Position numbers and translations under genes: made by a program | NCBI RefSeq assembly: GCF_010730955.1 | Contig: NZ_AP022577.1 | Location: 4,960,001-5,024,000 of the forward strand | Length of the DNA: 64,000 nucleotides | Direction: 5' to 3' | Origin: Mycolicibacterium aubagnense | Lineage (GTDB): Bacteria > Actinomycetota > Actinomycetes > Mycobacteriales > Mycobacteriaceae | Shown: piece by piece, positions 1-64,000 of the stretch | Layout of the letters: each line of letters begins with the position of its first letter | How positions within the stretch are numbered: the stretch's first letter is position 1 | The notes under the pieces: model-generated | Database searches by the model: none | What the model was told of the DNA's origin: nothing | What the model saw: only the letters and a program-made list of their open reading frames with translations

Positions 1-2
1 TG

Positions 3-959
3 ATCGTCGACACGGGCTCTGCCGGGCTGGTTGTGGATGCGAAGTACGTTCCGTCGGCGCTTCTACGAGCGAGTGAGGCAGATCCGAACCTCCAAGTGAG
101 CGGCTATTCATATGCCGGGAAGAACGGAAGTCAAATATATTACAGCGGCTACACGGTACCGACGACGGTCACTGTCGGAGGTGCGCCGACCGGGAATTCC
201 CAGTGGCCGGGGCAGGTTACCACCGGGAATACCGACGTAGTCGCTGCTACCAAGGTCTGGACGATGGCTCCTTCCCCAGGTTTATTGGGCGGTCTACAAT
301 ACTTCTTCTTTAATTTCATTCCATATATTTTCACTGGCTTTAACCCCGTTCACCTCAGGAATTACACGACCCTGTCCGCTCAATTCCCGGGCGCGGACGG
401 CATTATGGGTATCGGACCTAATGCAGTCGGGCCAGGTCCTATTGTGACGGCGGCGCTACCAGGTCATCTCGGCGCTGGTGAACTCATTGCAGTCGGCACG
501 ACCGCATCGTCCAACTACATCGCTTTCGGCACGTCGCAGGATTTTGGCCTCGGATCAGTCACCGGCGCGGAGTCTGCCCCAACTACACCGGTGGAGGTGG
601 CGGTCACGAAACCGGGCCGGGTTATTGGCTTTACACCGAATATCGAAGCGATTTTCGATTCGGGCGGCAATGTCGGAACGATTGCGTCGTCGCTTGTTCC
701 GGGGCTCAGTGTCGGTTCGCAGGTGCCCGCGGGTTACACCATCACGGTCTCCACTACTGGCGGTGCCCCCATCTACTCCTACACAACGGGCAGCAATGAC
801 GGACCAATAGTCGTTTCGGGCTCCGATTTCAATACTGGGATCATTCCGTTCGACTATGCCGACTACGGCGATCCTCAGGCGCCGTACCAATACCAGGGTC
901 TCTACATCGACAACTCCGGCAATGGCACACTGATAACCCCATCAAGGGTACAGGTCTAG
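3..959 (+). CDS. PecA-like mycobacterial aspartic protease domain (5' end missing)
   Basis: The reading frame enters from upstream of the window, so the start and any PE-type N-terminus are not visible. The first codons spell IVDTGSAGLVVD, with a candidate catalytic Asp at 9-11. A second motif, IFDSGGNVGTI, places another Asp at 657-659. Two D(T/S)G motifs about 216 residues apart are the signature of a pepsin-like aspartic protease. In mycobacteria this arrangement occurs in the C-terminal domain of PecA-type PE_PGRS proteins, which are surface proteases that process PE proteins and lipases. The residues between are rich in Gly, Ser, Thr and Asn, as in exported cell-wall proteins. No export signal can be seen because the N-terminus is outside. 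The gene ends at TAG 957-959. Confidence 0.75.
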   Translation: MVDTGSAGLVVDAKYVPSALLRASEADPNLQVSGYSYAGKNGSQIYYSGYTVPTTVTVGGAPTGNSQWPGQVTTGNTDVVAATKVWTMAPSPGLLGGLQYFFFNFIPYIFTGFNPVHLRNYTTLSAQFPGADGIMGIGPNAVGPGPIVTAALPGHLGAGELIAVGTTASSNYIAFGTSQDFGLGSVTGAESAPTTPVEVAVTKPGRVIGFTPNIEAIFDSGGNVGTIASSLVPGLSVGSQVPAGYTITVSTTGGAPIYSYTTGSNDGPIVVSGSDFNTGIIPFDYADYGDPQAPYQYQGLYIDNSGNGTLITPSRVQV

Positions 960-1109
960 CGCGGTTCGCCCCGCGACCACAAGCGAACTTTTGAGGCAGC
1001 CTCCGCGCCTACTCGCCGAGTGGCCATGCCCGTAGCGTTCGGGCCGCTGTCTATCACGGGTCTAGCCATCTGAGACAGTCGGCTCGCCTGCATCCTCCGC
1101 CTAAATAGG

Positions 1110-1165
1110 GTCTATTGCGAATTGATCGACAGTAGACTAAAATAGATCTTAGACCTTAAATAGAC
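1110..1165. other. Candidate resolvase binding site (res-like inverted repeats)
   Basis: This AT-rich segment directly upstream of the serine recombinase carries four copies of the pentamer TAGAC or its complement. GTCTA at 1110-1114 faces TAGAC at 1133-1137, so the pair spans exactly 28 bp. Further copies lie at 1150-1154 and 1161-1165. Small serine resolvases bind roughly 28-bp inverted sites with TGTC(T/C)-type half-sites next to their own gene. TAGACA at 1161 read on the other strand is TGTCTA. Role is inferred from position and repeat geometry. Confidence 0.45.
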
Positions 1166-1172
1166 ACCGGGG

Positions 1173-1763
1173 GTGCGAGTGGGCAAAGGGCAGACCGTCG
1201 GCTACGTGAGGGTCTCCACCGTCGACCAGAACACAGAAAGGCAACTCGACGGCCTGACCCTCGACAAGCGGTTCGAGGACAAAGCCTCCGGCAAGAACAC
1301 CAGCCGCCCGCAGTTGCAGGAATGCCTCCGGTTTGTCCGCGAGGGCGACACACTCGTCGTCCACTCGATGGACCGCCTCGCCCGATCGCTCGTCGACCTG
1401 CGGCAGATGGTGGATGACCTGACCGGTCGGGGCGTCGCGGTGCGGTTCGTCAAGGAGGGTCTGACGTTCACGCGTGACGACGCCGACCCGTGTTCGGTGC
1501 TTATGTTGTCGATCATGGGCGCCGTCGCCGAGTTTGAGCGGTCGATGATCCGCGAGCGGCAGCGGGAGGGCATCGCCGTCGCCAAGTCCAAGGGCGTCTA
1601 CAAGGGCCGCAAGCCGTCTCTCGGCGCCGATGAGGCTGCTGCTGTGGCTCGCCGACTGAGGAACGGCGAGTCCGCCTCTGCCTTGCGGGATGAATACGGC
1701 GTCAGCCGGGCGACGATCTACAACACGGCCAAGAAGTGGACGCCAGATGCTGCCCAAGCGTGA
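1173..1763 (+). CDS. Small serine recombinase (resolvase/invertase family)
   Basis: A 196-residue protein close to the usual size of Tn3/Hin-type resolvases. The N-terminal catalytic domain has the YVRVST motif with the nucleophilic Ser, followed by the typical RLARSLVDLRQMVDDL segment carrying active-site Arg residues and the EFERSMIRERQREGI long helix. The C-terminus (about residues 150-190, ESASALRDEYGVSRATIY) is a Hin-like helix-turn-helix. It should cut and rejoin DNA at paired sites, resolving cointegrates or inverting segments. The start could be GTG 1173 or GTG 1179. The second gives a better distance from the GGGGG at 1168-1172. The next small gene begins inside its 3' end, suggesting coupling. 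Confidence 0.85.
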   Translation: MRVGKGQTVGYVRVSTVDQNTERQLDGLTLDKRFEDKASGKNTSRPQLQECLRFVREGDTLVVHSMDRLARSLVDLRQMVDDLTGRGVAVRFVKEGLTFTRDDADPCSVLMLSIMGAVAEFERSMIRERQREGIAVAKSKGVYKGRKPSLGADEAAAVARRLRNGESASALRDEYGVSRATIYNTAKKWTPDAAQA

Positions 1764-1911
1764 CAAATCAGCGGCAGATGATGTGACCAACGAACCGCAG
1801 GACGCCGTGGACGTGGGTCCGTACGAGCAGTGGCTGCAAGACGCCTATGCCGACCACCAGCCCGGTGACGACAAGTGGCGACCGCCGGTTGATATGTACG
1901 ACGAGTGGTGA
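1747..1911 (+). CDS. Small acidic protein, 54 aa, related to the 2463 gene
   Basis: ATG 1747 lies 17 bp inside the recombinase gene in another frame, suggesting translational coupling. The product is acidic and has a PYEQWLQDAYA segment followed by QPGDDKWRPPVDMYDEW. This C-terminal part resembles the end of the protein at 2463-2699 (EEPGDEKFRSSIEKCDE). The DNA also matches over the CCCGGTGACGA-AAGT stretch, so the two are probably diverged duplicates. No signal peptide, membrane helix or known domain is seen. Function unknown. Confidence 0.55.
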   Translation: MLPKRDKSAADDVTNEPQDAVDVGPYEQWLQDAYADHQPGDDKWRPPVDMYDEW

Positions 1912-1963
1912 ACCCGCACGCGGTGATGCCCCAGGACGTCCACTGTGAACCGGCGGTGCTGAT

Positions 1964-2173
1964 ATGAGCAAAGAGAAGTACCGCGACATGGGGGGCAACG
2001 TCTACACCCGCGAAGAGCTGGAGCAGGAGATGCTCGACGACGCCACCGGTGTCCCCGCCGAGAACTTCGTCGGTGGCAAGTTCGACTTCGACGCATGGCT
2101 GGGCGAAGAACTGTCGATGGGCTCCATCATCTGCATCGAGGATGAGTCAATGCGCGCTGATGTGCCTTCATGA
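1964..2173 (+). CDS. Small acidic protein, 69 aa (tandem family)
   Basis: A 69-residue protein with 17 Asp/Glu and 6 Lys/Arg, so strongly acidic. Its central region (VYTREELEQEM ... PAENFVGGKFDFDAWLGEEL) aligns with the protein at 2463-2699 (VVTRSELQREI ... PAENWRLGEFNFNDWLLESL). The shared pattern is TR-EL--E, PAEN, G-F-F--WL-E-L. The two are clearly paralogues. The stop overlaps the next ATG (ATGA at 2170-2173). The strong negative charge would suit a DNA-mimic or a recombinase partner, but this is speculation. No known family is recognised. Confidence 0.65.
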   Translation: MSKEKYRDMGGNVYTREELEQEMLDDATGVPAENFVGGKFDFDAWLGEELSMGSIICIEDESMRADVPS

Positions 2174-2400
2174 GCGGCAGAGGCAAGTACATGCCCGATC
2201 CCGAGGGACCCTACGACTGTCTTGACGAGGATTACGTCTTGAGGCCAGAGGCTGAAGAAGAGATCACCGAGTGGAGCCGGTCAGCAGATCCAGGGTGGGA
2301 CTACTCGGAAGATCGGCCCCAGCTGACGGTGGTCGATGCCCCGGATGACGACGATGGAAGCTCCGATTTCATGTGCGCCCGATCGGGTCCGCGGCCCTGA
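2170..2400 (+). CDS. Small acidic protein, 76 aa
   Basis: The start ATG overlaps the preceding stop (ATGA), so it is probably translated with the upstream gene. About 21 of 76 residues are acidic, including a DDDD run near residue 60, against about 7 basic ones. It has no obvious hydrophobic core, signal peptide or known motif, and may be partly disordered. It lacks the PAEN/WL pattern of its neighbours but shares their size, charge and operon. Function unknown. Confidence 0.5.
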   Translation: MSGRGKYMPDPEGPYDCLDEDYVLRPEAEEEITEWSRSADPGWDYSEDRPQLTVVDAPDDDDGSSDFMCARSGPRP

Positions 2401-2462
2401 GGCTCATCGCCATCCACTCACGGCCACCTAGGCATTCACCAGCGAGAACACGAGGTAACGCC

Positions 2463-2699
2463 ATGAGCGATGAAGAGACGTTCCTGCGCGGTGACCAGGT
2501 GGTGACCCGCTCCGAGCTGCAGCGCGAGATCGAGGCAGAAGCCGCCGACGAGCCAGCCGAGAACTGGCGGCTCGGCGAATTCAACTTCAATGACTGGCTT
2601 CTCGAGAGCCTGCAGGTCGGCCTCCTCACACGCGTGGACGTCGATGAGGAGCCCGGTGACGAGAAGTTCCGCTCGTCGATTGAGAAGTGCGACGAGTGA
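2463..2699 (+). CDS. Small acidic protein, 78 aa (tandem family)
   Basis: Paralogue of the 1964-2173 protein over residues 10-55 (VVTRSELQREI, PAENWRLGEFNFNDWLLESLQVG). Its C-terminus resembles the 1747-1911 protein (PGDEKFRSSIEKCDE). It therefore appears to be the full-length member, of which the other two keep overlapping parts. A weak AGG-containing ribosome site precedes the ATG. No enzyme motif or membrane segment is visible. Function unknown; duplication in tandem behind a recombinase suggests an accessory or phage-type role. Confidence 0.6.
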   Translation: MSDEETFLRGDQVVTRSELQREIEAEAADEPAENWRLGEFNFNDWLLESLQVGLLTRVDVDEEPGDEKFRSSIEKCDE

Positions 2700-2860
2700 T
2701 GACTCCGCGTGTCGACCATCTGGACTTCTGCAGGACCAGCGGACCGGCCGCTGTCGCAGGCGACGAGGAAGTGCATGCGTGACTGTCACCGGCCATTTGG
2801 CTGACGTATTGGAGCGTGTTGACAGCGCCCGGTACTGCGGTCTTTCGATTACTTCGTCAA

Positions 2861-3991
2861 ATGGCGATCACGCAAGTCGAGAAACGTAAGTGGCTAGAAA
2901 TGCTGCGTGAAACCCGGTTCGTTCTCGACGCATTGCGCCATCAGACTTGTCAGGCCGTACGGCCGAATACCTTCACCCCTAGTACCCAGAAGTCGCTGTG
3001 GCAGGTGCCTCCCGGAAGGCTCGTGCGGAAGTTCGATTCTGAAACTGCGACTGAAACTGCGACTCTGGGCCCAGAGCTGGCATCTGCGTTGTCCAGCGCC
3101 GTCGACGAGGTCCGCAGCTTTCTCGACAGTCCTCAGCCGTGGACAACGATGCAAGTCGCTCAGGATCTAACGCGCGCAGTACCTGTGATCGACGCGTCGA
3201 TTGATGCCGTGGAGGGCGTAAAAGTGAACGACGAGAAGCCATCCGACGTGGTGGACGAACTCGAACGCGATTATTTGCTCTCACTCGCGGTGACGTTGAC
3301 CGGCCAAGGGACCATCACTCAAAAGTTGTTCGAGTGGGAGGGCGGAAACAAGGGCGATTATCTGGACATTGCGACATTCCGACTAGTTCGCGACGGTGGC
3401 CCTGGGCGGGTGCATATGCGAGATGTACATGAGGCCACCGACGCGGGCATGACGACCTTCCTTTTCGGGAAGGGGTTTTCCAGCTTCGACAAAGATCCGC
3501 AAGTTCAGCGGATGCTGTACAGCCAGTGGTTCACGTACATGTACGCGGTATGGGAGGAGCAATATCGACTGCGACTGGCGAACGCCCATGGTGCTGACGC
3601 CGACGGCGAGCCATGGACGCGTTTCGACATCAGCCACCAATTGTTCGGCGACATCCGCAACATCCGGAATGATGTCGTCCACAAGAACGGCGTCGTCGAT
3701 GCCAGCGCAGATAACAGTCTGCTCACCTGGTTCGGAGCAGGGAAACGGCTCGAAATTCAGGCCGAGCGAATGCTGTCGCTGGTGACGATGTTCCCACGCG
3801 AGGACCTGCTCGCAACACCAACGAGAGCGCAGCCGGGCAACCCGCAAAACCTTCCATGGCCCGTTGCCCCTGAACTTGTCGACGAGATCCGCCAACTTGC
3901 CGATCAAACAGGGTTGACCCGAAAACAGAAGAAGGACATCGGAAATGAAGCCCTCAGGCTGTGGATCGCTGCACGCAAACCAGTGACGTGA
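2861..3991 (+). CDS. Hypothetical protein with HEPN-type RxxxxH motif
   Basis: A 376-residue cytoplasmic protein with no signal peptide. The second half contains YSQWFTYMYAVWEEQYRLRLA followed by FGDIRNIRNDVVHKNG. The last piece holds an R-x4-H pattern at about residues 269-274, preceded by a hydrophobic helix. This is typical of HEPN domains, where the Arg and His act in RNA cleavage in many toxin and defence proteins. The N-terminal half (residues 1-150) shows no motif I recognise. A GTG at 2816 would extend it by 15 residues, but ATG 2861 is preferred because GGAG at 2811-2814 sits too close to the GTG. HEPN assignment rests on a short motif only. Confidence 0.6.
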   Translation: MAITQVEKRKWLEMLRETRFVLDALRHQTCQAVRPNTFTPSTQKSLWQVPPGRLVRKFDSETATETATLGPELASALSSAVDEVRSFLDSPQPWTTMQVAQDLTRAVPVIDASIDAVEGVKVNDEKPSDVVDELERDYLLSLAVTLTGQGTITQKLFEWEGGNKGDYLDIATFRLVRDGGPGRVHMRDVHEATDAGMTTFLFGKGFSSFDKDPQVQRMLYSQWFTYMYAVWEEQYRLRLANAHGADADGEPWTRFDISHQLFGDIRNIRNDVVHKNGVVDASADNSLLTWFGAGKRLEIQAERMLSLVTMFPREDLLATPTRAQPGNPQNLPWPVAPELVDEIRQLADQTGLTRKQKKDIGNEALRLWIAARKPVT

Positions 3992-4064
3992 CTGGCGTTA
4001 GCCGCGCCGACATCTTGCGTCTCGTCGGCTGACCCCAGCACGGAGCCGGGTGTCGAGTCGGCGA

Positions 4065-5021
4065 TTACTCGAATAGCTCTGTAGACCACGCGGCGATGGT
4101 GGGCTCGAACCGCTCAGGAAGGTGGGACCCGGCGGGGCGCGCCCCGCCGGGGGCTCGCGCCGCCGCCTCAAACATGCACACTGCGCATTCGACGATGTTC
4201 AAGGTGACGGCGAGGGCGTCGGCGATCAAGGTGAAAATGGTGCCGCCCCGGGTGTAGTCCGTCATCCATTTGTAGCCGTGGATGAAGCTGGAGCCGTACG
4301 AGTAGAGGGACCGCGCCGGGTTCTCCAAGCCGTGGTCGGCGATCTCGCCGTTGTCGTGGGCCGGGACGTGGGCATCGACCCATTGCGCGGATTCCCGGAT
4401 CATCTTGGTGAACGACGGCGGCTTGGCGAAGGTGTACGCCGTCTTCGCTTCGGCGAGCATCCCGCCGAACTTGCGCCGATGCTCGGCGTTCATTGTCAGG
4501 AGCTGCGCTGGGTACCGGGTCGGGTTGCCGTCCTCGTCCTCCTTGCCGATCAACAGGAACCGACTCTGCTGCTCCAGCTGCTCCATTTCCTCTGACATGC
4601 ACCGGTCTCGCCGGACCTCGCGTGACGGGTCTCTGAGCAGCCAGATGGTCAGGGCAGCGCATTCCATTGCCACCCGGCACAGTTGCAGCACCTCGGCGAC
4701 GTGCGGCTGCCGGTGCGACTTGCGGCGGGCCACTAATACCCCGACGGTGTTTATGCTCTCGACGGCGCTCATCGCCGGAAACAGGGCGTGCTCGGTGACT
4801 GCCTGCGGTCCGGCCAAAGTCAGAGGGTATGCCTGCATGAAGGCCGCGTCGTCGTCGGCAAGTGGGCTCAGCGGTTCGGCAGTGTGTGGGTTCAGCGCCC
4901 ACCGGTACAGGTCACCGCAACGCTGGCCGCGTTCGTCGATGCGACTAAGGACGCCGTTGTGCTTGAAGTTGAATAAGGCCTCGGCTTGCTCGGCAGTCAA
5001 ACCCATATTCGGGATGTTCAT
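4065..5021 (-). CDS. Conserved-type hypothetical protein, 318 aa
   Basis: Starts at ATG 5021 and runs convergently toward the 2861-3991 gene. It is mostly helical, soluble and rich in Ala and Glu, with a segment SLYSYGSSFIHGYKWMTDY near residue 245 that includes a conserved-looking S--xHG element, and a following hydrophobic helix (LIADALAVTLNIVECAVCMF). S-HG segments of this type occur in several uncharacterised families. The C-terminus (APGGARPAG) is encoded by a perfect GC-rich palindrome at 4128-4151. Function unknown. Confidence 0.6.
   Translation of the reverse strand: MNIPNMGLTAEQAEALFNFKHNGVLSRIDERGQRCGDLYRWALNPHTAEPLSPLADDDAAFMQAYPLTLAGPQAVTEHALFPAMSAVESINTVGVLVARRKSHRQPHVAEVLQLCRVAMECAALTIWLLRDPSREVRRDRCMSEEMEQLEQQSRFLLIGKEDEDGNPTRYPAQLLTMNAEHRRKFGGMLAEAKTAYTFAKPPSFTKMIRESAQWVDAHVPAHDNGEIADHGLENPARSLYSYGSSFIHGYKWMTDYTRGGTIFTLIADALAVTLNIVECAVCMFEAAARAPGGARPAGSHLPERFEPTIAAWSTELFE
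4128..4151. repeat. Perfect 24-bp GC-only palindrome inside a coding region
   Basis: The 24 bases are all G or C and read identically on both strands, centred on GCGC at 4138-4141. They lie near the 3' end of the 318-aa hypothetical gene and encode a short Pro-Gly-Ala-Arg tail. A hairpin here could act as a terminator or be a small inserted repeat. Confidence 0.8.
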
Positions 5022-5386
5022 AGCGCCACGCTAAACAGCGGCTACGACAATTCGGGTAGTCGTGGTCAGATCGGCCGGGAGATTGATCAAGGTCTGGAGG
5101 CTGTCGGGTTTGGGTACATGATTCCAGCCCTTTGATCTGGGCGAGTTCGTCGTGGTCATCGGCCGTCAGGTAGGTCGTCTGGTTGATTTCCGGCGTGCAC
5201 TGGGCCGCGGGACTGCGTCATTGATGAGCAGACGGATGGACGTGGTGAGCTGGTCATCGGCGTCGGTTATGTAACCAGCTAACGCGAAGAATTTGGCGAC
5301 GCTACCGCCACGCGGGTGGCCATATGATGAATAGCGGCTGAGCGCACGCGGCGGGGGCCGCGTGCAGGATTTTGGTTGGGGGAGAA
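5022..5386. other. Intergenic region upstream of the WXG100 operon
   Basis: About 365 bp between the divergent 318-aa gene and the WXG100 gene. I see no credible coding sequence or RNA gene. The last part contains a strong purine-rich ribosome site (GGGGGAGAA) directly before ATG 5387. The rest presumably holds divergent promoters, but no clear -10/-35 pair could be assigned. Confidence 0.5.
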
Positions 5387-5686
5387 ATGGCTGATCATCT
5401 GAAGGTCGACCCGATTGATCTGCACATGTCGTCAGCACATATGGATATGCACCACGCTGAACTGCGAACGGCGCACGCGGATGCTCATGCGGATATGGAA
5501 GCTGCGCAGGGAAGCTGGATAGGTGCTTCAGCAGCGGCGCTGCAGGCGAAGTTGGCTGAGTGGCAGGCGACCACCGAGCAGCTGTGCGGTGACATTTCTG
5601 CACATGGTGAGGCATTCAGCGCCGCGGCCCACAAGTACACCAGCACTGACGCGAACGGCGCGCAGGCGATCAACAAACAGGTCTGA
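5387..5686 (+). CDS. WXG100 family type VII secretion protein
   Basis: A 99-residue, helix-turn-helix type protein with the WxG turn motif at about residues 44-46 (GSWIGAS), as expected for ESX/type VII substrates. Such proteins usually pair with a partner and are exported as folded dimers. The N-terminus is His- and Met-rich (LHMSSAHMDMHHAEL), which is unusual. It is translated just before, and overlaps by one base (TGATG), the DUF1023-type gene. From memory the three-gene set matches M. tuberculosis Rv2798c-Rv2797c-lppV. No ESX core genes are nearby, so it would depend on a secretion system elsewhere. A strong GGGGGAGAA ribosome site fixes the start. Confidence 0.85.
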   Translation: MADHLKVDPIDLHMSSAHMDMHHAELRTAHADAHADMEAAQGSWIGASAAALQAKLAEWQATTEQLCGDISAHGEAFSAAAHKYTSTDANGAQAINKQV

Positions 5687-7353
5687 TGGCGGTCACTCTG
5701 GCCGACATCGAACGCTGGGACCCGTCGGCAGTCCGGGAAGTCTCGGATGCGTTGGGCAAGCGTGGTGCCAGTTCGGATGAGGTGAAGGCCGGACTGTCGA
5801 AGCTGCCGCTGATCGCCAGCTGGCAGGGGACTGGTGCAGATGCCGCCCGTGCCTCGTTGGACAAGTTGAGTTCCCACTTGGCCGCTCACGCCGAGGAGAT
5901 GGCAGCGGTATCAGCTGCGACCAAGAAGTCCGCCGATGAGATCGACTCGGTCCGCCAGACCCTGCAGGGCATTTACCGCGATGCCAAGGCGGAACGATTC
6001 GACATCAACCCAGCGACGGGAGCGGTTACTTCGCTCGATAAGGACAACTCCGGCGACCCGATGCGTTTCCTGCAGAAAGTGGACTTGGAAACCCGGATCA
6101 GCAAGGTGCTCGCCGACGCCAACACCGCCGACGCCGACCTCGCCCGCGCCATCACAGCGGCGGGTAAAGAGTCGACCGGGCCGACGGAAACTCGGCCAGA
6201 TGTGCGGGCCGCGTTGTCGAAGCCACTGCCGGAGGACCCCAAACAGTTCAATGAGCTGTGGAACAAGCTCACGCCAGAGGAGAAGGACTGGCTGTACGCC
6301 CAGGACCACAACGTCGGTAACCATCCGGGCATGCCGTTCGACCCCGCCGATCATCTGGGCAAGGACCACTACAACCGGATGCACCTGGACGAGTTGATGA
6401 AGAACTCGCAGGCCAATGTCGACGATCTGCAGCGCCGGTTCGATGCCTTGGCCGCGAAGCAGTACATGGGCGACCACAGCAGTGAGACGGGGAATGCTCT
6501 TGCGGCGCTTGGCCCTCAGCTGCAGGCCGCCAAGTCTCAGCTCGATGGATACAAGGCGGTAAATGGAGCGCTGAACCCACCCAAGGGTGGTGCCAACAGT
6601 GGCATTCCTCGATTCCTGGGGCTGCTCGACGATCAGGGGCACGCTGCCGTGTCATTGCAGAACCCCGACCTGGCCAAACGGGACGCCACGTTCGTACCCG
6701 GCACTGGCCAGAACATCAACGCCTTCGAGGGAAGCAACGAGAAGTCGATCCGCATGTATCAGGCGGCCCTGGCCGCCGACAAGAGCCTGATGCCCGGCGA
6801 CGTGTCCGTGACGACCTGGATGGGCTACGACCGCCCAATGAACCTGCCCGAAGCCTCGTTTACTGATCCCGCCACATCAGGTGCGGGCAATCTGGATGCT
6901 TTCCAGGCGGGGTTGCGAGCCTCTCACGTCGGAGACCCGTCCATCAATACCGTCATCGGCCACAGCTACGGATCGACGTTGGTCGGTGCCGCCGCCAGCG
7001 GCGGGCACCACCTCGATGCGAACAACATCATCGCGGTAGGCAGCCCCGGCATGCTCGTCAACCACGCCGGAGACCTCAACCTCGATCCGGGTGGGCACGT
7101 CTACGCAACCAAGGCCCTCAACGACGTCATCTCACTGGCCACCGACACGACCTTGGGGCCCGACCCGATCGGCCAGTCGTTCGGTGCCACCGACCTGATG
7201 GCAGCCCCAGGCCCCAGCCTGGACCCGTACAGCCTCCTGCCCACCGTCGAAGCCCACAGCTCCTACTGGAGCCCCGGCAATGTGGCGTTGAGAAACATGG
7301 GTGCGGTGATAGCCGGTCAGCCGCCCCCTGTGATCGGATACCCAAGTGGATAG
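5686..7353 (+). CDS. DUF1023-type alpha/beta hydrolase, probable type VII effector
   Basis: A 555-residue protein in two parts. Residues 1-110 form a helical WXG100-like module with a WxG at about 46-48 (ASWQGTG). Residues 340-555 carry an alpha/beta-hydrolase (DUF1023) domain with the nucleophile elbow GHSYGS, Ser at about 427. The N-terminal module probably pairs with the upstream WXG100 protein for export, while the C-terminal domain would hydrolyse an ester or peptide-like substrate outside the cytoplasm. The substrate is unknown. It is tightly coupled to both neighbours. Homology to Rv2797c is from memory. Confidence 0.8.
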   Translation: MAVTLADIERWDPSAVREVSDALGKRGASSDEVKAGLSKLPLIASWQGTGADAARASLDKLSSHLAAHAEEMAAVSAATKKSADEIDSVRQTLQGIYRDAKAERFDINPATGAVTSLDKDNSGDPMRFLQKVDLETRISKVLADANTADADLARAITAAGKESTGPTETRPDVRAALSKPLPEDPKQFNELWNKLTPEEKDWLYAQDHNVGNHPGMPFDPADHLGKDHYNRMHLDELMKNSQANVDDLQRRFDALAAKQYMGDHSSETGNALAALGPQLQAAKSQLDGYKAVNGALNPPKGGANSGIPRFLGLLDDQGHAAVSLQNPDLAKRDATFVPGTGQNINAFEGSNEKSIRMYQAALAADKSLMPGDVSVTTWMGYDRPMNLPEASFTDPATSGAGNLDAFQAGLRASHVGDPSINTVIGHSYGSTLVGAAASGGHHLDANNIIAVGSPGMLVNHAGDLNLDPGGHVYATKALNDVISLATDTTLGPDPIGQSFGATDLMAAPGPSLDPYSLLPTVEAHSSYWSPGNVALRNMGAVIAGQPPPVIGYPSG

Positions 7354-7363
7354 GCGACAGAAG

Positions 7364-8002
7364 ATGAAATGCACCTCAGGCCTGCGGACTGTCGCCGCGT
7401 CGCTGGTTGGTGTCGCCGCTGTCGGTGCGCTGGTGGCGTGTGGACAACACAGCGATCTGGGCCCGAGCGTGCCTACCGGGGCCACACAGATCGGAGGAAG
7501 CCCAATGACATCGGCACCCCCACCGCCTGCCGGTTGGAACCCACACACCATCACGCCGACCAGCCAGCAGCAGGCTCAAGACACCGTCGTGGGTTACCTG
7601 AAGAAGACGCTCACAGCCTTGCCGCCGGGCACCATCCTGGACGCCACCCGCTACGGCGGTGCCGGGAGCAACGCGCCCTGCCAGGACAACCCCACGGGGC
7701 CGGGCAAGCCGCCGACAGAGTTCTCGACCATCGGCGATCTGAAACTGCCCGCTGGCACCAACCCCAACGACGCCATCGCTCAGATCGGGGACATCTGGAA
7801 GAGTTGGGGCTGGCACGTCATCGAGCGCGACGGCTTTCAGAAACCCAACCGCTTCGGCTACGCCCCAGATGGCTACAGCTTGCAGATCGAGGCGGCTAAC
7901 CCACCGGGTTCGCCGCCAACGGTCAACGGCACCACCCCGTGCTATTCCGGCGACCTCCAGCGTGATGACCTACCCGTCCCGAAAATCTTGCAGGCGCAGT
8001 AA
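7364..8002 (+). CDS. LppV-like lipoprotein
   Basis: Begins MKCTSGLRTVAASL and has a lipobox LVAC with the acylated Cys at about residue 26, so it should be anchored to the outer face of the membrane. The mature region is Pro- and Gly-rich, then forms a compact domain of about 150 residues (DTVVGYLKKTLTALPPG, WGWHVIERDG) with two Cys that could form a disulphide (PCQDNP and PCYSG). It follows the effector by a few bases. GTG 7346 would add six residues. As the third gene of the trio it may assist or restrain the hydrolase. Equivalent in position to lppV; function unknown. Confidence 0.75.
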   Translation: MKCTSGLRTVAASLVGVAAVGALVACGQHSDLGPSVPTGATQIGGSPMTSAPPPPAGWNPHTITPTSQQQAQDTVVGYLKKTLTALPPGTILDATRYGGAGSNAPCQDNPTGPGKPPTEFSTIGDLKLPAGTNPNDAIAQIGDIWKSWGWHVIERDGFQKPNRFGYAPDGYSLQIEAANPPGSPPTVNGTTPCYSGDLQRDDLPVPKILQAQ

Positions 8003-8040
8003 CTACGGGTGCGACGACTGCTCGGCCCCCGGGAAGCCGG

Positions 8041-8388
8041 TTGCGGGTGATCAGAGGGTCGGAAGTTCGCCACAATGCCATAATCGAACGTGTCTTCGAA
8101 ACATGGGAAAACATCAACGGGTATCCGACGTTGTACCCCTGCGACCGTCCTGTCTTCGTCGACACCAGCTGGCTGCCCCACTCGGGCACCCGCCGCGACA
8201 AGCTGGCCATGTGGATCAAGTCAGGTGGGCTTCAGGTTGACTACGGGATGCCCGGACGCCAGCTGGCATGGATCAGACGGTCGGGCGGCTCTTGGATTGC
8301 GGTTGTCGAACTGACAGCCCGCAGCGGCAACGTGCGGTCCTCGTTGACGGCGACGCTGTGGCTTCCGCCAGGCGCGATCAGAGCGTAG
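8041..8388 (+). CDS. Hypothetical protein, about 115 aa
   Basis: The codon use is like genuine mycobacterial genes and the frame lies just after the lipoprotein. The product has no signal peptide or membrane helix. It includes Trp-containing strands (SGGSWIAVVELTARSGNV, SLTATLWLPPGAI) suggesting a small beta-rich fold. The start is uncertain: TTG 8041 or GTG 8047, neither with a convincing ribosome site. It may be co-transcribed with the WXG100 operon or belong with the following gene. No family recognised. Confidence 0.45.
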   Translation: MRVIRGSEVRHNAIIERVFETWENINGYPTLYPCDRPVFVDTSWLPHSGTRRDKLAMWIKSGGLQVDYGMPGRQLAWIRRSGGSWIAVVELTARSGNVRSSLTATLWLPPGAIRA

Positions 8389-8458
8389 TGATGCACGGCG
8401 TTCCCGGCGACCGTGTACCGCGTAGCTTCTCGTTCCCCGGCCGGGCAGGATACGGACG

Positions 8459-9409
8459 ATGACGACAGTGAAAGCTGCGTTCGAGTTGGCGCGCGTCGAT
8501 TCTGTGCGGCACATGGCCGCGTGCGAGCAGGCATCCCTCCGATGGGGCGAGGTGGGGATCACCGAAATTGTGACTTCTCGCGCCGCCCCGGCTGTGACGG
8601 TAGCGCCGTTTAGCCAGCCCGCTGAATTCATCAGCGGTGCCGACTGGATTTGGTGGTGGGTCGACGCGACTGCTGCCTACGGGATGCTCGTGCAGGCGAA
8701 GCGCGTGGCGGTTAGTGGGGGGCGGTGGCACTTTGACTTTGCCTACCCGAGGGGGAGTGACAGGCAGCGGAGGCAACTTATCTCCACGGCAGAGACACTA
8801 GGCTTGTTTCCGGCATACGCGCTCTACCTCGGAACGGGAAACTATCGGAGGTGGGAGCGGTGTTCAGATAGTCATCAAGCCGAGGGCTGCCTAGAGTGCA
8901 CTCGGCGATCGCTCTCGGTGATGCCTGCTTTGTTGGCCCGGGAACCGTTGGTAATCGACTCGAAGACCACGTACGAATGGTCGATCGCCCTCGAAAATCT
9001 GTGGACACCGGAATCTGCTCGATTCGTGCCAATTCACCCGCTGACGGGGATTGCGCCAGGCCTTGTGGACTTTCTGACCATGCCGCAGCGCGGGGTGCGC
9101 GCGATATCTCGGGCGATGATCGATCGCGTTCTTCAGGCGCGCCTGGGCCAGTTCAACGCGATGCCGAATGCTGTGAGCGGAATACTGGGGGGTAGCCATG
9201 ATCGGCTGGGGTCAGTTTTCTCGGAATTTCCCGACGACCACTGGGGCACTCCGTATTTCGAGCAAGTGCTTAACCCATTGCGGCACACGCCGCCGTCCTA
9301 CGTGCTCGAACTTGTGTCATCAGAAAGGGTCGATACGGACGCCGTGACAGCCGCCATGCCAGAGACCATAGCGGGGGTTGTCGTTGTGCAGTTGTCTCCC
9401 AACAGCTAG
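8459..9409 (+). CDS. Hypothetical protein with nuclease-like E...D...QAK motif
   Basis: A 316-residue soluble protein. The N-terminal third has a pattern like a restriction-endonuclease fold: Glu36 (GITEIV), then GADWIWWW with Asp62, then LVQAKRV with Gln79 and Lys81, followed by SDRQRRQLISTAETLG. D-(x)n-(E/Q)-x-K spacing of this kind is found in PD-(D/E)XK nucleases. It may belong to the uncharacterised DUF6615 group, but that is from memory and weak. A CxxxxxxxxCLECTRRS segment at about residues 138-150 could bind metal. The neighbourhood is accessory. Catalysis is inferred only from motif spacing. Confidence 0.6.
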   Translation: MTTVKAAFELARVDSVRHMAACEQASLRWGEVGITEIVTSRAAPAVTVAPFSQPAEFISGADWIWWWVDATAAYGMLVQAKRVAVSGGRWHFDFAYPRGSDRQRRQLISTAETLGLFPAYALYLGTGNYRRWERCSDSHQAEGCLECTRRSLSVMPALLAREPLVIDSKTTYEWSIALENLWTPESARFVPIHPLTGIAPGLVDFLTMPQRGVRAISRAMIDRVLQARLGQFNAMPNAVSGILGGSHDRLGSVFSEFPDDHWGTPYFEQVLNPLRHTPPSYVLELVSSERVDTDAVTAAMPETIAGVVVVQLSPNS

Positions 9410-9747
9410 CGCGACGACACCTCTGTTCCGCCGATCCGGCAGGGAATGTTAGAGCCTCGTCTATGCGAGGGCCTTTGAGAATCGTGGGTCCTACTCTGGA
9501 CGCGGCCGACTATGAAGCCTGGGGTGGCAGGTAGTCCCCGCATGGCCCGCCGACAGCCCCCGGCGGCAGTAGCGCCTTCCGTCGGTTTCACACGTCGATC
9601 AACGTCGAGTGTCAATGGCTGGTGAAGACCGCTGCTGGAGCAACCCAACTACCTCAGCCATAAGGCGGAATGCTGAAAGCGTCGGGTACAGAACGCGGCT
9701 CAGGTCGCTTGTCAGACGTAGGTTTACGACCGTGGGGTCTGTGCTTT
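9410..9747. other. Non-coding interval before the IS3 element
   Basis: About 340 bp without a convincing gene on either strand. A short hairpin (CCTCG/CGAGG around 9456-9471, followed by CTTT) could terminate the upstream gene. Nothing else is recognisable. Confidence 0.4.
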
Positions 9748-9817
9748 GGGTCTGCTGCACGAATAGGTGACATCTGAGTTGGCTTGCCCAGCATGGGCGG
9801 GCTGGAAGGATGTCCCC

Positions 9818-10126
9818 ATGGCAAGGCCCTACCCCCGCGAGTTCCGCGACGACGTCGTCCGGGTCGCTCGCAACCGCGATGACGGTGTAACGATCGAGCA
9901 GATCGCCACCGATTTCGGAGTGCACCCGATGACGCTGCAGAAATGGCTCCGTCAGGCCGACATCGACGAAGGCACCAAGCCCGGCAAGAGCGCCAGCGAG
10001 TCCGGTGAGCTGCGCGAAGCCCGACGGCGGATCAAACTGCTAGAGCAAGAGAACGAGGTGCTGCGTCGGGCCGCAGCGTATTTATCGCAGGCCAATCTGC
10101 CGGGAAAAGGGTCTACCCGCTCGTGA
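9818..10126 (+). CDS. IS3-family transposase OrfA
   Basis: A 102-residue protein with an N-terminal helix-turn-helix (DGVTIEQIATDFGVHPMTLQKWL) and a C-terminal leucine-zipper-like coiled coil (LREARRRIKLLEQENEVLRRAAAYL), as in IS3 OrfA proteins that recognise the IS ends. A GGAAGG ribosome site precedes ATG 9818. The AAAAG run at about 10104-10108 near the end is where a -1 ribosomal slip would join it to OrfB. The frame upstream of the GTG of orfB reads KRVYPLVKELAADGIPVAV, as in typical OrfAB fusions. Confidence 0.9.
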   Translation: MARPYPREFRDDVVRVARNRDDGVTIEQIATDFGVHPMTLQKWLRQADIDEGTKPGKSASESGELREARRRIKLLEQENEVLRRAAAYLSQANLPGKGSTRS

Positions 10127-10979
10127 AAGAGCTCGCCGCCGACGGGATCCCCGTCGCGGTGACGTGCCGGGTACTCAAGCTCTCCCGCCAACCGTATTAC
10201 CGCTGGCTGGCCGACCCCATCACCGAGGCCGAACTCATCGAGGCCTACCGCGCCAATGCGCTGTTCGACGCGCACGCAGACGATCCGGAGTTCGGCTACC
10301 GCTACCTCGTGGAGGAGGCGCGCGATGCCGGCGAGCCGATGGCCGAGCGCACCGCATGGCGGATCTGCTCGCAGAATCGACTGTGGAGCGTGTTTGGTAA
10401 GAAACGCGGCAAGAACGGCAAAGTCGGGCCGCCGGTGCACGACGATCTTGTCGAGCGTGACTTCACCGCTGAAGGGCCAAATCAGTTGTGGCTCAGTGAC
10501 ATCACTGAGCACCGCACCGGTGAGGGCAAGCTCTACCTCTGTGCGATTAAGGACGTGTTCTCCAACCGGATCGTCGGCTACAGCATCGACTCCCGAATGA
10601 AGTCACAACTGGCCATCCGGGCACTACACAGCGCGGTAGCCCGACGCGGAGATGTCGCGGGGTGCATTCTGCACTCGGATCGCGGATCTCAGTTCCGGTC
10701 AAGGAAATTCGTACACGCCTTGAATCAACACGAGATGGTCGGCTCTATGGGCCGTGTCGGAGCCGCCGGCGACAACGCCGCCATGGAGAGCTTCTTTAGC
10801 CTGCTGCAGAAGAACGTGCTCGACCGCCGCCGCTGGGACACCGAGAACAACTCCGTATCGCGATCGTCACCTGGATCGAGCGCACCTACCACCGGCGCCG
10901 CCGCCAGTCCGGCCTCGGGCGGTTGACCCCGATCGAATTCGAAGCAATCATGACCACACCGGCCAGTCAGGCCGCGTGA
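10123..10979 (+). pseudogene. IS3-family transposase OrfB, frameshifted
   Basis: Integrase-core transposase with DDE elements visible: NQLWLSDIT (first Asp), LHSDRGSQF (second Asp) and NAAMESFFSLLQKNVL (Glu). The frame is lost at about 10841 where one base appears to be missing in GACACCGAG (expected one more C). Restoring it recovers the usual ending, with LRIAIVTWIERTYHRRRRQ and GLGRLTPIEFE, to the TGA at 10977-10979. As read, the protein ends abnormally at 10926 after losing the C-terminal part. Either the copy is dead or this is a sequencing error. Confidence 0.85.
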
Positions 10980-11262
10980 CCGAAACTGTCACCTGATCGT
11001 GCAGCAGACCCCTTCGTCAACGCTCACCCGACGATCATCTAACTCGACACCGACAGGAGGAGGCACCTCGTAAGGGAGTGTCCGACAGCCCGCCCTAAAG
11101 CAATTGCCGGTGGCTTGCCGCGGCACCTAACAACAGCGAGCGGTCTCACGGTCATCCGCGCGCAAACAGAGTTGTCACCCCAATGCGGCACCATCGAGTC
11201 AGGCCGGGCGATTCGTGGAGTCGCAGTCAGCAGGAATGGATTCAACTAGGGGAGGGATTGCT

Positions 11263-11835
11263 ATGACGCAGGATGCATTGGGGGCGGTCGGTGCGCGACT
11301 CGGAAAGATCGATTTGGAGGCGCTGACAGACGATCAGGCCATCGCGCTCGCACAGGCTCAAGCTGCGCTGATCAAGCCGAATCCTGATCCCGCTGAAGAA
11401 GTTTCGGAAACGCGATCGATCGGCGACGTTGTTGGCGGCTGGTTCCGGGAAGAGTCCTTCTACCGAGACGTCACCACCAGAACGCTGTCGGCAATACTGG
11501 CGGCCCTGCTCGCTTACCTGGGAGCTGTGGCGCTCGGCTATGTGGGCACACCGTCTCCAGTGGCTGTTTTTGAGCTCGGCTACGCCGTCGCAACGGCTAT
11601 CTGTGTGGCGTCCACGGGATACGCCAAGGCAACTGGGCGGGAGTTGCTGGCGGGGACACTCTTCGTGCTCTATTGCGTGGTCGCTGCTGCGGTGTTTTGG
11701 TACGGACCAACGTGGGGTGGCGACCTCGGTTGGAAGGACAAGTGGAGCTGGATCGCGTTGGTGCTGCAGGTCGCTTTGATGATCGGCGCGTTTGGATTTG
11801 TGCGGAACCGCCGCAAAGCGCGTGCAACGCGATGA
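11263..11835 (+). CDS. Small multi-pass membrane protein, 190 aa
   Basis: Starts at ATG 11263 behind an AGGGGAGG ribosome site. The N-terminal 70 residues are soluble and acidic (LTDDQAIALAQAQAAL). Four hydrophobic segments follow: TLSAILAALLAYLGAVALGY, VFELGYAVATAICVAS, ELLAGTLFVLYCVVAAAVFW and WIALVLQVALMIGAFGF. A basic tail (RNRRKARATR) ends the protein. The stop overlaps the next start (ATGA), so the two form an operon. No known family. Confidence 0.6.
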   Translation: MTQDALGAVGARLGKIDLEALTDDQAIALAQAQAALIKPNPDPAEEVSETRSIGDVVGGWFREESFYRDVTTRTLSAILAALLAYLGAVALGYVGTPSPVAVFELGYAVATAICVASTGYAKATGRELLAGTLFVLYCVVAAAVFWYGPTWGGDLGWKDKWSWIALVLQVALMIGAFGFVRNRRKARATR

Positions 11836-12560
11836 CGGTGATTGATCCACCGCCGCCAGTGATCCTTGACCGCCCAGGGACGGTCCGGTGGGCGGCGGGT
11901 GACCCCGAGGGGCCGCGGTCGAGCACCTGGCGCGTCGAGGGAGTTAGCAACAAGCGGGGACGAGATGACTTCTATGTGGGTACCCGTCAGACCATGAAAG
12001 CGGTCAAAGTGAGCCTCCATGACGCTGACCGAGAGCGGGGGTGTCCACCTGCAACGGTCTGTGCGTTCACCAAGGAGTTCTCCGTCGCCAATGGGCTCTC
12101 AGAGCGCTGGAGGCTGAATCTGGGTCAGACGACAGAGGTAGCGCCTGGGTGGCGGCACGAACTCACCGTCGCGACTCCAACTACCACCTTCGGCGTGTTC
12201 GACGAAACACCGCCGCTCAAGAGAGCCGAGACAATCCAGTGGTGGGTTACGCCGCCACACCCCTGGCAACTTTGCTTCCATTTCTACGTCGGCGAACCCG
12301 GTTGCTGTCCAGTGTCACTCGACTTCCATGTGGGGGAGGTTTGTCGGATGCCGCTTGCGAATGGCCGTTGCCTGTGGATTGTTGCGCAGTGCGAACGGAT
12401 GGCGGACACCGTTGGCGAGGCAATCCGGGAACGTGTCGCGCGGCTTCCTGTGGAGGCAAATCACGTGTACCCCTTCACGCTGTTGAAGACTGAGGGGCGT
12501 GTGCCGGTTTTGCTCGACCTTGCAGTGACGAACCGGCCTCGGCGACCGTCGATCGCGTGA
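11832..12560 (+). CDS. Hypothetical protein, 242 aa, coupled to a membrane protein
   Basis: ATG 11832 overlaps the stop of the membrane protein. The product is soluble and Trp/Pro-rich, with a Cys-containing central region (HPWQLCFHFYVGEPGCCPVSL) and a C-terminal helical part (MADTVGEAIRERVARLPVE). I recognise no domain. The coupling suggests it works with the upstream four-helix membrane protein. It sits between the two IS elements in the accessory region. Confidence 0.55.
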   Translation: MTVIDPPPPVILDRPGTVRWAAGDPEGPRSSTWRVEGVSNKRGRDDFYVGTRQTMKAVKVSLHDADRERGCPPATVCAFTKEFSVANGLSERWRLNLGQTTEVAPGWRHELTVATPTTTFGVFDETPPLKRAETIQWWVTPPHPWQLCFHFYVGEPGCCPVSLDFHVGEVCRMPLANGRCLWIVAQCERMADTVGEAIRERVARLPVEANHVYPFTLLKTEGRVPVLLDLAVTNRPRRPSIA

Positions 12561-12578
12561 GATCGATTCATCGTTTGG

Positions 12579-12627
12579 TCACCTCTGTTGACGGTTTCAT
12601 TGATTTTCAACACCTTGTGCGGAACCG
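12579..12627. repeat. Imperfect 50-bp direct repeat, copy 1
   Basis: Matches 14971-15020 at about 38 of 50 positions with one gap. Both copies begin TCACC, share TTGACGGTTT and TCAAC, and end AACCG. The two copies enclose the IS256 remnant and one hypothetical gene. The second copy also forms an inverted repeat (GACGGTTTT/AAAACCGTC). Origin unknown; could be old element ends or duplicated regulatory DNA. Confidence 0.55.
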
Positions 12628-12645
12628 CGAGGTTGCGTCCATCAA

Positions 12646-14042
12646 GGTGGTGTACGAGTCGGACCTGATCAGCGGTACCGGCGTGTCGTAGCCGAGTGAT
12701 TGAAGGTCATCGCGTGATTCTTCGAGAGACCGTCCAAAGTCACTCGAGCAAAGGAATCGACGCGATGACCACTGCCCACAATATCGATCTGCCCACTGTG
12801 CTGGCCGAACGACTCACCACTGCCCATCCCGACGTGCTGCGCGAGCTGCTGGCCACGTTCATCCACACCCTGATGGGCGCCGAAGCCGACGCCCTATGCG
12901 GTGCCGGCTACGGCGAACGCTCGGCTGAGCGCACCAATTCCCGCAACGGCTACCGACACCGTCAATTCGACACCCGTGCAGGGACTTTGGATCTTGCGAT
13001 CCCGAAGCTGCGGCAAGGATCCTACTTCCCGGACTGGCTGCTGGAGCGCCGTAAACGCGCCGAGCGGGCCCTGACCACGGTGGTGGCGACGTGTTACCTG
13101 CTTGGTGTCTCGACGCGGCGGATGGACAAGCTGGTCGAGACCCTGGGCATCACGTCGTTGTCGAAGTCGCAGGTGTCGGTGATGGCCAGGAACTCGACGC
13201 CGCCGTGGAGGCGTTCCGGACCCGGCCGCTCGATGCCGGCCCGTATACGTTCGTCGCTGCGGACGCTCTGGTGCTCAAGGTGCGTGAAGCCGGCCGGGTG
13301 GTCAACGTGCACGCCCTGATCGCCGTCGGGGTCAACGCCGAGGGCTACCGCGAGATCCTGGGAATCGATGTCACGACCGCTGAGGACGGGGCGGGCTGGT
13401 TGACGTTCTGGCGGTCGTTGACCGCCCGCGGCCTGTCCGGGGTCAAACTGGTCACCAGCGACGCCCACGCCGGGCTGGTCGCCGCCATCGGGGCCACCCT
13501 GCCCGGAGCGGCGTGGCAGCGCTGCAGAACCCACTACACGACCAACCTGATGTCCGTCACTCCCAGAGTTCGTGGCCCTGGGTGCGCACCCTGCTGCACT
13601 CGGTGTTCGACCAACCTGACGCTGAATCCGTTGCTGCTCAATATGATCGGATCATCGACGCATTGTCCGACAAGCTGCCCAATGTCGCCGATCACCTCGA
13701 AGCGGCGCGGCCGGATCTGCTGGCGTTCACCGCGTTCCCCAAGCAGATCTGGCGCCAGATCTGGAGCAACAATCCCCAGGAACGACTCAACAAGGAGATC
13801 CGCCGGCGCACCGACGTCGTGGGCATCTTCCCCGACCGCGCGGCCCTGATCCGTCTCGTCGGAGCAGTGCTGGCCGAACAACACGACGAATGGGCCGAGT
13901 CGCGGCGCTACCTCGGCCTCGACGTTCTGAGCAAATCACGCACCGTCAACGACACCCCAACCGAACAGGAGGCTACCCCCGCGGCACTGCCCGCCTGACC
14001 CAACTACCTCGAAGAATCACACGACGACGTCATACACCACGT
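12646..14042 (+). mobile_element. IS256-family (mutator type) insertion sequence, decayed
   Basis: About 1.4 kb with a transposase flanked by inverted repeats. The outer ends read GTGGTGTACGA at 12647 and its near-complement at about 14030-14041. An inner perfect 13-bp pair, GTGATTCTTCGAG at 12714-12726 and its complement at 14008-14020, lies further in. No matching 8-bp target duplication is evident. The transposase has two frameshifts, so the element is unlikely to move by itself. Confidence 0.8.
12765..13998 (+). pseudogene. IS256-family transposase with two frameshifts
   Basis: The protein can be rebuilt from three frames. MTTAHNIDLPTVLAERL to LSKSQVSVMA runs to about 13188. DAAVEAFRTRPLDAGPYTFV to HYTTNLMSVTP runs to about 13562. 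SSWPWVRTLLHSVFDQPDA runs to the stop at 13998. The mutator transposase pattern is visible: Asp in VAADALVLKV, Asp in LVTSDAHAG, the WQRCRTHYTTN segment and the Glu region near NNPQERLNKEIRRRTDVVGIFP. At each break a single A seems missing from a Lys codon: GCC-AAG reads GCCAG, and CCC-AAG reads CCCAG. Inactive as read. Confidence 0.9.
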
Positions 14043-14157
14043 CCCTGGACTTGACCAACCGCGAGTGGCTCTGTTCGGGCTGGTACAGCTTGCACCGCTT
14101 CACCTCGACGAAATTGATGTGCAGTCCGTCGAACAGAGCAGCAACGTCCGCCACCGT

Positions 14158-14919
14158 TCATTTCGGGCCGAGGGTTATTGCTGCACGCTTTCCGTCCAGC
14201 AGCGCGCCCAAAGCCGCAGGTGGCTCGCTTGTGTGTGTTTGTGGCCAGATAGCGCCGTCGCATGCTCGGACGGCTGACGCGAGGTCGTCCAACATCTGCT
14301 GGAGCCGAAGCGAGGTCAGTGGAACGTCCGTGGGGTCGAAAGGTCCTCCGCGCGTTGGTCCGGTTTCCGTCATGAACTGCTCACGGAGTTCCTTTGTGCG
14401 CAATTCACCGCGTTGGTGGGCTAGCAGATGTCTCAGTTCGCGGATGTACGTGACGTTATCGGTTTCGAGATTGCTGCCCAAGGCCTCGTGTATACGGCAC
14501 AGCGTTCCCCAGGAGGGAGAGTTCTGACCTTTTCTAACGACCGGAGTCAACCGGCGGACGGAGCCATCGACGTCGTCGACGCCGCGCCATCGTCCTAAGG
14601 CCTCGCCGGCGCTCTTCTCGGCATACACTTCGAACGCCGTGACCGCATCACGTAGTGCCCCTGTTCTGAGCATCCAAAAGTAGTCCTCCTCCCAGAGGTA
14701 GCCCACTCTGCTCAGGAAGTCGTAGAAATACTCGTTGGGCTCGTCGTTGTCGGGATCGAAGCGCCTCTCGAATTCGTTCCTGGCATCGTCCAAGGATTGG
14801 GCGTAGGCGACCGAGGCCCATTTCTCAGAAAGCTGTATGTAAGAACGGATGTCGGCGTCTATGGCCTTCCAATCATTGAACGCGCGGCTTCTCTGCTCAT
14901 CGTGGTGGATCCAAGGCAC
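14158..14919 (-). CDS. Hypothetical protein with HEPN-type RxxxxH motif
   Basis: A 253-residue acidic, helical protein starting at GTG 14919. The segment NVTYIRELRHLLAHQRGEL has Arg163-x4-His168, the spacing of HEPN ribonuclease motifs, within a predicted helix. Before it, FLSRVGYLWEEDYFWMLRTGALRDAVTAFEVYAE resembles helices of the other HEPN-like protein at 2861-3991 (both contain WEE-Y). No toxin-antitoxin partner is seen directly adjacent, since the IS256 remnant is on one side and the tRNA scar on the other. Assignment is motif-based. Confidence 0.6.
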   Translation of the reverse strand: MPWIHHDEQRSRAFNDWKAIDADIRSYIQLSEKWASVAYAQSLDDARNEFERRFDPDNDEPNEYFYDFLSRVGYLWEEDYFWMLRTGALRDAVTAFEVYAEKSAGEALGRWRGVDDVDGSVRRLTPVVRKGQNSPSWGTLCRIHEALGSNLETDNVTYIRELRHLLAHQRGELRTKELREQFMTETGPTRGGPFDPTDVPLTSLRLQQMLDDLASAVRACDGAIWPQTHTSEPPAALGALLDGKRAAITLGPK

Positions 14920-14970
14920 GGACGTGACTTTATGTGCCGAATTGGCGCGGACGGTGGATCCATCGCTTAT

Positions 14971-15020
14971 TCACCGGTATTGACGGTTTTCATTCATTGT
15001 CAACGCTTTGCACAAAACCG
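14971..15020. repeat. Imperfect 50-bp direct repeat, copy 2
   Basis: Second copy of the repeat at 12579-12627. It contains an internal inverted repeat, GACGGTTTT at 14982-14990 and AAAACCGTC at 15014-15022, that could form a hairpin or bind a dimeric protein. It lies 70 bp before the tRNA-Lys-like fragment. Confidence 0.55.
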
Positions 15021-15090
15021 TCGGTGGGTGTGTTTTCGCAGGTAGATGGTGATCTATCGAAACCTGTTAGGTAGCGCTAAGTAGTGTCGA

Positions 15091-15132
15091 CTACTTATCA
15101 GCGGGTCCGGGGTTCGAAACCCTGACGGCGCA
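15091..15132 (+). tRNA. tRNA-Lys-like 3' fragment (integration scar, not a full tRNA)
   Basis: TCAGC (15098-15102) matches a 3' anticodon stem. It is followed by GGGTC, a T arm CGGGG-TTCGAAA-CCCTG and an acceptor strand ACGGCGC with discriminator A at 15132. The whole closely resembles the 3' half of mycobacterial tRNA-Lys. The matching 5' acceptor (GCGCCGT) and a D arm are absent upstream, so it cannot fold as a complete tRNA. Position 60 of the T loop is A instead of a pyrimidine. A fragment like this is what remains at one end of an element that integrated into a tRNA gene. Confidence 0.65.
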
Positions 15133-15138
15133 CAGATA

Positions 15139-15174
15139 CGAAAGCCCCCTCCTTTGGGAGGGGGCTTTCGTCGT
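15139..15174 (+). terminator. Strong stem-loop terminator after the tRNA fragment
   Basis: A perfect 14-bp stem (15139-15152 with 15157-15170, TTTG loop) followed by TCGTTTC. It fits the native terminator of the original tRNA-Lys gene and could also block read-through from the island into the core genes. Confidence 0.85.
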
Positions 15175-15179
15175 TTCAG

Positions 15180-15311
15180 GTTGACCCTGCGCTGAGGGTT
15201 TTGGTTACTCGGCTTTTGCGCCGTAGCCGCAGGGTCAACGCTGGTCTTGTGTTGACGCTGCGCTGAGGGTCTTCGCTACTCGACCTTTTGCGCCGTAGCT
15301 CCAGGCTCAAC
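15180..15311. repeat. Two tandem 60-bp repeat units, each bounded by inverted ends
   Basis: Unit 1 spans 15180-15239 and begins and ends with a perfect 12-bp inverted pair (GTTGACCCTGCG and its complement). Unit 2 spans 15251-15311 and is a diverged copy (GTTGACGCTGCG ... CAGGCTCAAC). Both contain GCGCTGAGGGT and TTTTGCGCCGTAGC. A partial relative, GTTGACTCCGCGCTGCGGG, occurs at 59684-59702 after another terminator. It looks like a small dispersed intergenic repeat. Confidence 0.75.
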
Positions 15312-15448
15312 GCCGGCCCGATGACGCCTACGGTGGCGGTGTCGACGAAAACCTAAGCAGCAGAACATCATTACCCGTGACGTAATCGACTTGGTGACCT
15401 TCGGCGGCCAAGCTTTGAGCTGACCAACCCGACACGAAAGAGGTCAGC

Positions 15449-15817
15449 ATGAACGACATCAGCATGAACGGCATCGTCACCGCGTACCTGAAGACGTGGA
15501 ACGCCACCGACCCCACCGAACGGAAGGCTCTCCTGGATGACCACTGGGCCGCCGATGCGACGTACACCGATCCGATGGCCGACGTCGGCGGTCACGACGC
15601 CATCGCCGGGGTGATCGGTGCGGTCCACGCCCAGTTCCCAGGCTTCGTCTTCTCGCTCGTCAGCGGTCCGGACAGCCACCACAACCAGGCCCGTTTTCAG
15701 TGGGGGCTGGGGCCGGCGGGGGAGCAGCCGCCGATCGTCGGTTTCGACGTGCTGGCGACCGACGACGACGGCCGGATCCGGACGGTGCACGGCTTCCTCG
15801 ATCAGGTGCCCGGCTGA
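15449..15817 (+). CDS. SnoaL-like (NTF2-fold) protein
   Basis: A 122-residue protein with the cone-shaped NTF2/SnoaL pattern: an N-terminal helix (VTAYLKTWNATDPTERKALLDDHWAADATYTDPM), then GHDAIAGVIGAVHAQFPGFVF and alternating strands ending RTVHGFLDQVP. Proteins of this type are polyketide-cyclase-like isomerases or hydrolases, or simply ligand-binding proteins; the substrate cannot be told from sequence. AGAGGTCAGC precedes ATG 15449. It lies just outside the island junction and faces the GNAT gene end to end with a two-base gap. Confidence 0.8.
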   Translation: MNDISMNGIVTAYLKTWNATDPTERKALLDDHWAADATYTDPMADVGGHDAIAGVIGAVHAQFPGFVFSLVSGPDSHHNQARFQWGLGPAGEQPPIVGFDVLATDDDGRIRTVHGFLDQVPG

Positions 15818-15819
15818 CG

Positions 15820-16398
15820 CTACGGTTCAGGGCGGCGGAACGTGGCCAGTTGAGCGGTCGCCAGCGCCTGTTCGGCACCGTACTGCTCGAACGTGCTCAC
15901 CACACTGAAGCCGAGACGCTTGGCCAGCCGCAGTGAGGCGCGGTTGGCGGTCTGGGTGACGATCACGACAGGTTGGTCGTCCAGTTCGCCGGCCGCGTAC
16001 CGCAGCAACAGTCGCGCAGCTTCGCACGCATAACCCCGGCCCCACGCGTGCGGCCGAAAGACGTAGCTCAGCTCCAGCTCGTAGCCACCGGGGTCCAGGT
16101 GGCCGGGAACATCGTTGCGACGCCGGTCGAGTGTCACCGTCCCCAACATTTCGTCGGAATCCCCGGCTGCCACGACGTAGCAGCCGGGGGCTTCCAATAG
16201 TGTTGCCGCCCCCACTGATTCGATCACGGCGCGAACATCATCGACGGGCCGCGGGCCACCGAGGTACCGCCGCAACCGTTCGTCGGTCTGTGTTTCGATC
16301 AGGCCCTCGGCGTCGTCGTCGCGCGCTTTGCGAAGGCGGACGCGCGGCCCGTCGAGACGGACGGCTCGCAACTCGGTCACGTCACCCACGCCCACCAC
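15820..16398 (-). CDS. GNAT family N-acetyltransferase (RimJ/RimL type)
   Basis: A 192-residue protein with the GNAT pattern. It has the N-terminal strand VRLRKARDDDAEGL, the central GYELELSYVFRPHAWGRGYACEAARLLLRYA with the acetyl-CoA loop RGYA, and the late NRASLRLAKRLGFSVVSTFEQYG segment. It would transfer an acetyl group from acetyl-CoA to an N-terminus or amine of unknown identity. The start could be GTG 16398 or the next GTG at 16395. It lies downstream of tRNA-His on the same strand but is separated by a terminator. Confidence 0.85.
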   Translation of the reverse strand: MVGVGDVTELRAVRLDGPRVRLRKARDDDAEGLIETQTDERLRRYLGGPRPVDDVRAVIESVGAATLLEAPGCYVVAAGDSDEMLGTVTLDRRRNDVPGHLDPGGYELELSYVFRPHAWGRGYACEAARLLLRYAAGELDDQPVVIVTQTANRASLRLAKRLGFSVVSTFEQYGAEQALATAQLATFRRPEP

Positions 16399-16423
16399 TG
16401 TGCCAGTGGGCTGGGCGTGGCCC

Positions 16424-16471
16424 GGAAAACAAACATCGCCCCACCCGCGGACATGCGGGTGAGGCGATGTT
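16424..16471 (-). terminator. Terminator of tRNA-His
   Basis: A 17-bp stem with one mismatch (16432-16448 with 16455-16471), 6-nt loop. On the minus strand it is followed by TGTTTGTTTT. It sits 10 bp past the end of the tRNA. Confidence 0.85.
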
Positions 16472-16480
16472 CTACCTCGG

Positions 16481-16554
16481 GGTGGCTGACGGGACTCGAA
16501 CCCGCGACACCCAGGATCACAACCTGGTGCTCTACCAGCTGAACTACAGCCACC
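16481..16554 (-). tRNA. tRNA-His (anticodon GTG)
   Basis: Cloverleaf with acceptor GTGGCTG/CAGCCAC, D arm TAGTTCAGCTGGTAGAGC, anticodon loop TTGTGAT with GTG, and T arm CGGGTTCGAGTCCCG. An extra encoded G at 16554 corresponds to the G-1 specific to tRNA-His. It lies immediately upstream of orn on the chromosome map and has its own terminator. Confidence 0.95.
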
Positions 16555-16610
16555 ATTGCTGCGAGCCTCGCGGCAGAAGCAGCGTCGTAGATAGTAGCCG
16601 CTTCGGCGCG

Positions 16611-17240
16611 CTAAGCCGAATCGGTTACCGCGTTGTCGTTGGTCGGCGGGCCCAGCTCACCGGCGACAGCCGCGATTTCGCTGGTAGACGGGCCGGGAGC
16701 GGCCACGAACGCGGTGCCGCGGTAGTACTTCAACTCGCGGATGGACTCGTGGATGTCGGCCAGCGCGCGGTGCGCGAGCCCCTTGTCCGGCTGTCCGAAA
16801 TAGATTCGCGGGTACCAGCGGCGGCACAGTTCCTTGATCGAGCTGACGTCGATCATCCGGTAATGCAGGAAGTCATCGAGGCGAGGCATGTCCCGGGCGA
16901 TGAAGCCGCGGTCGGTGGCAATCGAGTTACCGGCCAGGGGAGCGGTTTTGGCCTGTCCGATGTGGCTGCGGATGTAGTCCAGCACCATCTGCTCGGCGTC
17001 TTCGAGGCTGACGGTGGACGTACGCACCTCGTCGATCAGGCCCGAGCGGGTGTGCATCTTCATCACTACGTCGGCCATCCCGTCGAGTGCGGCATCGTCG
17101 GTGTGGATCACCACATCGACCCCGTCGCCGAGCACGTTCAGGTCGCTATCGGTGACCAATGCCGCGATCTCGATGAGTCTGTCGGACTTGAGATCCAGTC
17201 CCGTCATCTCGCAGTCGATCCATACCAGTTCGTCACGCAC
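16611..17240 (-). CDS. orn: Oligoribonuclease (DEDDh 3'-5' exoribonuclease)
   Basis: Degrades 2-5-nt RNA fragments to mononucleotides. A 209-residue protein from GTG 17240 ([16 protein letters not shown]). The DEDDh active site is visible: D and E in [11 protein letters not shown] in [10 protein letters not shown], and H and D in HRALADI. Length fits the family. A longer frame from 17291 would add 17 residues not seen in relatives. Divergent from the HerA-like ATPase gene with an 80-bp shared promoter region. The pairing orn/HerA-like gene is conserved in mycobacteria (Rv2511/Rv2510c from memory). Confidence 0.95.
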
Positions 17241-17320
17241 GGTGTTCCAGACTATTCCCAGGCCGATCACGGGGTGTCCATACCCGGTCACCAGCGACCC
17301 GACGAAGTAGGGTCAGGCGC

Positions 17321-18904
17321 ATGACGACCGAATCGAGTGCATCCCCCGCGCAGCAGATCGCCGCTGGTTACGCCGTCAGCGGCCAGGCGCTGAACCTGGG
17401 CGCGGTCGTCGTCGACGGAGCTGTCGATGCCGGCGCTCAGGTCAAGATTCCGCTGGTCACCATCAACCGGCACGGCTTGATTGCCGGCGCGACCGGTACC
17501 GGTAAGACCAAGACGCTGCAGGTGATCGCCGAGCAGCTGTCGACGGCCGGGGTGCCCGTCGTGATGGCCGACGTCAAGGGCGACCTGTCGGGGCTCGCGC
17601 AGCCCGGCGCGGCGGGCGACAAGACCACTCAGCGCGCCACGGACACCGGCGACGACTGGGCGCCGACCGCGTTCCCCGTCGAGTTCCTGTCCCTGGGGAC
17701 CACCGGCGTGGGCGTTCCCGTGCGTGCGACCGTCACCAGCTTCGGGCCCATCTTGCTGTCGAAAGTGTTGGGGCTCAACCAGACGCAGGAGTCGACGCTC
17801 GGTCTGATCTTCCACTGGGCAGACCAGAAGGGCCTGCTCCTCGATGATCTGAAGGATCTGCGCGGCGTCATCCAGTTCTTGACCGGCGATGACGGCAAAG
17901 AGGAGCTCAAGGCACTCGGCGCGGTGTCGCCGGCCACCGCGGGCGTGATCTTGCGGGCGCTCATCAACCTGGAGGCCGAGGGCGGAGACACCTTCTTCGG
18001 GCTGCCCGAGCTCAGGCCCGAGGATCTGATGCGGCTGGACCCACAGGGCCGCGGCATCATCACCTTGCTGGAACTGGGCAGCCAGGCCGCGCGTCCGGTG
18101 TTGTTCTCGACGTTCCTCATGTGGGTGCTGGCGGACCTGTTCACGACGCTGCCCGAGATCGGTGACGCCGACAAGCCCAAGCTGGTCTTCTTCTTCGACG
18201 AGGCGCACCTGCTGTTCGCCGACGCATCGAAGGCGTTCCTCGACCAGGTCGAGCAGACCGTCAAACTGATCCGCTCCAAGGGCGTCGGCGTGTTCTTCTG
18301 CACGCAGCTGCCCACCGACATTCCGAACAACGTGCTCAGCCAACTGGGCGCACGGGTTCAGCATGCGATCCGGGCGTTCACCCCCGACGACCAGAGGGCC
18401 CTGACGAAGACGGTGCGGACGTACCCGAAGACGGCCGTCTACGACCTGGAGTCGGCACTGACATCTTTGGGCATCGGCGAGGCCGTCATCACGGTGCTGT
18501 CCGAGGTCGGTGCGCCGACTCCGGTGGCGTGGACCCGGCTGCGCGCCCCGCGTTCCCTCATGGGCACCATCGGCCCCGACGCCATCGCCGCCGCCGCCAA
18601 GGCCAGTCCGTTGCAAGCGACCTACGGGACGACAGTCGACCGCGACTCGGCTTACGAGCGGCTGTCTGCGCAGCCGGCGCCGGCCGGTGCGCCGCCTGCG
18701 GCCCCGGACGCAGCGCCCGCCCCCGCGCCGGCCGAAGAGCCTGACCTCACCGCATCGGGCCGCGTCGAGGTCGAAGCAGAAGGCCCCGGCATGGTTGCGG
18801 AAGTCCTGCAGAGCACCGCGTTCAAGAGCTTCCTGCGCTCCGCGGCGACCGTGGCCGGGCGTGAGATCACCCGCAGCCTGCTCGGCACGGCCCGCCGCAG
18901 GTAG
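17321..18904 (+). CDS. HerA-like ATPase, DUF853 family
   Basis: A 527-residue P-loop ATPase of the HerA/FtsK-like superfamily. Walker A is GATGTGKT at about residues 58-65. VVMADVKGDLSGL follows, and Walker B is KLVFFFDEAHLLF near residue 290. The sensor/arginine region includes FFCTQLPTDIPNNVLSQLGARVQHA. After about residue 440 comes a Pro/Ala-rich linker and a C-terminal helix. Members of this group are predicted DNA-translocating or nucleic-acid remodelling enzymes, but no reaction is established for this one. Homologue of Rv2510c from memory. Starts at ATG 17321. Confidence 0.9.
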   Translation: MTTESSASPAQQIAAGYAVSGQALNLGAVVVDGAVDAGAQVKIPLVTINRHGLIAGATGTGKTKTLQVIAEQLSTAGVPVVMADVKGDLSGLAQPGAAGDKTTQRATDTGDDWAPTAFPVEFLSLGTTGVGVPVRATVTSFGPILLSKVLGLNQTQESTLGLIFHWADQKGLLLDDLKDLRGVIQFLTGDDGKEELKALGAVSPATAGVILRALINLEAEGGDTFFGLPELRPEDLMRLDPQGRGIITLLELGSQAARPVLFSTFLMWVLADLFTTLPEIGDADKPKLVFFFDEAHLLFADASKAFLDQVEQTVKLIRSKGVGVFFCTQLPTDIPNNVLSQLGARVQHAIRAFTPDDQRALTKTVRTYPKTAVYDLESALTSLGIGEAVITVLSEVGAPTPVAWTRLRAPRSLMGTIGPDAIAAAAKASPLQATYGTTVDRDSAYERLSAQPAPAGAPPAAPDAAPAPAPAEEPDLTASGRVEVEAEGPGMVAEVLQSTAFKSFLRSAATVAGREITRSLLGTARRR

Positions 18905-18924
18905 GGCGGCGGGCGGGTCGGGCT

Positions 18925-19051
18925 CGAGCCTGACCACACGGCGGTTTCGGCCGGCCTTTTCCGCCCTGTCGTCAGGCTCGCGCGCGGAGTTGTCGCGAAT
19001 GCAACTGCAGGGCGAATTCTGGGCCGATTTTCCGCCACCCAGTTGCATTCG
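18925..19051. terminator. Two stem-loops between convergent genes
   Basis: First inverted repeat CGAGCCTGAC (18925-18934) with its complement at 18971-18980. Second CGAATGCAACTG (18996-19007) with its complement at 19040-19051. Both pairs are perfect. Lying between the ends of the convergent HerA-like and SDR genes, they may act as a two-way terminator despite long loops and no U tract. Confidence 0.45.
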
Positions 19052-19078
19052 GCGCGGCCTGCCGCCGGATGCCGGCCG

Positions 19079-19885
19079 CTACGACCCGCCGAGCTTCTTG
19101 TAGACGGCGCCGACGATCGGCGCGACGATCGAGCGCGGGGCATAGCCGCTCGCCGCCGACATGGCTTTGGACGTCAGACCGGGCACGACCCGCATCTTGT
19201 TGCGATCGAGGCCGTCAAGCGAAACCCGGGCGGTGTACTCGGTGTCGATCCACAGGAAATCGGGGATCAGCCGCTCGATCAGCGACTGCTCGGCCGGGTC
19301 GGGCAGCTCGGTGCGGACCGGTCCGGGCGCCAGCAGCGTGACGTTGATGCCGTGCGGCTTGAGCTCGCCGCGCAGCGATTCGCTGAAGGTGTTGGCGAAC
19401 GCCTTGGAGGCGGCGTAGGTCGCGTTGTTCGGGATGGGCGAGTTGCCCGCGGCCGAACCGGAGATCAGAATGCCGCCGCCGTGCCGCGCGATCATGCCGG
19501 GCAGGACGGCCAGCACCAAGTCGTGCACGCCCTGAACGTTGAGTTGTACCTGCGCCTTCTCGCCCTCGGCGGGCAGGTCGGCGACGGCGCCGAACGTCGC
19601 GGTGCCGGCGTTGGCGCACAGGATCGAGATGTTGCGCTGCGCCAGTTCCTCGCAGAGCTTGTCGCGGTCGGCGGGGTCGGTCAGGTCGCAGGCCCGGACC
19701 TCGACAGTGACGCCGTACTTGTCGGTGATGCGCCCCGCGACCTCGGCCAGCACGTCGCCGCGGCGGGCCGTGATGATCAGGTGATGGCCGCGGGCGGCGA
19801 GTTCGGTGGCCAGCGCTTCGCCGATGTTCTGCGAGGCGCCGGTGACGACGGCGCGGGCGTCGGGGCTGGGAGCGGGTACAGGCAT
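19079..19885 (-). CDS. cmrA: Short-chain dehydrogenase, mycolate (3-oxo-mycolate) reductase homologue
   Basis: A 268-residue SDR. Rossmann motif VVTGASQNIGEAL, NAG motif LCANAG, catalytic Ser in ISGSAAG and YxxxK in TYAASKAFA, then LAPGPVRTEL. In mycobacteria the conserved gene at this place (Rv2509) reduces the 3-oxo intermediate to give mature mycolic acid; the assignment rests on similarity and gene order. ATG 19885 is preferred to the upstream TTG 19906. Divergent from the MFS transporter gene with only 33 bp between starts, so the promoters overlap. Confidence 0.8.
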   Translation of the reverse strand: MPVPAPSPDARAVVTGASQNIGEALATELAARGHHLIITARRGDVLAEVAGRITDKYGVTVEVRACDLTDPADRDKLCEELAQRNISILCANAGTATFGAVADLPAEGEKAQVQLNVQGVHDLVLAVLPGMIARHGGGILISGSAAGNSPIPNNATYAASKAFANTFSESLRGELKPHGINVTLLAPGPVRTELPDPAEQSLIERLIPDFLWIDTEYTARVSLDGLDRNKMRVVPGLTSKAMSAASGYAPRSIVAPIVGAVYKKLGGS

Positions 19886-19918
19886 GGGTGCAATCGTAGG
19901 GACCAATACAGTGGGTGC

Positions 19919-21253
19919 ATGAGCGAGGCTTGCCGAGCGAATCGACGGGCCCCGAGCAACCCCGTTGCGGGCGTCCCGCCCGTCCGCCGGGGTCGCGTAA
20001 CTGCTTGGGCGCTGTGGGATACCGGTGCCACGGGCGTGAACGCGATCGTGACGACATTCGGTTTCAACATCTACCTGATCTCTGAGGTCGGCAAAGGGCT
20101 ACCCGGCTCGACGACACCTGAGAGCTGGCTCGGGCGTGCCGTGCTGGTGGCCGGCATCGCGGTGGCGCTGTTGGCCCCGGTGACCGGCGTGATGGTCGAC
20201 GCCGCGTACCGGCGGCGCCGTGCCCTCGCAGCGCTGACGGGCGCGGTGGTGGTGCTGACGGCATCGATGACGTTCATCAAGCCGGACTACCACTACCTGT
20301 GGATCGGCCTGGCGCTGTTGGCCGCCACTGCGGCATGCATGGATCTGGCCACCGTCCCGTACAACGCGATGCTCCGTCAGTTGTCGACGCCCATGACCTC
20401 CGGCCGCATCTCTGGATTCGGCTTGGCCGCAGGGTTTTTCGGCAGCGTCGTACTGCTGTTGCTGGTCTTTGTAGGGTTCAAGGCCGGCAGCGGCGACACT
20501 CTCGGCCTGCTGGGCATCCCGAACTCGGACGGCAAACCGGACCGGTACGCCGTCCTGGTGGCGGCGGCGTGGTTCACCCTCTTCGCGCTGCCGTTGCTGC
20601 TGACGGTGAAGTCGCCGCCGCACGACGGCAGTCCGGCCGTGGGGTTCCTCGGTGCCTATCGCAGGTTGTGGACCGAGGTGGTCGGGGAGTGGCGACGCGA
20701 CCGCAACGTCGTCTACTACTTGCTCTCCAGCGCCATCTTCCGCGACGGCCTGACGGGCATCTCGATCTTCGGCCCCGTGGTGGGGGTCAGCGTCTACGGC
20801 CTGGCGCCGACGAGCGTGCCGCTGTTCGGCGCCGGCGCGTTCACCATCGCGGCGCTCGGTGCGGCGTTCGGCGGATTGCTCGACGACCGGATCGGTTCCA
20901 AGCGCGTGATCGTGGGCTCGCTGACCGCGATGGTGGTCGTGGGCGTCACGCTGATGTGCCTGTCCGGTCCGTTGGCGTTCTGGATGTGCGGTCTGACGCT
21001 GTGCCTGTTCGTCGGCCCCACCCAGTCGGCGTCGCGGAACCTCATGCTCCGCATCACGGCGGACGGCAAGGAGGGTGTGGCTTTCGGGCTGTACACCACC
21101 ACGGGCCGAGCAGCGCACGTCCTGTCGCCGTGGTTGTTCTCGATGTTCATCGACATCTTCGCCACGACCCGCGCAGGCCTCGGTGGCCTGTGCACCGTCC
21201 TGGGGATCGGGCTGGTGGGGATGCTGCTGGTGAAGGTGCCGGCCCGGCGCTAG
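19919..21253 (+). CDS. MFS transporter, UMF1-like
   Basis: A 444-residue integral membrane protein with about 12 hydrophobic helices. The N-terminal signature WALWDTGATGVNAIVTTFGFNIYL resembles the UMF1/ATG22-type branch of the major facilitator superfamily. A later LLDDRIGSKRVIVGS loop is the typical MFS motif between helices. Substrate unknown. ATG 19919 is used; the reading frame is open further upstream only because it crosses the opposite SDR gene. Its stop overlaps the stop of the MmpS-like gene by four bases. Equivalent to Rv2508c by position. Confidence 0.8.
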   Translation: MSEACRANRRAPSNPVAGVPPVRRGRVTAWALWDTGATGVNAIVTTFGFNIYLISEVGKGLPGSTTPESWLGRAVLVAGIAVALLAPVTGVMVDAAYRRRRALAALTGAVVVLTASMTFIKPDYHYLWIGLALLAATAACMDLATVPYNAMLRQLSTPMTSGRISGFGLAAGFFGSVVLLLLVFVGFKAGSGDTLGLLGIPNSDGKPDRYAVLVAAAWFTLFALPLLLTVKSPPHDGSPAVGFLGAYRRLWTEVVGEWRRDRNVVYYLLSSAIFRDGLTGISIFGPVVGVSVYGLAPTSVPLFGAGAFTIAALGAAFGGLLDDRIGSKRVIVGSLTAMVVVGVTLMCLSGPLAFWMCGLTLCLFVGPTQSASRNLMLRITADGKEGVAFGLYTTTGRAAHVLSPWLFSMFIDIFATTRAGLGGLCTVLGIGLVGMLLVKVPARR

Positions 21254-21918
21254 TTCCCGTGCCCGCGGCCGCGCTTGCCCGACTGCCGGCACACCGTCAG
21301 ACCGGCGCCTTCCCGCTGCTGAATCTGGGTGCCGTCGACCGAGATGGTGCAGGCGATGCCGCGTCCGGCGTTGACGATGCTGACGCTGGCCGAGCGCGCC
21401 GCCGGCCGGCCCAGCTGGACCTCCTTGGTCCACGGCAGTGGCACGTTGAACTCCGTCTGCAGCACTCCGCCGGTGTCGACGTAGGTGATGCTCACGGCAC
21501 GGCCGGTGCCGATCACGGAGTACAGGACTGCTTCGGTGTCACCGCTTTCGGGATCCGAGGGCGCCGCCGCGGCCGGGGGACTGACGGCTTCGCTGGGCTC
21601 GCTGCTTTCGGGCGTCATGGTGGTCGTCGCAGTCGTCGACGATGACATCGGATCCTGCGTCGGCGTCGGCAGCGGCGGCGGGGCAACAAGGGTCTGTTGC
21701 TCGGAACTGTTGACGATGACCAGTGCGATCGCCATGCAGAGCGCCAGGATCAGCACCGCTGCAGCCAGCGGGAACAGCCACTTGAGGCGGTGGACCTTCG
21801 GCGGTGCGGCGACACCGTAGGGATCGGTGAAGGCGTCGGTCTGGTAGCCGGCCGTCGGCATGGCCGGGAGTTTTCTGGTGGCGTCCAGCCCGTCGTCGCG
21901 CGATCCGGTCATGCCCAC
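21250..21918 (-). CDS. MmpS-like membrane-anchored protein
   Basis: A 222-residue protein. It has a cytoplasmic N-terminus, one transmembrane helix (WLFPLAAAVLILALCMAIALVIV, about residues 47-69), a Pro/Ser/Thr-rich linker, then a C-terminal MmpS-like beta domain (VLYSVIGTGRAVSITYVD, EFNVPLPWTKEV, GRGIACTISVDG). Such domains sit outside the membrane and partner RND lipid exporters, but no MmpL gene is adjacent. Start either ATG 21918 or ATG 21912. Equivalent to Rv2507 by position. Confidence 0.75.
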   Translation of the reverse strand: MGMTGSRDDGLDATRKLPAMPTAGYQTDAFTDPYGVAAPPKVHRLKWLFPLAAAVLILALCMAIALVIVNSSEQQTLVAPPPLPTPTQDPMSSSTTATTTMTPESSEPSEAVSPPAAAAPSDPESGDTEAVLYSVIGTGRAVSITYVDTGGVLQTEFNVPLPWTKEVQLGRPAARSASVSIVNAGRGIACTISVDGTQIQQREGAGLTVCRQSGKRGRGHGN

Positions 21919-21979
21919 CTCATGTTTGCAGGGTACCTGCGGCGCGCGGCGGGCCGCGGGGACGTTGCTGCGGGCCGGG

Positions 21980-22627
21980 TCAGCGGTGCGGGGCCAGTGC
22001 CGCGACCGTCATGGCGCGCAGCACCGCGCGCGAGGATTCCTCCTGCTTGCGGGCACCGCCCGCGCTCACACTGTGTGGGGTCGAGTTCAGGAGCCCGAAT
22101 GCGGCGTGCGCCATGGTGCGGGCGTCGGCTTCGCTGCGTGACGGGTCGAGCCGGCGCAGTACGTCGACCCAGATCTCGACGTACTGGCGCTGCGACCGAC
22201 GCACCTGCCGCTTGGCGGCGTCGGGGAGGTTGTTCAGGTCCCGGTCCTGAATCCGGATGAGGTCGGATTCATTGAGCGCGAAGTCGAGGTGGAACTCGAT
22301 GAGCCCGTCGAGCGCATCGGCCGGGTCGTCGGTGCCGGCGACGACGGCGCGGCCGCCGTCATGCAGCCGCGCGCTGATGCTGACCAGCAACTCGACCAGG
22401 AGCGCTTCCTTGTTGGGGAAGTGCCGGTAGATCGCGGGTCCGCTGATACCGGCGGCGGACCCGATGTCCTCGAGGCGGACCGCCAGATAGCCCCGTTCGG
22501 CGATGAGCCGCTCGGCGGCGGCGACCAGTTGGCTGCGGCGGTCGGATTTGGCTCGGCTGCGCGGTGTTTCGGCGTCGGCAGGTACGAGATGCGTGGCCGC
22601 GGTGGCGCCTGACTCTGATGCCGCCAT
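21980..22627 (-). CDS. bkaR: TetR regulator of branched-chain amino acid catabolism (BkaR homologue)
   Basis: A 215-residue TetR-family repressor. The DNA-binding helices are in the N-terminal part (LVAAAERLIAERGYLAVRLEDIGSAAGISGPAIYRHFPNKEALL). The C-terminal half is the ligand-binding and dimer domain. ATG 22627 has GGAGG six bases upstream; the TTG at 22639 does not. It is divergent from accD1, with two GTTA-N8-TAAC palindromes between them. In M. tuberculosis the gene in this position (Rv2506) represses the leucine/isoleucine degradation genes; the same role is inferred here. Confidence 0.85.
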   Translation of the reverse strand: MAASESGATAATHLVPADAETPRSRAKSDRRSQLVAAAERLIAERGYLAVRLEDIGSAAGISGPAIYRHFPNKEALLVELLVSISARLHDGGRAVVAGTDDPADALDGLIEFHLDFALNESDLIRIQDRDLNNLPDAAKRQVRRSQRQYVEIWVDVLRRLDPSRSEADARTMAHAAFGLLNSTPHSVSAGGARKQEESSRAVLRAMTVAALAPHR

Positions 22628-22657
22628 CGACACCTCCAACCCGGTCTGGACAACTCA

Positions 22658-22699
22658 GTTAATGAAGACTAACATCGCGTTCGGTTATTCGCCATTAAC
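22658..22699. promoter_or_regulatory. Pair of operator-like palindromes in the bkaR-accD1 promoter
   Basis: GTTAATGAAGACTAAC at 22658-22673 and GTTATTCGCCATTAAC at 22684-22699 share the pattern GTTA-N8-TAAC. Their starts are 26 bp apart. They occupy the whole divergent promoter between the TetR gene and accD1, so they are the best candidates for the regulator's binding sites. Confidence 0.7.
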
Positions 22700-22719
22700 T
22701 CAAGTGAAATGGAGCGACG

Positions 22720-24282
22720 ATGTCGCCGAGCGTTTCCCAACGGGTATCGCATCGCGAGCAGCACCTGGCGCTGGTGGCTGATCTGAAGGACCGGCTGGCC
22801 ACCGCCGCGCTCGGGGGATCGGAGCGTTCACGCGAGCGCCATGTCGGTCGCGGCAAGCTCCTGCCGCGCGACCGGGTCAACGGACTCCTCGACCCCGGCA
22901 GTCCGTTCCTGGAGATCGCGCCGCTGGCCGCGGGCGGTATGTACGACGACGAATGCCCGGGCGCCGGGATGATCGCCGGCATCGGCCGGGTCTCGGGCCG
23001 CGAATGCATGATCGTGGCCAATGACGCGACGGTGAAAGGCGGCACGTACTACCCGATCACGGTCAAGAAGCACCTGCGGGCGCAGGAGATCGCCAGCCAG
23101 AACCAGCTGCCGTGCGTGTACCTGGTGGACTCCGGCGGCGCGTTCCTGCCGCGCCAGGACGAGGTGTTCCCGGACCGCGAGCACTTCGGCCGCATCTTCT
23201 TCAACCAGGCCAACATGTCGGCGCGGGGCATCCCGCAGATCGCCGCGGTGCTCGGCTCCTGCACCGCCGGCGGCGCCTACGTTCCCGCGATGAGCGACGA
23301 GGCCGTCATCGTCCGCAACCAGGGCACCATCTTCCTGGGCGGCCCGCCACTGGTGAAAGCCGCTACCGGAGAGGTGGTTTCGGCCGAGGACCTCGGCGGT
23401 GGGGACCTGCACTCCAAGACTTCCGGTGTCACCGACCACCTGGCCCAGGACGACCGCGACGCACTGCGCATCGTCCGCCGCATCGCCGCGACGTTCGGGC
23501 CGCGTTCGGAGACGCCATGGGATGTCGCCCCGACGGTGGACGCGGTGTGCGACCAGACCGAGCTCTACGATGTCGTGCCGATCGACTCCAAGGTGCCGTA
23601 TGACGTGCACGAGGTGATCACCCGCATCGTCGATGGTGGCGAATTCACCGAATTCAAAGCGGAATACGGCACCACGCTGGTCACCGGCTTCGCCCGCATC
23701 CACGGCCACCCGGTGGGCATCGTCGCCAACAACGGCGTGCTGTTCGGCGAATCCGCCCAGAAGGGCGCACATTTCATCGAACTGTGCGACAAGCGGTCGG
23801 TGCCACTGTTGTTCCTGCAGAACATCTCCGGTTTCATGGTCGGCCGCGACTACGAGGCGGGCGGCATCGCGAAGCACGGCGCCAAGATGGTCACCGCCGT
23901 GGCCTGTGCCCGGGTGCCGAAGCTGACCGTCGTCATCGGCGGCTCGTACGGCGCCGGCAACTACTCGATGTGCGGGCGCGCGTATTCCCCACGGTTCCTG
24001 TGGATGTGGCCCAACGCCCGCATCTCGGTGATGGGCGGCGAGCAGGCCGCCTCGGTGCTGGCCACCGTGCGCGGTGAGCTGACGCCCGAGGAGGAAGAGG
24101 CGATCAAGGCCCCGATCCGCCAGCAGTACGAAGATCAGGGCAACCCGTACTACTCGACGGCCCGGCTTTGGGACGACGGCGTCATCGACCCGGCGGACAC
24201 CAGAACTGTGGTGGGACTGGCCCTTTCGGTTGTTGCACAGGCTCCGCTGGAGCCGGTGTCCTACGGCGTATTCAGGATGTGA
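22720..24282 (+). CDS. accD1: Acyl-CoA carboxylase beta subunit (methylcrotonyl-CoA type)
   Basis: A 520-residue carboxyltransferase with AccD/MccB character: HYxxRKH-like [20 protein letters not shown], the oxyanion glycine motifs [15 protein letters not shown] and [16 protein letters not shown]. It transfers CO2 from carboxybiotin (on AccA1) to 3-methylcrotonyl-CoA in leucine breakdown. GGAG precedes ATG 22720. First gene of an operon with accA1, fadE19, the MaoC-like gene and citE. In M. tuberculosis the AccA1-AccD1 pair is known as methylcrotonyl-CoA carboxylase. Confidence 0.93.
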
Positions 24283-24286
24283 CGTG

Positions 24287-26302
24287 ATGACCAGAACTTT
24301 CGACACCGTCTTGATCGCCAATCGTGGCGAGATTGCCGTCCGCGTCATCCGCACCCTGCGTGCCATGGGCATTCGCTCGGTCGCGGTGTTCAGCGATGCC
24401 GACGCCGGTGCCCGGCATGTGCTCGAGGCCGACGTCGCGGTCAACATCGGCCCGGCTCCGGCCCGGCAGAGCTACCTGAGCATCGAGGCCATCGTGAACG
24501 CGGCCCGGCGCACCGGTGCGCAGGCCGTGCACCCGGGCTATGGATTCCTCTCGGAGAACGCCGAATTCGCGGCCGCACTGCACGACGCGGGCATCGTCTT
24601 CATCGGGCCACCGGCCAAGGCCATCGGCACCATGGGCGACAAGATCACCGCCAAGGCGGCGGTGTCCGCCTTCGGGGTTCCGGTGGTTCCCGGTATCTCG
24701 CGTCCGGGACTGACGGACGCCGAGCTGATCGCCGGTGCGCCCGAGATCGGGTTCCCGGTACTGGTGAAGCCGTCGGCCGGTGGCGGCGGCAAGGGCATGC
24801 GCGTCGTGCATTCCGCCAGTGAACTTGCGGCTGCCCTCACCTCGGCCCGCCGTGAGGCAGCATCGGCGTTCGGCGACGACACCCTGTTCCTGGAGCGATT
24901 CGTGTTGAACCCCAGGCACATCGAGGTTCAGGTCGTCGCGGACAGTCACGGCAACGTCGTGCATCTCGGCGAGCGCGAATGCAGCCTGCAACGCCGGCAC
25001 CAGAAGGTCATCGAAGAGGCCCCGTCGCCTGTACTGGACGAGGTGACCCGGGCCCGGATCGGTGCGGCTGCATGCGACACCGCCCGCAGTGTCGACTACC
25101 GCGGCGCCGGCACTGTCGAGTTCATCGTCTCCGCCGACCGGCCCGACGAATTCTTCTTCATGGAGATGAACACCCGTCTCCAGGTGGAACACCCGGTCAC
25201 CGAGCTGGTCACGGGAATCGACCTGGTGGAGCTGCAGGTGCGGGTGGCGGCCGGCGAGGCGCTGCCGGTGGCACAGGACGACATCACGATGACGGGCCAC
25301 GCCATTGAAGCCCGCGTCTACGCCGAAGACCCGGCGCACGACTTCCTGCCGACCGGCGGCACGGTACTGGCGCTGGCCGAGCCCGCTGCGGACGTGAGGA
25401 GCGATGGGGAATCTGTTGCCCGGGTGGATTCCGGCATCCGGGCCGGGTCGGTGATCGGTAGCGACTACGACCCGATGCTGTCGAAAATCATTGCGTACGG
25501 ACCGAACCGGGAGTCGGCGCGGCGCGGACTCGACCGGGCACTGGCCGGCACCGCCGTGCTGGGCGTCGGAACCAACATCGACTTCCTGCGGTTCCTGCTG
25601 GCCGACGAGGACGTCATCGCCGGACGCCTCGACACCGGTCTGCTGGACCGCCGCACCGGCGACTACGTCGCCACGCAGGCCGGAGACGACGAGTTCATCG
25701 CGGCTGCCGCGTACCGCTGGCTGCACAGCTGGTCGGAAGCCGGCGAGCTGTGGGCCACCCCGTCGGGCTGGCGGGTTGGCGAGCACGCACCGACGACCGT
25801 CCGGCTGCGGGCCGGCGAGCGGACCGACCACGTGCACCTCACCGGTACGCCCAGTGCTGCCACGGCGCGCATCGAAGATGGCGAGTCACGCAGCGTGACG
25901 GCGTCATTGGAGGGCGACCGGCTGGTGGTCACCGTCGACGGTCTGCGCACCGAATACCTGACCGCCACCGAGGACCATCGGCTGTGGCTGGCCGGTGGCG
26001 GCCGCACCACGGTCATCGAGGACGTGCGCGAAGCCCCCGTCCGCGCCGACGACGAACACAGCGGAGACGCCGAGATCGTCAGCCCGATGCCCGGATCCGT
26101 TGTCGCCGTAGGTATCGAGGACGGTGCCACGGTCGGTGCGGGTGACGTGGTGGTCACCGTGGAGGCCATGAAGATGGAACACGCATTGTCGTCGCCGGTC
26201 GACGGCACCGTGGAATTGCTTGTCGCCGTGGGCGATCAGGTCAAAGTGGGCCAGCCGCTGGCCCGGATTACCGCTGTAAGTAAGGAAGCTCCTCATGACT
26301 GA
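24287..26302 (+). CDS. accA1: Biotin-dependent acyl-CoA carboxylase alpha subunit
   Basis: A 671-residue protein with biotin carboxylase domain (residues 1-450: [21 protein letters not shown]-grasp loop [28 protein letters not shown]) and a C-terminal biotinyl domain with EAMKMEH, Lys at about 629. It carboxylates its own biotin with ATP and bicarbonate and hands CO2 to AccD1. ATG 24287 is chosen, with AGGA upstream. It overlaps the fadE19 start by eight bases. Confidence 0.93.
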
Positions 26303-27458
26303 TTTTCTGTCCACCGGCACCTTGCCGGACCACTACGCCGAACTGGCCAAGACGGTTCGGGAATTCGCGCAGACCGTGGTGGCGCCCGTTGCCGCACAGC
26401 ACGACAAGGACCACACCTTCCCGTACAAGGTGATCGACGGCATGGCCGACATGGGCCTGTTCGGCCTGCCTTTCCCCGAGGAGTACGGCGGCATGGGTGG
26501 CGACTACTTCGCCCTGTGCCTGGCCCTGGAAGAGCTTGGCAAGGTGGACCAGAGCGTGGCGATCACGCTGGAGGCCGGCGTCTCGCTGGGCGCCATGCCG
26601 GTGTACCGATTCGGCAGCGAGGAGCAGAAGCAGGAGTGGCTGCCGCTGCTCGCCAGCGGAAAGGCGTTGGGCGCCTTCGGTTTGACCGAGGCCGGCGGTG
26701 GCAGCGACGCCGGGGCCACCAAGACCACTGCGAAGCTGGACGGCGACACCTGGATCATCAATGGCTCCAAGCAGTTCATCACGAACTCCGGTACCGACAT
26801 CACCAAGCTGGTGACCGTCACGGCCGTGACCGGCGAACTGCCGGGCGGGCACAAGGAGATCTCGTCGATCCTGGTGCCGGTGCCCACCCCGGGCTTCACC
26901 GCCGAACCCGCCTACGACAAGGTCGGCTGGAACGCCTCGGACACCCACCCGCTGAGTTTCGACGACGTACGCGTGCCGGCCGAGAACCTGCTCGGCGACC
27001 GCGGTCGTGGCTACGCCAACTTCCTGCGCATCCTCGACGAGGGCCGCATCGCCATCGCGGCGCTGTCGGCCGGCGTGGCGCAGGGTTGCGTCGACGAGTG
27101 CGTGAAGTACTCGAAGGAGCGCGAAGCATTCGGCCGCAAGATCGGTGGCTACCAGGCCATCGCCTTCAAGATCGCCCGGATGGAAGCCCGTGCCCACGTC
27201 GCCCGCACGGCGTACTACGACGCCGCGGCGCTGATGCTGGCGGGCAAGCCGTTCAAGAAGGCGGCCTGCATCGCGAAGATGATCGCCAGCGAGGCCGCGA
27301 TGGACAACGCCCGCGACGCGACCCAGGTGTTCGGTGGCTACGGCTTCATGAACGAGTACCCGGTGGCCCGGCACTACCGCGATTCGAAGATCCTCGAAAT
27401 CGGCGAGGGCACAACGGAAGTTCAGCTGATGCTGATCGCCCGTGAGGCCGGGCTGTGA
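26295..27458 (+). CDS. fadE19: Acyl-CoA dehydrogenase (isovaleryl/2-methylbutyryl-CoA type)
   Basis: A 387-residue flavoprotein of usual ACAD length. Visible motifs: [17 protein letters not shown] (FAD/substrate region), [14 protein letters not shown], and the C-terminal [37 protein letters not shown]. It oxidises a short branched acyl-CoA to the enoyl-CoA, feeding the carboxylase. AAGGAAG ribosome site in the end of accA1. Overlaps the next gene by four bases (GTGA). Position corresponds to Rv2500c. Confidence 0.92.
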
Positions 27459-27958
27459 GCACCGGCGAAGCAGGGCCCAAGAAAGTCGTCGAGCAACGCG
27501 GACTCTGGTTCGAGGAGTTCGAGCCGGGCGTGATCTACAAGCACCGGCCGGGCCGCACCGTCACCGAGGCCGACAACGTGCTGTTCACCACGCTCACCAT
27601 GAACACTCAGGCGCTGCACCTGGACGCCGCGTTCTCCGACGCCTTGCCGCCGTTCCATGCCCGGCTGGTGAATTCGATGTTCACGCTGTCCACGCTGGTC
27701 GGCCTGTCGGTCGCGCAGCTGACGCAGGGCACGATCGTCGGGAACCTCGGTTTCTCCGATATCGCGTTCCCCAGGCCGCTCTTCCACGGTGACACGCTCT
27801 ACGCGGAGTCCGAGGTGGTCGAGAAGCGCGAGTCCAAGAGCCGGCCGGGGGAGGGCATCGTGACGTTCGCTCACACCGGCCGCAACCAGCACGGCGATAT
27901 CGTCGCCACGGCGACGCGCAAGACGATGGTCCGCAAGCGTCCGGCAGGCGAGAACTGA
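27455..27958 (+). CDS. MaoC-like dehydratase
   Basis: A 167-residue single hotdog-fold protein with the MaoC pattern (GRTVTEADNVLFTTLTMNTQALHLD, then FPRPLFHGDTLYAESEVVEKRESKSRPGEGIVTF). Members hydrate enoyl-CoA thioesters. In this operon it probably hydrates the unsaturated CoA made after the carboxylase step. The catalytic Asp/His pair is represented by TEAD and ALHLD. GTG start overlapping fadE19; stop shares one base with the citE start. Equivalent to Rv2499c by position. Confidence 0.85.
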   Translation: MSTGEAGPKKVVEQRGLWFEEFEPGVIYKHRPGRTVTEADNVLFTTLTMNTQALHLDAAFSDALPPFHARLVNSMFTLSTLVGLSVAQLTQGTIVGNLGFSDIAFPRPLFHGDTLYAESEVVEKRESKSRPGEGIVTFAHTGRNQHGDIVATATRKTMVRKRPAGEN

Positions 27959-28764
27959 TGGCACTCGGTGCTACCGGTCCCGGCTGGCTGTTCTGCCCGG
28001 CGGACCGACCTGAGCGGTTCGAAAAAGCCGCTGCCGCAGCCGATGTGGTGATCCTCGACCTGGAAGACGGCTGTGCGGCGAAGGATCGGCCGGCCGCTCG
28101 CCAGGCGTTGATCGACACCCCGCTGGACCCGGCTCGCACGGTGGTGCGGCTGAATCCGTCGGACACTTCCGATCATCCGCTGGACCTGGAGGCGCTGGCC
28201 CGCACCCCGTACACCACGGTGATGCTGGCCAAAACCGAGTCAGCCGAACAGGTTCGGGCGCTGGCGCCGCTGGATGTGGTGGTGTTGGTGGAGACCCCGC
28301 TCGGGGCGCTCGCCGTCACCGAGACCGCGCGGGTCGACAACACCTACGCCGTCATGTGGGGTGCCGAGGACTTGTTCGCGGTGCTGGGCGGCACCGCCAA
28401 CCGTTGGCCCGACGGCACGTACCGCGATGTCGCACAGCATGTCCGGTCACAATCGCTGTTGGCCGCCAAGGCCTTCGGCAAGCTCGCGCTGGACTCGGTC
28501 TACCTGGACATCAAGAATCTGGACGGCCTGCGGGCCGAGGTCGACGATGCCGTGGCCGTCGGGTTCGACGCCAAGGTGGCCATCCACCCGACCCAGGTGG
28601 CGGTGATCCGGGACGGCTATGCGCCGACCGCGAAGGAGATCGAGTGGGCGCGTGCGGTACTCGACGCCGCGACCCGCGAACGCGGTGTCTTCCAGCACGA
28701 CGGCCTGATGGTCGACATGCCGGTGCTCCGTCGGGCCGAGCGGATCGTCGCCCTGGCTCCATAG
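27958..28764 (+). CDS. citE: CitE-like beta-hydroxyacyl-CoA lyase
   Basis: A 268-residue HpcH/HpaI-type TIM-barrel lyase. Motifs: ADVVILDLEDGCAAKDRPAAR, VVRLNPS, VVVLVETPLGALAVTETARV (metal-binding Glu), MWGAEDLFAVLGG and KVAIHPTQVAVIRDGY. It cleaves a beta-hydroxyacyl-CoA to acetyl-CoA plus an acid. The M. tuberculosis relative (Rv2498c) has been described as acting in leucine and itaconate breakdown, fitting this operon. It ends the accD1 transcript group; a 265-bp gap precedes bkdA. Confidence 0.9.
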   Translation: MALGATGPGWLFCPADRPERFEKAAAAADVVILDLEDGCAAKDRPAARQALIDTPLDPARTVVRLNPSDTSDHPLDLEALARTPYTTVMLAKTESAEQVRALAPLDVVVLVETPLGALAVTETARVDNTYAVMWGAEDLFAVLGGTANRWPDGTYRDVAQHVRSQSLLAAKAFGKLALDSVYLDIKNLDGLRAEVDDAVAVGFDAKVAIHPTQVAVIRDGYAPTAKEIEWARAVLDAATRERGVFQHDGLMVDMPVLRRAERIVALAP

Positions 28765-29029
28765 CGTCAGCGCCGGGCCGTATTGCCGGTGTCGCCGGCT
28801 CGAACCGACACGTATCCACTCCGTTACCTGCGATGACCACGGCTGGAGCGATCCGGGCGCATAATGGCGGTGATGCCCCAGCACTGCGGCGAGCAGAGCG
28901 GATCATCCGACTGATGCCACACCCCGGCATCGGCCGGCGACCCCACCACCGGAGGGTTGCCCTGGTCGCCACCGCGCTGAGCTTCTCGCGGACTGACGGC
29001 CGAACATGCCGTCACCGAAAGGAGGCGGT

Positions 29030-30127
29030 ATGGCTGACGTGTCGGCCCACGACCTGGACAGCAGCGTGGGGTTGGCGCCGGTTCAACTGGTTGCCCCCGA
29101 TGGCGCACCGACCTCCGACGAGCGATATCGACGCGACCTGCCGCCCGAAACGCTGGGCTGGCTCTACGAAGAGATGGTCGTCACCCGCGACCTGGACGTC
29201 GAATTCGTCAACCTGCAACGGCAGGGTGAACTCGCGCTGTTCGCCTCGTGCCGTGGCCAGGAAGCCGCGCAGGTCGGTGCGGCGGCATGCCTGCGCAAGA
29301 CCGACTGGCTGTTTCCGCAGTACCGAGAACTCGGCGCCCTACTGGTCCGTGGCATCACGCCGGCCCAGATCAGTGCCGTGTGGCGGGGTCGGTGGCACGG
29401 CGGTTTGGGCTTCATCGAGAAGCACTGTGCGCCAATATCGATCGACATCGGGTCGCAGGGCTTGCACGCGGTCGGTGCGGCCATGGCCGCACAGCGGCTC
29501 GGTGAGGACTCGGTCACCGTGGCGTTCGTCGGCGACGGTGGGATGTCCGAAGGCGATATGCACGAGGCGCTCAACGTGGCCGCCGTCGCGTCGGCGCCGT
29601 GCGTGTTCTTCGTCCAGAACAACCAATGGGCCATCTCGGTGCCGGTGCGTCATCAGCAGGCGGGCCCGTCGATCGCGCACCGCGCCATCGGCTATGGCAT
29701 GCCCGGCATCCGCGTCGATGGCAATGACGTACTGGCCTGCTACGCCGTCATGGCCGAAGCGGCGCAGCGCGCCCGCGACGGTGACGGTCCGACGCTGATC
29801 GAGGCCGTCACCTACCGGATGGGTCCGCACACCACCTCCGACGACCCGACTCGCTACCGCGATCCAGAAGAGCTGAAGCACTGGGAGGCGCGTGATCCCA
29901 TCGCGCGCTACCGGGTGTACCTGGAACACGTCGGGGTGTGGACACCACGACTGCAGGAGCACGTCGAGAACCGCTCGCGCCGGCTCCGCGCTGATCTGCG
30001 GGACACCGTACTGACCGCGGCGGACTTCGACGTCGCGGAGATGTTCGACACCGTCTACGCCGACATCACACCCGAACTGGCCCGGCAGCGCGACGCGCTG
30101 TTGGCCGAATTGGATTGGGAGGGATGA
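29030..30127 (+). CDS. bkdA: Branched-chain alpha-keto acid dehydrogenase E1 alpha
   Basis: A 365-residue thiamine-diphosphate enzyme subunit. The ThDP-binding segment GDGGMSEGDMHEALNVAAVASAP ... NNQWAIS is clear. PQYRELGALLVRG and the phosphoserine-loop region YRMGPHTTSDDPTRYR are typical of BCKDH E1 alpha. It decarboxylates the keto acids from Leu, Ile and Val. A very strong AAAGGAGG site lies before ATG 29030. bkdB follows after one base. Corresponds to Rv2497c. Confidence 0.93.
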   Translation: MADVSAHDLDSSVGLAPVQLVAPDGAPTSDERYRRDLPPETLGWLYEEMVVTRDLDVEFVNLQRQGELALFASCRGQEAAQVGAAACLRKTDWLFPQYRELGALLVRGITPAQISAVWRGRWHGGLGFIEKHCAPISIDIGSQGLHAVGAAMAAQRLGEDSVTVAFVGDGGMSEGDMHEALNVAAVASAPCVFFVQNNQWAISVPVRHQQAGPSIAHRAIGYGMPGIRVDGNDVLACYAVMAEAAQRARDGDGPTLIEAVTYRMGPHTTSDDPTRYRDPEELKHWEARDPIARYRVYLEHVGVWTPRLQEHVENRSRRLRADLRDTVLTAADFDVAEMFDTVYADITPELARQRDALLAELDWEG

Positions 30128-30128
30128 C

Positions 30129-31184
30129 ATGACGCAGATCATCGAACGCCCGTCGTGGTCCGGTGATGCGGAGCCCGACGAGCCGAACCCGTCGGCGACG
30201 ACATCCGCCACAGTTGCCACCTTGTCCATGGCGCAGGCCATCAACCGGGCCCTGCACGACGCCATGGCCGCCGATGACCGGGTGCTGGTGTTCGGGGAGG
30301 ACGTGGCTGCGCTCGGCGGGGTTTTCCGCGTCACCGACGGCCTGCACGAAACGTTCGGGGAAGCGCGGTGTTTCGACACGCCGCTGGCCGAGTCGGCGAT
30401 CGTGGGCATCGCCATCGGCATGGCCATCCGTGGCCTGGTGCCGGTACCGGAAATCCAGTTCGATGGATTCGCCGCACCGGCGTTCGACCAGATCGTCAGC
30501 CATCTCGCCAAATACCGGATGCGTACCCGCGGTGAGGTCGACATGCAGGTGACCATCCGGATCCCGTCGTTCGGCGGAATCGGGGCGGTGGAGCATCATT
30601 CGGAATCCACCGAGTCCTATTGGTTGCACACCGCGGGGCTGAAGGTGGTGGTTCCGTCGACGCCGGCGGACGCGTATTGGCTGTTGCGCGAAGCCATCTC
30701 GTCCCGCGATCCGGTGATCTTCCTGGAACCCAAACGCCGATACTGGACCAAGGGAGAGCTGGACACCAGCGTTCCCGCACCGCCGATCGGACGGGCCGCC
30801 GTGCGGCGTACCGGGCGCGATGTCACGGTCATCACCTATGGCTCGCTCGTCGACACCGCCCTGGCGGCAGCCGATCTGGCCGATGGCCGCGATCTGGAGG
30901 TCGTCGACCTGCGGTCGCTTAACCCGCTGGACTTCGACACCATTGCGGCGTCGATCCGCAAGACCGGTCGCGCGGTCGTCATGCACGAGGGGCCGCGCAC
31001 CCTGGGATTCGGCGCCGAACTGGCCGCCCGGATCACCGAGGAACTCTTTTACGACCTGGAGGCACCCGTGTTGCGCGCCACCGGCTTTGACACGCCCTAC
31101 CCGCCGGCCCGGCTGGAGAAGCTGTGGCTGCCCGGCGTGGACCGGCTACTGGACTGTGTGCACAAGGCGATGAGCCAGCCATGA
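30129..31184 (+). CDS. bkdB: Branched-chain alpha-keto acid dehydrogenase E1 beta
   Basis: A 351-residue transketolase-like beta subunit. [56 protein letters not shown] and the C-terminal [28 protein letters not shown] are diagnostic. It completes the E1 active site with bkdA and passes the acyl group to the lipoyl domain of BkdC. Its stop overlaps the bkdC start (ATGA). The first 30 residues are a variable, Pro/Ser-rich lead. Confidence 0.93.
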
Positions 31185-32365
31185 CCTCGACCCAGGACTT
31201 CCTGGTGCCCGATCTCGGCGAAGGCCTCCAGGACGCGACCATCACCTCCTGGGCTGTGGCAGTGGGGGACACCGTCGAACTCAACCAGGTCTTGTGCACC
31301 GTCGAGACCAACAAGGCGGCGGTCGAGATACCCAGCCCGTACGCCGGTGTGGTGACCGAACTCGGTGGGGGAGAAGGACAGACGCTCGCTGTCGGCGCCA
31401 TCCTCGTGCGCATCGCCTCCGATACGGCGGAAGCGGCTGAACCCGGGCCCGAGCCGAAAGCCAAAGCACTGGCACGCAAACCCGTGCTCGTCGGATACGG
31501 GGCGGACGCGGATCTCGATACCACCCGGCGCCGCCCCCGCGCCAAACCACGGGTGCGCAAGCTCGCCGCCGAATTGCACGTCGACTTGACCGGGGTGCCA
31601 CCGTCAGGCCCCGACGGCATCGTCACCCGTGAGGACGTGCTGGCCTCGGCGCACCACACCGGTGACGCCGATCTGGTTCCCGTCAGTGGCGTGCAGGCCG
31701 AGATGGCACGCCGGATGTCGATGTCGCGCAAGGAGATACCGGACGCTCACGCCTCGGTTCAGGTGGACTGCGCCGAATTGCTCCGGGTCCGCGACACCCT
31801 CGCCGGGGCGGCCGCGGACGTCACACCGTTCGTGCTGACGCTGCGGCTGCTCACCATCGCGTTGCGTCACCACCGCGAGTTCAACGCCACCTGGGTTACG
31901 GGCGGACCCGGCACCCGGGGCTCACACGTGCATCTTCACGACTCGGTGCACCTGGGCATCGGTGTCGCGACGTCGCGTGGACTACTGGTGCCGGTGGTCC
32001 GGGACGCCGAGCGGCTCTCCACCCGCGAACTGGCCTGGGCAGTGGCCGGGCTGATCCACTCTGCCCGGGATGGCTCGCTCAAACCTGCCCAGCTGCACGG
32101 ATCGACGTTCACCGTGTCGAACTTCGGGGCTCTCGGTCTGGACGAAGGAGTGCCCGTCATCAACTATCCAGAGGCGGCGATCCTCGGGATGGGGACGCTC
32201 AAACCCCGTGCCGTCGTGCACGACGGTGAGGTGGTGGCGCGGCCGACCATGACGCTCACCTGTGCCTTCGACCACCGGATCGCCGACGGAGCCGGGGTCG
32301 CCGCATTCCTCGGCGAATTGCGGGCGCTCATCGAGGCACCCGAGCTGGCGCTCCTGGACGCGTAG
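31181..32365 (+). CDS. bkdC: Branched-chain keto acid dehydrogenase E2 (dihydrolipoyl acyltransferase)
   Basis: A 394-residue E2 with one lipoyl domain (lipoylated Lys at about 45 in ETNKAAVEI), a charged linker, a peripheral-subunit-binding domain ([30 protein letters not shown]) and a C-terminal catalytic core with HRIADG (HxxxDG). It forms the acyl-CoA and holds E1 and E3. No E3 (lipoamide dehydrogenase) gene is adjacent, as in M. tuberculosis. It converges on the enoyl-CoA hydratase gene, three bases apart. Confidence 0.92.
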
Positions 32366-32368
32366 GGG

Positions 32369-33124
32369 CTATGTGCGTCGCTGGGCGGCGGCCAACCTCG
32401 CGGTGAACTCCGGTGATTCGATCGACGCTGCCTGCGGGACGATCTCGATGTCCACGGCCCGCGCGTGCTGCTCGTAATCCAGGACCCCGGGATGGTCCGT
32501 CGCGCGCATCGACGCCTTGGTGGCCAGCACCACGTCGCGGGGCGCCGAGGCCGGCCCGGCAGCCAACGCCAACGCCGCGGCGACGGGGTCGTCGGCGACC
32601 TCCAGTGCCAGGCCGTGCCGTACTGAGGCGTCGGCGTCGAACTTCATGCCGAACAACAGCGCGGCCCGCGCCGCCTGTGGGCCGATGGCCCGCTGCAGCA
32701 TCCAGGTCGCGCCGCCGCCCGGGTGAATCCCGAGCTTCTGGAACCGCGGGTCGAAGACCGCACCCGGCCCGGCGATGCGGACGTCGGCGGCGAGCGCGAG
32801 ATTGAGCCCGGCCCCGACGGCCGGGCCGTTCACCGCGGCGATCGTCGGCAGGGTGCAGTCGGCCACCGCGAGGAAGCCGTCGTAGATCACCCGCAGGCCG
32901 TTCACGGTGGCCTCGCCCAGAGCGGTCAGGTCAGCGCCGGCGCAGAACGCCTTGCCGGCACCTGTCACGACGACGGCGTGCACGCGATGGTCGGCCTCAG
33001 CGGCGTTGATCGCGGCCCGCAGGCCGGCAGACATCTCCGCGGTCACCGCGTTGCGGCGGTCGGGATCGTTGACCGTGATGAGTGCGACGCGGTCGATGAC
33101 CTGCGTCAGTACGAGATCGGACAC
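32369..33124 (-). CDS. Enoyl-CoA hydratase/isomerase family protein
   Basis: A 251-residue crotonase. The oxyanion-hole segments [14 protein letters not shown] and [33 protein letters not shown] are clear. The second acid position is in [13 protein letters not shown], where Pro/Gly replace the usual catalytic Glu, so the reaction may differ from simple hydration. A perfect palindrome 20 bp upstream suggests control by a dimeric repressor. Resembles the EchA14-type gene near the same M. tuberculosis region, from memory. Confidence 0.87.
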
Positions 33125-33144
33125 GACCCCACCCTATGGCTTGT

Positions 33145-33168
33145 GTTTTGACTCACGTGAGTCAAAAC
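33145..33168. promoter_or_regulatory. Perfect 24-bp palindrome, probable repressor operator
   Basis: Centre TGACTCACGTGAGTCA (33149-33164) with matching A/T flanks makes 24 bases identical on both strands. It starts 20 bp upstream of the enoyl-CoA hydratase start and 75 bp before the porin start, in the shared promoter. The size and symmetry suit a TetR-family dimer; which regulator binds is unknown. Confidence 0.75.
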
Positions 33169-33242
33169 CTTCACTTGTGTGCCGATCTACGACATAACTG
33201 TGCGATTGCTGTGGAGTTGGTGACGAGAGGTACCGAAAGTTC

Positions 33243-33920
33243 ATGTTGAAGCGTTTTGCTGTGGTTGCTGCTGTGGGTATGTCGCTCCCGTTGGGGGTCG
33301 CGGCCACCGCGGCCACCGCGTTCGCCGAGCCCGGACCGGTCGGGGCCGAGGTCCCGGCGCCGGATACCGGTGTGGTGGCCTCCGATGAACCGGCCACCGT
33401 CGTCACGCCGGACGGCTGGACCTTGACCGTGGCAGCGAAGGACGAGACCGAGCTGCCCATCGCACCGCTGACCACTGCCGTCAGTTCGCGCGAGTATCTG
33501 GTCGGTGGCACCTTCACCGGCACCGTGAGCGGCAAGGGCAAGGGCACTCTCACCGGCGGCTCGCTGGAGGCCGGTTACCAGATCGGCTGCGGGATCGAGC
33601 TGGGGCAGGTCCGTCTGGTCGGGTCGGTGGGTGCCTCGACCGCCAGCGCGAACCTGTTCACCGGCGCCATCCCCACCGGCGTCACCTTCCCGTTGGTCGG
33701 CAGCGTCGAGGTCCACCCGAAGCCGGGCACGGTGACCCAGGTGCCGGTCGACAAGAAGTCCTTCAAGGCGGCGCCGGCGCGCATCACTCTCAAGGACGTC
33801 CACGTCAAGGTTGACGGCTGCGTCGGGCAGTCTTTCCTGCGCTCCTACGCGACGCTGACCAGCTCCACGGCCGACACCGACGACATCGTCGCTTACTACG
33901 GTGTGACGAAGGCCGTCTGA
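33243..33920 (+). CDS. MspA-family outer-membrane porin
   Basis: A 225-residue exported protein with a signal peptide (KRFAVVAAVGMSLPLGVAA, predicted cut after AFA before EPGPV). The mature part has the MspA-family pattern: WTLTVAAKDETELPIAPLTTAVSSREYLVGGTF, GGSLEAGYQIGCGIELGQV, and a C-terminal GCVGQSFLRSYATLTSSTADTDDIVAYYG. Octamers form water-filled channels in the mycobacterial outer membrane for small hydrophilic nutrients. MspA-type porins are typical of rapid growers and absent from the tuberculosis complex. GAGAGG site upstream of ATG 33243. Confidence 0.9.
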   Translation: MLKRFAVVAAVGMSLPLGVAATAATAFAEPGPVGAEVPAPDTGVVASDEPATVVTPDGWTLTVAAKDETELPIAPLTTAVSSREYLVGGTFTGTVSGKGKGTLTGGSLEAGYQIGCGIELGQVRLVGSVGASTASANLFTGAIPTGVTFPLVGSVEVHPKPGTVTQVPVDKKSFKAAPARITLKDVHVKVDGCVGQSFLRSYATLTSSTADTDDIVAYYGVTKAV

Positions 33921-33996
33921 CCCACCGCCTCCCGCCGTTTCGGCGCGCAGATCACCCTTGACCGGGCACAATGCCCGGGTCCGTAGAAGGGGAAGC

Positions 33997-34935
33997 ATGA
34001 GCGACGACGCCGAAACGCCGGCAATGCGGCAACGCGTCGAAGACCGGTACCGGCAGCTGGCCGAGATGCGCCAGCTGCGGCCCATCGTCGCCGTCGTCAA
34101 CCGCTTCACCGAGATCGACGGCGGCACGCTGGGGACCGTGGTGTCGGTCCAGCTGTTCACCACGGTGATCCCCTTGGCCATCATCGGCTTCAGCTATCTC
34201 ACCGGGTTCGCCGACAACGCCAGCCCCGGCGTCGTGGTGAGCCGGCAACTCGGTCTGGCATCGCCGCTGACCGACCACGTGCGGGCCGCCTTCGGCCGCG
34301 CGTCGGGCCTTCGGTCCAACTGGACGTTTTTCGGCGTCGCGAGCTTCCTGGTGTGGGGCATCCCGATGTCGATGACCATCGCCGGAATCTTCGCCAAGGC
34401 GTGGCGGCGCGAGCCCTTCGGCTGGGGCGGCAAGCTGTGGCGCGGTGTGACGTGGTTCGCGCTGTACCTGACGATGATCGGGTTGCGGGAGCGCATCGCC
34501 TTCGGCGGCGTGCACCACGGGTGGGATCTCGCGGCGCACTTCGCGGTGTCGATGATCCCGGTCTGGATCTTCTGGACGATCACGCCCGCGCTGCTGGTGC
34601 GCGACGGCGGCCGGGCCTGGCGTGCGCTGCTGCTCGCAGGTTTCGCAGGAGTGGTGATCGAGGGGACCATCCTGCCGCTGGCCGCCCGGATGATCTTCCC
34701 GCCGCTGCTGAGCGGGTGGGAGGACTTCGGGCCGATCGGCGTGGCGATGGCGCTGCTCACCTGGTGCGGGATCAGTGGCGCGGGCTGGGTCGTCACCGCG
34801 TGCGTCGGCGCCGTGCTGTGGGAGCGGGCGGCGCCGTCGCAGACGGTCATCGAATCGGAGACGGACGCCATCGACGAGCCGGCGCCGCCGCATCAGCAAA
34901 AAGCGCCCCCGGCAGGAATCGAACCTGCGACCTAG
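33997..34935 (+). CDS. YhjD/YihY-like inner-membrane protein
   Basis: About 312 residues with six hydrophobic helices (for example VVSVQLFTTVIPLAIIGFSYL, FFGVASFLVWGIPMSMTIAGIF, MALLTWCGISGAGWVVTACVGAVLW), as in YihY/BrkB-like envelope proteins of unknown transport function. GAAGGGGAAGC precedes ATG 33997. The last codons (APPAGIEPAT) lie on the antisense of tRNA-Arg, so the true ancestral stop may have been lost or the tail is simply shared with the tRNA. Homologues should be checked for that tail. Confidence 0.75.
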   Translation: MSDDAETPAMRQRVEDRYRQLAEMRQLRPIVAVVNRFTEIDGGTLGTVVSVQLFTTVIPLAIIGFSYLTGFADNASPGVVVSRQLGLASPLTDHVRAAFGRASGLRSNWTFFGVASFLVWGIPMSMTIAGIFAKAWRREPFGWGGKLWRGVTWFALYLTMIGLRERIAFGGVHHGWDLAAHFAVSMIPVWIFWTITPALLVRDGGRAWRALLLAGFAGVVIEGTILPLAARMIFPPLLSGWEDFGPIGVAMALLTWCGISGAGWVVTACVGAVLWERAAPSQTVIESETDAIDEPAPPHQQKAPPAGIEPAT

Positions 34936-34977
34936 GGATTAGAAGGCCCTTGCTCTATCCAACTGAGCTACGGAGGC
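34904..34977 (-). tRNA. tRNA-Arg (anticodon TCT)
   Basis: Acceptor GCCTCCG/CGGGGGC (one G-T pair), D arm TAGCTCAGTTGGATAGAGC, anticodon loop CTTCTAA with TCT, T arm GCAGGTTCGATTCCTGC, discriminator G. CCA is not encoded. It overlaps the 3' end of the opposite-strand membrane protein gene by 32 bases. Confidence 0.95.
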
Positions 34978-35107
34978 AACGCGCAGGAAGTCTATCCCGG
35001 CGCCAACTCGCAGTGGGCATCGCAACAGCGGTATTGCGCCCCGCCGTCTCCGGCAGCGGACTAGCGTTAGGGGCCACCGCTGGGCGACGACGAGGAGAGC
35101 GACAGCC

Positions 35108-36589
35108 ATGAGCGACGTGCCGGACTTTGACACGGCCGGGTTGCCCGAAGAGTTGAGTGCAGTCGATCAGTTGATGCATCGGGGCGAAGCCAATCCTCGC
35201 ACCCGTTCCGGCCTCATGGGCGTCGAACTGTTGGACGTCACCCCGGACTGGGAGCAGTACCGGGCGCGGTTCGAGCAGGCCTCTCGCAGGGCGATTCGCC
35301 TTCGTCAGAAAGTCGTGATGCCGAGCCTGCCGACGGCTGCCGCGCGCTGGGTCGTCGATCCGGACTTCAATCTGGATTTCCACGTGCGGCGGGTACGCGC
35401 GCCGGGCGCGGGCACGCTGCGTGAGGTTTTCGACTTCGCCGAGTTGGCGCTGCAGTCGCCGCTCGACATCTCCCGTCCGCTGTGGACGGCCACGTTGGTC
35501 GAAGGGCTGCCCGGCGGCCGCGCTGCCAACATCGTGCACATGAGCCACGCCGTCACCGACGGTGTGGGGAGCATGGAGATGTTCGCCAACCTCTACGACC
35601 TGGAGCGCGACCCGGCGCCGAGGCCCGAGGCGCCACTGCCGATCCCTGAAGATCTGTCGCCCAATGACCTTGCGCGCCAAGGCATCAACGCGTTGCCAAA
35701 GGGCATCGCCAACAACATGCTGGATGTGACTCGTGGTGCGGCCGGGCTGGTCGGGCGCATGGTGCGCGACCCGGTCGACGCGGTCGGCGGCGTGGTCGAC
35801 TATGTCCGGTCGAGCCGGCGGGTGATGACGCCGGCGGCGCCGCCGTCGCCGGTGCTGCGCCGCCGTGGTCTGGCGTCGCGCAGTGAGGCGATCGACATCA
35901 AGTTCAGTGATCTGCACAAGGCGTCCAAGGCTGCCGAAGGTTCCATCAACGACGCCTACCTCGCTGCCCTCTGCGGTGCGCTGCGCCTCTACCACGAGGC
36001 CAAGGGCATTCCCGTCGCCTCGCTGCCGATGGCAGTGCCGGTGAATGTGCGCTCCGACTCGGATCCGGCCGGCGGCAACAGATTTGCGGGTGTGAACATC
36101 GCCGCGCCCATCGGCGTCGTCGATCCGCGCAAGCGCATCCAGAAGGTGCGCGCGCAGATGACCCGCAAGCGCGAGGAGCGCGCCATCGAGGTGGTCGGTG
36201 TCGTGGCGCCGCTGCTGAACCTGGTGCCGGAGAACCTGCTGGAGTCGATGGCGGGCTCGGTGGTGAACTCGGATGTGCAGGCAAGCAACGTCCCCGGTCC
36301 GCCGGTCGACACTTTCATCGCTGGGGCAAAGGTGTTGCGGCACTATGGAATCGGGCCACTTCCTGGCGTTGCGATGATGGCGGTGCTCATCTCGCGCAGC
36401 GGCTGGGTCACCATCAGCACCCGCTATGACCGGGCGTCGATCGACGATCCCGAACTGTGGGCCCGCTGTCTGGTGGACGGATTCAACGAGGTTCTCGCCC
36501 TGGGTGGGGACGGCCGGGCGATCCCGGCATCGTTCGAGTTGCCGGACGAACCGGCCGAGTCGGCAGTGAACGGGGGTGCCGCGCAATGA
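35108..36589 (+). CDS. WS/DGAT family acyltransferase
   Basis: A 493-residue wax ester synthase/diacylglycerol acyltransferase-type protein. The catalytic motif reads MSHAVTDG: the second His and the DG of HHxxxDG are present, but the first His is Ser. The C-terminal part has the usual NVPGPPVDTFIAGAKV and AVLISRSGWVTISTRYDR segments. It would make triacylglycerol or wax ester from acyl-CoA. It overlaps plsC (ATGA), forming a lipid-assembly operon with plsC and plsB2, as in Rv2484c-Rv2482c from memory. Confidence 0.87.
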   Translation: MSDVPDFDTAGLPEELSAVDQLMHRGEANPRTRSGLMGVELLDVTPDWEQYRARFEQASRRAIRLRQKVVMPSLPTAAARWVVDPDFNLDFHVRRVRAPGAGTLREVFDFAELALQSPLDISRPLWTATLVEGLPGGRAANIVHMSHAVTDGVGSMEMFANLYDLERDPAPRPEAPLPIPEDLSPNDLARQGINALPKGIANNMLDVTRGAAGLVGRMVRDPVDAVGGVVDYVRSSRRVMTPAAPPSPVLRRRGLASRSEAIDIKFSDLHKASKAAEGSINDAYLAALCGALRLYHEAKGIPVASLPMAVPVNVRSDSDPAGGNRFAGVNIAAPIGVVDPRKRIQKVRAQMTRKREERAIEVVGVVAPLLNLVPENLLESMAGSVVNSDVQASNVPGPPVDTFIAGAKVLRHYGIGPLPGVAMMAVLISRSGWVTISTRYDRASIDDPELWARCLVDGFNEVLALGGDGRAIPASFELPDEPAESAVNGGAAQ

Positions 36590-38163
36590 GTTCGGACGAC
36601 GACTACGCGGGCGAGTTCCGCAATGCCCGGTTGCCGGGGTCGGTCGCGGAAATCCTGGCCAGCCCGCAAGGTCCGCAGGTCGGGGCGTTCTTCGACATGG
36701 ATGGCACCTTGGTGGCCGGGTTCACCGGCGTGATCATGACGCAGGATCGGTTGCGCCGCCGCCAGATGGGTGTCGGCGAATTCATCGGCATGGTGCAGGC
36801 CGCGGTGAACCACCAGTTGGGGCGCGCCGAGTTCGAGGACCTGATCGGCCGGGGAGCGCGGATGCTGAACGGCAATTCGCTCAGCGACCTCGACGAGCTG
36901 GGCGAACGGTTGTTCATCCAGCACATCAAGAAGCGGATCTATCCCGAGATGCGTGAGCTCGTCCGCGCGCACATGGCGCGCGGGCACACCGTCGTGCTGA
37001 GCTCGTCGGCACTGACGGTCCAGGTGGAACCAGTGGCGAACTTCCTCGGCATCAAGAACGTGCTGTGCAACAAGTTCGAGACCGACGAGGATGGGCTCAT
37101 CACCGGCGATGTGGTCAGACCGGTGCTGTGGGGGCCCGGAAAAGCCAACGCCGCACAGCATTTCGCGGCGAACAACGGCGTCGATCTGGCGAAGAGCTAC
37201 TTCTACGCCGACGGCGACGAAGACGTCGCCCTGATGTACCTGGTCGGCAACCCCCGGCCCACCAACCCGGCGGCCAAGCTGGAATCCGTTGCCGTCAAAC
37301 GTGGTTGGCCGGTGCTGAAGTTCTCCAGCCGCAGTGGCAGCAGCCCCATCGCGCAGCTGCGAACCATCGCCGGCATCGCGTCCCTGGCGCCGGTCGCGGC
37401 CGGTGCCGTCGGGCTCGGTCTGTTGACCGGCAACCGGCGCACCGGGGTCAACTTCTTCACGTCGGCGTGGAGCAAGGCACTGATGGCCACGCTGGGTATC
37501 GACCTCAACGTGATCGGTGCGGAAAACCTACGCGCGCAACGGCCCGCGGTGTTCATCTTCAATCACCGCAACCAGGCCGACCCGATGATCGCCGGCGCAC
37601 TGGTGAGCGACAACTTCACCTCGGTGGGCAAGAAGGAACTCGAAAGCAACCCGATCATGGGCACCATCGGCAAGGTGATGGATGCCGCGTTCATCGACCG
37701 CGATGACCCGGCCTCGGCCATCGAGAGCCTGCACAAGATGGAAGAGCTTGCCCGTAAAGGCCTTTCGATCCTGATCGCACCCGAGGGCACCCGCCTCGAC
37801 ACCACTGAGGTCGGCGAGTTCAAGAAGGGTCCGTTCCGGATGGCCATGGCCGCCGGTATTCCCGTCGTGCCGATTGTCATCCGTAATGCGGAAGTGATCG
37901 CCGCGCGCGATTCGTCGACCTTCCATGCGGGCAAGGTCGACGTCGTGGTCTTCCCACCGATTTCGGTCGAAGACTGGACTCTCGACGACCTGTCCGAGCG
38001 CATCGCGGAGGTGCGGCAGCTCTACCTCGACACCCTCCGAAAATGGCCACACGACGAGGTGCCCGACAACGCGCTGTACCACCGGACGGCGTCGCCGGCG
38101 GCGGACCCCGATGCGCCCGACGACAGCGGCGAAGCGCCGCGCAGCGCCAAGGGCCGACGGTGA
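36586..38163 (+). CDS. plsC: Bifunctional HAD phosphatase-like/1-acylglycerol-3-phosphate acyltransferase
   Basis: A 525-residue two-domain protein. The N-terminal HAD domain has [10 protein letters not shown] at about residues 34-43 and [13 protein letters not shown] near 205. The C-terminal PlsC domain has [10 protein letters not shown] (HxxxxD), ERDDPAS-type region and APEGTRLD. The second domain acylates lysophosphatidic acid to phosphatidic acid; the first could remove a phosphate from a small substrate or from phosphatidate. It overlaps both neighbours by four bases, so all three enzymes are probably made together. Confidence 0.9.
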
Positions 38164-40517
38164 AGCACACCGCTGACGATCTCGCCAGCTTCGACCCGAC
38201 CGACGACGCGCTGGTGCTGACCGCGGTCGGCTCCGCCGCCGAGTGGGACCTGCTGAACGACTGGCTCGCCCACCAGCGCAAACAGCATCCTGACACCCGC
38301 CTCGAGGTGCTCCGGCTGCCGACCGAAGGGGAGCCGTCACCCGGCACGCTGGCCCGCCTGGTCGAGCTGCTCGGCGCCGACGAGAGCCGTTCGGTGGTTC
38401 CCGTCCGGGTGTTCTGGGTGCCCGCCGGTCTGCCGACGCGCTCCAAGATCGTGTCGCTGATCTCGGGCCGCGACCGCTACCGGCCACCGGAGCTGCTGCA
38501 GCGCCGCATCCTGCGCAAGGACCCGTTGCGGGCCCGGGTGGTCGCCGGTGAACCTGCCACCGTCGGGCAGCTGCGGCAGCAGTGGAAGGACACCACGACC
38601 GCCGAAAACCCAAGGGAGTTCGCCCGGTTCGTGCTGCGCCGGGCGCAGCTCGCCATCGAGCGCGTGGAGCTGCGGCTGCTCGGACCCGAGTACAAATCAC
38701 CTCGGCTGGTCAAGCCCGAGGTGCTGGCGTCAGCGCGGTTCCGGGAAGGCCTGGAGAAGATTCCGGGCGCGACGGTGGAGAAGGCCGGCGAGATGCTCGA
38801 CGAGCTGTCGACGGGGTGGAGCCGGTTCTCCGTCGACTTCATCCCGAAGATCGGGCGCGCCATCTTCAGCAGGGGATTCGACCCCAACGTGGACTACGAC
38901 CGCGAGCAGGTCGAGGCCATGCGGCACGCGCTGGAACTGCACCCGGCCGTGCTGTTGTTCTCGCACCGGTCGTACCTCGACGGCGTCATCGTGCCGGTGG
39001 CGATGCAGGAGAACCGCCTGCCGCCCGTGCACACCTTCGCCGGGATCAATCTCGCCTTCGGTCTGATGGGGCCGATCTTCCGGCACTCCGGCGTCATCTT
39101 CATCCGGCGCAACATCGCCGGCGACCCGTTGTACAAGTACGTGCTCAAGGAGTACGTCGGGTACATCGTAGAGAAGCGCTTCAACCTCAACTGGTCCATC
39201 GAGGGCACCCGCTCCCGGACCGGAAAGATGTTGCCGCCCAAGCTGGGTCTGCTGGCGTACGTCGCCGACGCCTACCTCGACGGCCGCAGCGAGGACATCC
39301 TGCTGCAGCCCGTCTCCATCAGCTTCGACCAGTTGCACGAGACCGCGGAGTACGCCGCCTACGCCCGCGGCGGCGAGAAGACCCCGGAGGGTCTGAGTTG
39401 GCTGTACCACTACATCAAGGCGCAGGGCGACCGGAACTTCGGCAAGATCTACGTGCGCTTCCCCGAAGCGGTGTCGATGCGTGAGCAGTTGGGCCCGCCC
39501 GATGGTGCGGTGGCCACCGACCCGGCAGTGAAGCGCCTCGCACTGCAGAAGATGGCCTTCGAGGTGGCCTGGCGCATCCTGCGGGCCACCCCGGTCAACG
39601 CCACGGCTCTGGTGTCGGCGCTGCTGCTGACCACCCGCGGCCTGGCGCTGACGCTGGACCAGCTGCACCACACCCTGCAGGATGCGCTGGATTACCTTGA
39701 GCGCAAGCAGATTCCGATGACCAATTCGGTACTGCGGCTGCGTACCCCCGAAGGGGTCCGGGCCGCGCTCGATGCGATGTCTGGCGGGCATCCGGTCACC
39801 GCGGTGAACACCGGCCGCCAGCCGGTCTGGTACATCGCGCCGCAGGATGAGCACGAGGCCGCGTTCTACCGCAACACGACCATCGATGCGTTCTTGGAAA
39901 CCGCCATTGTCGAGCTCGCCATGGCGCACGCCGCCAAGGCGGAATCCGATCCGGTGGAGGCCTTTTGGTCGCAGGCCATGCGGCTGCGCGCCCTGCTCAA
40001 GTTCGAGTTCTACTTTGCGGACTCGGCATCGTTCCGCGAGCACATCCTGGAAGAGATGTCGTGGCAGGCCAACTGCGAGCAGCAGTTGGCCGAGGGGGGC
40101 GAGGCCATCTACGCGATGCTGCGGGCCAAGCGTCCGATCATCGCCGGCGCCATGTTGCGGCCGTTCCTGGAGGCCTACGAACTGGTCGCCGACGTGTTGC
40201 GGGGCACGCCGCCCGACATCAGTGAGAAGGAGCTGACGAAGCGGGCACTCGGTGTCGGCCGGCAGTACGTCGCGCAAGGCCGGATTCGCAGCAACGAGTC
40301 GGTGTCGGCGCTGCTGTTCACGACAGCGCGCCAGGTGGTCGCCGATCAGAAGCTGCTCGAAGCGGCCCCCGATCTGGAGGAGCGGCGCGCGGCCTTCCTC
40401 GCCGAGCTGCGGTCGATTTTGGCGGACCTGGCCACCGTCGACTCGATCGGTTGGATCAAGTTCGACATTCGGGAGTTGCAGCGGCGCAAGGCCAAAGACG
40501 CCATCGAGGCCGACTGA
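38160..40517 (+). CDS. plsB2: Glycerol-3-phosphate 1-O-acyltransferase
   Basis: A 785-residue PlsB-type enzyme, full length, from GTG 38160 overlapping the plsC stop. The acyltransferase core shows [16 protein letters not shown] (HxxxxD), [38 protein letters not shown] and [13 protein letters not shown]. It adds the first acyl chain to glycerol-3-phosphate at the membrane. The long N-terminal region (residues 1-250) is typical of bacterial PlsB. A strong terminator follows at 40556. Confidence 0.92.
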
Positions 40518-40529
40518 CGCCGCGCGCGG

Positions 40530-40556
40530 TTATCCACAGTTCGCGATTCATCCACA
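40530..40556 (+). promoter_or_regulatory. Two DnaA-box-like 9-mers
   Basis: TTATCCACA at 40530-40538 is the consensus DnaA box, and TCATCCACA at 40548-40556 differs by one base. They are on the same strand, 18 bp apart, between plsB2 and the SSB paralogue. Two near-consensus boxes so close could bind DnaA and affect transcription or titrate it; chance is not excluded. Confidence 0.4.
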
Positions 40557-40591
40557 ACCGGCGCCGCCTGTCGAGCGGCGCCGGTTCTTTT
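40556..40591 (+). terminator. Terminator of the acyltransferase operon
   Basis: Perfect 12-bp stem (40556-40567 with 40575-40586), 7-nt loop, followed by CTTTT. Confidence 0.85.
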
Positions 40592-40665
40592 GTCGGTGCC
40601 GGGCGGGTCAATGGGCGCATAGGCCGACGAGAACGCCGGCAACACCGAAATGGATGGAGAAGCAC

Positions 40666-41112
40666 ATGTTCGAGACACCCGTCACCGTGGTCGGCAACGT
40701 GATCACCGATGTGGTCGCACGCCGGGCCGGGGAGAGCAACGTCGTGACGTTCCGAATGGCGAGCAATTCGCGGAAGAAGACCGACGAGGGCTGGGAGCCG
40801 GGCAACTCGCTGTACATCACGGTGAACTGCTGGGGCCGGGTGGCCGACGGGGTGGCAGGCCGACTGTTCAAAGGCGACCCGGTCGTGGTCGTCGGCTACA
40901 TCTACACCAGCGAGTACGTGGACAAGGAAGGCAACCGGCGCTCATCGATGGAGGTGCGGGCGACGTCCGTCGGCCCGGACATGGCGCGGTGCCAGGTCAA
41001 GGTCGATCCCCGGCGGCCGAGTCCCCTTGACGTCGAGGCCGGCCCCGAGGTGCGGCCACACGACCAGCAGCCCGAGGCCGAGAAGGCGGACGGGCTGGCG
41101 CTGTCGGTCTAG
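40666..41112 (+). CDS. ssbB: Single-stranded DNA-binding protein paralogue (SSBb type)
   Basis: A 148-residue OB-fold protein (FETPVTVVGNVITDVVARR, VTFRMASNSRK, NSLYITVNCWGRVADGVAGRLFKGDPVVVVGYIYTSEY). It is shorter than the main SSB and lacks its acidic DDDxPF tip, ending GLALSV. That suggests it binds single-stranded DNA but does not recruit the usual partners. Paralogues of this kind are tied to recombination or stress in mycobacteria. GGAG site before ATG 40666. Position equals Rv2478c from memory. Confidence 0.85.
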   Translation: MFETPVTVVGNVITDVVARRAGESNVVTFRMASNSRKKTDEGWEPGNSLYITVNCWGRVADGVAGRLFKGDPVVVVGYIYTSEYVDKEGNRRSSMEVRATSVGPDMARCQVKVDPRRPSPLDVEAGPEVRPHDQQPEAEKADGLALSV

Positions 41113-41118
41113 GCGGAA

Positions 41119-41159
41119 CGTCGGGGCGCCTCAAACGGCCCTTCACGGGGCGCCCCGAC
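41119..41159. terminator. Stem-loop after the SSB paralogue
   Basis: A perfect 11-bp inverted repeat (41120-41130 with 41149-41159) with an 18-nt loop and no U tract. It probably ends ssbB transcription before ettA. Confidence 0.55.
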
Positions 41160-41292
41160 CGCGCCACCGGGCGATTTGGCGGCTTGCCTAGGATGGTCAG
41201 CGAGCTTTCGCGGGACCGCGCCAGATCGATCGCGCCGGGTCCGTGCTACGAGAACGCTACGACGAACAGCCAACGAAAGGCATGACGACGGC

Positions 41293-42966
<1,674 letters not shown>

Positions 42967-43021
42967 CGTCGCACGTACGTGCCGATTGGGGCACGACGGC
43001 GCGACGTCAGGAGCAAGTCGG

Positions 43022-46000
43022 ATGACGGAATATCGGGGCGGACGCGGCAGCACGACGCAGTCCGCCGGCACGGACGGCAATGCTGGTCTCGCACGGGCCT
43101 ATCTGCTGACCTACCGCGGCCCCAGCGACGGCTCTCCGGCCGGCGGTGGGGTTACCGCCCCGATCGACGTCGCGCTGGCAACCCGGGTGTCGCCGGAGTT
43201 GCTGGCGGCGCACTTTCGCCTCGGTCATCGCCGGTCGACGGGGGAGACTCTGGTCGCGATCTACCCTGCCGACGATCCCGGCCGCTTCGGCCCGGCGCTG
43301 CAGATCGTGACCGACCACAGCGCGCTGTTGATGGACTCGGTGATGGTGCTGCTGAACCGGATCGGCGTCGCCTACACCGCGATCATGAGTCCCGAATTCC
43401 GGGTTCGCCGGGATTCGGCGGGCGAGGTCGTCGCGATGGGTCCGGCGGGTGATCCCAGCGCACCGGCCGACGGCATCGACGAGACCTGGATTCATGTGCA
43501 GCTGGCGACCATGGGTGACGGCGAGGCCGTGGCCGAGGCCGCGGCGGTGCTGCCGCATGCCCTGACCGACACCCGAGCCGTGGAACTCGACACCCCGGCG
43601 ATGAACGCCGCTCTCGTGGGCCTGGCCAACGCGCTCGATGCCGATCACAACGGCCGGTTCCCCGGCTACGACCGGCGCGACGTGGCGGCCCTGCTGCGCT
43701 GGCTGGCCGACGGGCACTTCGTCCTGCTCGGCTACCAGCAGTGCGCAGTGCACAACGGGCAGGCGCAGGTGGATCCCGCGACCCGGCTCGGTGTGGCCAA
43801 GCTGCGCACCGACGTGCTGCCGCCGCTGGCCGGCGACGACGAACTGCTGGCGGTGGCCCAGGCCACCATGCCCAGTTACCTGCGCTACGGCGCCTACCCG
43901 TACATCGTGGTGGTTCGCGAGAGCGCGGGTCCGAACGGGCCCGCCCGCGAACACCGTTTCATCGGGCAGTTCACGGTCACCGCGGGTAACGCGAATGTGC
44001 TGGAGATTCCGCTGATCTCGCGCCGGGTCAACGAGGCGTTGGCCCTGTCTCACGGCGATCCGAGCCGGCCCGGCCAGCTGATGCTGGACATCATCCAGAC
44101 AGTGCCACGGTCCGAGCTGTTCTCCCTGACCGCGCGCGACCTCGTCGCGATGGGGAAGTCCGTCATCGACCTGGGCTCCCGGCGGCGTGCGCTGCTGTTC
44201 CTGCGCGCCGATAAACTCGCTCACTTCGTGTCGTGCCTGGTGTACCTGCCGCGTGACCGGTACACCACCGATGTCCGGCTGGCCATGCAGGACATCCTGG
44301 TGCGCGAACTCGGTGGCGAGAGCATCGAGTACACCGCACGCGTCAGTGAATCGCCCTGGGCCGTCGTGCATTTCACGGTTCGTCTCAAAGAAGGGGCGAG
44401 CCAGGCGACCATCGATACGTCGGCGGCCAACGAAACCCGCATTCAGGGTCTGCTGACCGAGGCCGCCCGCACCTGGGGCGACCGGCTGATCGGTGCCGTC
44501 ACACCGGGCACCATCACCCGCGCCGAGGCCGAGCACTACGCGGTGGCGTTCCCCGTGGTGTACAAGCAGGCCTTCACGCCGACCGGAGCCATCGAGGCCA
44601 TCAGCATCATCGACCAGCTGCAGGACGACAGTGTCAAGCTCGTGCTGGACTATCCCGAAGCGGGGCCCGATGATGACGGCACCGCCCAACTCACGTGGTA
44701 TCTGGCCGGCCGGTCGGCCTCGCTGAGCGAGCTGCTGCCGATGCTGCAGTCGATGGGTGTGGTGGTGCTCGAGGAGCAGCCGTTCAACGTCGTTCGCGGC
44801 GACGGCGTGCCGGTTTGGATCTACCAGTTCAAGATTTCCCGGCACCAATCCACCATCGACACCCCGGCAGTGGAGCGCGAAGCGATCGCGGGCCGATTCG
44901 CCGACGCGGTCACCGCCATCTGGCAGGGCAAGGTGGAGATCGACCGGTTCAACGAGTTGGTGCTCGGCGCGGGGCTCACCTGGCAGCAGGTGACGATCCT
45001 GCGGGCGTACGCAAAGTACTTGCGGCAGGCCGGTTTTCCGTACAGTCAGTACCACATCGAGACCGTGCTCAGAGACAACCCGCGGACGGCGAAGTCCCTC
45101 GTCGAGTTGTTCGAGGCGGTATTTGACCCGGCCGGGGGGGACGCCGCGGAACGCGCCCAGACCGCCGCGGCGGCCGTCGCCGCCGACATCGACGCCTTGG
45201 TGAGCCTGGATACCGACCGAGTCCTGCGGGCGTTCGCGGCGCTGGTGCAGGCCACGTTGCGCACCAACTACTACGTCACCGCCGAGGGGTCGGCGCGGCA
45301 GCGAAATGCGTTGTCGTTCAAGCTCAATCCCCAGCTCATCGACGAATTACCATTGCCCAGGCCGAAATACGAGATCTTCGTGTACTCGCCGCGCGTCGAA
45401 GGCGTGCACCTGAGGTTCGGCAACGTGGCCCGCGGTGGTCTGCGCTGGTCGGACCGGAGGGAGGACTTCCGTACCGAAATCCTGGGTCTGGTCAAGGCGC
45501 AGGCGGTGAAGAACGCCGTCATCGTGCCGGTCGGCGCCAAGGGCGGATTCGTGCTCAAGTCGCCGCCGGTTCCCACCGGTGACGCGGCCGCCGATCGCGA
45601 TGCCCTGCGCAACGAAGGTGTTGCCTGCTACCGACTGTTCATCGCCGGCCTGCTCGACGTCACCGACAACGTCGAGACGGCCACCGGTGCTGTCGTCCCG
45701 CCGGCGCAGGTGGTGCGCCGCGACGGCGACGACGCCTACCTGGTGGTCGCCGCCGACAAGGGCACCGCGACGTTCTCGGACATCGCCAATGACGTTGCCA
45801 AGTCGTACGGTTTCTGGCTCGGTGATGCGTTCGCCTCCGGTGGCTCGGTCGGTTACGACCACAAGGCCATGGGCATCACCGCCAAGGGCGCCTGGGAGTC
45901 GGTCAAGCGGCACTTCCGGGAGATGGGGCACGACACCCAGACCCAGGACTTCACCGTCGTCGGCGTCGGCGACATGAGCGGTGACGTGTTCGGCAATGGC

Positions 46001-47881
46001 ATGTTGCTGTCCAGGCACATTCGGCTCGTGGCGGCCTTCGACCACCGGCACATCTTCCTGGACCCAAATCCCGATTCGGCCCGTTCCTGGATCGAACGTG
46101 ACCGGATGTTCAAGCTGCCCCGGTCGAGTTGGGACGACTACGACAAGTCGCTCATCAGCGAAGGCGGTGGTGTGTACAGCCGTGAGCAGAAGTCGATCCC
46201 CATCAGCCCCCAGGTCCGCGAAGTACTCGGCCTCGGCGCCGATGTCACCGAACTCACGCCGCCGGCACTGATGAAGTCGATCCTGCTGGCGCCCGTCGAC
46301 CTGTTCTGGAACGGCGGCATCGGCACCTACATCAAGGCCGAGACCGAGTCGGACGCCGACGTCGGCGACCGCGCCAATGACGCCATCCGGGTCAACGGAA
46401 ATCAGGTGCGCGCCAAGGTGGTCGGCGAGGGCGGCAACCTCGGCGTCACGCAGCGTGGCCGCATCGAATTCGATCTGTCCGGCGGCCGCATCAACACTGA
46501 TGCCATGGACAACTCGGCGGGCGTGGACTGCTCGGACCACGAGGTCAACATCAAGATTCTGGTCGACGCCCTGGTGACCGCCGGCAAGGTGGCGGCCGGC
46601 GAACGCACCGAGCTGCTGATGTCGATGACCGACGAAGTCGGTCGATTGGTGCTCGCCGACAACATGTCGCAGAACGACCTGATGGGCACCAGCCGCGCCA
46701 ACGCCGCCAGCCTGCTGCCGGTGCACGCCTCCCAGATTCGCGATCTGTCGAGGGAACGTGGACTCAACCGCGAGCTGGAGGCGCTGCCCTCGGACAAGGA
46801 AATCCGTCGGCGGATGGAAACCGGGCTGGGACTGACCTCACCGGAACTGGCCACCTTGATGGCGCACGTGAAGCTGGCACTCAAGGAGGACGTGCTGGGC
46901 AGTGAGCTGCCGGATCAGGAGGTGTTCGCGGGACGGCTCCCCGGCTACTTCCCGGAGGAGCTGCGGGACCGGTTCACGGCAGACATCCGGTCGCATCAGC
47001 TGCGCCGGGAGATCATCACCACGATGCTGGTGAACGACCTCGTCGACACCGCCGGCATCACCTACGCCTACCGCGTCGCCGAGGACGTCGGTGTGGGACC
47101 CGTCGACGCGGTTCGCAGCTATGTCGCGGTGGACAAGATTTTCCGGGTCGGCGAGGTGTGGCGGAACATCCGGGCGGCCGGCCTGGCCGGCGTCCCGGTG
47201 GATGTCACCGACCGCATGACGCTGGACCTGCGCCGCCTGATCGACCGGGCCGGCCGTTGGCTGCTGAACTACCGGCCCCAGCCGCTGGCGGTCGGCGCCG
47301 AGGCCAACCGGTTCGCGGCGAAGGTCGCCGAGCTGACGCCGCAGATGGCGCAGTGGCTGCGCGGCGATGACAAGGCCATCGCGGAGACCGACGCCGCGCA
47401 GTTCGTGGCCGCCGGCGTCTCGCGGGACCTGGCCTACATGGTGGCCACGGGGCTGTACCAGTACAGCCTGCTGGATGTCATCGACATCGCCGACATCGCT
47501 GAGCGGGAGCCGGCAGAGGTGGCAGACACCTACTTTGCCCTGACGGACGACCTTGGCATCGACAACCTCCTGACGGCGGTATCCCAGTTGAGCCGCAACG
47601 ACCGCTGGCATTCGTTGGCGCGCTTGGCGATTCGCGACGACATCTACGGTTCTGTCCGGGCGTTGTGCATCGACGTCATCGCCGTCGGCGAGACGGACGA
47701 GACCGGTGAGCAGAAGATTCACGAGTGGGCGTCGACCAACAGCTCCCGGGTCACGCGGGCCCGCCGGACCCTGACCGAGATCCTGGGTGACGAAGAGCGG
47801 GACCTGGCAACCCTGTCGGTGGCGGCGCGGCAGCTGCGCAGCATGACCACGAGAACAACAGGAACGGGCAATCAGGGATGA
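43022..47881 (+). CDS. gdh: NAD-dependent glutamate dehydrogenase, large (L-180) type
   Basis: A 1619-residue enzyme converting glutamate to 2-oxoglutarate and ammonia. The N-terminal half carries ACT-like regulatory regions. The catalytic core at about residues 790-1180 has [36 protein letters not shown] (catalytic Lys region) and the NAD fold [17 protein letters not shown]. Length is normal. ATG 43022 has GGAG upstream; a TTG at 42986 would add 12 residues. In mycobacteria this enzyme is inhibited by the FHA protein GarA, linking it to Ser/Thr kinase signalling. The thioesterase gene follows after seven bases. Confidence 0.93.
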
Positions 47882-47888
47882 TGGGCCG

Positions 47889-48302
47889 GTGACTGAACGC
47901 TTCACGACGCCGGTGCCGGTGCGCTGGTCAGACATCGACATGTATCAACATGTCAACCACGCGACCATGGTGACGATTCTCGAGGAGGCGCGGGTTCCGT
48001 TCTTGACCGAACCGTTTGCCGAGGACGTCGCCACCACCGGACTGCTGATCGCCGAAGTGAACGTGAAGTACAAGGACCAACTGCGCCTTGTCGATTCGCC
48101 GTTGCAGGTGACCATCTGGACCAACCGGCTGCGGGCCTGCGACTTCACGTTGGGCTATGAGGTGCGGTCGGCGCAGGCCGATCCCGATTCCAAGCCGGCC
48201 GTGATCGGGGAGACCCAATTGGCAACCTTCAACATCGAGCGGCAGATGCTCGTGCGCATCGCCCCGCATCAGCGGGAGTACCTGCAGCGTTTTGCGCGAT
48301 GA
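47889..48302 (+). CDS. Acyl-CoA thioesterase (4HBT hotdog family)
   Basis: A 137-residue hotdog protein with VRWSDIDMYQHVNHATMVTILEEAR, the 4-hydroxybenzoyl-CoA thioesterase signature with the catalytic Asp, and VNVKYKDQLRLVDSPLQVTIW. It hydrolyses an acyl-CoA of unknown chain. GTG 47889 is used. It sits just after gdh and just before the 48331 gene, the same order as Rv2475c-Rv2474c from memory. Confidence 0.87.
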   Translation: MTERFTTPVPVRWSDIDMYQHVNHATMVTILEEARVPFLTEPFAEDVATTGLLIAEVNVKYKDQLRLVDSPLQVTIWTNRLRACDFTLGYEVRSAQADPDSKPAVIGETQLATFNIERQMLVRIAPHQREYLQRFAR

Positions 48303-48330
48303 GCGCTTGCGCGAAGAGCAGAGTGCACCG

Positions 48331-48966
48331 ATGACCGAACGCGGAATCTGGCTCGCCGACGTCGCGCAGGCGGAGAACCTGGCCACCTTCGTCGAGCGTG
48401 TGCTGCGCCTTGACGAAGCGGCGGTGGTGCGGTTGCGGATGCGCGGTGACGGTGTCATTGTCGCCTGGGCAGCAACGGGTTTCGAGGTGCTGGCCGCGCG
48501 GGTGCTGAGCGGCCGGTTGACGCCGTCTGACCTGTGCGCCGGCGCTGACGCCTTGAGCCGTGAGCTGCCCGGTTCGGGCCGCATCGATCCGGGGTTCGCG
48601 ATGGACTCGGCGTGGCGGGGTGCGCTGCCGCCGGACAACGGGTTCAGTCACCTCGACGATGTGCCGGCCCACGCGATGATGGAGCTGTCGCAGCGGGGCG
48701 TCGATCTGGCCCGCGAACACAGTGGGGCACAGGGCCCGCCGCCGTCATTGCTGGACCAGGACGTCGTCACGGTCAGCGCCGGCGACATCGAGGTGGGCAT
48801 CCCGATGCGGTGCGTATTCGCCTTGACCGCCATGGGTTTCGTACCCGATCCGCTGCCCGAGAACGAGGTGGTCCGGGTCCGGGTGCATCCGACGTGGCTG
48901 AGGATCGACGCCCGCTTCGGCTCGGTGTACCGCCGGCGCGGCGGTCCGATCCTGTTGTCGCCCTAA
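48331..48966 (+). CDS. Conserved mycobacterial hypothetical protein
   Basis: A 211-residue soluble protein from ATG 48331 (MTERGIWLADVAQAENLATFVERVLRLDEAAVVRLR). The C-terminal half contains VSAGDIEVGIPMRCVFALTAMGFVP and ends with a basic stretch (IDARFGSVYRRRGGPILLSP). No known domain. It is likely co-transcribed with the thioesterase. Equivalent to Rv2474c by position. Function unknown. Confidence 0.75.
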   Translation: MTERGIWLADVAQAENLATFVERVLRLDEAAVVRLRMRGDGVIVAWAATGFEVLAARVLSGRLTPSDLCAGADALSRELPGSGRIDPGFAMDSAWRGALPPDNGFSHLDDVPAHAMMELSQRGVDLAREHSGAQGPPPSLLDQDVVTVSAGDIEVGIPMRCVFALTAMGFVPDPLPENEVVRVRVHPTWLRIDARFGSVYRRRGGPILLSP

Positions 48967-49046
48967 CCCGCCACGCGAGCACGAGAGCCGGGAACACTAT
49001 TGAGTTATCAAGGTGCACAGCAGGTTTCAGATAGCGCTTGACGCGG

Positions 49047-50288
49047 CTATGCCGCAACGGCGTCCAGTCGCATGGTGCGGCGGTTGTAGGCCGGGATCGG
49101 GTTCCGGTGTGGGTCGACGGTCGCGGGTGGGATGAGCCAGGGGTGTTTGTCCAGGCCCATGACGACGTCCCAGCCGTCGTGATGCACATTGGCGTGACAC
49201 GCCGGGCACAGCAGGCACCCGTTGCTCAGGCTGGTTTCACCGTCGTGGGTCCAGTGCACGATGTGGTGCGCATGGGTGCGCCCCGGCGGCGCCCCGCATT
49301 TGATGCAGCATTGATCCCGCAGATAAAGCGCTTTGCGCAGATGCGCCGGAAACAACCGCTTCTCCCGCCCCATCTCCAACGGCACCCGTTCGCCGTCCAC
49401 GATCACCGTCGTCACGGTGGTGTCGCAGCAGATCCGGTCCAGGGTCAGGGCGCTGACCGACCCCATGAACGCCAACTCCGCCAGATCCGGGGCATCAGCG
49501 GGCACCGTCACCAGAAGCTGGGTGCGCGGTGCGGACGCGATATCCCCGCCGCGGGCCGCGATATCCAACACCGCCTCCAGAGCGTCCGCGCGTCGCCGCC
49601 CCGCCGACCGCGTATCAGGGCTGCCATCGGGTTCAGGGCGCGGCGCCGAAAGTTCCTCCATCGCGGCGATGTATTTCGCGCCCACTTCGGCATCCAGATC
49701 CGCACGCACCTGTAGCCGGCCGTCGCTGGTCACCCGGTGATCGACGGTGTTGATGGACCGGTCCTCGGCTGCCGGCAGCCCACCCTCAGCGGCGGCATGG
49801 CGATTACCGAGCCGCCGGGCCCGCGCCGTGATCTCGGCCGGTGTGGCACCGGAGAAGAACTGCCCCAGCAGATCACTGACCTGCGCGAAGCGGGCCGCCT
49901 CATCCACCGGGCCGGGTGAGCGTGCCCGAATATGGTTGATGCCCTTGACGATCGCATCGACATGCTCACCCGAGATCGCCCCGTCACCGGCATGGGCGGC
50001 CAGCGTCGGCAACGACGGCAGCGCACCACCGATACGCACCCACCGCTCGGCCACCGCGGGTGCACACCCCAACGACATCAACAACTCCCGCAGCGTCCGC
50101 CCCTGCGACGCCGCCACCCCACACCGACCCAGCACCCCGGCCACCACCGCCGCCAGATGATCAACCAGATTCCGCAGCGTCTGCAGCGTCCGCATCGACT
50201 CGAGGGCGTCGTCCCGGGTGATGTCATCCGGAAGGTGTACGCCTCGAGCGATGTCGAGGCTGGCGGTGAGATCTTCTGCGATTCCCAT
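49047..50288 (-). CDS. 13E12-type protein: DUF222 plus HNH endonuclease
   Basis: A 413-residue member of the mycobacterial 13E12 repeat family. The first 300 residues form the DUF222 helical region (LRNLVDHLAAVVAGVLGRCGV, AARFAQVSDLLGQFFSGATPAEITARARRL). The C-terminus is an HNH nuclease (RDQCCIKCGAPPGRTHAHHIVHWTHDG, LCPACHANVHH). It probably nicks or cuts DNA. ATG 50288 is chosen; a perfect LexA-type box lies 12 bp upstream, so it should be induced by DNA damage. Copies of this family often occur at recombination-prone sites. Confidence 0.9.
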   Translation of the reverse strand: MGIAEDLTASLDIARGVHLPDDITRDDALESMRTLQTLRNLVDHLAAVVAGVLGRCGVAASQGRTLRELLMSLGCAPAVAERWVRIGGALPSLPTLAAHAGDGAISGEHVDAIVKGINHIRARSPGPVDEAARFAQVSDLLGQFFSGATPAEITARARRLGNRHAAAEGGLPAAEDRSINTVDHRVTSDGRLQVRADLDAEVGAKYIAAMEELSAPRPEPDGSPDTRSAGRRRADALEAVLDIAARGGDIASAPRTQLLVTVPADAPDLAELAFMGSVSALTLDRICCDTTVTTVIVDGERVPLEMGREKRLFPAHLRKALYLRDQCCIKCGAPPGRTHAHHIVHWTHDGETSLSNGCLLCPACHANVHHDGWDVVMGLDKHPWLIPPATVDPHRNPIPAYNRRTMRLDAVAA

Positions 50289-50299
50289 ACCAAATTTTA

Positions 50300-50315
50300 T
50301 CGAACAAACGTTCGA
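50300..50315. promoter_or_regulatory. Perfect mycobacterial SOS (LexA) box
   Basis: TCGAACAAACGTTCGA fits the consensus TCGAAC-N4-GTTCGA exactly. Its edge is 12 bp from the HNH gene start, so LexA would block that promoter until DNA damage. Confidence 0.9.
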
Positions 50316-50481
50316 ATGACAACGGCTGGAGCATTGGATCTTGCGATGTATCAAGACTTCGGTGACAGTTTTGCGGTCTAGGAGGTGACTCTTCTGGCCC
50401 GAGGCTCGGGGCCGGGTGTCAATGAGCCGATCGGGACTGGCGGAAAGGTGGGCTGACCGCGTAGCCCACCGTCAACCTCAT

Positions 50482-50670
50482 TCAGCTTGCAACGAGCGCA
50501 TCATGCCAGCACTGGGTATCGGTGATCTGAACCAGTGCGACGACCTTGTCGTCACGGACGGTGATGTCGTGGACGAATGCGGCTGAATACTGCTCGCCGG
50601 CGAAGTGCCACCCAAGCGGACCGGCAAGCTCGTCCGCGACCTGGTCGGGTTGTTGCTCGACGCTCCCGTC
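50482..50670 (-). pseudogene. Remnant of an NTF2/SnoaL-like gene
   Basis: A short stretch encodes LAGPLGWHFAGEQYSAAFVHDITVRDDKVVALVQITD, the C-terminal strands of an NTF2-like domain, but no matching N-terminal half is present upstream. It lies at the 3' side of the BVMO operon on the same strand and is best read as a decayed gene. The remainder of 50316-50713 shows nothing else. Confidence 0.45.
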
Positions 50671-50713
50671 GACTAGCGGACCCGGACGCGGCCCGGACCT
50701 GTTGTTGCGATCG

Positions 50714-51379
50714 TCAGTCGGGAATGGTCGCGTACGCCCGGACCGGGAATGTGCCGAAACCTTCGATGCGCGGCGGGACGGCGGTGAACCGTGCACCGCG
50801 GGCCGGCAGTGCCGCCAGGTTGGTGAGGTGCTCGACGACGTGAATCCCGTTGCCCAACAGGGCGGTATGGATGGGGCGCCGGCCAGCCGATTCCGGACTG
50901 GCGTCGTCGATGTTCACCGAGTCGATACCGACGAGCGCCACGCCACGATCGATCAACAGCTCGGTGGCAGCTTCGGACAGGAACGGCGCGTCGATGCCGT
51001 AGGCCTCGGTACCGAAATGCCGGTCCCATCCGGTGTCGATGAGGACTGCGCAGCCGGCCTCGATGTCGTCGGGTAGCTCGGCGACATCGACGCTCCGCGT
51101 TGCGACGTCCCGACGGTGTACGACGATGGCGGGCAGGTCCACCAGAGTGTTCAAGTCGAGCCCGGACAGGTCCGGGCCGTTCTCGTAGCGATGGAACGGG
51201 GAGTCGATATAGGTCCCCGTGTTGCCGACCATGGTGATCGCGCCGATCGCGAACTCGGTGCCGGGGGCGTAGACCTCGCGGGACGCCTCGCGAGTGAGGT
51301 GGTCATCGATCGACGGTGCGGGCAACCCCGGATAGGTCACCATGCCGGCCCGAATCAGGTGAGACAAATCGACGAGCAT
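50714..51379 (-). CDS. Cyclase family protein (kynurenine-formamidase-like) with altered metal motif
   Basis: A 221-residue cyclase-fold protein (MLVDLSHLIRAGMVTYPG ... LIDTGWDRHFGTEAYG ... VNIDDAS ... IHVVEHLTNL). The usual metal motif HxGTHxDxPxH reads NTGTYIDSPFH (residues 53-63): two of the metal-binding His are Asn and Tyr, while Asp59 and His63 remain. Metal binding or reaction may therefore differ. It is the last gene of the BVMO operon, 33 bp after the SDR. It could open a lactone made by the monooxygenase, but this is inference. Confidence 0.8.
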   Translation of the reverse strand: MLVDLSHLIRAGMVTYPGLPAPSIDDHLTREASREVYAPGTEFAIGAITMVGNTGTYIDSPFHRYENGPDLSGLDLNTLVDLPAIVVHRRDVATRSVDVAELPDDIEAGCAVLIDTGWDRHFGTEAYGIDAPFLSEAATELLIDRGVALVGIDSVNIDDASPESAGRRPIHTALLGNGIHVVEHLTNLAALPARGARFTAVPPRIEGFGTFPVRAYATIPD

Positions 51380-51412
51380 GGCGACCCTTTCCCGCGCGGC
51401 TGATGCCCAACC

Positions 51413-52336
51413 TTAGCGAGACGGGACGGGCTCCTCGGCGGCGGTCGCCGGAATCACCCGGTCGAGTAACGGCGCGGCCAGCTTCTCGACCAGATCAAAC
51501 GAAAAGGGCTGTGTCATACGGCGATTGATGCCGGGTGCGATGCGGTGCATCACGTAGCCCAGCCATGCCTCTGCCCGCACCGGGACCACCGCGAGGTCGA
51601 GGTTGACCGCCCGCACCGCGGCTCGCGCCACGAGATCGGGGCTCATCGGCGAGATCGGCAGGACGTCCGCGAGCGCTTGAAGTTGTCTGGTGAGGCGCTT
51701 CGCCTGCTCGACCAACGCGGGGTCTACGCCGACCGTCACGGCTCGGTCGCCGATATGGGTGTTGATCACGCCGGGGCAGACCGCGCTGACGCCGATGCCG
51801 TACTGCCTGAATTCCAGGCGCAGACATTCGCTGAGCATCTTGACCCCCGCCTTCGACACCGAGTACGGCGCCATGACCGGCGTCGGCGTGAACGCTGCTG
51901 CCGAAGCGATGTTGACGATGTGACCGCCTCGACCACGCTCGGCTATCTGCGCACCGAACACCCGGCAGCCGTGCACCACGCCCATGAGGTTGACGCTGAG
52001 CTGCTTGTCCCAATCCGCGGCGGATAGTTGGAGGAACGGACCGCTGACGAGGATGCCCGCGTTGTTGACCACGACGTCGGGCACGCCGTGCTCGGCACGC
52101 ACGTCGCGCGCGAACACCTCCCACGCGTCCGGGTCGGCGACGTCCAGCTGGGCTGTCGACGCCCTGTGGCCGGCGCCTTTGATCATGGCCGCGGTCGCCT
52201 CCGCCAGGTCGAGGTTGATGTCGGAGACCACCACGTGTGCACCGAGTTTGGCGAAGCGGATGGCGGTGGCACGACCGATGCCGCTCCCGGCGCCGGTGAC
52301 CACCACGAGCTGCGGCTCGAGATTGTTGATTTTCAT
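51413..52336 (-). CDS. Short-chain dehydrogenase/reductase
   Basis: A 307-residue SDR with VVVTGAGSGIGRAT (cofactor loop), VVNNAGI, catalytic Ser in NIASAAA and YSVSK, then VCPGVINT. The C-terminal 50 residues form a longer tail than usual. The gene overlaps the BVMO stop by four bases (ATGA), so they are co-translated. In this operon it likely interconverts an alcohol with the ketone used by the BVMO. NAD or NADP preference: an Asp (VVSDINL) at the end of the second strand suggests NAD. Confidence 0.87.
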   Translation of the reverse strand: MKINNLEPQLVVVTGAGSGIGRATAIRFAKLGAHVVVSDINLDLAEATAAMIKGAGHRASTAQLDVADPDAWEVFARDVRAEHGVPDVVVNNAGILVSGPFLQLSAADWDKQLSVNLMGVVHGCRVFGAQIAERGRGGHIVNIASAAAFTPTPVMAPYSVSKAGVKMLSECLRLEFRQYGIGVSAVCPGVINTHIGDRAVTVGVDPALVEQAKRLTRQLQALADVLPISPMSPDLVARAAVRAVNLDLAVVPVRAEAWLGYVMHRIAPGINRRMTQPFSFDLVEKLAAPLLDRVIPATAAEEPVPSR

Positions 52337-53910
52337 CCGGCTTCCTTCGACGTGGCTGCTACTTCGTGTGCGTTGGCGGCGCCGGTCCCGTATCGGTAGA
52401 CGTCGAGGTTGTAATGGCGGTTCTGCCAGTACATCTCGCCGTGTGTCGTCGGCCGGAACGGTGAATCACCGTGGTAGTCGATGTAATACGTGTTGGAGCC
52501 GGCGCACGTCGGTGTGAACAGGACGTTGCGTTCCTGGCGCCGCAGACAGTGCTGGAAATAGGCGTCGTGAACTTCCCGGCGGATCTCCACCTCCCGGGCA
52601 CCGCGCCGATTGGCTTCGGCGATCGCGCGGCTCAGGTGTGCCGCGGTGGCCTCGATCATCCACAGATACGACCCGAGCACGAACCCGTAGGGGCCGGTGA
52701 TCATGAACATGTTCGGGAAACCGGGAACCGAGACGCCTTGGTAGGCCTGAAATCGATTGACGGCCCAGAACTCCGCGGCGTCGAGTCCGTCGCGACCGAC
52801 GACGGGGAAGGGCGGTACCGAATCCCGTTCCCACAGTTTGAATCCGGTGGCACAGATCAGGACGTCCACCTCGTGCTCGACGCCGTCGGCGGTCACCACG
52901 CCGTGGTCGATGATGCGCTCGATGGAATCGGTGACGAGGCTGACGTCACTCCGATTGAACGTCTTCAGGTACTCGTTGGACATTGACGGCCGCTTACAGC
53001 CCAGGCCGTAGCGGGGGATCAGTTTCTCTCGGGTCGCAGGGTCGGTGATCTGACTGCGCATCCAGGCCCGCGCCGGAGCCTCCGCGAGCTTGCGCGTCGC
53101 CTCGACCATCCAGCTCGGTCCGGTGAGCATGCCGCCCATCCCGATCTCGGTCGCGACGGTTCCGGCGGCGCGGAGCACCGACCGCAATTGGCCGAACTCG
53201 AGCACTGCGCGGGCGATACCGTGAATCTCACTGTCCGGCTTGGGGAATACCCAGATCGGCGTGCGCTGAAAGACAGTGAGATGCGCGACCTCGTCGACGA
53301 TCGCCGGCACCAGCTGCAGCGACGTCGCGCCCGTTCCGATCACGGCCACCCGCTTGCCGGCCAGTGCGACGTCGTGGTCCCACAGGGCGGTGTGCATGAG
53401 CACCCCGCCGAAATCCTGCAGACCGGGAATGTCCGGCATCTTGGGCCGTTCCAGTCCGCCGACGGCCATCACGATGTGACGCCCGGTGATCTCGGTCCCG
53501 CCATCGATCCGCAACCGCCACATGCAGTTCCGCTCATCGAAGGTCGCGCCGGTCACGTTGGTGCCCAGCCGCAACTTGTCCCGCAAGCCGTACTTGTCCA
53601 CCATGTCGTCGGCGTAGTCACGCAACTCGCTGCCAGGCGCGAAGACCCGGGACCAGCCGCCGCGCTGCTCGTACGAGAAGCTGTAGATGACCGACGGGAT
53701 ATCCACCGCGACACCGGGATAGGTGTTCGCATGCCAGGTGCCCCCGACGTGGTCCCACTTGTCGACGACGACGAAGTCGTGGATCCCCTTGCGCTGGAGG
53801 GCGATACCGGCGCCGATACCGCCGAACCCGGCGCCGACGATCACGACCTCGTGATCTGGTTCGTGTCGCTCGGCCGTCGGCGGCTGTGCGTACTGAGTGC
53901 TGGCGGTCAT
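52333..53910 (-). CDS. Flavin-containing Baeyer-Villiger monooxygenase
   Basis: A 525-residue class B flavoprotein. It has FAD motif VIVGAGFGGIGAGIAL, BVMO fingerprint FGGVLMHTALWDHD (FxGxxxHxxxWD form), NADPH motif VIGTGATSLQLVP, and a second ATGF near residue 380. It would insert oxygen into a ketone to give an ester or lactone, or oxidise a sulphur compound like EthA. ATG 53910; the 28-residue longer reading upstream is not supported. It follows the diiron-type hydrolase by 13 bp. Confidence 0.9.
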   Translation of the reverse strand: MTASTQYAQPPTAERHEPDHEVVIVGAGFGGIGAGIALQRKGIHDFVVVDKWDHVGGTWHANTYPGVAVDIPSVIYSFSYEQRGGWSRVFAPGSELRDYADDMVDKYGLRDKLRLGTNVTGATFDERNCMWRLRIDGGTEITGRHIVMAVGGLERPKMPDIPGLQDFGGVLMHTALWDHDVALAGKRVAVIGTGATSLQLVPAIVDEVAHLTVFQRTPIWVFPKPDSEIHGIARAVLEFGQLRSVLRAAGTVATEIGMGGMLTGPSWMVEATRKLAEAPARAWMRSQITDPATREKLIPRYGLGCKRPSMSNEYLKTFNRSDVSLVTDSIERIIDHGVVTADGVEHEVDVLICATGFKLWERDSVPPFPVVGRDGLDAAEFWAVNRFQAYQGVSVPGFPNMFMITGPYGFVLGSYLWMIEATAAHLSRAIAEANRRGAREVEIRREVHDAYFQHCLRRQERNVLFTPTCAGSNTYYIDYHGDSPFRPTTHGEMYWQNRHYNLDVYRYGTGAANAHEVAATSKEAG

Positions 53911-53923
53911 GTCCGGCGCCCGG

Positions 53924-54805
53924 CTATCGCACGTAGCCGACGAGTTCGCCACCGGCGCCGAACAAGTCGTGCCGCCAGCGTTCGAGGATCTCATCGGTGG
54001 GCACGTCGTCGGGGTGGAAGCCGGGTCGCAAGTACTCGTGAATCTCCCCGAGGATGCCGCGCACCAGCGGCCCGCGGAATACGCCGTACGTCTGGCGCAG
54101 CACCGTGATCGGTCGTGGCCATGCCGTTGGATCCAGCAGGATCGACAAGGCCACCGCGGCCGTGACGACCGGGATGGTCAGGAAATACATGAACCACATG
54201 ACGGCGATGCGGGTGCGCTCGGAACCGCCCACCGACCGGTAGACGTCGAAGGCGACGGACTTGTGCTCCAACTCCTCCATGGCGTGCCAGTTCAGGAGAC
54301 GCCAGACCTCGGGATCGCCTGGGATTGCCTGGATTTCGTCGTTGGAGAGCACCCGCGCGCCCAGGACGGCGGTGTAGTGTTCCGCGGCGGCCGTCATCGC
54401 CAGATGCACTTTCGCCGGGATCAGCTTCTCGATGCGCAGCACCATTTTCTGTCGCACGCTGGTCGGGGCGAACAACAAGAACCGCACCAGCGGATAACCC
54501 ATGTCCGCCAACTGTGTGTTCAACTTGCGGTGTTCCTGTCCGTGCACGGATTCCTGGCCGATGAACCCCGCGACGCGCTTCTTGAGTGCCGGGTCGGTGA
54601 TCTGGTCGGAGAAGCGGCGGACCGACCGGATGAACGACTCCTCTCCCGGGGGGAAGGAGCCGGACAACACGGCCACCAGGTGGCTGAACACGATGTCGCC
54701 CTCTACGAAGTGGCGCTTGAGGGGCTCGGGGTCGCCGAACCGGAATCGCATCCGGCGGACTGTCGGGTAGGCGACCCCGCTCGGGGTGATGGGTTCTGCA
54801 CTCAT
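53924..54805 (-). CDS. Predicted metal-dependent hydrolase (diiron, ferritin-like)
   Basis: A 293-residue protein of the COG3687 type. Likely metal ligands are seen in FIGQESVHGQEHRKLN, AAAEHYTAV and LLNWHAMEELEHKSVAFDVYR, giving the E/H set of a four-helix diiron protein. A hydrophobic helix (MYFLTIPVVTAAVALSILL) and a conserved tail (LRPGFHPDD) follow. True reaction unproven. Two copies, one internally deleted, stand side by side here. The operon order is short copy, full copy, BVMO, SDR, cyclase. Confidence 0.83.
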   Translation of the reverse strand: MSAEPITPSGVAYPTVRRMRFRFGDPEPLKRHFVEGDIVFSHLVAVLSGSFPPGEESFIRSVRRFSDQITDPALKKRVAGFIGQESVHGQEHRKLNTQLADMGYPLVRFLLFAPTSVRQKMVLRIEKLIPAKVHLAMTAAAEHYTAVLGARVLSNDEIQAIPGDPEVWRLLNWHAMEELEHKSVAFDVYRSVGGSERTRIAVMWFMYFLTIPVVTAAVALSILLDPTAWPRPITVLRQTYGVFRGPLVRGILGEIHEYLRPGFHPDDVPTDEILERWRHDLFGAGGELVGYVR

Positions 54806-54830
54806 GATCGGTTCCCTTTCGTGGTGTCGG

Positions 54831-55232
54831 CTATTTCAGGTGGTCGACCAGGACACCGTCGGTGCCGAAAAGCGTGTCCCGCCACTGCAGGGCCAGCGCG
54901 CTGGTGTCGACATCGTCCGGGTGAAATCCAGGACGCAGGTATACGGCGAGATCACGCAGCAGGCCCTTGAATATCGGGCCGGTGAACAGGTCGTACGTTT
55001 CGCGGGCCAGGCGGTCGGGTCGGCGCCGCGCCACGGGATCAGACCCGACGGAGACGGCCAGGGTGGCCAGAGTCAGCGGTAGGAGCACGGTGCACACCGC
55101 CGCGCCGGCGACGAAGTACTTCCGGCCCGCTTCCTGGTTGAAGCGGAAGCGGATTCGCCGGGTCCGGGGATAGAGCGCCCGGGGGTCCCGCTCCGGCGTC
55201 ATCTTTGCGCGTTGCTCACTGCGTACGGACAT
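54831..55232 (-). CDS. Internally deleted paralogue of the metal-dependent hydrolase
   Basis: A 133-residue protein whose two ends match the adjacent 293-residue hydrolase: YPRTRRIRFRFNQEAGRKYFVAG against YPTVRRMRFRF...RHFVEG, and YDLFTGPIFKGLLRDL, LRPGFHPDDVDT, LALQWRDTLFGTDG against YGVFRGPLVRGIL, LRPGFHPDDVPT, RWRHDLFGAGG. The central diiron ligands are missing, leaving one hydrophobic helix (VCTVLLPLTLATLAV). The frame is intact and GAAAGG precedes ATG 55232. It may be a membrane-bound partner without catalysis. First gene of the operon. Confidence 0.7.
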   Translation of the reverse strand: MSVRSEQRAKMTPERDPRALYPRTRRIRFRFNQEAGRKYFVAGAAVCTVLLPLTLATLAVSVGSDPVARRRPDRLARETYDLFTGPIFKGLLRDLAVYLRPGFHPDDVDTSALALQWRDTLFGTDGVLVDHLK

Positions 55233-55259
55233 GCCGCCGCCTTTCCTCGAACAATCAGT

Positions 55260-55285
55260 AACTAGTACCGCGAGTTCTAGTAGTT
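55260..55285. promoter_or_regulatory. Candidate operator upstream of the BVMO operon
   Basis: AACTA at 55260-55264 and TAGTT at 55281-55285 are inverted, with ACTAGT and CTAGTA repeats between. It lies in the 145-bp gap between the TetR gene and the operon it may control. Weak evidence. Confidence 0.35.
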
Positions 55286-55377
55286 CGAAGCTACGACGAC
55301 AGGTGTGAATGCGCAAGGGTATTGGATAATGACGTTTTCTGAACCGTCGGAGCGCAGGTCGCGACGGCCGCGCCGGG

Positions 55378-56085
55378 TCACTCGGTGGTGCCGAACAACG
55401 CCATCTGTTCGTCGGGCGAAATGACGACGCCGCGGGCCGCGGCCGCCGCAGACACCGCACCCCAGATCACGGGCGTCAGCTGAGCGATGAGTTCGTCTTT
55501 GCTGATGGTCGGCTCGTTGAGCCACCGCAGCACCCCCAGGGCAACGGCACCGAGGATCGCGTCGGCGGTGTATTCCAGGTGGTCGGCATCGCCGTCGTGG
55601 GCGCGCAGCATCGCCGCGAGAACCTCGGTCATCGCGCTGGACAGATTGCGGCCGTTCTCGAGCAGCTTGGTGCGGGAGTGGTCGTCGCTGAAATGCGAAC
55701 CGACGACGAACCGAAAGAGGTTGGGGCGCTCGGCCACCAGATCGATGTAGCCGGCCAGTGCTGAACCAACGAGCTCCAGCGCCGTAGCGGTGACGTGGAA
55801 GCACGGAATGACGCGCTGCACGATCAACTCCTGCATGCGCTCACCGACGGCGGCGAACAACGTCTCCTTGTCGGTGAAGAAGCGATACAGCTTCGGTCGT
55901 GGCACGCCCGCGGTTTTCACGACGTCGTCGATCGAGAGGTCCGGACCGAACTCGTCGATAGCTCGAAGGGTTGCCTCGATCAGCTCGGCCCGCACCGTCG
56001 CGCGGTGGGCGCGCCAGCGGTCGGCGCGCGCGTCACCCGTCGGTGCGGACAGCCGCACCGCTGCGCGGGTCGCATCCACGGGCAT
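55378..56085 (-). CDS. TetR-family regulator
   Basis: A 235-residue TetR protein with HTH in LIEATLRAIDEFGPDLSIDDVVKTAGVPRPKLYRFFTDKETLFAAV. The C-terminal domain is all-helical. ATG 56085 is three bases after the aglA stop, so it is probably co-transcribed with glbO and aglA, while its 3' side faces the BVMO operon on the same strand. It is therefore a candidate repressor of the BVMO genes. Confidence 0.85.
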   Translation of the reverse strand: MPVDATRAAVRLSAPTGDARADRWRAHRATVRAELIEATLRAIDEFGPDLSIDDVVKTAGVPRPKLYRFFTDKETLFAAVGERMQELIVQRVIPCFHVTATALELVGSALAGYIDLVAERPNLFRFVVGSHFSDDHSRTKLLENGRNLSSAMTEVLAAMLRAHDGDADHLEYTADAILGAVALGVLRWLNEPTISKDELIAQLTPVIWGAVSAAAAARGVVISPDEQMALFGTTE

Positions 56086-56088
56086 GGG

Positions 56089-57669
56089 TTAATCGTAGGC
56101 CAGCCAGAGTGCCGTGTCGGGTGGCATTCGCCGGTCCGGTAGCGGCCCACTGGCAAGCAGAACCCGGCCGGCCGGGACGTCGACCGCAGTGCTGCCGGCA
56201 TTCAGCAGACATACCAACCCGTCTTCGCACTGAAATGCCAGCAGATCGTCCGCGGTCGGTAGCCACCGCACCGAATTCCCCAAAGCTGTTCGGGCCCGGC
56301 GCAATTCGATCGCCTGCCGGAACAGCGTCAACGTCGACTCCGGGTCCACGGACTGCGCCGCAACCGTCAACGGTCCCCAGTCGTCGGGCATCGGCAGCCA
56401 GGTGTCCGAGGTTGCGGAGAACCCGTAGGGCGCGGCGTCGCCGGACCAGGGCAGCGGCACCCGGCAGCCATCGCGACCCCGCTCGGTGTGGCCGGACCGC
56501 TCCCAGACCGGGTCCTGCAACACCTCGTCGGGCAGGTCGACGTTGGGCAGGCCGAGTTCCTCGCCGTTGTAGACGAACACCGCCCCGGGCAGCGCCAGCA
56601 TCACCAGCGCCATCGCCCGGGCCCGCGAAAGTCCCTGCGCGCCATCGCCGTAACGGGTCACTTCGCGTTCGACGTCGTGATTGGACAGCGTCCACGTGGG
56701 CGGGGAATCGGCCAGCTCCGCAGCAGCCAGCGAGTTCTCGATCGCTTCACGGACCGCGGCTGCGGTGAAATCGGCTCGTACCAAACGGAAATTGAAGCCC
56801 AGGTGCAGTTCGTCGGGGCGTAGGTACTTGGCGAAATCGGCGTTGTCGAACACCCACACCTCGCCGACGGTGGCCGCGCCGGGATAGTCGTCCAGCACCG
56901 TCCGGATGCCGCGGTGAATGGCGTGCACGCCATCGTTGTTGAAGCGCGGATCGTCTGCCTCGGACGTCAGCATGGCGGTGTCGGATTCCACGGCGGGCTC
57001 CGCCATGTCCGGCAGGTCGCCGGGTTTCGCCATCCCGTGCGCGACGTCGATCCGGAATCCGGCGACCCCGCGGTCCAGCCAGAACCGCAGCGTCCGTTCC
57101 AGATCCGCGGCGATTTCCGGGTTGTCCCAGTTCAGATCCGGCTGTGCGGCATCGAACAGGTGCAGGTACCACTGGCCGGGCCTGCCGTCGGGTTCGGTGA
57201 CGCGAGTCCAGGCTGGGCCGCCGAAGACAGACGTCCAATTGTTCGGTGGCCGGGCGCCACCCCGCCCGCGGCCGTCCCGGAAGAGATAGCGGGACCGTTC
57301 GGGGCTGTCGGGGCCCGCGGCCAGGGCAGCCTGGAACCACGGATGCGCCGAGCTGGTGTGGTTCGGAACCAGGTCCATGGTGACCTTGATGTCCGCAGCG
57401 CGGGCGGCGGTGATCAACCGCTCGAGCGCCGCCATCCCGCCGAACAGGGGATCGACGTCACGCGGGTCGGCGACGTCGTACCCGTGATCCACCATCGGGG
57501 AGACCATGACCGGGTTGAGCCACAGCGCGTCGACGCCGAGGCCCCGGAGGTAGTCCAGGTGCGCCGTCACGCCGTCGAGATCACCGACGCCGTCACCGTT
57601 GCTGTCGGCGAACGAGCGTGGGTAGAGCTGATAGAAGACCGCGCGTGCCCACCACCGCGGGTCTGTCAT
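56089..57669 (-). CDS. aglA: Alpha-glucosidase, GH13 family
   Basis: A 526-residue alpha-amylase-superfamily enzyme. The catalytic nucleophile Asp is at about 208 in GVAGFRIDVAHG, the acid Glu at about 270 in TVGEVWVF, and the third acid in TLSNHD. The N-terminal signature WWARAVFYQLYPRSFADSNGDGVGDLDG is oligo-1,6-glucosidase/trehalose-hydrolase-like. Substrate: a short alpha-glucoside, possibly maltose-type. Start shares one base with the glbO stop (TGATG). Position equals Rv2471. Confidence 0.9.
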   Translation of the reverse strand: MTDPRWWARAVFYQLYPRSFADSNGDGVGDLDGVTAHLDYLRGLGVDALWLNPVMVSPMVDHGYDVADPRDVDPLFGGMAALERLITAARAADIKVTMDLVPNHTSSAHPWFQAALAAGPDSPERSRYLFRDGRGRGGARPPNNWTSVFGGPAWTRVTEPDGRPGQWYLHLFDAAQPDLNWDNPEIAADLERTLRFWLDRGVAGFRIDVAHGMAKPGDLPDMAEPAVESDTAMLTSEADDPRFNNDGVHAIHRGIRTVLDDYPGAATVGEVWVFDNADFAKYLRPDELHLGFNFRLVRADFTAAAVREAIENSLAAAELADSPPTWTLSNHDVEREVTRYGDGAQGLSRARAMALVMLALPGAVFVYNGEELGLPNVDLPDEVLQDPVWERSGHTERGRDGCRVPLPWSGDAAPYGFSATSDTWLPMPDDWGPLTVAAQSVDPESTLTLFRQAIELRRARTALGNSVRWLPTADDLLAFQCEDGLVCLLNAGSTAVDVPAGRVLLASGPLPDRRMPPDTALWLAYD

Positions 57670-58073
57670 CAGAACGCCGAGTTCACCATGTGCTGGGCGG
57701 CCATGTCGAAGTAGTCCAACAGTGCCTGCCGGTGGGCGTCATCGATGGTGTCGGCGCCGATCGAGGCGAGCGCGCTGTGCATGCACCGCAGCCAGGCGTC
57801 CCGTTCCAGGAAACCGATCCGGAACGGCGCGTGCCGCATCCGCAACCGTGGATGCCCGCGTTCCTCCCCATAGGTGCGCGGACCGCCCCAATACTGCTCG
57901 AGAAACATCCGCAGCCGGTGTTCGGCGCCGTCGAGGTCGTCCTCCGGATACAGCGGGCGCAGGATTTCGTCGTCGCGGACCAGTTGGTAGAACCGCGACA
58001 CCAGGAGCCCGAAGGTCTCCGCTCCGCCGACTTCGTCGTAGAACGACCGTTGCACCTCTGTCACGGTCGCCAT
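57669..58073 (-). CDS. glbO: Truncated haemoglobin, group II
   Basis: A 134-residue 2-on-2 globin: [56 protein letters not shown], with the heme-binding His in [11 protein letters not shown] and the group-II Trp in DAWLRCM. It binds O2 and helps respiration or peroxide/NO handling, and in mycobacteria associates with membranes. First gene of the glbO-aglA-TetR group. Corresponds to Rv2470. Confidence 0.93.
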
Positions 58074-58205
58074 TGTCCACGAGGGCGCTCCGGTGCGTTC
58101 GGGACGGGACTCGTCACCCGAAGTTCATCGGATGGTCCAGCTAACACGCCGGAATTCCCGTGCGATCTCTGCCGATCCGTGATGGACTGTCAGCACGGAG
58201 GACGT

Positions 58206-58862
58206 ATGTCGCAACGGAGGAAAGGCCGCGGCCACAGACTTCATGGCGCCGCGGCAGGCTCGCTTGGGCCCGTATCGAGCCCTGCGCTGTCATCACCCCT
58301 GCACGCAGTCGAGTCAAGTCCCGTGGAGGGATCAGTCGGTTCGTTCTGGGGCCGCCGCCGCGTCCTGCTGCTGAATTCGACCTACGAACCGTTGACCGCG
58401 CTGCCCATGCGCAGGGCAGTCATCATGGTGCTGTGCGGCAAAGCCGACGTGGTGCACGACGATCCGACCGGTCCGGTCATACACTCGGCGACCCGCGCGG
58501 TCGCCGTGCCGTCCGTCATCCGGCTGCGAAACTTTGTGCGGGTCCCTTACCGGGCCCGCATTCCTATGACGCGGGCCGCGCTGATGCACCGGGACCGGTT
58601 TCGGTGCGCGTACTGCGGCGGCAAGGCCGACACCGTCGACCACGTCGTGCCACGGAGCCGCGGCGGCGAGCATTCCTGGGAGAACTGTGTGGCGGCCTGT
58701 GGCCCATGTAACCACCGCAAAGCCGACAGGCTCCTCTCGGAGTTGGGCTGGACATTGCACGCGGCGCCGTTGCCGCCCAAGGGGCAGCACTGGCGGCTGC
58801 TGTCGGCCGTCAAGGAACTCGATCCGGCCTGGGTGCGGTATCTCGGAGAAGGCGCCGCCTGA
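58206..58862 (+). CDS. HNH endonuclease domain protein
   Basis: A 218-residue protein; the HNH zinc-type module is in the second half (RFRCAYCGGKADTVDHVVPRSRGGEHSWENCVAACGPCNHRKADRLL), with CxxC pairs and a DHVVPRSRGG core. The middle part (VLLLNSTYEPLTALPMRRAVIMVLCGKADVV) is conserved in actinobacterial and other bacterial HNH proteins of unknown duty. GGAGG before ATG 58206. Divergent from glbO. Equivalent to Rv2469c by position. Confidence 0.85.
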   Translation: MSQRRKGRGHRLHGAAAGSLGPVSSPALSSPLHAVESSPVEGSVGSFWGRRRVLLLNSTYEPLTALPMRRAVIMVLCGKADVVHDDPTGPVIHSATRAVAVPSVIRLRNFVRVPYRARIPMTRAALMHRDRFRCAYCGGKADTVDHVVPRSRGGEHSWENCVAACGPCNHRKADRLLSELGWTLHAAPLPPKGQHWRLLSAVKELDPAWVRYLGEGAA

Positions 58863-58925
58863 CTTCCGGCAGCGGATTGCCCCTGTCGCCCGCACGGGCG
58901 AGGCCGGTGCTGATACGGTTTGCGC

Positions 58926-59156
58926 GTGAGCATTGCACTTACTCATTCGCTGCTCGGCGGGGTGCCGCTGGCACTGCTGCTGGTGCTTGGCGCGCTGTTC
59001 CTGCTGCGCAAGGGCCCGCATCCGGACACCTACAAGATGACCGACAAGTGGACCCACGCGCCGATCCTGTGGGCGGCCGAGGAACCGGCGGATCACGGCC
59101 ACGGCGGCCATGACTCGCACCTGACTGTGGGAGGTGGCGCAAGTGGCAAGTGGTAG
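58926..59156 (+). CDS. ctaJ: Small cytochrome-oxidase-associated membrane protein, CtaJ-like
   Basis: A 76-residue protein with one N-terminal hydrophobic segment ([19 protein letters not shown]), then [23 protein letters not shown] and a His/Gly-rich tail ([11 protein letters not shown]). Small proteins of this sort are accessory subunits of the mycobacterial aa3 cytochrome oxidase in the III2-IV2 supercomplex. The gene order with the next DUF5130-type gene matches, from memory, Rv2468A-Rv2468c and the corresponding M. smegmatis CtaJ/PRSAF1 genes. GTG start; overlaps the next gene by 14 bases. Confidence 0.65.
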
Positions 59157-59619
59157 CCAGACCGAGGTCGCAAACATCGATCCGGCCAACCTGCCGTACG
59201 GCTACGCCGTCACGTACAGCGGCCGCATCTCCGGCGTCACCGAACCCGGTGAGCTGTCGGTGCACTATCCGTTCCCGGTCAAGGACCTGGTGTTCCTCGA
59301 CGACGCCCTGAAGTACGGTTCGCGCGCCGCCGGCGCCCGCTTCGCCGTCTACATCGGCGACCTGGGTGCGGACACCGCCGCCACCGCCCGTGAGGTGCTG
59401 GCGACCGTGCCGACGCCGAACAACGCCGTGCTGCTGGCCGTGTCGCCGGACCAGAAGGTCATCGAGGTCGTCTACGGCTCCGAGGTCCGCGGTCGCGGCA
59501 TCGAAGAGGCTGCTCCGCTGGGCGTCTCCGCGGCGGCCGCGTCGTTCAAGCAGGGCAACCTGATGGACGGGCTCATCAGCGCGGTTCGCGTGCTGAGCGC
59601 CGGCGTCTCGCCAGCCTGA
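59143..59619 (+). CDS. DUF5130/TPM-like protein, supercomplex-associated
   Basis: A 158-residue protein with a TPM-like fold: [73 protein letters not shown]. It has no signal peptide. The M. smegmatis counterpart was found bound to the cytochrome bcc-aa3 supercomplex (from memory; named PRSAF1). GTG 59143 sits after GGGAGG inside ctaJ. A strong terminator follows. Confidence 0.75.
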
Positions 59620-59631
59620 TTTCGTCTTTCA

Positions 59632-59681
59632 CTCTGGCCGGGGTGCGAACCACGTGTTCGTCCCCGGCCAGAGTTTTTTTT
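59632..59681 (+). terminator. Intrinsic terminator with U tract
   Basis: A 12-bp perfect stem (59632-59643 with 59662-59673) followed by eight T. A classic rho-independent terminator, uncommon in this genome type. Confidence 0.92.
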
Positions 59682-59716
59682 GCGTTGACTCCGCGCTGCG
59701 GGCACAGTCCGCCGGC

Positions 59717-59752
59717 GCGAATCCGGCCGCGAATCCGGCCGTAAATCCGGCG
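59717..59752. repeat. Three tandem 12-bp repeats
   Basis: GCGAATCCGGCC occurs twice exactly (59717-59728, 59729-59740), then a third diverged copy GTAAATCCGGCG. Between two convergent genes; no role evident. Confidence 0.8.
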
Positions 59753-59763
59753 CAGCCGCGGGA

Positions 59764-60996
59764 TCAGCGAGCGGTGGGGTAGCGCTTGCGCAGACGGGCC
59801 TCGTAGCCCGGCTGCAGCGCGGTCAGGCTGATGTCGCCACCGTAATGCGCCAGCACGCGCGGATCCATCACGCGGCGCCACAGCGGCGGGCAGATGGCGA
59901 GCAGCAGCATGGTGCCGTAGCCGCCGGGCAGCTGCGGGGCCTCATCGGCATGACACAGTGCCTGGTACCGGCGCATGGGGTTGGCGTGGTGGTCGGAGTG
60001 CCGCTGCAGGTGGAACAGGAAGACGTTGGCGATCACGGTGTTGCTGTTCCAGCTGTGACTGGCGCGCACACGTTCATAACGGCCGCCCGGCAGCTTCTGC
60101 CGCCGCAGGCCGTAGTGCTCGAGGTAGTTGACCGTCTCCAGCAGGAAGATGCCGATCACCGCCTGGCCGAACAGCCACGGCAGGACGACCACGCCGAACC
60201 AGGCCACCAGGATGACGAACAGGATGACGCTCAGCAGCCAGGCGCCCAGGACCTCGTTGTGCAGCGACCACTTGGACTTGCGCACGCGGGCGAGGCGGTC
60301 GCACTCCAGCTGCCACGCCGACCGCAGGCTGCCGACAACCGACCGGCCGATGAAGGCGTACAGACTCTCGCCGAGCCGTGAGCTGGCCGGATCCTCCGGA
60401 GTCGCGACGCGCACGTGGTGACCGCGGTTGTGCTCGACGAAGAACTGGCCGTAGCAGGTCTGGGCCAGCGCGATCTTGCTCAGCCTGCGCTCGGACATGC
60501 CGCGCTTGTGGCCGAGCTCGTGGGCGGCGTTGATCGCGATGCCGCCGACCGTCCCGACCGCGGCCATGAGGCCGAGCTTGTCGGCGAGCGACATGGTCAC
60601 CCAGCCACCGCCGGCCCACAGCCAGCACGCGAAGATCAGCGACAGATACTGCGCCGGCAGGAACAGGTGGGTGGCGATGCGGTAGAAGGGGTCGTCCTCC
60701 AGACGGCGCAGGTCACCGGGCGCCTGCTCGGCTTCGGGTCCGACGATGTGGTCGAGCAGCGGCACGAGCCCGAACGTGAGAACCGAGCCGGTCCACCAGA
60801 AGGCGTCGACGCCGGTGAGCGACACCAGCAACCAGGACAGGGCGACCATTCCGGGGGTGATGGGGCCGAGCAGCCACACATAGCGCTTGCCGTCGCGCCA
60901 TTTGGACTTGGGTGCAGCGGCCGTGTCAGACGTGCCAGATACCGCAGGCGCGGGAGGCTGCGACGCCTCCTGACCCGCGCGCAATGCCGACAACAC
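59764..60996 (-). CDS. alkB: Alkane 1-monooxygenase (AlkB)
   Basis: A 410-residue integral-membrane non-heme diiron hydroxylase with several hydrophobic helices. The histidine boxes are present: HELGHK, EHNRGHH and LQRHSDHH, together with the AlkB-typical NYLEHYGL. It hydroxylates medium or long n-alkanes at the terminal carbon using rubredoxin-delivered electrons. No rubredoxin or rubredoxin reductase gene is next to it, so electrons must come from elsewhere. GTG 60996 gives the usual length; TTG 60993 is an alternative. A CCCGTATT inverted repeat touches the start. Confidence 0.93.
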   Translation of the reverse strand: MLSALRAGQEASQPPAPAVSGTSDTAAAPKSKWRDGKRYVWLLGPITPGMVALSWLLVSLTGVDAFWWTGSVLTFGLVPLLDHIVGPEAEQAPGDLRRLEDDPFYRIATHLFLPAQYLSLIFACWLWAGGGWVTMSLADKLGLMAAVGTVGGIAINAAHELGHKRGMSERRLSKIALAQTCYGQFFVEHNRGHHVRVATPEDPASSRLGESLYAFIGRSVVGSLRSAWQLECDRLARVRKSKWSLHNEVLGAWLLSVILFVILVAWFGVVVLPWLFGQAVIGIFLLETVNYLEHYGLRRQKLPGGRYERVRASHSWNSNTVIANVFLFHLQRHSDHHANPMRRYQALCHADEAPQLPGGYGTMLLLAICPPLWRRVMDPRVLAHYGGDISLTALQPGYEARLRKRYPTAR

Positions 60997-61480
60997 CCCG
61001 TATTCGTACCTGCCTTCGGCCGTTTGCGCAAATACGGGACGGTAGCCAGAGCCAGTTCTTGTCCGTATTCTCGGCGTTATCCAGCAAATTGTCTGAAGGG
61101 TCAGCATGCGGTGGCATTCCGGCCAATTGCCCGGCTGGTGTCCCCGCAGTGGGGCACCTATCGTCCGTTCGACGTCGGCGACGATAAACTTGCAGGTAGA
61201 GTGCCATACACGCATGAGAGTGACGTACGACATACCGTGCGTGACACGGGCCTGGCGACGCGCTGGCGGCGGGATCTCGCGGAGCGGCGGAAACCCCGCG
61301 GCATCGTGTAATTTTTGTGATGAATCCGATATTCGGGACGCTCGCACTGGTCTGCTACGGGTTAGCTGGACAGTAAGGCGGAAGGACGATCTTGGCAGTG
61401 TTGCAGGGCCGGCATCGACACATCCGGCGCCGGGGCTCGGCCTGCGCAGCGGACGCATGTTCCCCCGTTGCGGGTAGCCG
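60997..61480. promoter_or_regulatory. Divergent promoter region of alkB and the cholesterol oxidase
   Basis: 484 bp without a gene. CCCGTATT at 60997-61004 and its complement at 61031-61038 form a perfect 8-bp inverted repeat with 26 bp between. CCGTATTC occurs again at 61063-61070. The placement directly at the alkB start suggests an operator, but the binding protein is unknown. No other clear signals. Confidence 0.45.
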
Positions 61481-63103
61481 ATGAGCCCGATCAGCCGGCG
61501 GCAGTTTCTCGGCGGCGCGGCGGTGGTGGGCGTCGCCGGCGCGGCCGGCGTCGGGGTCCTCGTCGAAAGATCGCGCGACCGGACCGAAGCCCGGAAGCAC
61601 TTCTCGGCCATCGTGATCGGCAGCGGGTACGGCGGTGGCGTCTCCGCGCTGCGGCTGGGGCAGGCCGGCATCGAGACGTTGGTCATCGAACAGGGCAGGC
61701 TCTGGGACAAGCCCGACGACGACGGCAAGCGGTTCTCCAAGATGCTGCCCCCCGACACCCGCGCCGGCTGGTTCACGAAGGTGGCGCCGAGTCTGGTCAC
61801 CTCCTTCGGCGGCTTCACCGTCGAGCAGGTGGCTGAGCACGCGCCGTCGCCCCAGCCGATCCAGGCCGGCATCTGTCAGAAGGTGACGCACGGCGCCCAC
61901 GACGTCTTCCGGGGCCTGGCGGTCGGTGGCGGCTCGATGGTCAACGCGGGCATTGCTGCCATCCCGACGCAGCGGCAGGTCGCCACCGCGTTTCCCGACA
62001 TCAGCACCGACGAGTTCCTGAGCACCTATGTCGAACGCGCCAAGACCGCGCTGAAGATCAGTTACCGCGACATGCCCTGGTTCGAGGAGACGCCGTGCTT
62101 CCAGTACGCCCGCGTCGGCCGCAAGTATGCGGCGGCCGCCGGCTACAAGGTCGACTACAACGGCAGCTCCTACTCCTTCGACTACCTGGTCAAAGAGGCC
62201 GCCGGCCAGGTGCCGCAGTCCTCGCTGGCCTTCGAGCAGCAGTTCGGCAACAACTACGGCCGGTTCGGCAGCGTCGACCAGACCTACCTCGCCGAAGCTC
62301 TCAAGACCGGCCACGTCACGCTGCGCCCGCTGACCGAGGTGACCTCGATCCGCCAGGACCGCTCGGGCGAGTTCGTGGTGTCCACCCGCGAGATCGATCG
62401 CTGGGGCAAGGAACTGTCCAAGACCGAATTCGGTTGTGACCAGCTGTATCTGGCGGCCGGCGTGCTCGGCACCACCAAGCTGCTGCTGAAGGCACGGGAG
62501 ACCGGTGGCCTGGCCCATCTGAACGATCAGATCGGCAAGGGATACGGCAACAACGGTGACGTGATGGTCGGACACAACCTGGCCAAGAGTGATCCGGCCG
62601 GCACCACGCAGTCTCTCATGGGCATCATCAACATCGACGGTCGCGACGACCCGGACAACCCGGTGTACGCCAGCATGTTCTCCATGCCGCTGCCGGTGGA
62701 GACCTACCTGCTGGGCTACTACGTCATGGTGGACACCGGCGACCGGGCCGACATCACCTATGACCGCCAGTCCGATACCGCGACCATCCAATGGACCGAC
62801 GCCTTCGCCGCGAACAACGAGGCCAGGGCGAGGCAGGTGTTCGACAAGATCCTGCACGCCAACAAGGTCGACTACCGCGATGACTTGTTCAGCGGAAAGG
62901 TGTTCGCGCCCAACACTGTTCACCCGCTGGGCGGATGCGTGCGGGGCAAGGCCACCGACGCCTTCGGGCGCGTGAACGGCCACCGCAACCTGTTCGTCAA
63001 CGATGCGTCCCTGATGCCCGGGCACCTCGGCTGCAATCCCTACATGGCCATCACCGCGCTCGCCGAGCGCAACATCGAGGGCATCCTGCAGGGCCGCACC
63101 TAG
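61481..63103 (+). CDS. Type I cholesterol oxidase (GMC family), Tat-exported
   Basis: A 540-residue FAD enzyme. The N-terminus has a twin-Arg signal (SRRQFLGGAAVVGVAGAAGVG). FAD motif IVIGSGYGGGVSALRLGQAG follows. GLAVGGGSMVNAG and GYGNNGDVMVGH are cholesterol-oxidase type. The catalytic His is at about 481 (NTVHPLGGC) and Asn at about 519 (LGCNPYMAITALAERN). It oxidises cholesterol to cholest-4-en-3-one outside the cell, making H2O2. Similar to the secreted choM-type enzymes of M. neoaurum and to Streptomyces ChoA. ATG 61481. Divergent from alkB. Confidence 0.9.
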   Translation: MSPISRRQFLGGAAVVGVAGAAGVGVLVERSRDRTEARKHFSAIVIGSGYGGGVSALRLGQAGIETLVIEQGRLWDKPDDDGKRFSKMLPPDTRAGWFTKVAPSLVTSFGGFTVEQVAEHAPSPQPIQAGICQKVTHGAHDVFRGLAVGGGSMVNAGIAAIPTQRQVATAFPDISTDEFLSTYVERAKTALKISYRDMPWFEETPCFQYARVGRKYAAAAGYKVDYNGSSYSFDYLVKEAAGQVPQSSLAFEQQFGNNYGRFGSVDQTYLAEALKTGHVTLRPLTEVTSIRQDRSGEFVVSTREIDRWGKELSKTEFGCDQLYLAAGVLGTTKLLLKARETGGLAHLNDQIGKGYGNNGDVMVGHNLAKSDPAGTTQSLMGIINIDGRDDPDNPVYASMFSMPLPVETYLLGYYVMVDTGDRADITYDRQSDTATIQWTDAFAANNEARARQVFDKILHANKVDYRDDLFSGKVFAPNTVHPLGGCVRGKATDAFGRVNGHRNLFVNDASLMPGHLGCNPYMAITALAERNIEGILQGRT

Positions 63104-63137
63104 GCCGGAGTCGGCCAGGTGCGGCCCCGCAGTCGCG

Positions 63138-64000
63138 TCAGCTGATGTCGAAGGCCCGCGCGCGCAGTGAACGTTCCACTCCAGCACGACCTTCCAGCAC
63201 CAGGCGGCGCAGGGCCGGCGGAACCTCCGGATCGGAGAGGAACCGGTCGGCAGCGTCGAGGCCGGCCTGGCTGATGTCCCATGCGGGATACAGGCCGATG
63301 ACCACGGTCTGCGCGACCTCGCTGGAGCGCCGCTCCCACACTGCGGAGATCGCCGCGAAGTACTGATCCCGGAACGGGGCCAGCAGCTCGTTCTGTCCGG
63401 GCTGGACCAGACCGCCGACGATCGCGCGCGTGGTGATGTTCGCCAGCGTGTCATCCTCGATGACCCGTTGCCACGCAGCCTCTTTCACCGCCACCTGCGG
63501 ACGCGCAGCAGCTGCGGCAGCGGCACTGCGCTGACCAGCCGCCGTCGGATCCTGCTGGGCCTCGGTGTCGATGAACGGCGTCGCCGTCCCGTCCGCGTCT
63601 ATGACACCGGCGCGTGCCAGTGCGGTGACGATGCGCCAGCGCAGATCGGTGTCGACCACCAGACCCGGCATGTTCACCGCGGCCGGCTCGTTGTCCAACA
63701 ACGTCGACAGCACCGCGATGTGGTTCGGCGCCAGCACCGACGTGCACAACGCATTGATGTATGCCAGCTGGTGGTCCGATCCCGGCGACGAGTCCCGCGC
63801 CAGGTCCAGCAACGCGTCACCGAAGGCGGCCCAACCGATTTCGGCCGCCCATGCCGGATCGGCGTAGGAGGTCAGCGCAGTCTGCGCCTGCAGCACCAGC
63901 CGCTGGGCGACACCCACCTCAGACTCGGCGTGCAGACCGCTCATCACCAGGGCGACGAACTCGCGGGCTTTCATCTCGGCCTCGCGGGTCATCTCCCACG
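63138..64000 (-). CDS. pepN: Aminopeptidase N, C-terminal part (5' end outside window)
   Basis: The C-terminal about 287 residues of an M1 aminopeptidase: WEMTREAEMKAREFVALVM, then the ERAP1-like helical domain (VLQAQTALTSYADPAWAAEIG, TALARAGVIDADGTA, ERRSSEVAQTVVIGLYPAWDISQ). The zinc site (HExxH) lies outside the window. It trims amino acids from peptide N-termini in the cytoplasm. Ends at 63138, facing the cholesterol oxidase gene. Corresponds to Rv2467. Confidence 0.9.
   Translation of the reverse strand, partial: WEMTREAEMKAREFVALVMSGLHAESEVGVAQRLVLQAQTALTSYADPAWAAEIGWAAFGDALLDLARDSSPGSDHQLAYINALCTSVLAPNHIAVLSTLLDNEPAAVNMPGLVVDTDLRWRIVTALARAGVIDADGTATPFIDTEAQQDPTAAGQRSAAAAAAARPQVAVKEAAWQRVIEDDTLANITTRAIVGGLVQPGQNELLAPFRDQYFAAISAVWERRSSEVAQTVVIGLYPAWDISQAGLDAADRFLSDPEVPPALRRLVLEGRAGVERSLRARAFDIS

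Follow-up and report, generated by a model that had tools for sequence, protein, structure and literature searches.

A resolvase gene, small acidic genes and a stand-alone HEPN-type gene probably juxtaposed on a decayed tRNA-Lys island of a Mycobacterium chromosome

Introduction

General background on Tn3-type resolution systems includes the order of the res sites relative to the gene and the lengths of the sites, which in Tn3 and gamma-delta are about 28 bp for site I and about 25 bp for site III. Tn3 res has three sites with a 22-bp linker between sites I and II (PMC9943657). Such systems are also found on integrative islands, as illustrated by SGI1, where a Tn3-like resolvase and res remove multimers (PMC12217951). 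Proteins of the HEPN superfamily are characterised by R-x4-6-H, a polar residue after the R, and an upstream Ex3[KR] (Anantharaman et al. 2013, PMC3710099).

The region described here lies near the start of the window, by which is meant the whole stretch of 64,000 nucleotides that was analysed (C1:4960001-5024000 of a Mycobacterium chromosome, in the GTDB sense). It carries a small serine recombinase gene, four small acidic ORFs and a gene for a 376-aa protein. A previous sequence-only reading suggested that these genes might form a self-contained mobile module. We favour, with a probability of about 0.72, a different explanation, according to which independent parts, namely a resolvase, acidic genes and a stand-alone HEPN gene, lie in an accessory segment of an integrative island at tRNA-Lys that has since decayed. 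No description of a recombinase-acidic-HEPN arrangement was found in the titles and opening lines of abstracts returned from the open-licence papers searched.

Chromosomal setting

The region sits within an island of ~38 kb whose left end is a tRNA-Lys gene located at C1:4936970-4937043, some 23 kb before the window. The right-hand part of the island occupies window positions 1..15176 and terminates in a displaced 3' half of tRNA-Lys (window 15089..15176, C1:4975089-4975176), which is presumed to be the right-hand attachment-site repeat. This repeat covers the tRNA-Lys 3' half and the terminator, wherein 77 of 91 positions are identical and 36 nucleotides form a perfect core. The assignment is also supported by two of six relatives in which tRNA-Lys and tRNA-His are separated by a mere ~1.5 kb; the distance is 4 to 13 kb in three more, and the stretch fetched for the remaining relative includes no tRNA-Lys. 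This spot seems to be a recurrent insertion target. All five relatives that have the tRNA-Lys carry it on the opposite strand, and therefore the island and its tRNA seem to be inverted here.

Two adjoining integrase pieces are found just after the tRNA-Lys, the second of which falls beneath the Pfam cut-off. They are in different frames, which suggests that the integrase is broken. The interval from the tRNA-Lys to its displaced copy contains two HEPN paralogues and IS copies as well as the region under study, and partial gene copies are also seen in the island. All parts of the region are on this mobile island. Between positions 900 and 4200, neither promoter-like elements (one, shuffled mean 0.6) nor terminator-like elements (two, shuffled mean 2.4) exceed what is found in shuffled sequences. 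Replication-like genes were assigned inside the island by reading alone, and the sole such piece scanned (L038:3-614) has no Pfam match.

The resolvase and its res-like site

The recombinase ORF spans 1173-1763 on the forward strand. Its best start is the GTG at 1179, because an equivalent codon is used by relatives, and the gene (1179..1763) then encodes 194 aa. The only Pfam families over the cut-off are Resolvase (PF00239, 6.7e-39) and HTH_7 (PF02796, 1.4e-7), and there is no large-serine-integrase domain in this protein of ~194 aa. These matches bear out the earlier proposal that the region begins with a small serine recombinase.

A three-part res-like site is located upstream of the gene (window 1048-1166) and is common to nine of the 12 relatives examined, these being the 13 fetched close relatives less L026, with L075 from the acidic loci counted in. 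The underlying non-coding stretch of ~130 bp is conserved in 10 of 13 recombinase genes, the window's included, and can be divided into three inverted repeats, each following the pattern TGTCYA...TRGACA. The predicted crossover site, site I (1048..1077), is a 30-bp TGTCYA-N18-TRGACA inverted repeat with one mismatch, while site II (1098..1131, 34 bp) and site III (1133..1166, ~34 bp) are placed in the window from the alignment alone and not by the pattern. Among the 10 aligned upstream sequences, the pattern finds site I in register with a length of exactly 30 bp in eight, site II in register at 34 bp in seven, and site III in register at 31-34 bp in seven. Where both sites I and II are matched by the pattern, the linker between them is 20 bp in four of five cases and 31 bp in the fifth (L027).

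The number of pattern matches in a single sequence is not always beyond that of shuffles, which reach it in 10 of 100 trials for the window, 15 of 100 for L040 and 31 of 100 for L075. Thus, the case for a res site rests on in-register conservation. The upstream sequences that lack the conserved stretch (L022, L023 and L028) are in regions that appear phage-like on reading, though L025 retains the stretch with neighbours that read like theirs.

The system resembles Tn3 and gamma-delta in its Resolvase domain and HTH, its three upstream subsites and a linker of ~20 bp between sites I and II. It differs in having a site I of 30 bp, a site III of 31-34 bp and an integrative-island setting, and no Tn3 transposase was recognised nearby by reading of the gene table. 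SGI1 is likewise an integrative island with a Tn3-like resolvase and res; that island and its host are unrelated to those studied here. A Tn3-type resolvase with its own res-like site is the best reading of the recombinase. Roles as an invertase or as the integrase of the cassette are made unlikely by the size, the domains and the res-like site. Gene and site together resemble a resolvase-res pair more than a means of mobilising the cassette. The protein is expected to bind the three subsites that directly precede its gene and, in the event of an element multimer, we infer that it would recombine two copies at site I to yield monomers. Because the sites overlie its presumed promoter, the resolvase probably also represses its own expression.

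The small acidic ORFs

Four small ORFs follow on the forward strand, at 1747..1911 (54 aa), 1964..2173 (69 aa), 2170..2400 (76 aa) and 2463..2699 (78 aa), and are named below by their first positions. Residue counts confirm that they have the acidic excess described previously, with acidic/basic ratios of 14/5 (on 53 aa), 17/6, 21/7 and 23/8, respectively. Coupling by overlaps had also been proposed, and is observed between the recombinase gene and 1747 (17 nt) and between 1964 and 2170 (4 nt); the other three of the five junctions are separated by gaps of 52, 62 and 161 nt.

Similarity among the ORFs was evaluated by comparing pairwise scores with 2000 shuffles per pair. The score for 1964 and 2463 (105, shuffled mean 26) is reached by no shuffle, and therefore these are real paralogues. 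The score for 1747 and 2463 (53, shuffled mean 24) is likewise reached by none and derives mostly from a common tail, which is a 59-nt direct repeat with 78% identity. No significant similarity links 1747 to 1964 (16% of shuffles do as well), and 2170 is unrelated to each of the other small ORFs (72-97% of shuffles). Thus, of the segments said to be shared by three of the ORFs, those linking 1964 with 2463 and the tail of 1747 and 2463 hold, and the link between 1747 and 1964 does not. M. llatzerense has a close relative of 2463 (P0086, 60 aa) that is 92% identical over the common part and lacks the tail, which is therefore probably a local gain.

The HEPN-type protein

The last gene (2861..3991, forward strand) encodes a protein of 376 aa comprising an N-terminal helical bundle (residues 1-124), a HEPN region (about 127-319) and a tail (about 330-376) that is tentatively ribbon-helix-helix-like. 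There are 43 HEPN proteins in the collection, the window's included, of which P0036, P0037, P0042 and P0043 are short or apparently frame-broken and were left out of an alignment of 39 sequences. The motif R269-N-D-V-V-H274 is present, and both R269 and H274 (R-x4-H) are invariant in the 39 and also in 54 aligned sequences. The polar residue after the R, N270, is invariant, as is R236 of an upstream W-[ED]-E-x-[YF]-R236 motif ([ED]-x3-R).

A structure search with the whole model was filled by four-helix bundles, and because all of these matches fell on residues 1-124, the C-terminal part was modelled separately. The top matches to this second model include a Las1-complex chain, HepT and Csm6, but the Z values are low and unrelated chains score equally well. 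In a profile search of solved structures, the N-terminal part alone has matches, mostly to designed helical proteins. Given the invariant residues and these low-Z matches, the sequence-only reading was very probably right to call this a HEPN protein.

The protein shares with HEPN RNases such as Las1, HepT and Csm6 (PMC3710099) the R-x4-H, the polar residue after R and the upstream E/D-x3-R. It differs from known HEPN RNases by its N-terminal four-helix bundle and short tail, and by falling outside Pfam, NCBIfam and PADLOC. Specifically, a Pfam scan of 39 HEPN relatives revealed no family (there were three chance-like matches, in one member each), NCBIfam has no match to the 376-aa protein, and PADLOC assigned no family to any of seven window proteins, this one included. 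Unlike in HEPN-MNT systems, none of the neighbouring ORFs scanned in the window has an MNT/nucleotidyltransferase antitoxin domain, and Pfam finds no CARF domain. When 10 tails were compared with RHH_1, two matched (E 0.014 and 0.043), which is below the curated cut-off, and the window's tail was unmatched.

The HEPN gene has a scattered distribution and stands alone. Representatives of the family occur in Mycobacterium, Nocardia, Rhodococcus, Gordonia and Williamsia, where plasmids, islands and chromosomes carry them, and no conserved partner gene is seen beside them. There are eight plasmid matches, of which H1, H3, H4 and H8 were fetched and H2 (a near-duplicate of H1) and H5-H7 were left out; in three of the four fetched loci, the gene is flanked by genes on the opposite strand. 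An operator common to the HEPN genes was considered and rejected, as 19 upstream stretches show no palindrome that they share. One doubtful but conceivable arrangement is a one-gene toxin or defence system, in which a HEPN RNase would have the N-terminal bundle as a sensor or clamp and the RHH tail as an antitoxin-like operator-binding domain. Control parts within one chain would explain why the gene occurs without a partner across plasmids, islands and chromosomes.

Co-occurrence of the parts and alternative explanations

The 34 HEPN loci compared represent 30 distinct loci, counting the window (L033 and L091 are one contig, L034 and L095 another, and L088-L090 are near-identical). The 13 acidic loci were drawn from 12 genomes, with G197 and G227 left out of 15 positive genomes. 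All counts of co-occurrence apply to stretches of 7.6 to 21 kb (14 kb for the window), and gene tables for unannotated loci came from a home-made caller, not a published one.

The sequence-only reading had named recurrent co-occurrence as the test of a self-contained module, and the outcome speaks against one. An acidic gene is found near the HEPN gene in none of the 29 other distinct HEPN loci, leaving the window as the sole case, and no HEPN gene is present in any of the 13 acidic loci. The module reading is thus disfavoured even though each part is real. As for the recombinase, its expected association is seen with acidic genes, near which a broad-class serine recombinase occurs in six of 13 loci, and is largely missing with the HEPN gene (three of 29). 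In M. llatzerense, close relatives of 1964 (P0045) and 2463 (P0086) are each assigned to a 70,037-base contig, and so are presumably together; of the 42 HEPN proteins besides the window's, not one is assigned to a contig of that length. It is consequently very improbable that the acidic proteins act on the HEPN RNase as antitoxins or phage-sensor baits and that the recombinase spreads the set, despite the common strand, the tight spacing with two overlaps and an acidic composition typical of inhibitors; the resolvase-type site at the recombinase also argues against it. An antitoxin role for the acidic proteins was considered separately and rejected for the same want of co-occurrence in the loci examined.

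Two other possibilities are each unlikely. The recombinase and acidic genes might be a functional pair that controls resolution or excision of integrative elements, with the HEPN gene as a lone passenger. The six loci with both genes are consistent with this, given that the elements have an integrase and, where tested, a prim-pol, that the recombinase of L075 is closely related and shares the res-like upstream region, and that 1747 overlaps the end of the resolvase gene. However, in those loci about 4-11 kb containing other genes separates the recombinase from the acidic gene, and the stretches examined around 12 other fetched close recombinases (L022-L031, L039 and L040) include no acidic gene. 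Alternatively, the integrase, acidic genes and HEPN gene could be eroding, functionless remnants, as the integrase split across two frames, the IS copies and the partial gene copies might suggest. Against such decay, the HEPN ORF is open with all invariant residues kept, the acidic ORFs retain the family motif, and 1964 and 2463 have close relatives elsewhere.

Most likely, therefore, a multimer-resolution module, phage-like acidic genes and a stand-alone HEPN toxin or defence gene are juxtaposed on the island. We infer that the HEPN protein is likely a metal-independent RNase and that its N-terminal bundle or its tail keeps it inactive. Perhaps some trigger releases it, which would lead to growth arrest or abortive infection. 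A HEPN family that is outside the scanned libraries and moves alone is a candidate single-gene defence in mycobacteria and their relatives, and its gene is the part of the region most worth a bench test. If the protein is indeed a self-contained RNase, one would have to ask concretely how it is silenced when no antitoxin gene accompanies it. The analysis also ties to integrase/primase elements both a resolvase with a res-like site and an acidic family that was seen in Mycobacterium alone, and corrects a tempting but unsupported call of a module.

The acidic protein family in other genomes

There are 95 acidic-family proteins in a large protein set, the 1964 product among them, and the family alignment consists of the window's 2463 and 63 of these 95. 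The family profile is found in 15 of 396 Mycobacterium genomes, including the window's own, and in only one of 40 genera among 198 relatives. No close relative of 2463 was confirmed among genome contigs, and a profile search of solved structures gave nothing credible for the family.

The family is similar by profile match to phrog_3378, a phage family of no assigned function. Matches at E<=0.001 are found for 36 of 64 members, and among eight members scanned singly, nearly all of the profile is covered in the four that match. The 1964 protein matches positions 6-52 of 54 (E 1.1e-4) and 2463 has no match. A search of 98 genus genomes with the phrog_3378 profile yielded a single match, in G024, which is an already known acidic locus, and left the window's own genome unmatched. 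No relative was found in phage records by tblastn with three family members, nor was any case confirmed in viral contigs.

The family supposed by the sequence-only reading is therefore real, and it is often located within integrative elements. A Pfam-confirmed tyrosine integrase is present in six of the 13 loci (L071, L073, L075, L076, L077 and L083), and Prim-Pol was confirmed in both primase proteins tested (L077 and L082). Acidic genes are duplicated in the island and appear to travel with elements that encode an integrase, excisionase and primase. Their products probably serve these elements; they might, for instance, bind a DNA-handling protein of the element or of the host.

By reading, L082 also has a tyrosine integrase, and L072 and L074 are amid ordinary chromosomal genes. 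The proteins of L078 and L080 are longer and, again by reading, have an apparent second copy of the domain.

Apparent inversion of the island and probable loss of mobility

Together with its tRNA-Lys, the decayed integrative island spans positions 4936900-4975200 of the window's own chromosome contig (C1), and its right part corresponds to window positions 1-15200. This whole segment appears to be inverted relative to five related genomes, in which tRNA-Lys is found on the opposite strand. The tyrosine integrase gene that adjoins tRNA-Lys (L134:17148-18175, C1:4937147-4938174, in a stretch of C1 left of the window) is divided between two frames, and therefore the island has probably lost the ability to excise itself.

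Gene content of the island and the window

The same island carries a second HEPN paralogue (L038:8262-9383, C1:4948261-4949382, likewise left of the window), which is ~30% identical to the product of the HEPN gene and is located 12 kb upstream. A recombinase fragment lies 0.3-0.5 kb from this paralogue, and a tRNA-Thr(cgt) within the island (L038:9498-9572, C1:4949497-4949571) is situated immediately upstream of it.

By reading, we noted a second small gene family with the motif AELGxxPAxxDxxxIxRHR. Its members immediately follow the acidic gene at two loci (L071:7477-7713 and L074:7281-7595), and the window's own island also has a copy (L038:5120-5314).

Two IS copies, both in the island (window 12631-14056 and L038:11948-13371), share 99.7% identity across 1427 aligned bp. 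Window positions 5372-7353 hold two successive genes: the first is WXG100/EspC-like, and the second encodes an Abhydrolase_8 protein whose N-terminus is weakly WXG100-like. A partial copy of the second gene is present at C1:4951627-4951764 (86% over 138 bp). An ORF at the window's left end (33-959, putative start) encodes a PE-PGRS C-terminal aspartyl-protease-like (PecA) domain. The gene at window 4065-5021 (-) is convergent with the HEPN gene, and its product exhibits weak, below-cut-off similarity to DUF5677 (E 4e-4).

Follow-up and report, generated by a model that had tools for sequence, protein, structure and literature searches.

A HEPN-like protein family and separate small-gene families on mycobacterial mobile DNA

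The genes at 1110..3991 of the window (the whole 64,000-nucleotide stretch of DNA analysed here) are separate families that travel on mycobacterial mobile DNA, and they do not form a conserved cassette. The reading that we favour, with moderate confidence, is that the stretch is mobile-island cargo carrying a stand-alone HEPN-like RNase of the abortive-infection type, and not one functional cassette. The small serine recombinase, the four small ORFs (ORF1-ORF4) and the HEPN-like gene all lie in a low-GC, transposase-rich island, in agreement with the mobile-element setting proposed in an initial annotation of this DNA. The genes described in that annotation are real, but their coupling by overlaps and the segments said to be shared by three ORFs hold only in part. 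Likewise, its interpretation was right on the mobile setting, the HEPN-like motif, a plausible defence role and the acidic family, but not on a self-contained module.

The HEPN-like protein (376 aa; 2861..3991, + strand) has an N-terminal helical bundle of about residues 1-123 and carries, in its HEPN-like region, E232-x3-R236 and the expected R-x4-H motif, R269-NDVV-H274. The active-site motif is invariant, with R269 and H274 kept in 22/22 aligned family members, as are W231, R236, A240 and D271. The residue following R269 is N in 15 members, Q in 4 and H in 3, position 232 is E in 14, D in 6 and N in 2, and [ED]x3R is present in 20/22. The pattern R[NQHD]DxxH is also kept in 50 of 53 database relatives, the other three being proteins of 217, 352 and 226 aa. 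In the structure model (pLDDT 85), the motif closes helix 260-275 and E232-x3-R236 lies on helix 214-243; in a model of the region only, where the motif residues are R150 and H155, it likewise closes a helix (141-155). According to a published account of the HEPN superfamily, its marks are Rx4-6H, in which the R is followed by a polar residue (mostly N, D or H), and, in many families, a further acidic residue in helix 2, typically Ex3[KR], helices 3 and 2 holding the Rx4-6H motif and the acidic motif, respectively (PMC3710099). The family shows these published marks (Rx4H, a polar follower, E/D-x3-R and a motif at the helix end), and from the models we infer that the motif helix may be helix 3 of the HEPN fold. 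Judged from sequence, the members are undescribed, probable RNA-cutting proteins. A different reading, which we regard as unlikely, is that the HEPN-like domain is an RNA- or protein-binding regulator and not an RNase, acting together with a ribbon-helix-helix (RHH)-like tail as a transcription regulator of the island. The RHH-like C-terminus of some members is in line with it, and the same account regards HEPN domains that lack the motif (MtlR, for example) as non-catalytic (PMC3710099). However, the motif is kept in this family, with R and H invariant in 22/22, and, integrase genes aside (7/29 HEPN loci), any given neighbour cluster lies 3 kb or less from HEPN in at most 3/29 loci.

When the libraries were searched, the HEPN-like protein of the window had no significant match in Pfam, NCBIfam, PADLOC or PHROGs, and PF18735 was matched by 1/22 family members, at 0.12. 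Using hhalign, the family was compared with four shallow HEPN family alignments (3, 2, 14 and 7 sequences) from the PF18735, PF18739, PF01934 and PF13643 loci, with L161 (stop) and L176 (below cut-off) excluded. None did better than shuffled or reversed controls, and assignment to any of these known HEPN subfamilies was set aside; the PF18735 alignment superposed both R-x4-H motifs, at a score within the controls. The fold search with the whole model gave mostly generic helical bundles and no significant HEPN match, and the HepT chain 7ae6 appeared weakly (rank 44, Foldseek E 4.2, probability 0.30). The HEPN-like region alone gave no significant match and no viral match at E 0.001; the lack of HEPN proteins in these fold-search results does not count against HEPN. 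A tblastn search of the phage collection with the HEPN-like protein found nothing.

The C-terminal segment of the protein (about 327-372) is RHH-like in some family members, which thus have a tail resembling DNA-binding domains of the CopG type. RHH_1 (Pfam) was matched at E <=1 by 5 of 16 C-termini (16 of the 22 members were given; best 3.9e-5), and among the 22 full-length members an RHH match was found in one, at 9.4e-4. Against the PDB, the C-terminal profile matched a CopG-family protein best (0.0024), followed by a designed protein (0.011), the Rv0298 antitoxin (0.013) and CopG (0.016). The C-terminus of the window protein itself matched no RHH family, including RHH_1; it has a 3-residue insertion in common with L038, and in the monomer model its helices 337-349 and 354-372 have no strand before them. 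No HEPN-RHH protein was named in the titles and abstract openings of the literature matches listed. RHH domains are common in antitoxins, and this, together with the Rv0298 match of the tail profile, would suit a single-gene addiction toxin, in which the tail is a fused antitoxin and the protein keeps the island rather than fights phage. We consider this quite improbable, since the usual basis of addiction is that toxin and antitoxin decay at different rates, which is impossible when they are fused, and since the tail of the window member lacks an RHH match.

In the preferred reading as a stand-alone abortive-infection RNase, the HEPN-like protein would work alone. It would dimerise, bringing two R-x4-H motifs together into an RNase site that works without metal, and it may be kept inactive, possibly via the N-terminal bundle or the RHH-like tail, which perhaps also binds its own promoter. 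An infecting phage would then trigger the protein, leading to RNA cleavage and a growth stop (abortive infection). A bolder proposal, which we offer as a long shot, is a one-gene immune switch, in which a DNA-binding RHH tail fused to the HEPN RNase represses the gene and restrains the RNase, until invader DNA or a DNA-mimicking acidic protein draws the tail off and frees the RNase. If this were true, acidic proteins of mobile elements would be its trigger and not its antitoxin.

The HEPN-like family is present in 25/297 genomes of the genus (about 8%, own included), and also in Nocardia and Rhodococcus. The HEPN loci cover all 24 other matching genomes and three further loci from a DNA-level search; G130, G303 and G341, where the DNA-level matches to this gene were short, were left out. 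The 29 loci (window included) are not independent, as L117 nearly repeats L039 and L118 repeats L038, and in L050, L069 and L070 the HEPN gene is in pieces or partial, so these are not intact cases. Flanks were mostly 5-7 kb, but L039, L048 and L069 have less than 1 kb on one side. For the acidic family, ORF4 matched in 13 other genomes, and 9 neighbourhoods were taken, omitting G174, G177, G186 and G235 (E 8e-4 to 0.008). The simple gene caller may miss small genes, and co-occurrence was therefore counted on six-frame ORFs; one candidate-scoring step took in only the 7999 candidates with the most words in common.

These counts bear on the initial proposal of a self-contained module whose conserved part would be the acidic family. 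In such a module, the acidic proteins might bind the HEPN RNase and keep it in check, as antitoxins or inhibitors, and the recombinase might move the set. The genes adjoin on the same strand in the window, and the acidic charge fits an inhibitor of an RNA-binding protein. However, an acidic homologue was found in 0/28 other HEPN loci (flanks mostly 5-7 kb) and HEPN in 0/9 other acidic loci (within the few kb examined), and an integrase lies within about 5.5 kb in 5/9 other acidic loci. The module with the acidic family was rejected on this co-occurrence, and we judge it very unlikely. A recombinase was also expected beside homologues of the small ORFs, and some serine recombinase does lie about 4-6 kb or less from the acidic gene in 3/9 other acidic loci. 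Among these, a recombinase of the window subfamily (about 70% aa identity) occurs in L059 alone. Near HEPN, such a recombinase was seen in just one other locus, L101, with HEPN on its upstream side. The recombinases of the HEPN loci L046, L057 and L061 are 35-43% identical to that of the window. Two other candidates near HEPN were discarded: the one in L045 matches weakly and at its HTH end alone, and the one in L055 is a fragment that belongs to another subfamily (30% over 110 residues).

A defence role, as first suggested, is plausible from the neighbours of some HEPN loci, which were checked as hand-picked proteins with no background rate. In L101, the HEPN homologue is followed 0.8 kb downstream by an ApeA-type gene (Pfam; PF18862 4.3e-12, PF18739 9.1e-8). 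Other hand-picked proteins near HEPN homologues include type IIG/I restriction in L042, HEC-05 and UvrD-like in L044, PDC-M42C in L041 and Vsr at 4.3 kb in L051, and by Pfam an SLFN AlbA_2 gene adjoins the homologue in L068 and NB-ARC is near in L043. Only partial RecD/PDC-type matches were found in L037, and PADLOC returned nothing for the L101 ApeA-type protein or for single proteins of L043, L045, L046, L048, L103 and L113.

All four small ORFs are acidic, as had been claimed, and lie on the + strand: ORF1 (54 aa; 1747..1911), ORF2 (69 aa; 1964..2173), ORF3 (76 aa; 2170..2400) and ORF4 (78 aa; 2463..2699), with net charges of -9, -11, -14 and -15. Three of them had been described as sharing segments. 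The similarity is beyond chance for ORF2/ORF4 (score 105 vs best 51 in 2000 shuffles) and ORF1/ORF4 (53 vs best 44 in 2000 shuffles), but not significant for ORF1/ORF2, where 328/2000 shuffles score as high. The ORF1/ORF4 similarity rests on a 59-nt DNA repeat at the gene ends (1859-1917 and 2650-2708, 78% identity), relating the C-terminal part of ORF1 to the end of ORF4, and the C-terminal tail of ORF4 is missing from its two closest database relatives. By sequence comparison, ORF2 and ORF4 are true paralogues, and ORF1 owes its relation to ORF4 to the duplication of a gene end. Outside its own genome, ORF1 reached at best E 0.006 in the 297 genomes, and its single database match is a 42-aa protein that corresponds to ORF1 read from an internal GTG. 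ORF3 showed no similarity to ORF1, ORF2 or ORF4 (1873, 1411 and 1453 of 2000 shuffles as high), and its membership in the acidic family was rejected on this comparison. It is a doubtful gene: its coding signal, 0.071 per codon, is below those of the other five ORFs (0.095-0.300), and it has no convincing homologue in the 297 genus genomes. The coupling by overlaps stands for recombinase/ORF1 (17 nt) and ORF2/ORF3 (4 nt), but the remaining junctions are gaps (ORF1-ORF2 52 nt, ORF3-ORF4 62 nt and ORF4-HEPN 161 nt).

The acidic proteins are a real family, as proposed, with 113 strongly acidic database proteins (median net charge -12), of which the named minority is nearly all from Mycobacteriaceae. 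The phage family phrog_3378 was matched by ORF2 (1.1e-4), ORF4 itself having no PHROG match. Against PDB sequences the best E of the family was only 0.15, and viral contigs searched with ORF4 and P0008 gave nothing. Named genome contigs searched with ORF4 and HEPN also gave nothing, a result that reflects the sensitivity of the pattern, since whole-genome searches do recover homologues. ORF2 and ORF4, a duplicated pair in this DNA, may serve mycobacterial integrative elements as small acidic accessory proteins. As a guess, their target could be a DNA-binding protein of the host, which they would occupy in an anti-restriction or similar role.

The small serine recombinase of the resolvase/invertase type (1179..1763, + strand; 194 aa, or 196 from GTG 1173, the start being GTG at 1173 or 1179) was correctly recognised and is full-length, with a Resolvase N-terminal domain (Pfam, 6.7e-39), a C-terminal HTH (HTH_7, 1.4e-7) and a match to phrog_125 (4.3e-62). 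The 140 bp on its 5' side have a mean identity of 57% to the window in 17 other loci, and the next 140 bp outward 26% in the same comparison; L107 (0.39) and L109 (0.34) are exceptions without upstream conservation. A putative ~130-bp res-like site (1049..1167, + strand) contains three conserved blocks (1049-1078, 1099-1130 and 1132-1167), which may be res subsites. In a search of its own genome, the site was found as one copy at E <=1, and relatives of the recombinase occur in elements that also carry integrase, primase or terminase genes; on these grounds a role as cassette mover is not favoured. The recombinase reads as a resolvase because a conserved res-like site lies just upstream, as in integrated phage-like elements. 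It would bind this site and may resolve multimers of, or rearrange, the element that brought it. Restriction-modification genes are present in the related-resolvase loci L104, L106 and L111, and L108 and L112 hold genes of the same clusters as these.

The HEPN-like family is of note for keeping an RNase-type active site in about 8% of the genus genomes, with a window protein that has no significant library match. If defensive, it would extend the mycobacterial repertoire by a system of one gene, which is relevant to mycobacteriophage work, and the combination of HEPN and an RHH-like tail suggests that control is built into the protein itself.

Compared with known systems, the recombinase resembles Tn3-type small serine resolvases, which have tripartite res sites, in its Resolvase domain, C-terminal HTH and conserved site directly upstream. 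It differs in that its relatives are linked to integrase/primase/terminase elements, and its res-like site is putative. The acidic family is like phrog_3378, whose profile is matched by 7/9 members (best 3.6e-8), but tblastn of the phage collection found nothing for four members (ORF2, ORF4, the L059 protein and P0055). The HEPN/MNT toxin-antitoxin systems (HepT/MntA) share an Rx4-6H HEPN, but no nucleotidyltransferase (Pfam) was found among the eight window proteins scanned. ApeA/HEPN_Apea (PF18739) proteins are likewise HEPN-motif proteins on mobile DNA, but PF18739 is absent among the 13 Pfam families matched at E <=1 by any of the 22 members. Tha is a HEPN defence protein of a Staphylococcus aureus prophage (PMC11087260). 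Unlike Tha, compared here by its published description, the window family has an extra C-terminal segment, which is RHH-like in some members. Both are single proteins (301 aa for Tha and 376 aa here) on mobile DNA, with no recognised N-terminal domain and an RN-x3-H motif, RNSIMH in Tha and RNDVVH in the window (PMC11087260).

The initial annotation had tentatively read the recombinase, the small acidic ORFs and the HEPN-like protein as one self-contained module, and co-occurrence, counted on six-frame ORFs, argues against this reading. HEPN genes were present in 29 fetched loci (the window and near-duplicates included), acidic-family genes in 10 and any serine recombinase match in 25, and HEPN and acidic genes were found together in the window only, so the expected recurrent pairing of these two was not recovered. 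A recombinase of the window's subfamily occurs near a HEPN gene in one other locus, L101, where the order differs: the HEPN gene (72% DNA identity) lies on the recombinase's upstream side, separated from it by an ApeA-type gene. Taken as a cassette, these genes are ordinary.

The acidic genes form a family of their own. ORF4 (2463-2699) and ORF2 (1964-2173) are paralogous, and a nine-member family profile found 113 proteins at E <= 0.01, with a net charge of -5 or lower in 109 and a median of -12; the minority with a named organism come from Mycobacterium or Mycolicibacterium. The M. llatzerense protein P0051 is 92% identical to ORF4, and its gene probably lies together with that of P0077, a protein of the same species that is ORF2-like by eye, as each is listed on a contig of 70,037 bases. 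Of the 9 other acidic loci, 5 have an integrase at a distance of up to about 5.5 kb. Protein P0001 seemingly carries two copies of the acidic domain (by eye), and second copies in loci L062 and L063 were below significance. The likeness of ORF1 (1747-1911) to ORF4 is that of a duplicated gene end, and the C-terminal tail is absent in ORF4's two close relatives, P0051 and P0061. The sole database match of ORF1 was a 42-aa protein equal to ORF1 read from an internal GTG, and no convincing relative was found for ORF3 (2170-2400), whose best match (E 0.005) contained two stops.

The gene at 1179-1763 encodes a complete small serine recombinase. In six other genomes (G199, G210, G213, G296, G157 and G381) the DNA match starts 130-137 bp ahead of its start codon, and aligned identity to the window over 17 other loci averaged 57% in the first 140 bp upstream and 26% in the next 140 bp; this first stretch was not conserved in L107 (0.39) and L109 (0.34). 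The alignment resolves three blocks (window 1049-1167), which we read as putative res subsites. Many of the recombinase's relatives sit in elements with an integrase gene, joined in L105, the one locus scanned for these, by Prim-Pol primase and large terminase genes; these are integrated phages or phage satellites. Recognised defence genes or same-cluster homologues occurred near this recombinase type in 6 of 18 loci (L101-L116, L119 and L120): an ApeA-type gene in L101 (by Pfam, with no PADLOC match), a cluster of cytosine methyltransferase, Vsr and Eco29kI-type endonuclease in L104, L108 and L112, type I restriction in L106, and a methyltransferase plus a gene of the Vsr cluster in L111. Among the other twelve, the scan covered single proteins of L103 and L113 (PADLOC) and of L107 (Pfam), which gave no match, and the phage-type proteins of L105. 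In the six loci, the surroundings of the res-like site and its resolvase hold varied restriction or HEPN-type genes, and this vicinity in mycobacterial integrated elements is a possible cargo hotspot. The defence-neighbour counts are raw, not set against a background rate, and do not carry stronger claims.

The 6.3-Mb genome (window at G000:C1:4960001-5024000) places these genes in a low-GC region, with 58-67% G+C by 1-kb steps at window positions 1-16000 and 64-71% at 16001-64000. This region continues upstream, roughly to a tRNA-Lys gene (16970-17043 of the fetched locus L121), after which come integrase-like, excisionase-like and replication-like genes and, farther on, transposase-like ones, all named by eye from protein sequences. 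The tRNA-Lys gene and the integrase-like gene (L121 17362-18174) mark a possible insertion site of the island. About 11 kb ahead of the window start is a second HEPN-family gene with 30% identity. In locus L055, a second, divergent HEPN-family gene (8261-9382, minus strand, 30% identity) starts, by our own gene call, about 115 bp from a tRNA-Thr gene (9497-9571) and adjoins fragments of a different serine recombinase. Part of the 555-aa gene of the window and a transposase-like gene pair (IS256-like by eye) are present twice, in one orientation, around the cassette (L055 11618-13312; window 5686-7353 and 12765-13998), with about 20 kb between the transposase pair, and this may be a composite duplication. 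Immediately upstream of the resolvase, window 1-959 encodes the C-terminal portion of a PE-PGRS/PecA-like aspartic protease (PF20729, 3.1e-29). Convergent with the HEPN gene, a 318-aa protein (4065-5021, minus strand) weakly matches DUF5677 (20.9 bits vs a cut-off of 27.1) and is a possible second cargo gene.

The HEPN-like gene itself (2861-3991) was found in 25 of 297 genus genomes, the window's own included; its database relatives include Nocardia and Rhodococcus proteins, and eight plasmid records matched it (seven Rhodococcus, one Mycolicibacterium). Integrase matches were present in 9 of the 29 HEPN loci, within 3 kb in 7, and apart from integrase no neighbour cluster lay within 3 kb in more than three; excisionase-type, recombinase, short cysteine-rich (L045, L048 and L066) and ESX-type clusters reached three loci each, the excisionase and ESX labels being given by eye. 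In locus L068 (5864-8529), a HEPN-family gene and the gene for a Schlafen AlbA_2 protein that begins at its end share 4 nt, and this overlap suggests a two-gene operon in that genome. Loci L041 and L068 hold divergent HEPN-family genes amid an identical set of four neighbour clusters, one of them PDC-M42C-like, and represent a shared island in which the HEPN cargo was exchanged or diverged.

The family alignment, motif counts and structural model fit the HEPN marks described by Anantharaman et al. (PMC3710099). Fold searches turned up known HEPN folds weakly and profile-profile comparison failed to link the family to HEPN families; the basis of the label "HEPN-like" is therefore the motif, together with its invariance and predicted position in helices. 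Eight close relatives are 490-493 aa long, and the three long relatives inspected carry an N-terminal extension of about 115-125 residues. The C-terminus is CopG-type RHH-like in some members, a resemblance not detected in the window protein's own C-terminus. This HEPN-plus-RHH family is previously unrecognised and of moderate interest. The simplest account, by analogy, is that the protein would work on its own as an RNase effector in abortive infection and that its gene would travel as interchangeable defence cargo. Two known systems offer such an analogy, with no membership claimed for either. Tha is a single prophage-borne HEPN protein that acts in an abortive-infection manner (PMC11087260), and it shares the RN-x3-H motif with the window protein. 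DS-11, reported in the DefensePredictor study (PMC13092281), is likewise a one-protein system, of CBS-HEPN type, in which defence requires the HEPN residues.
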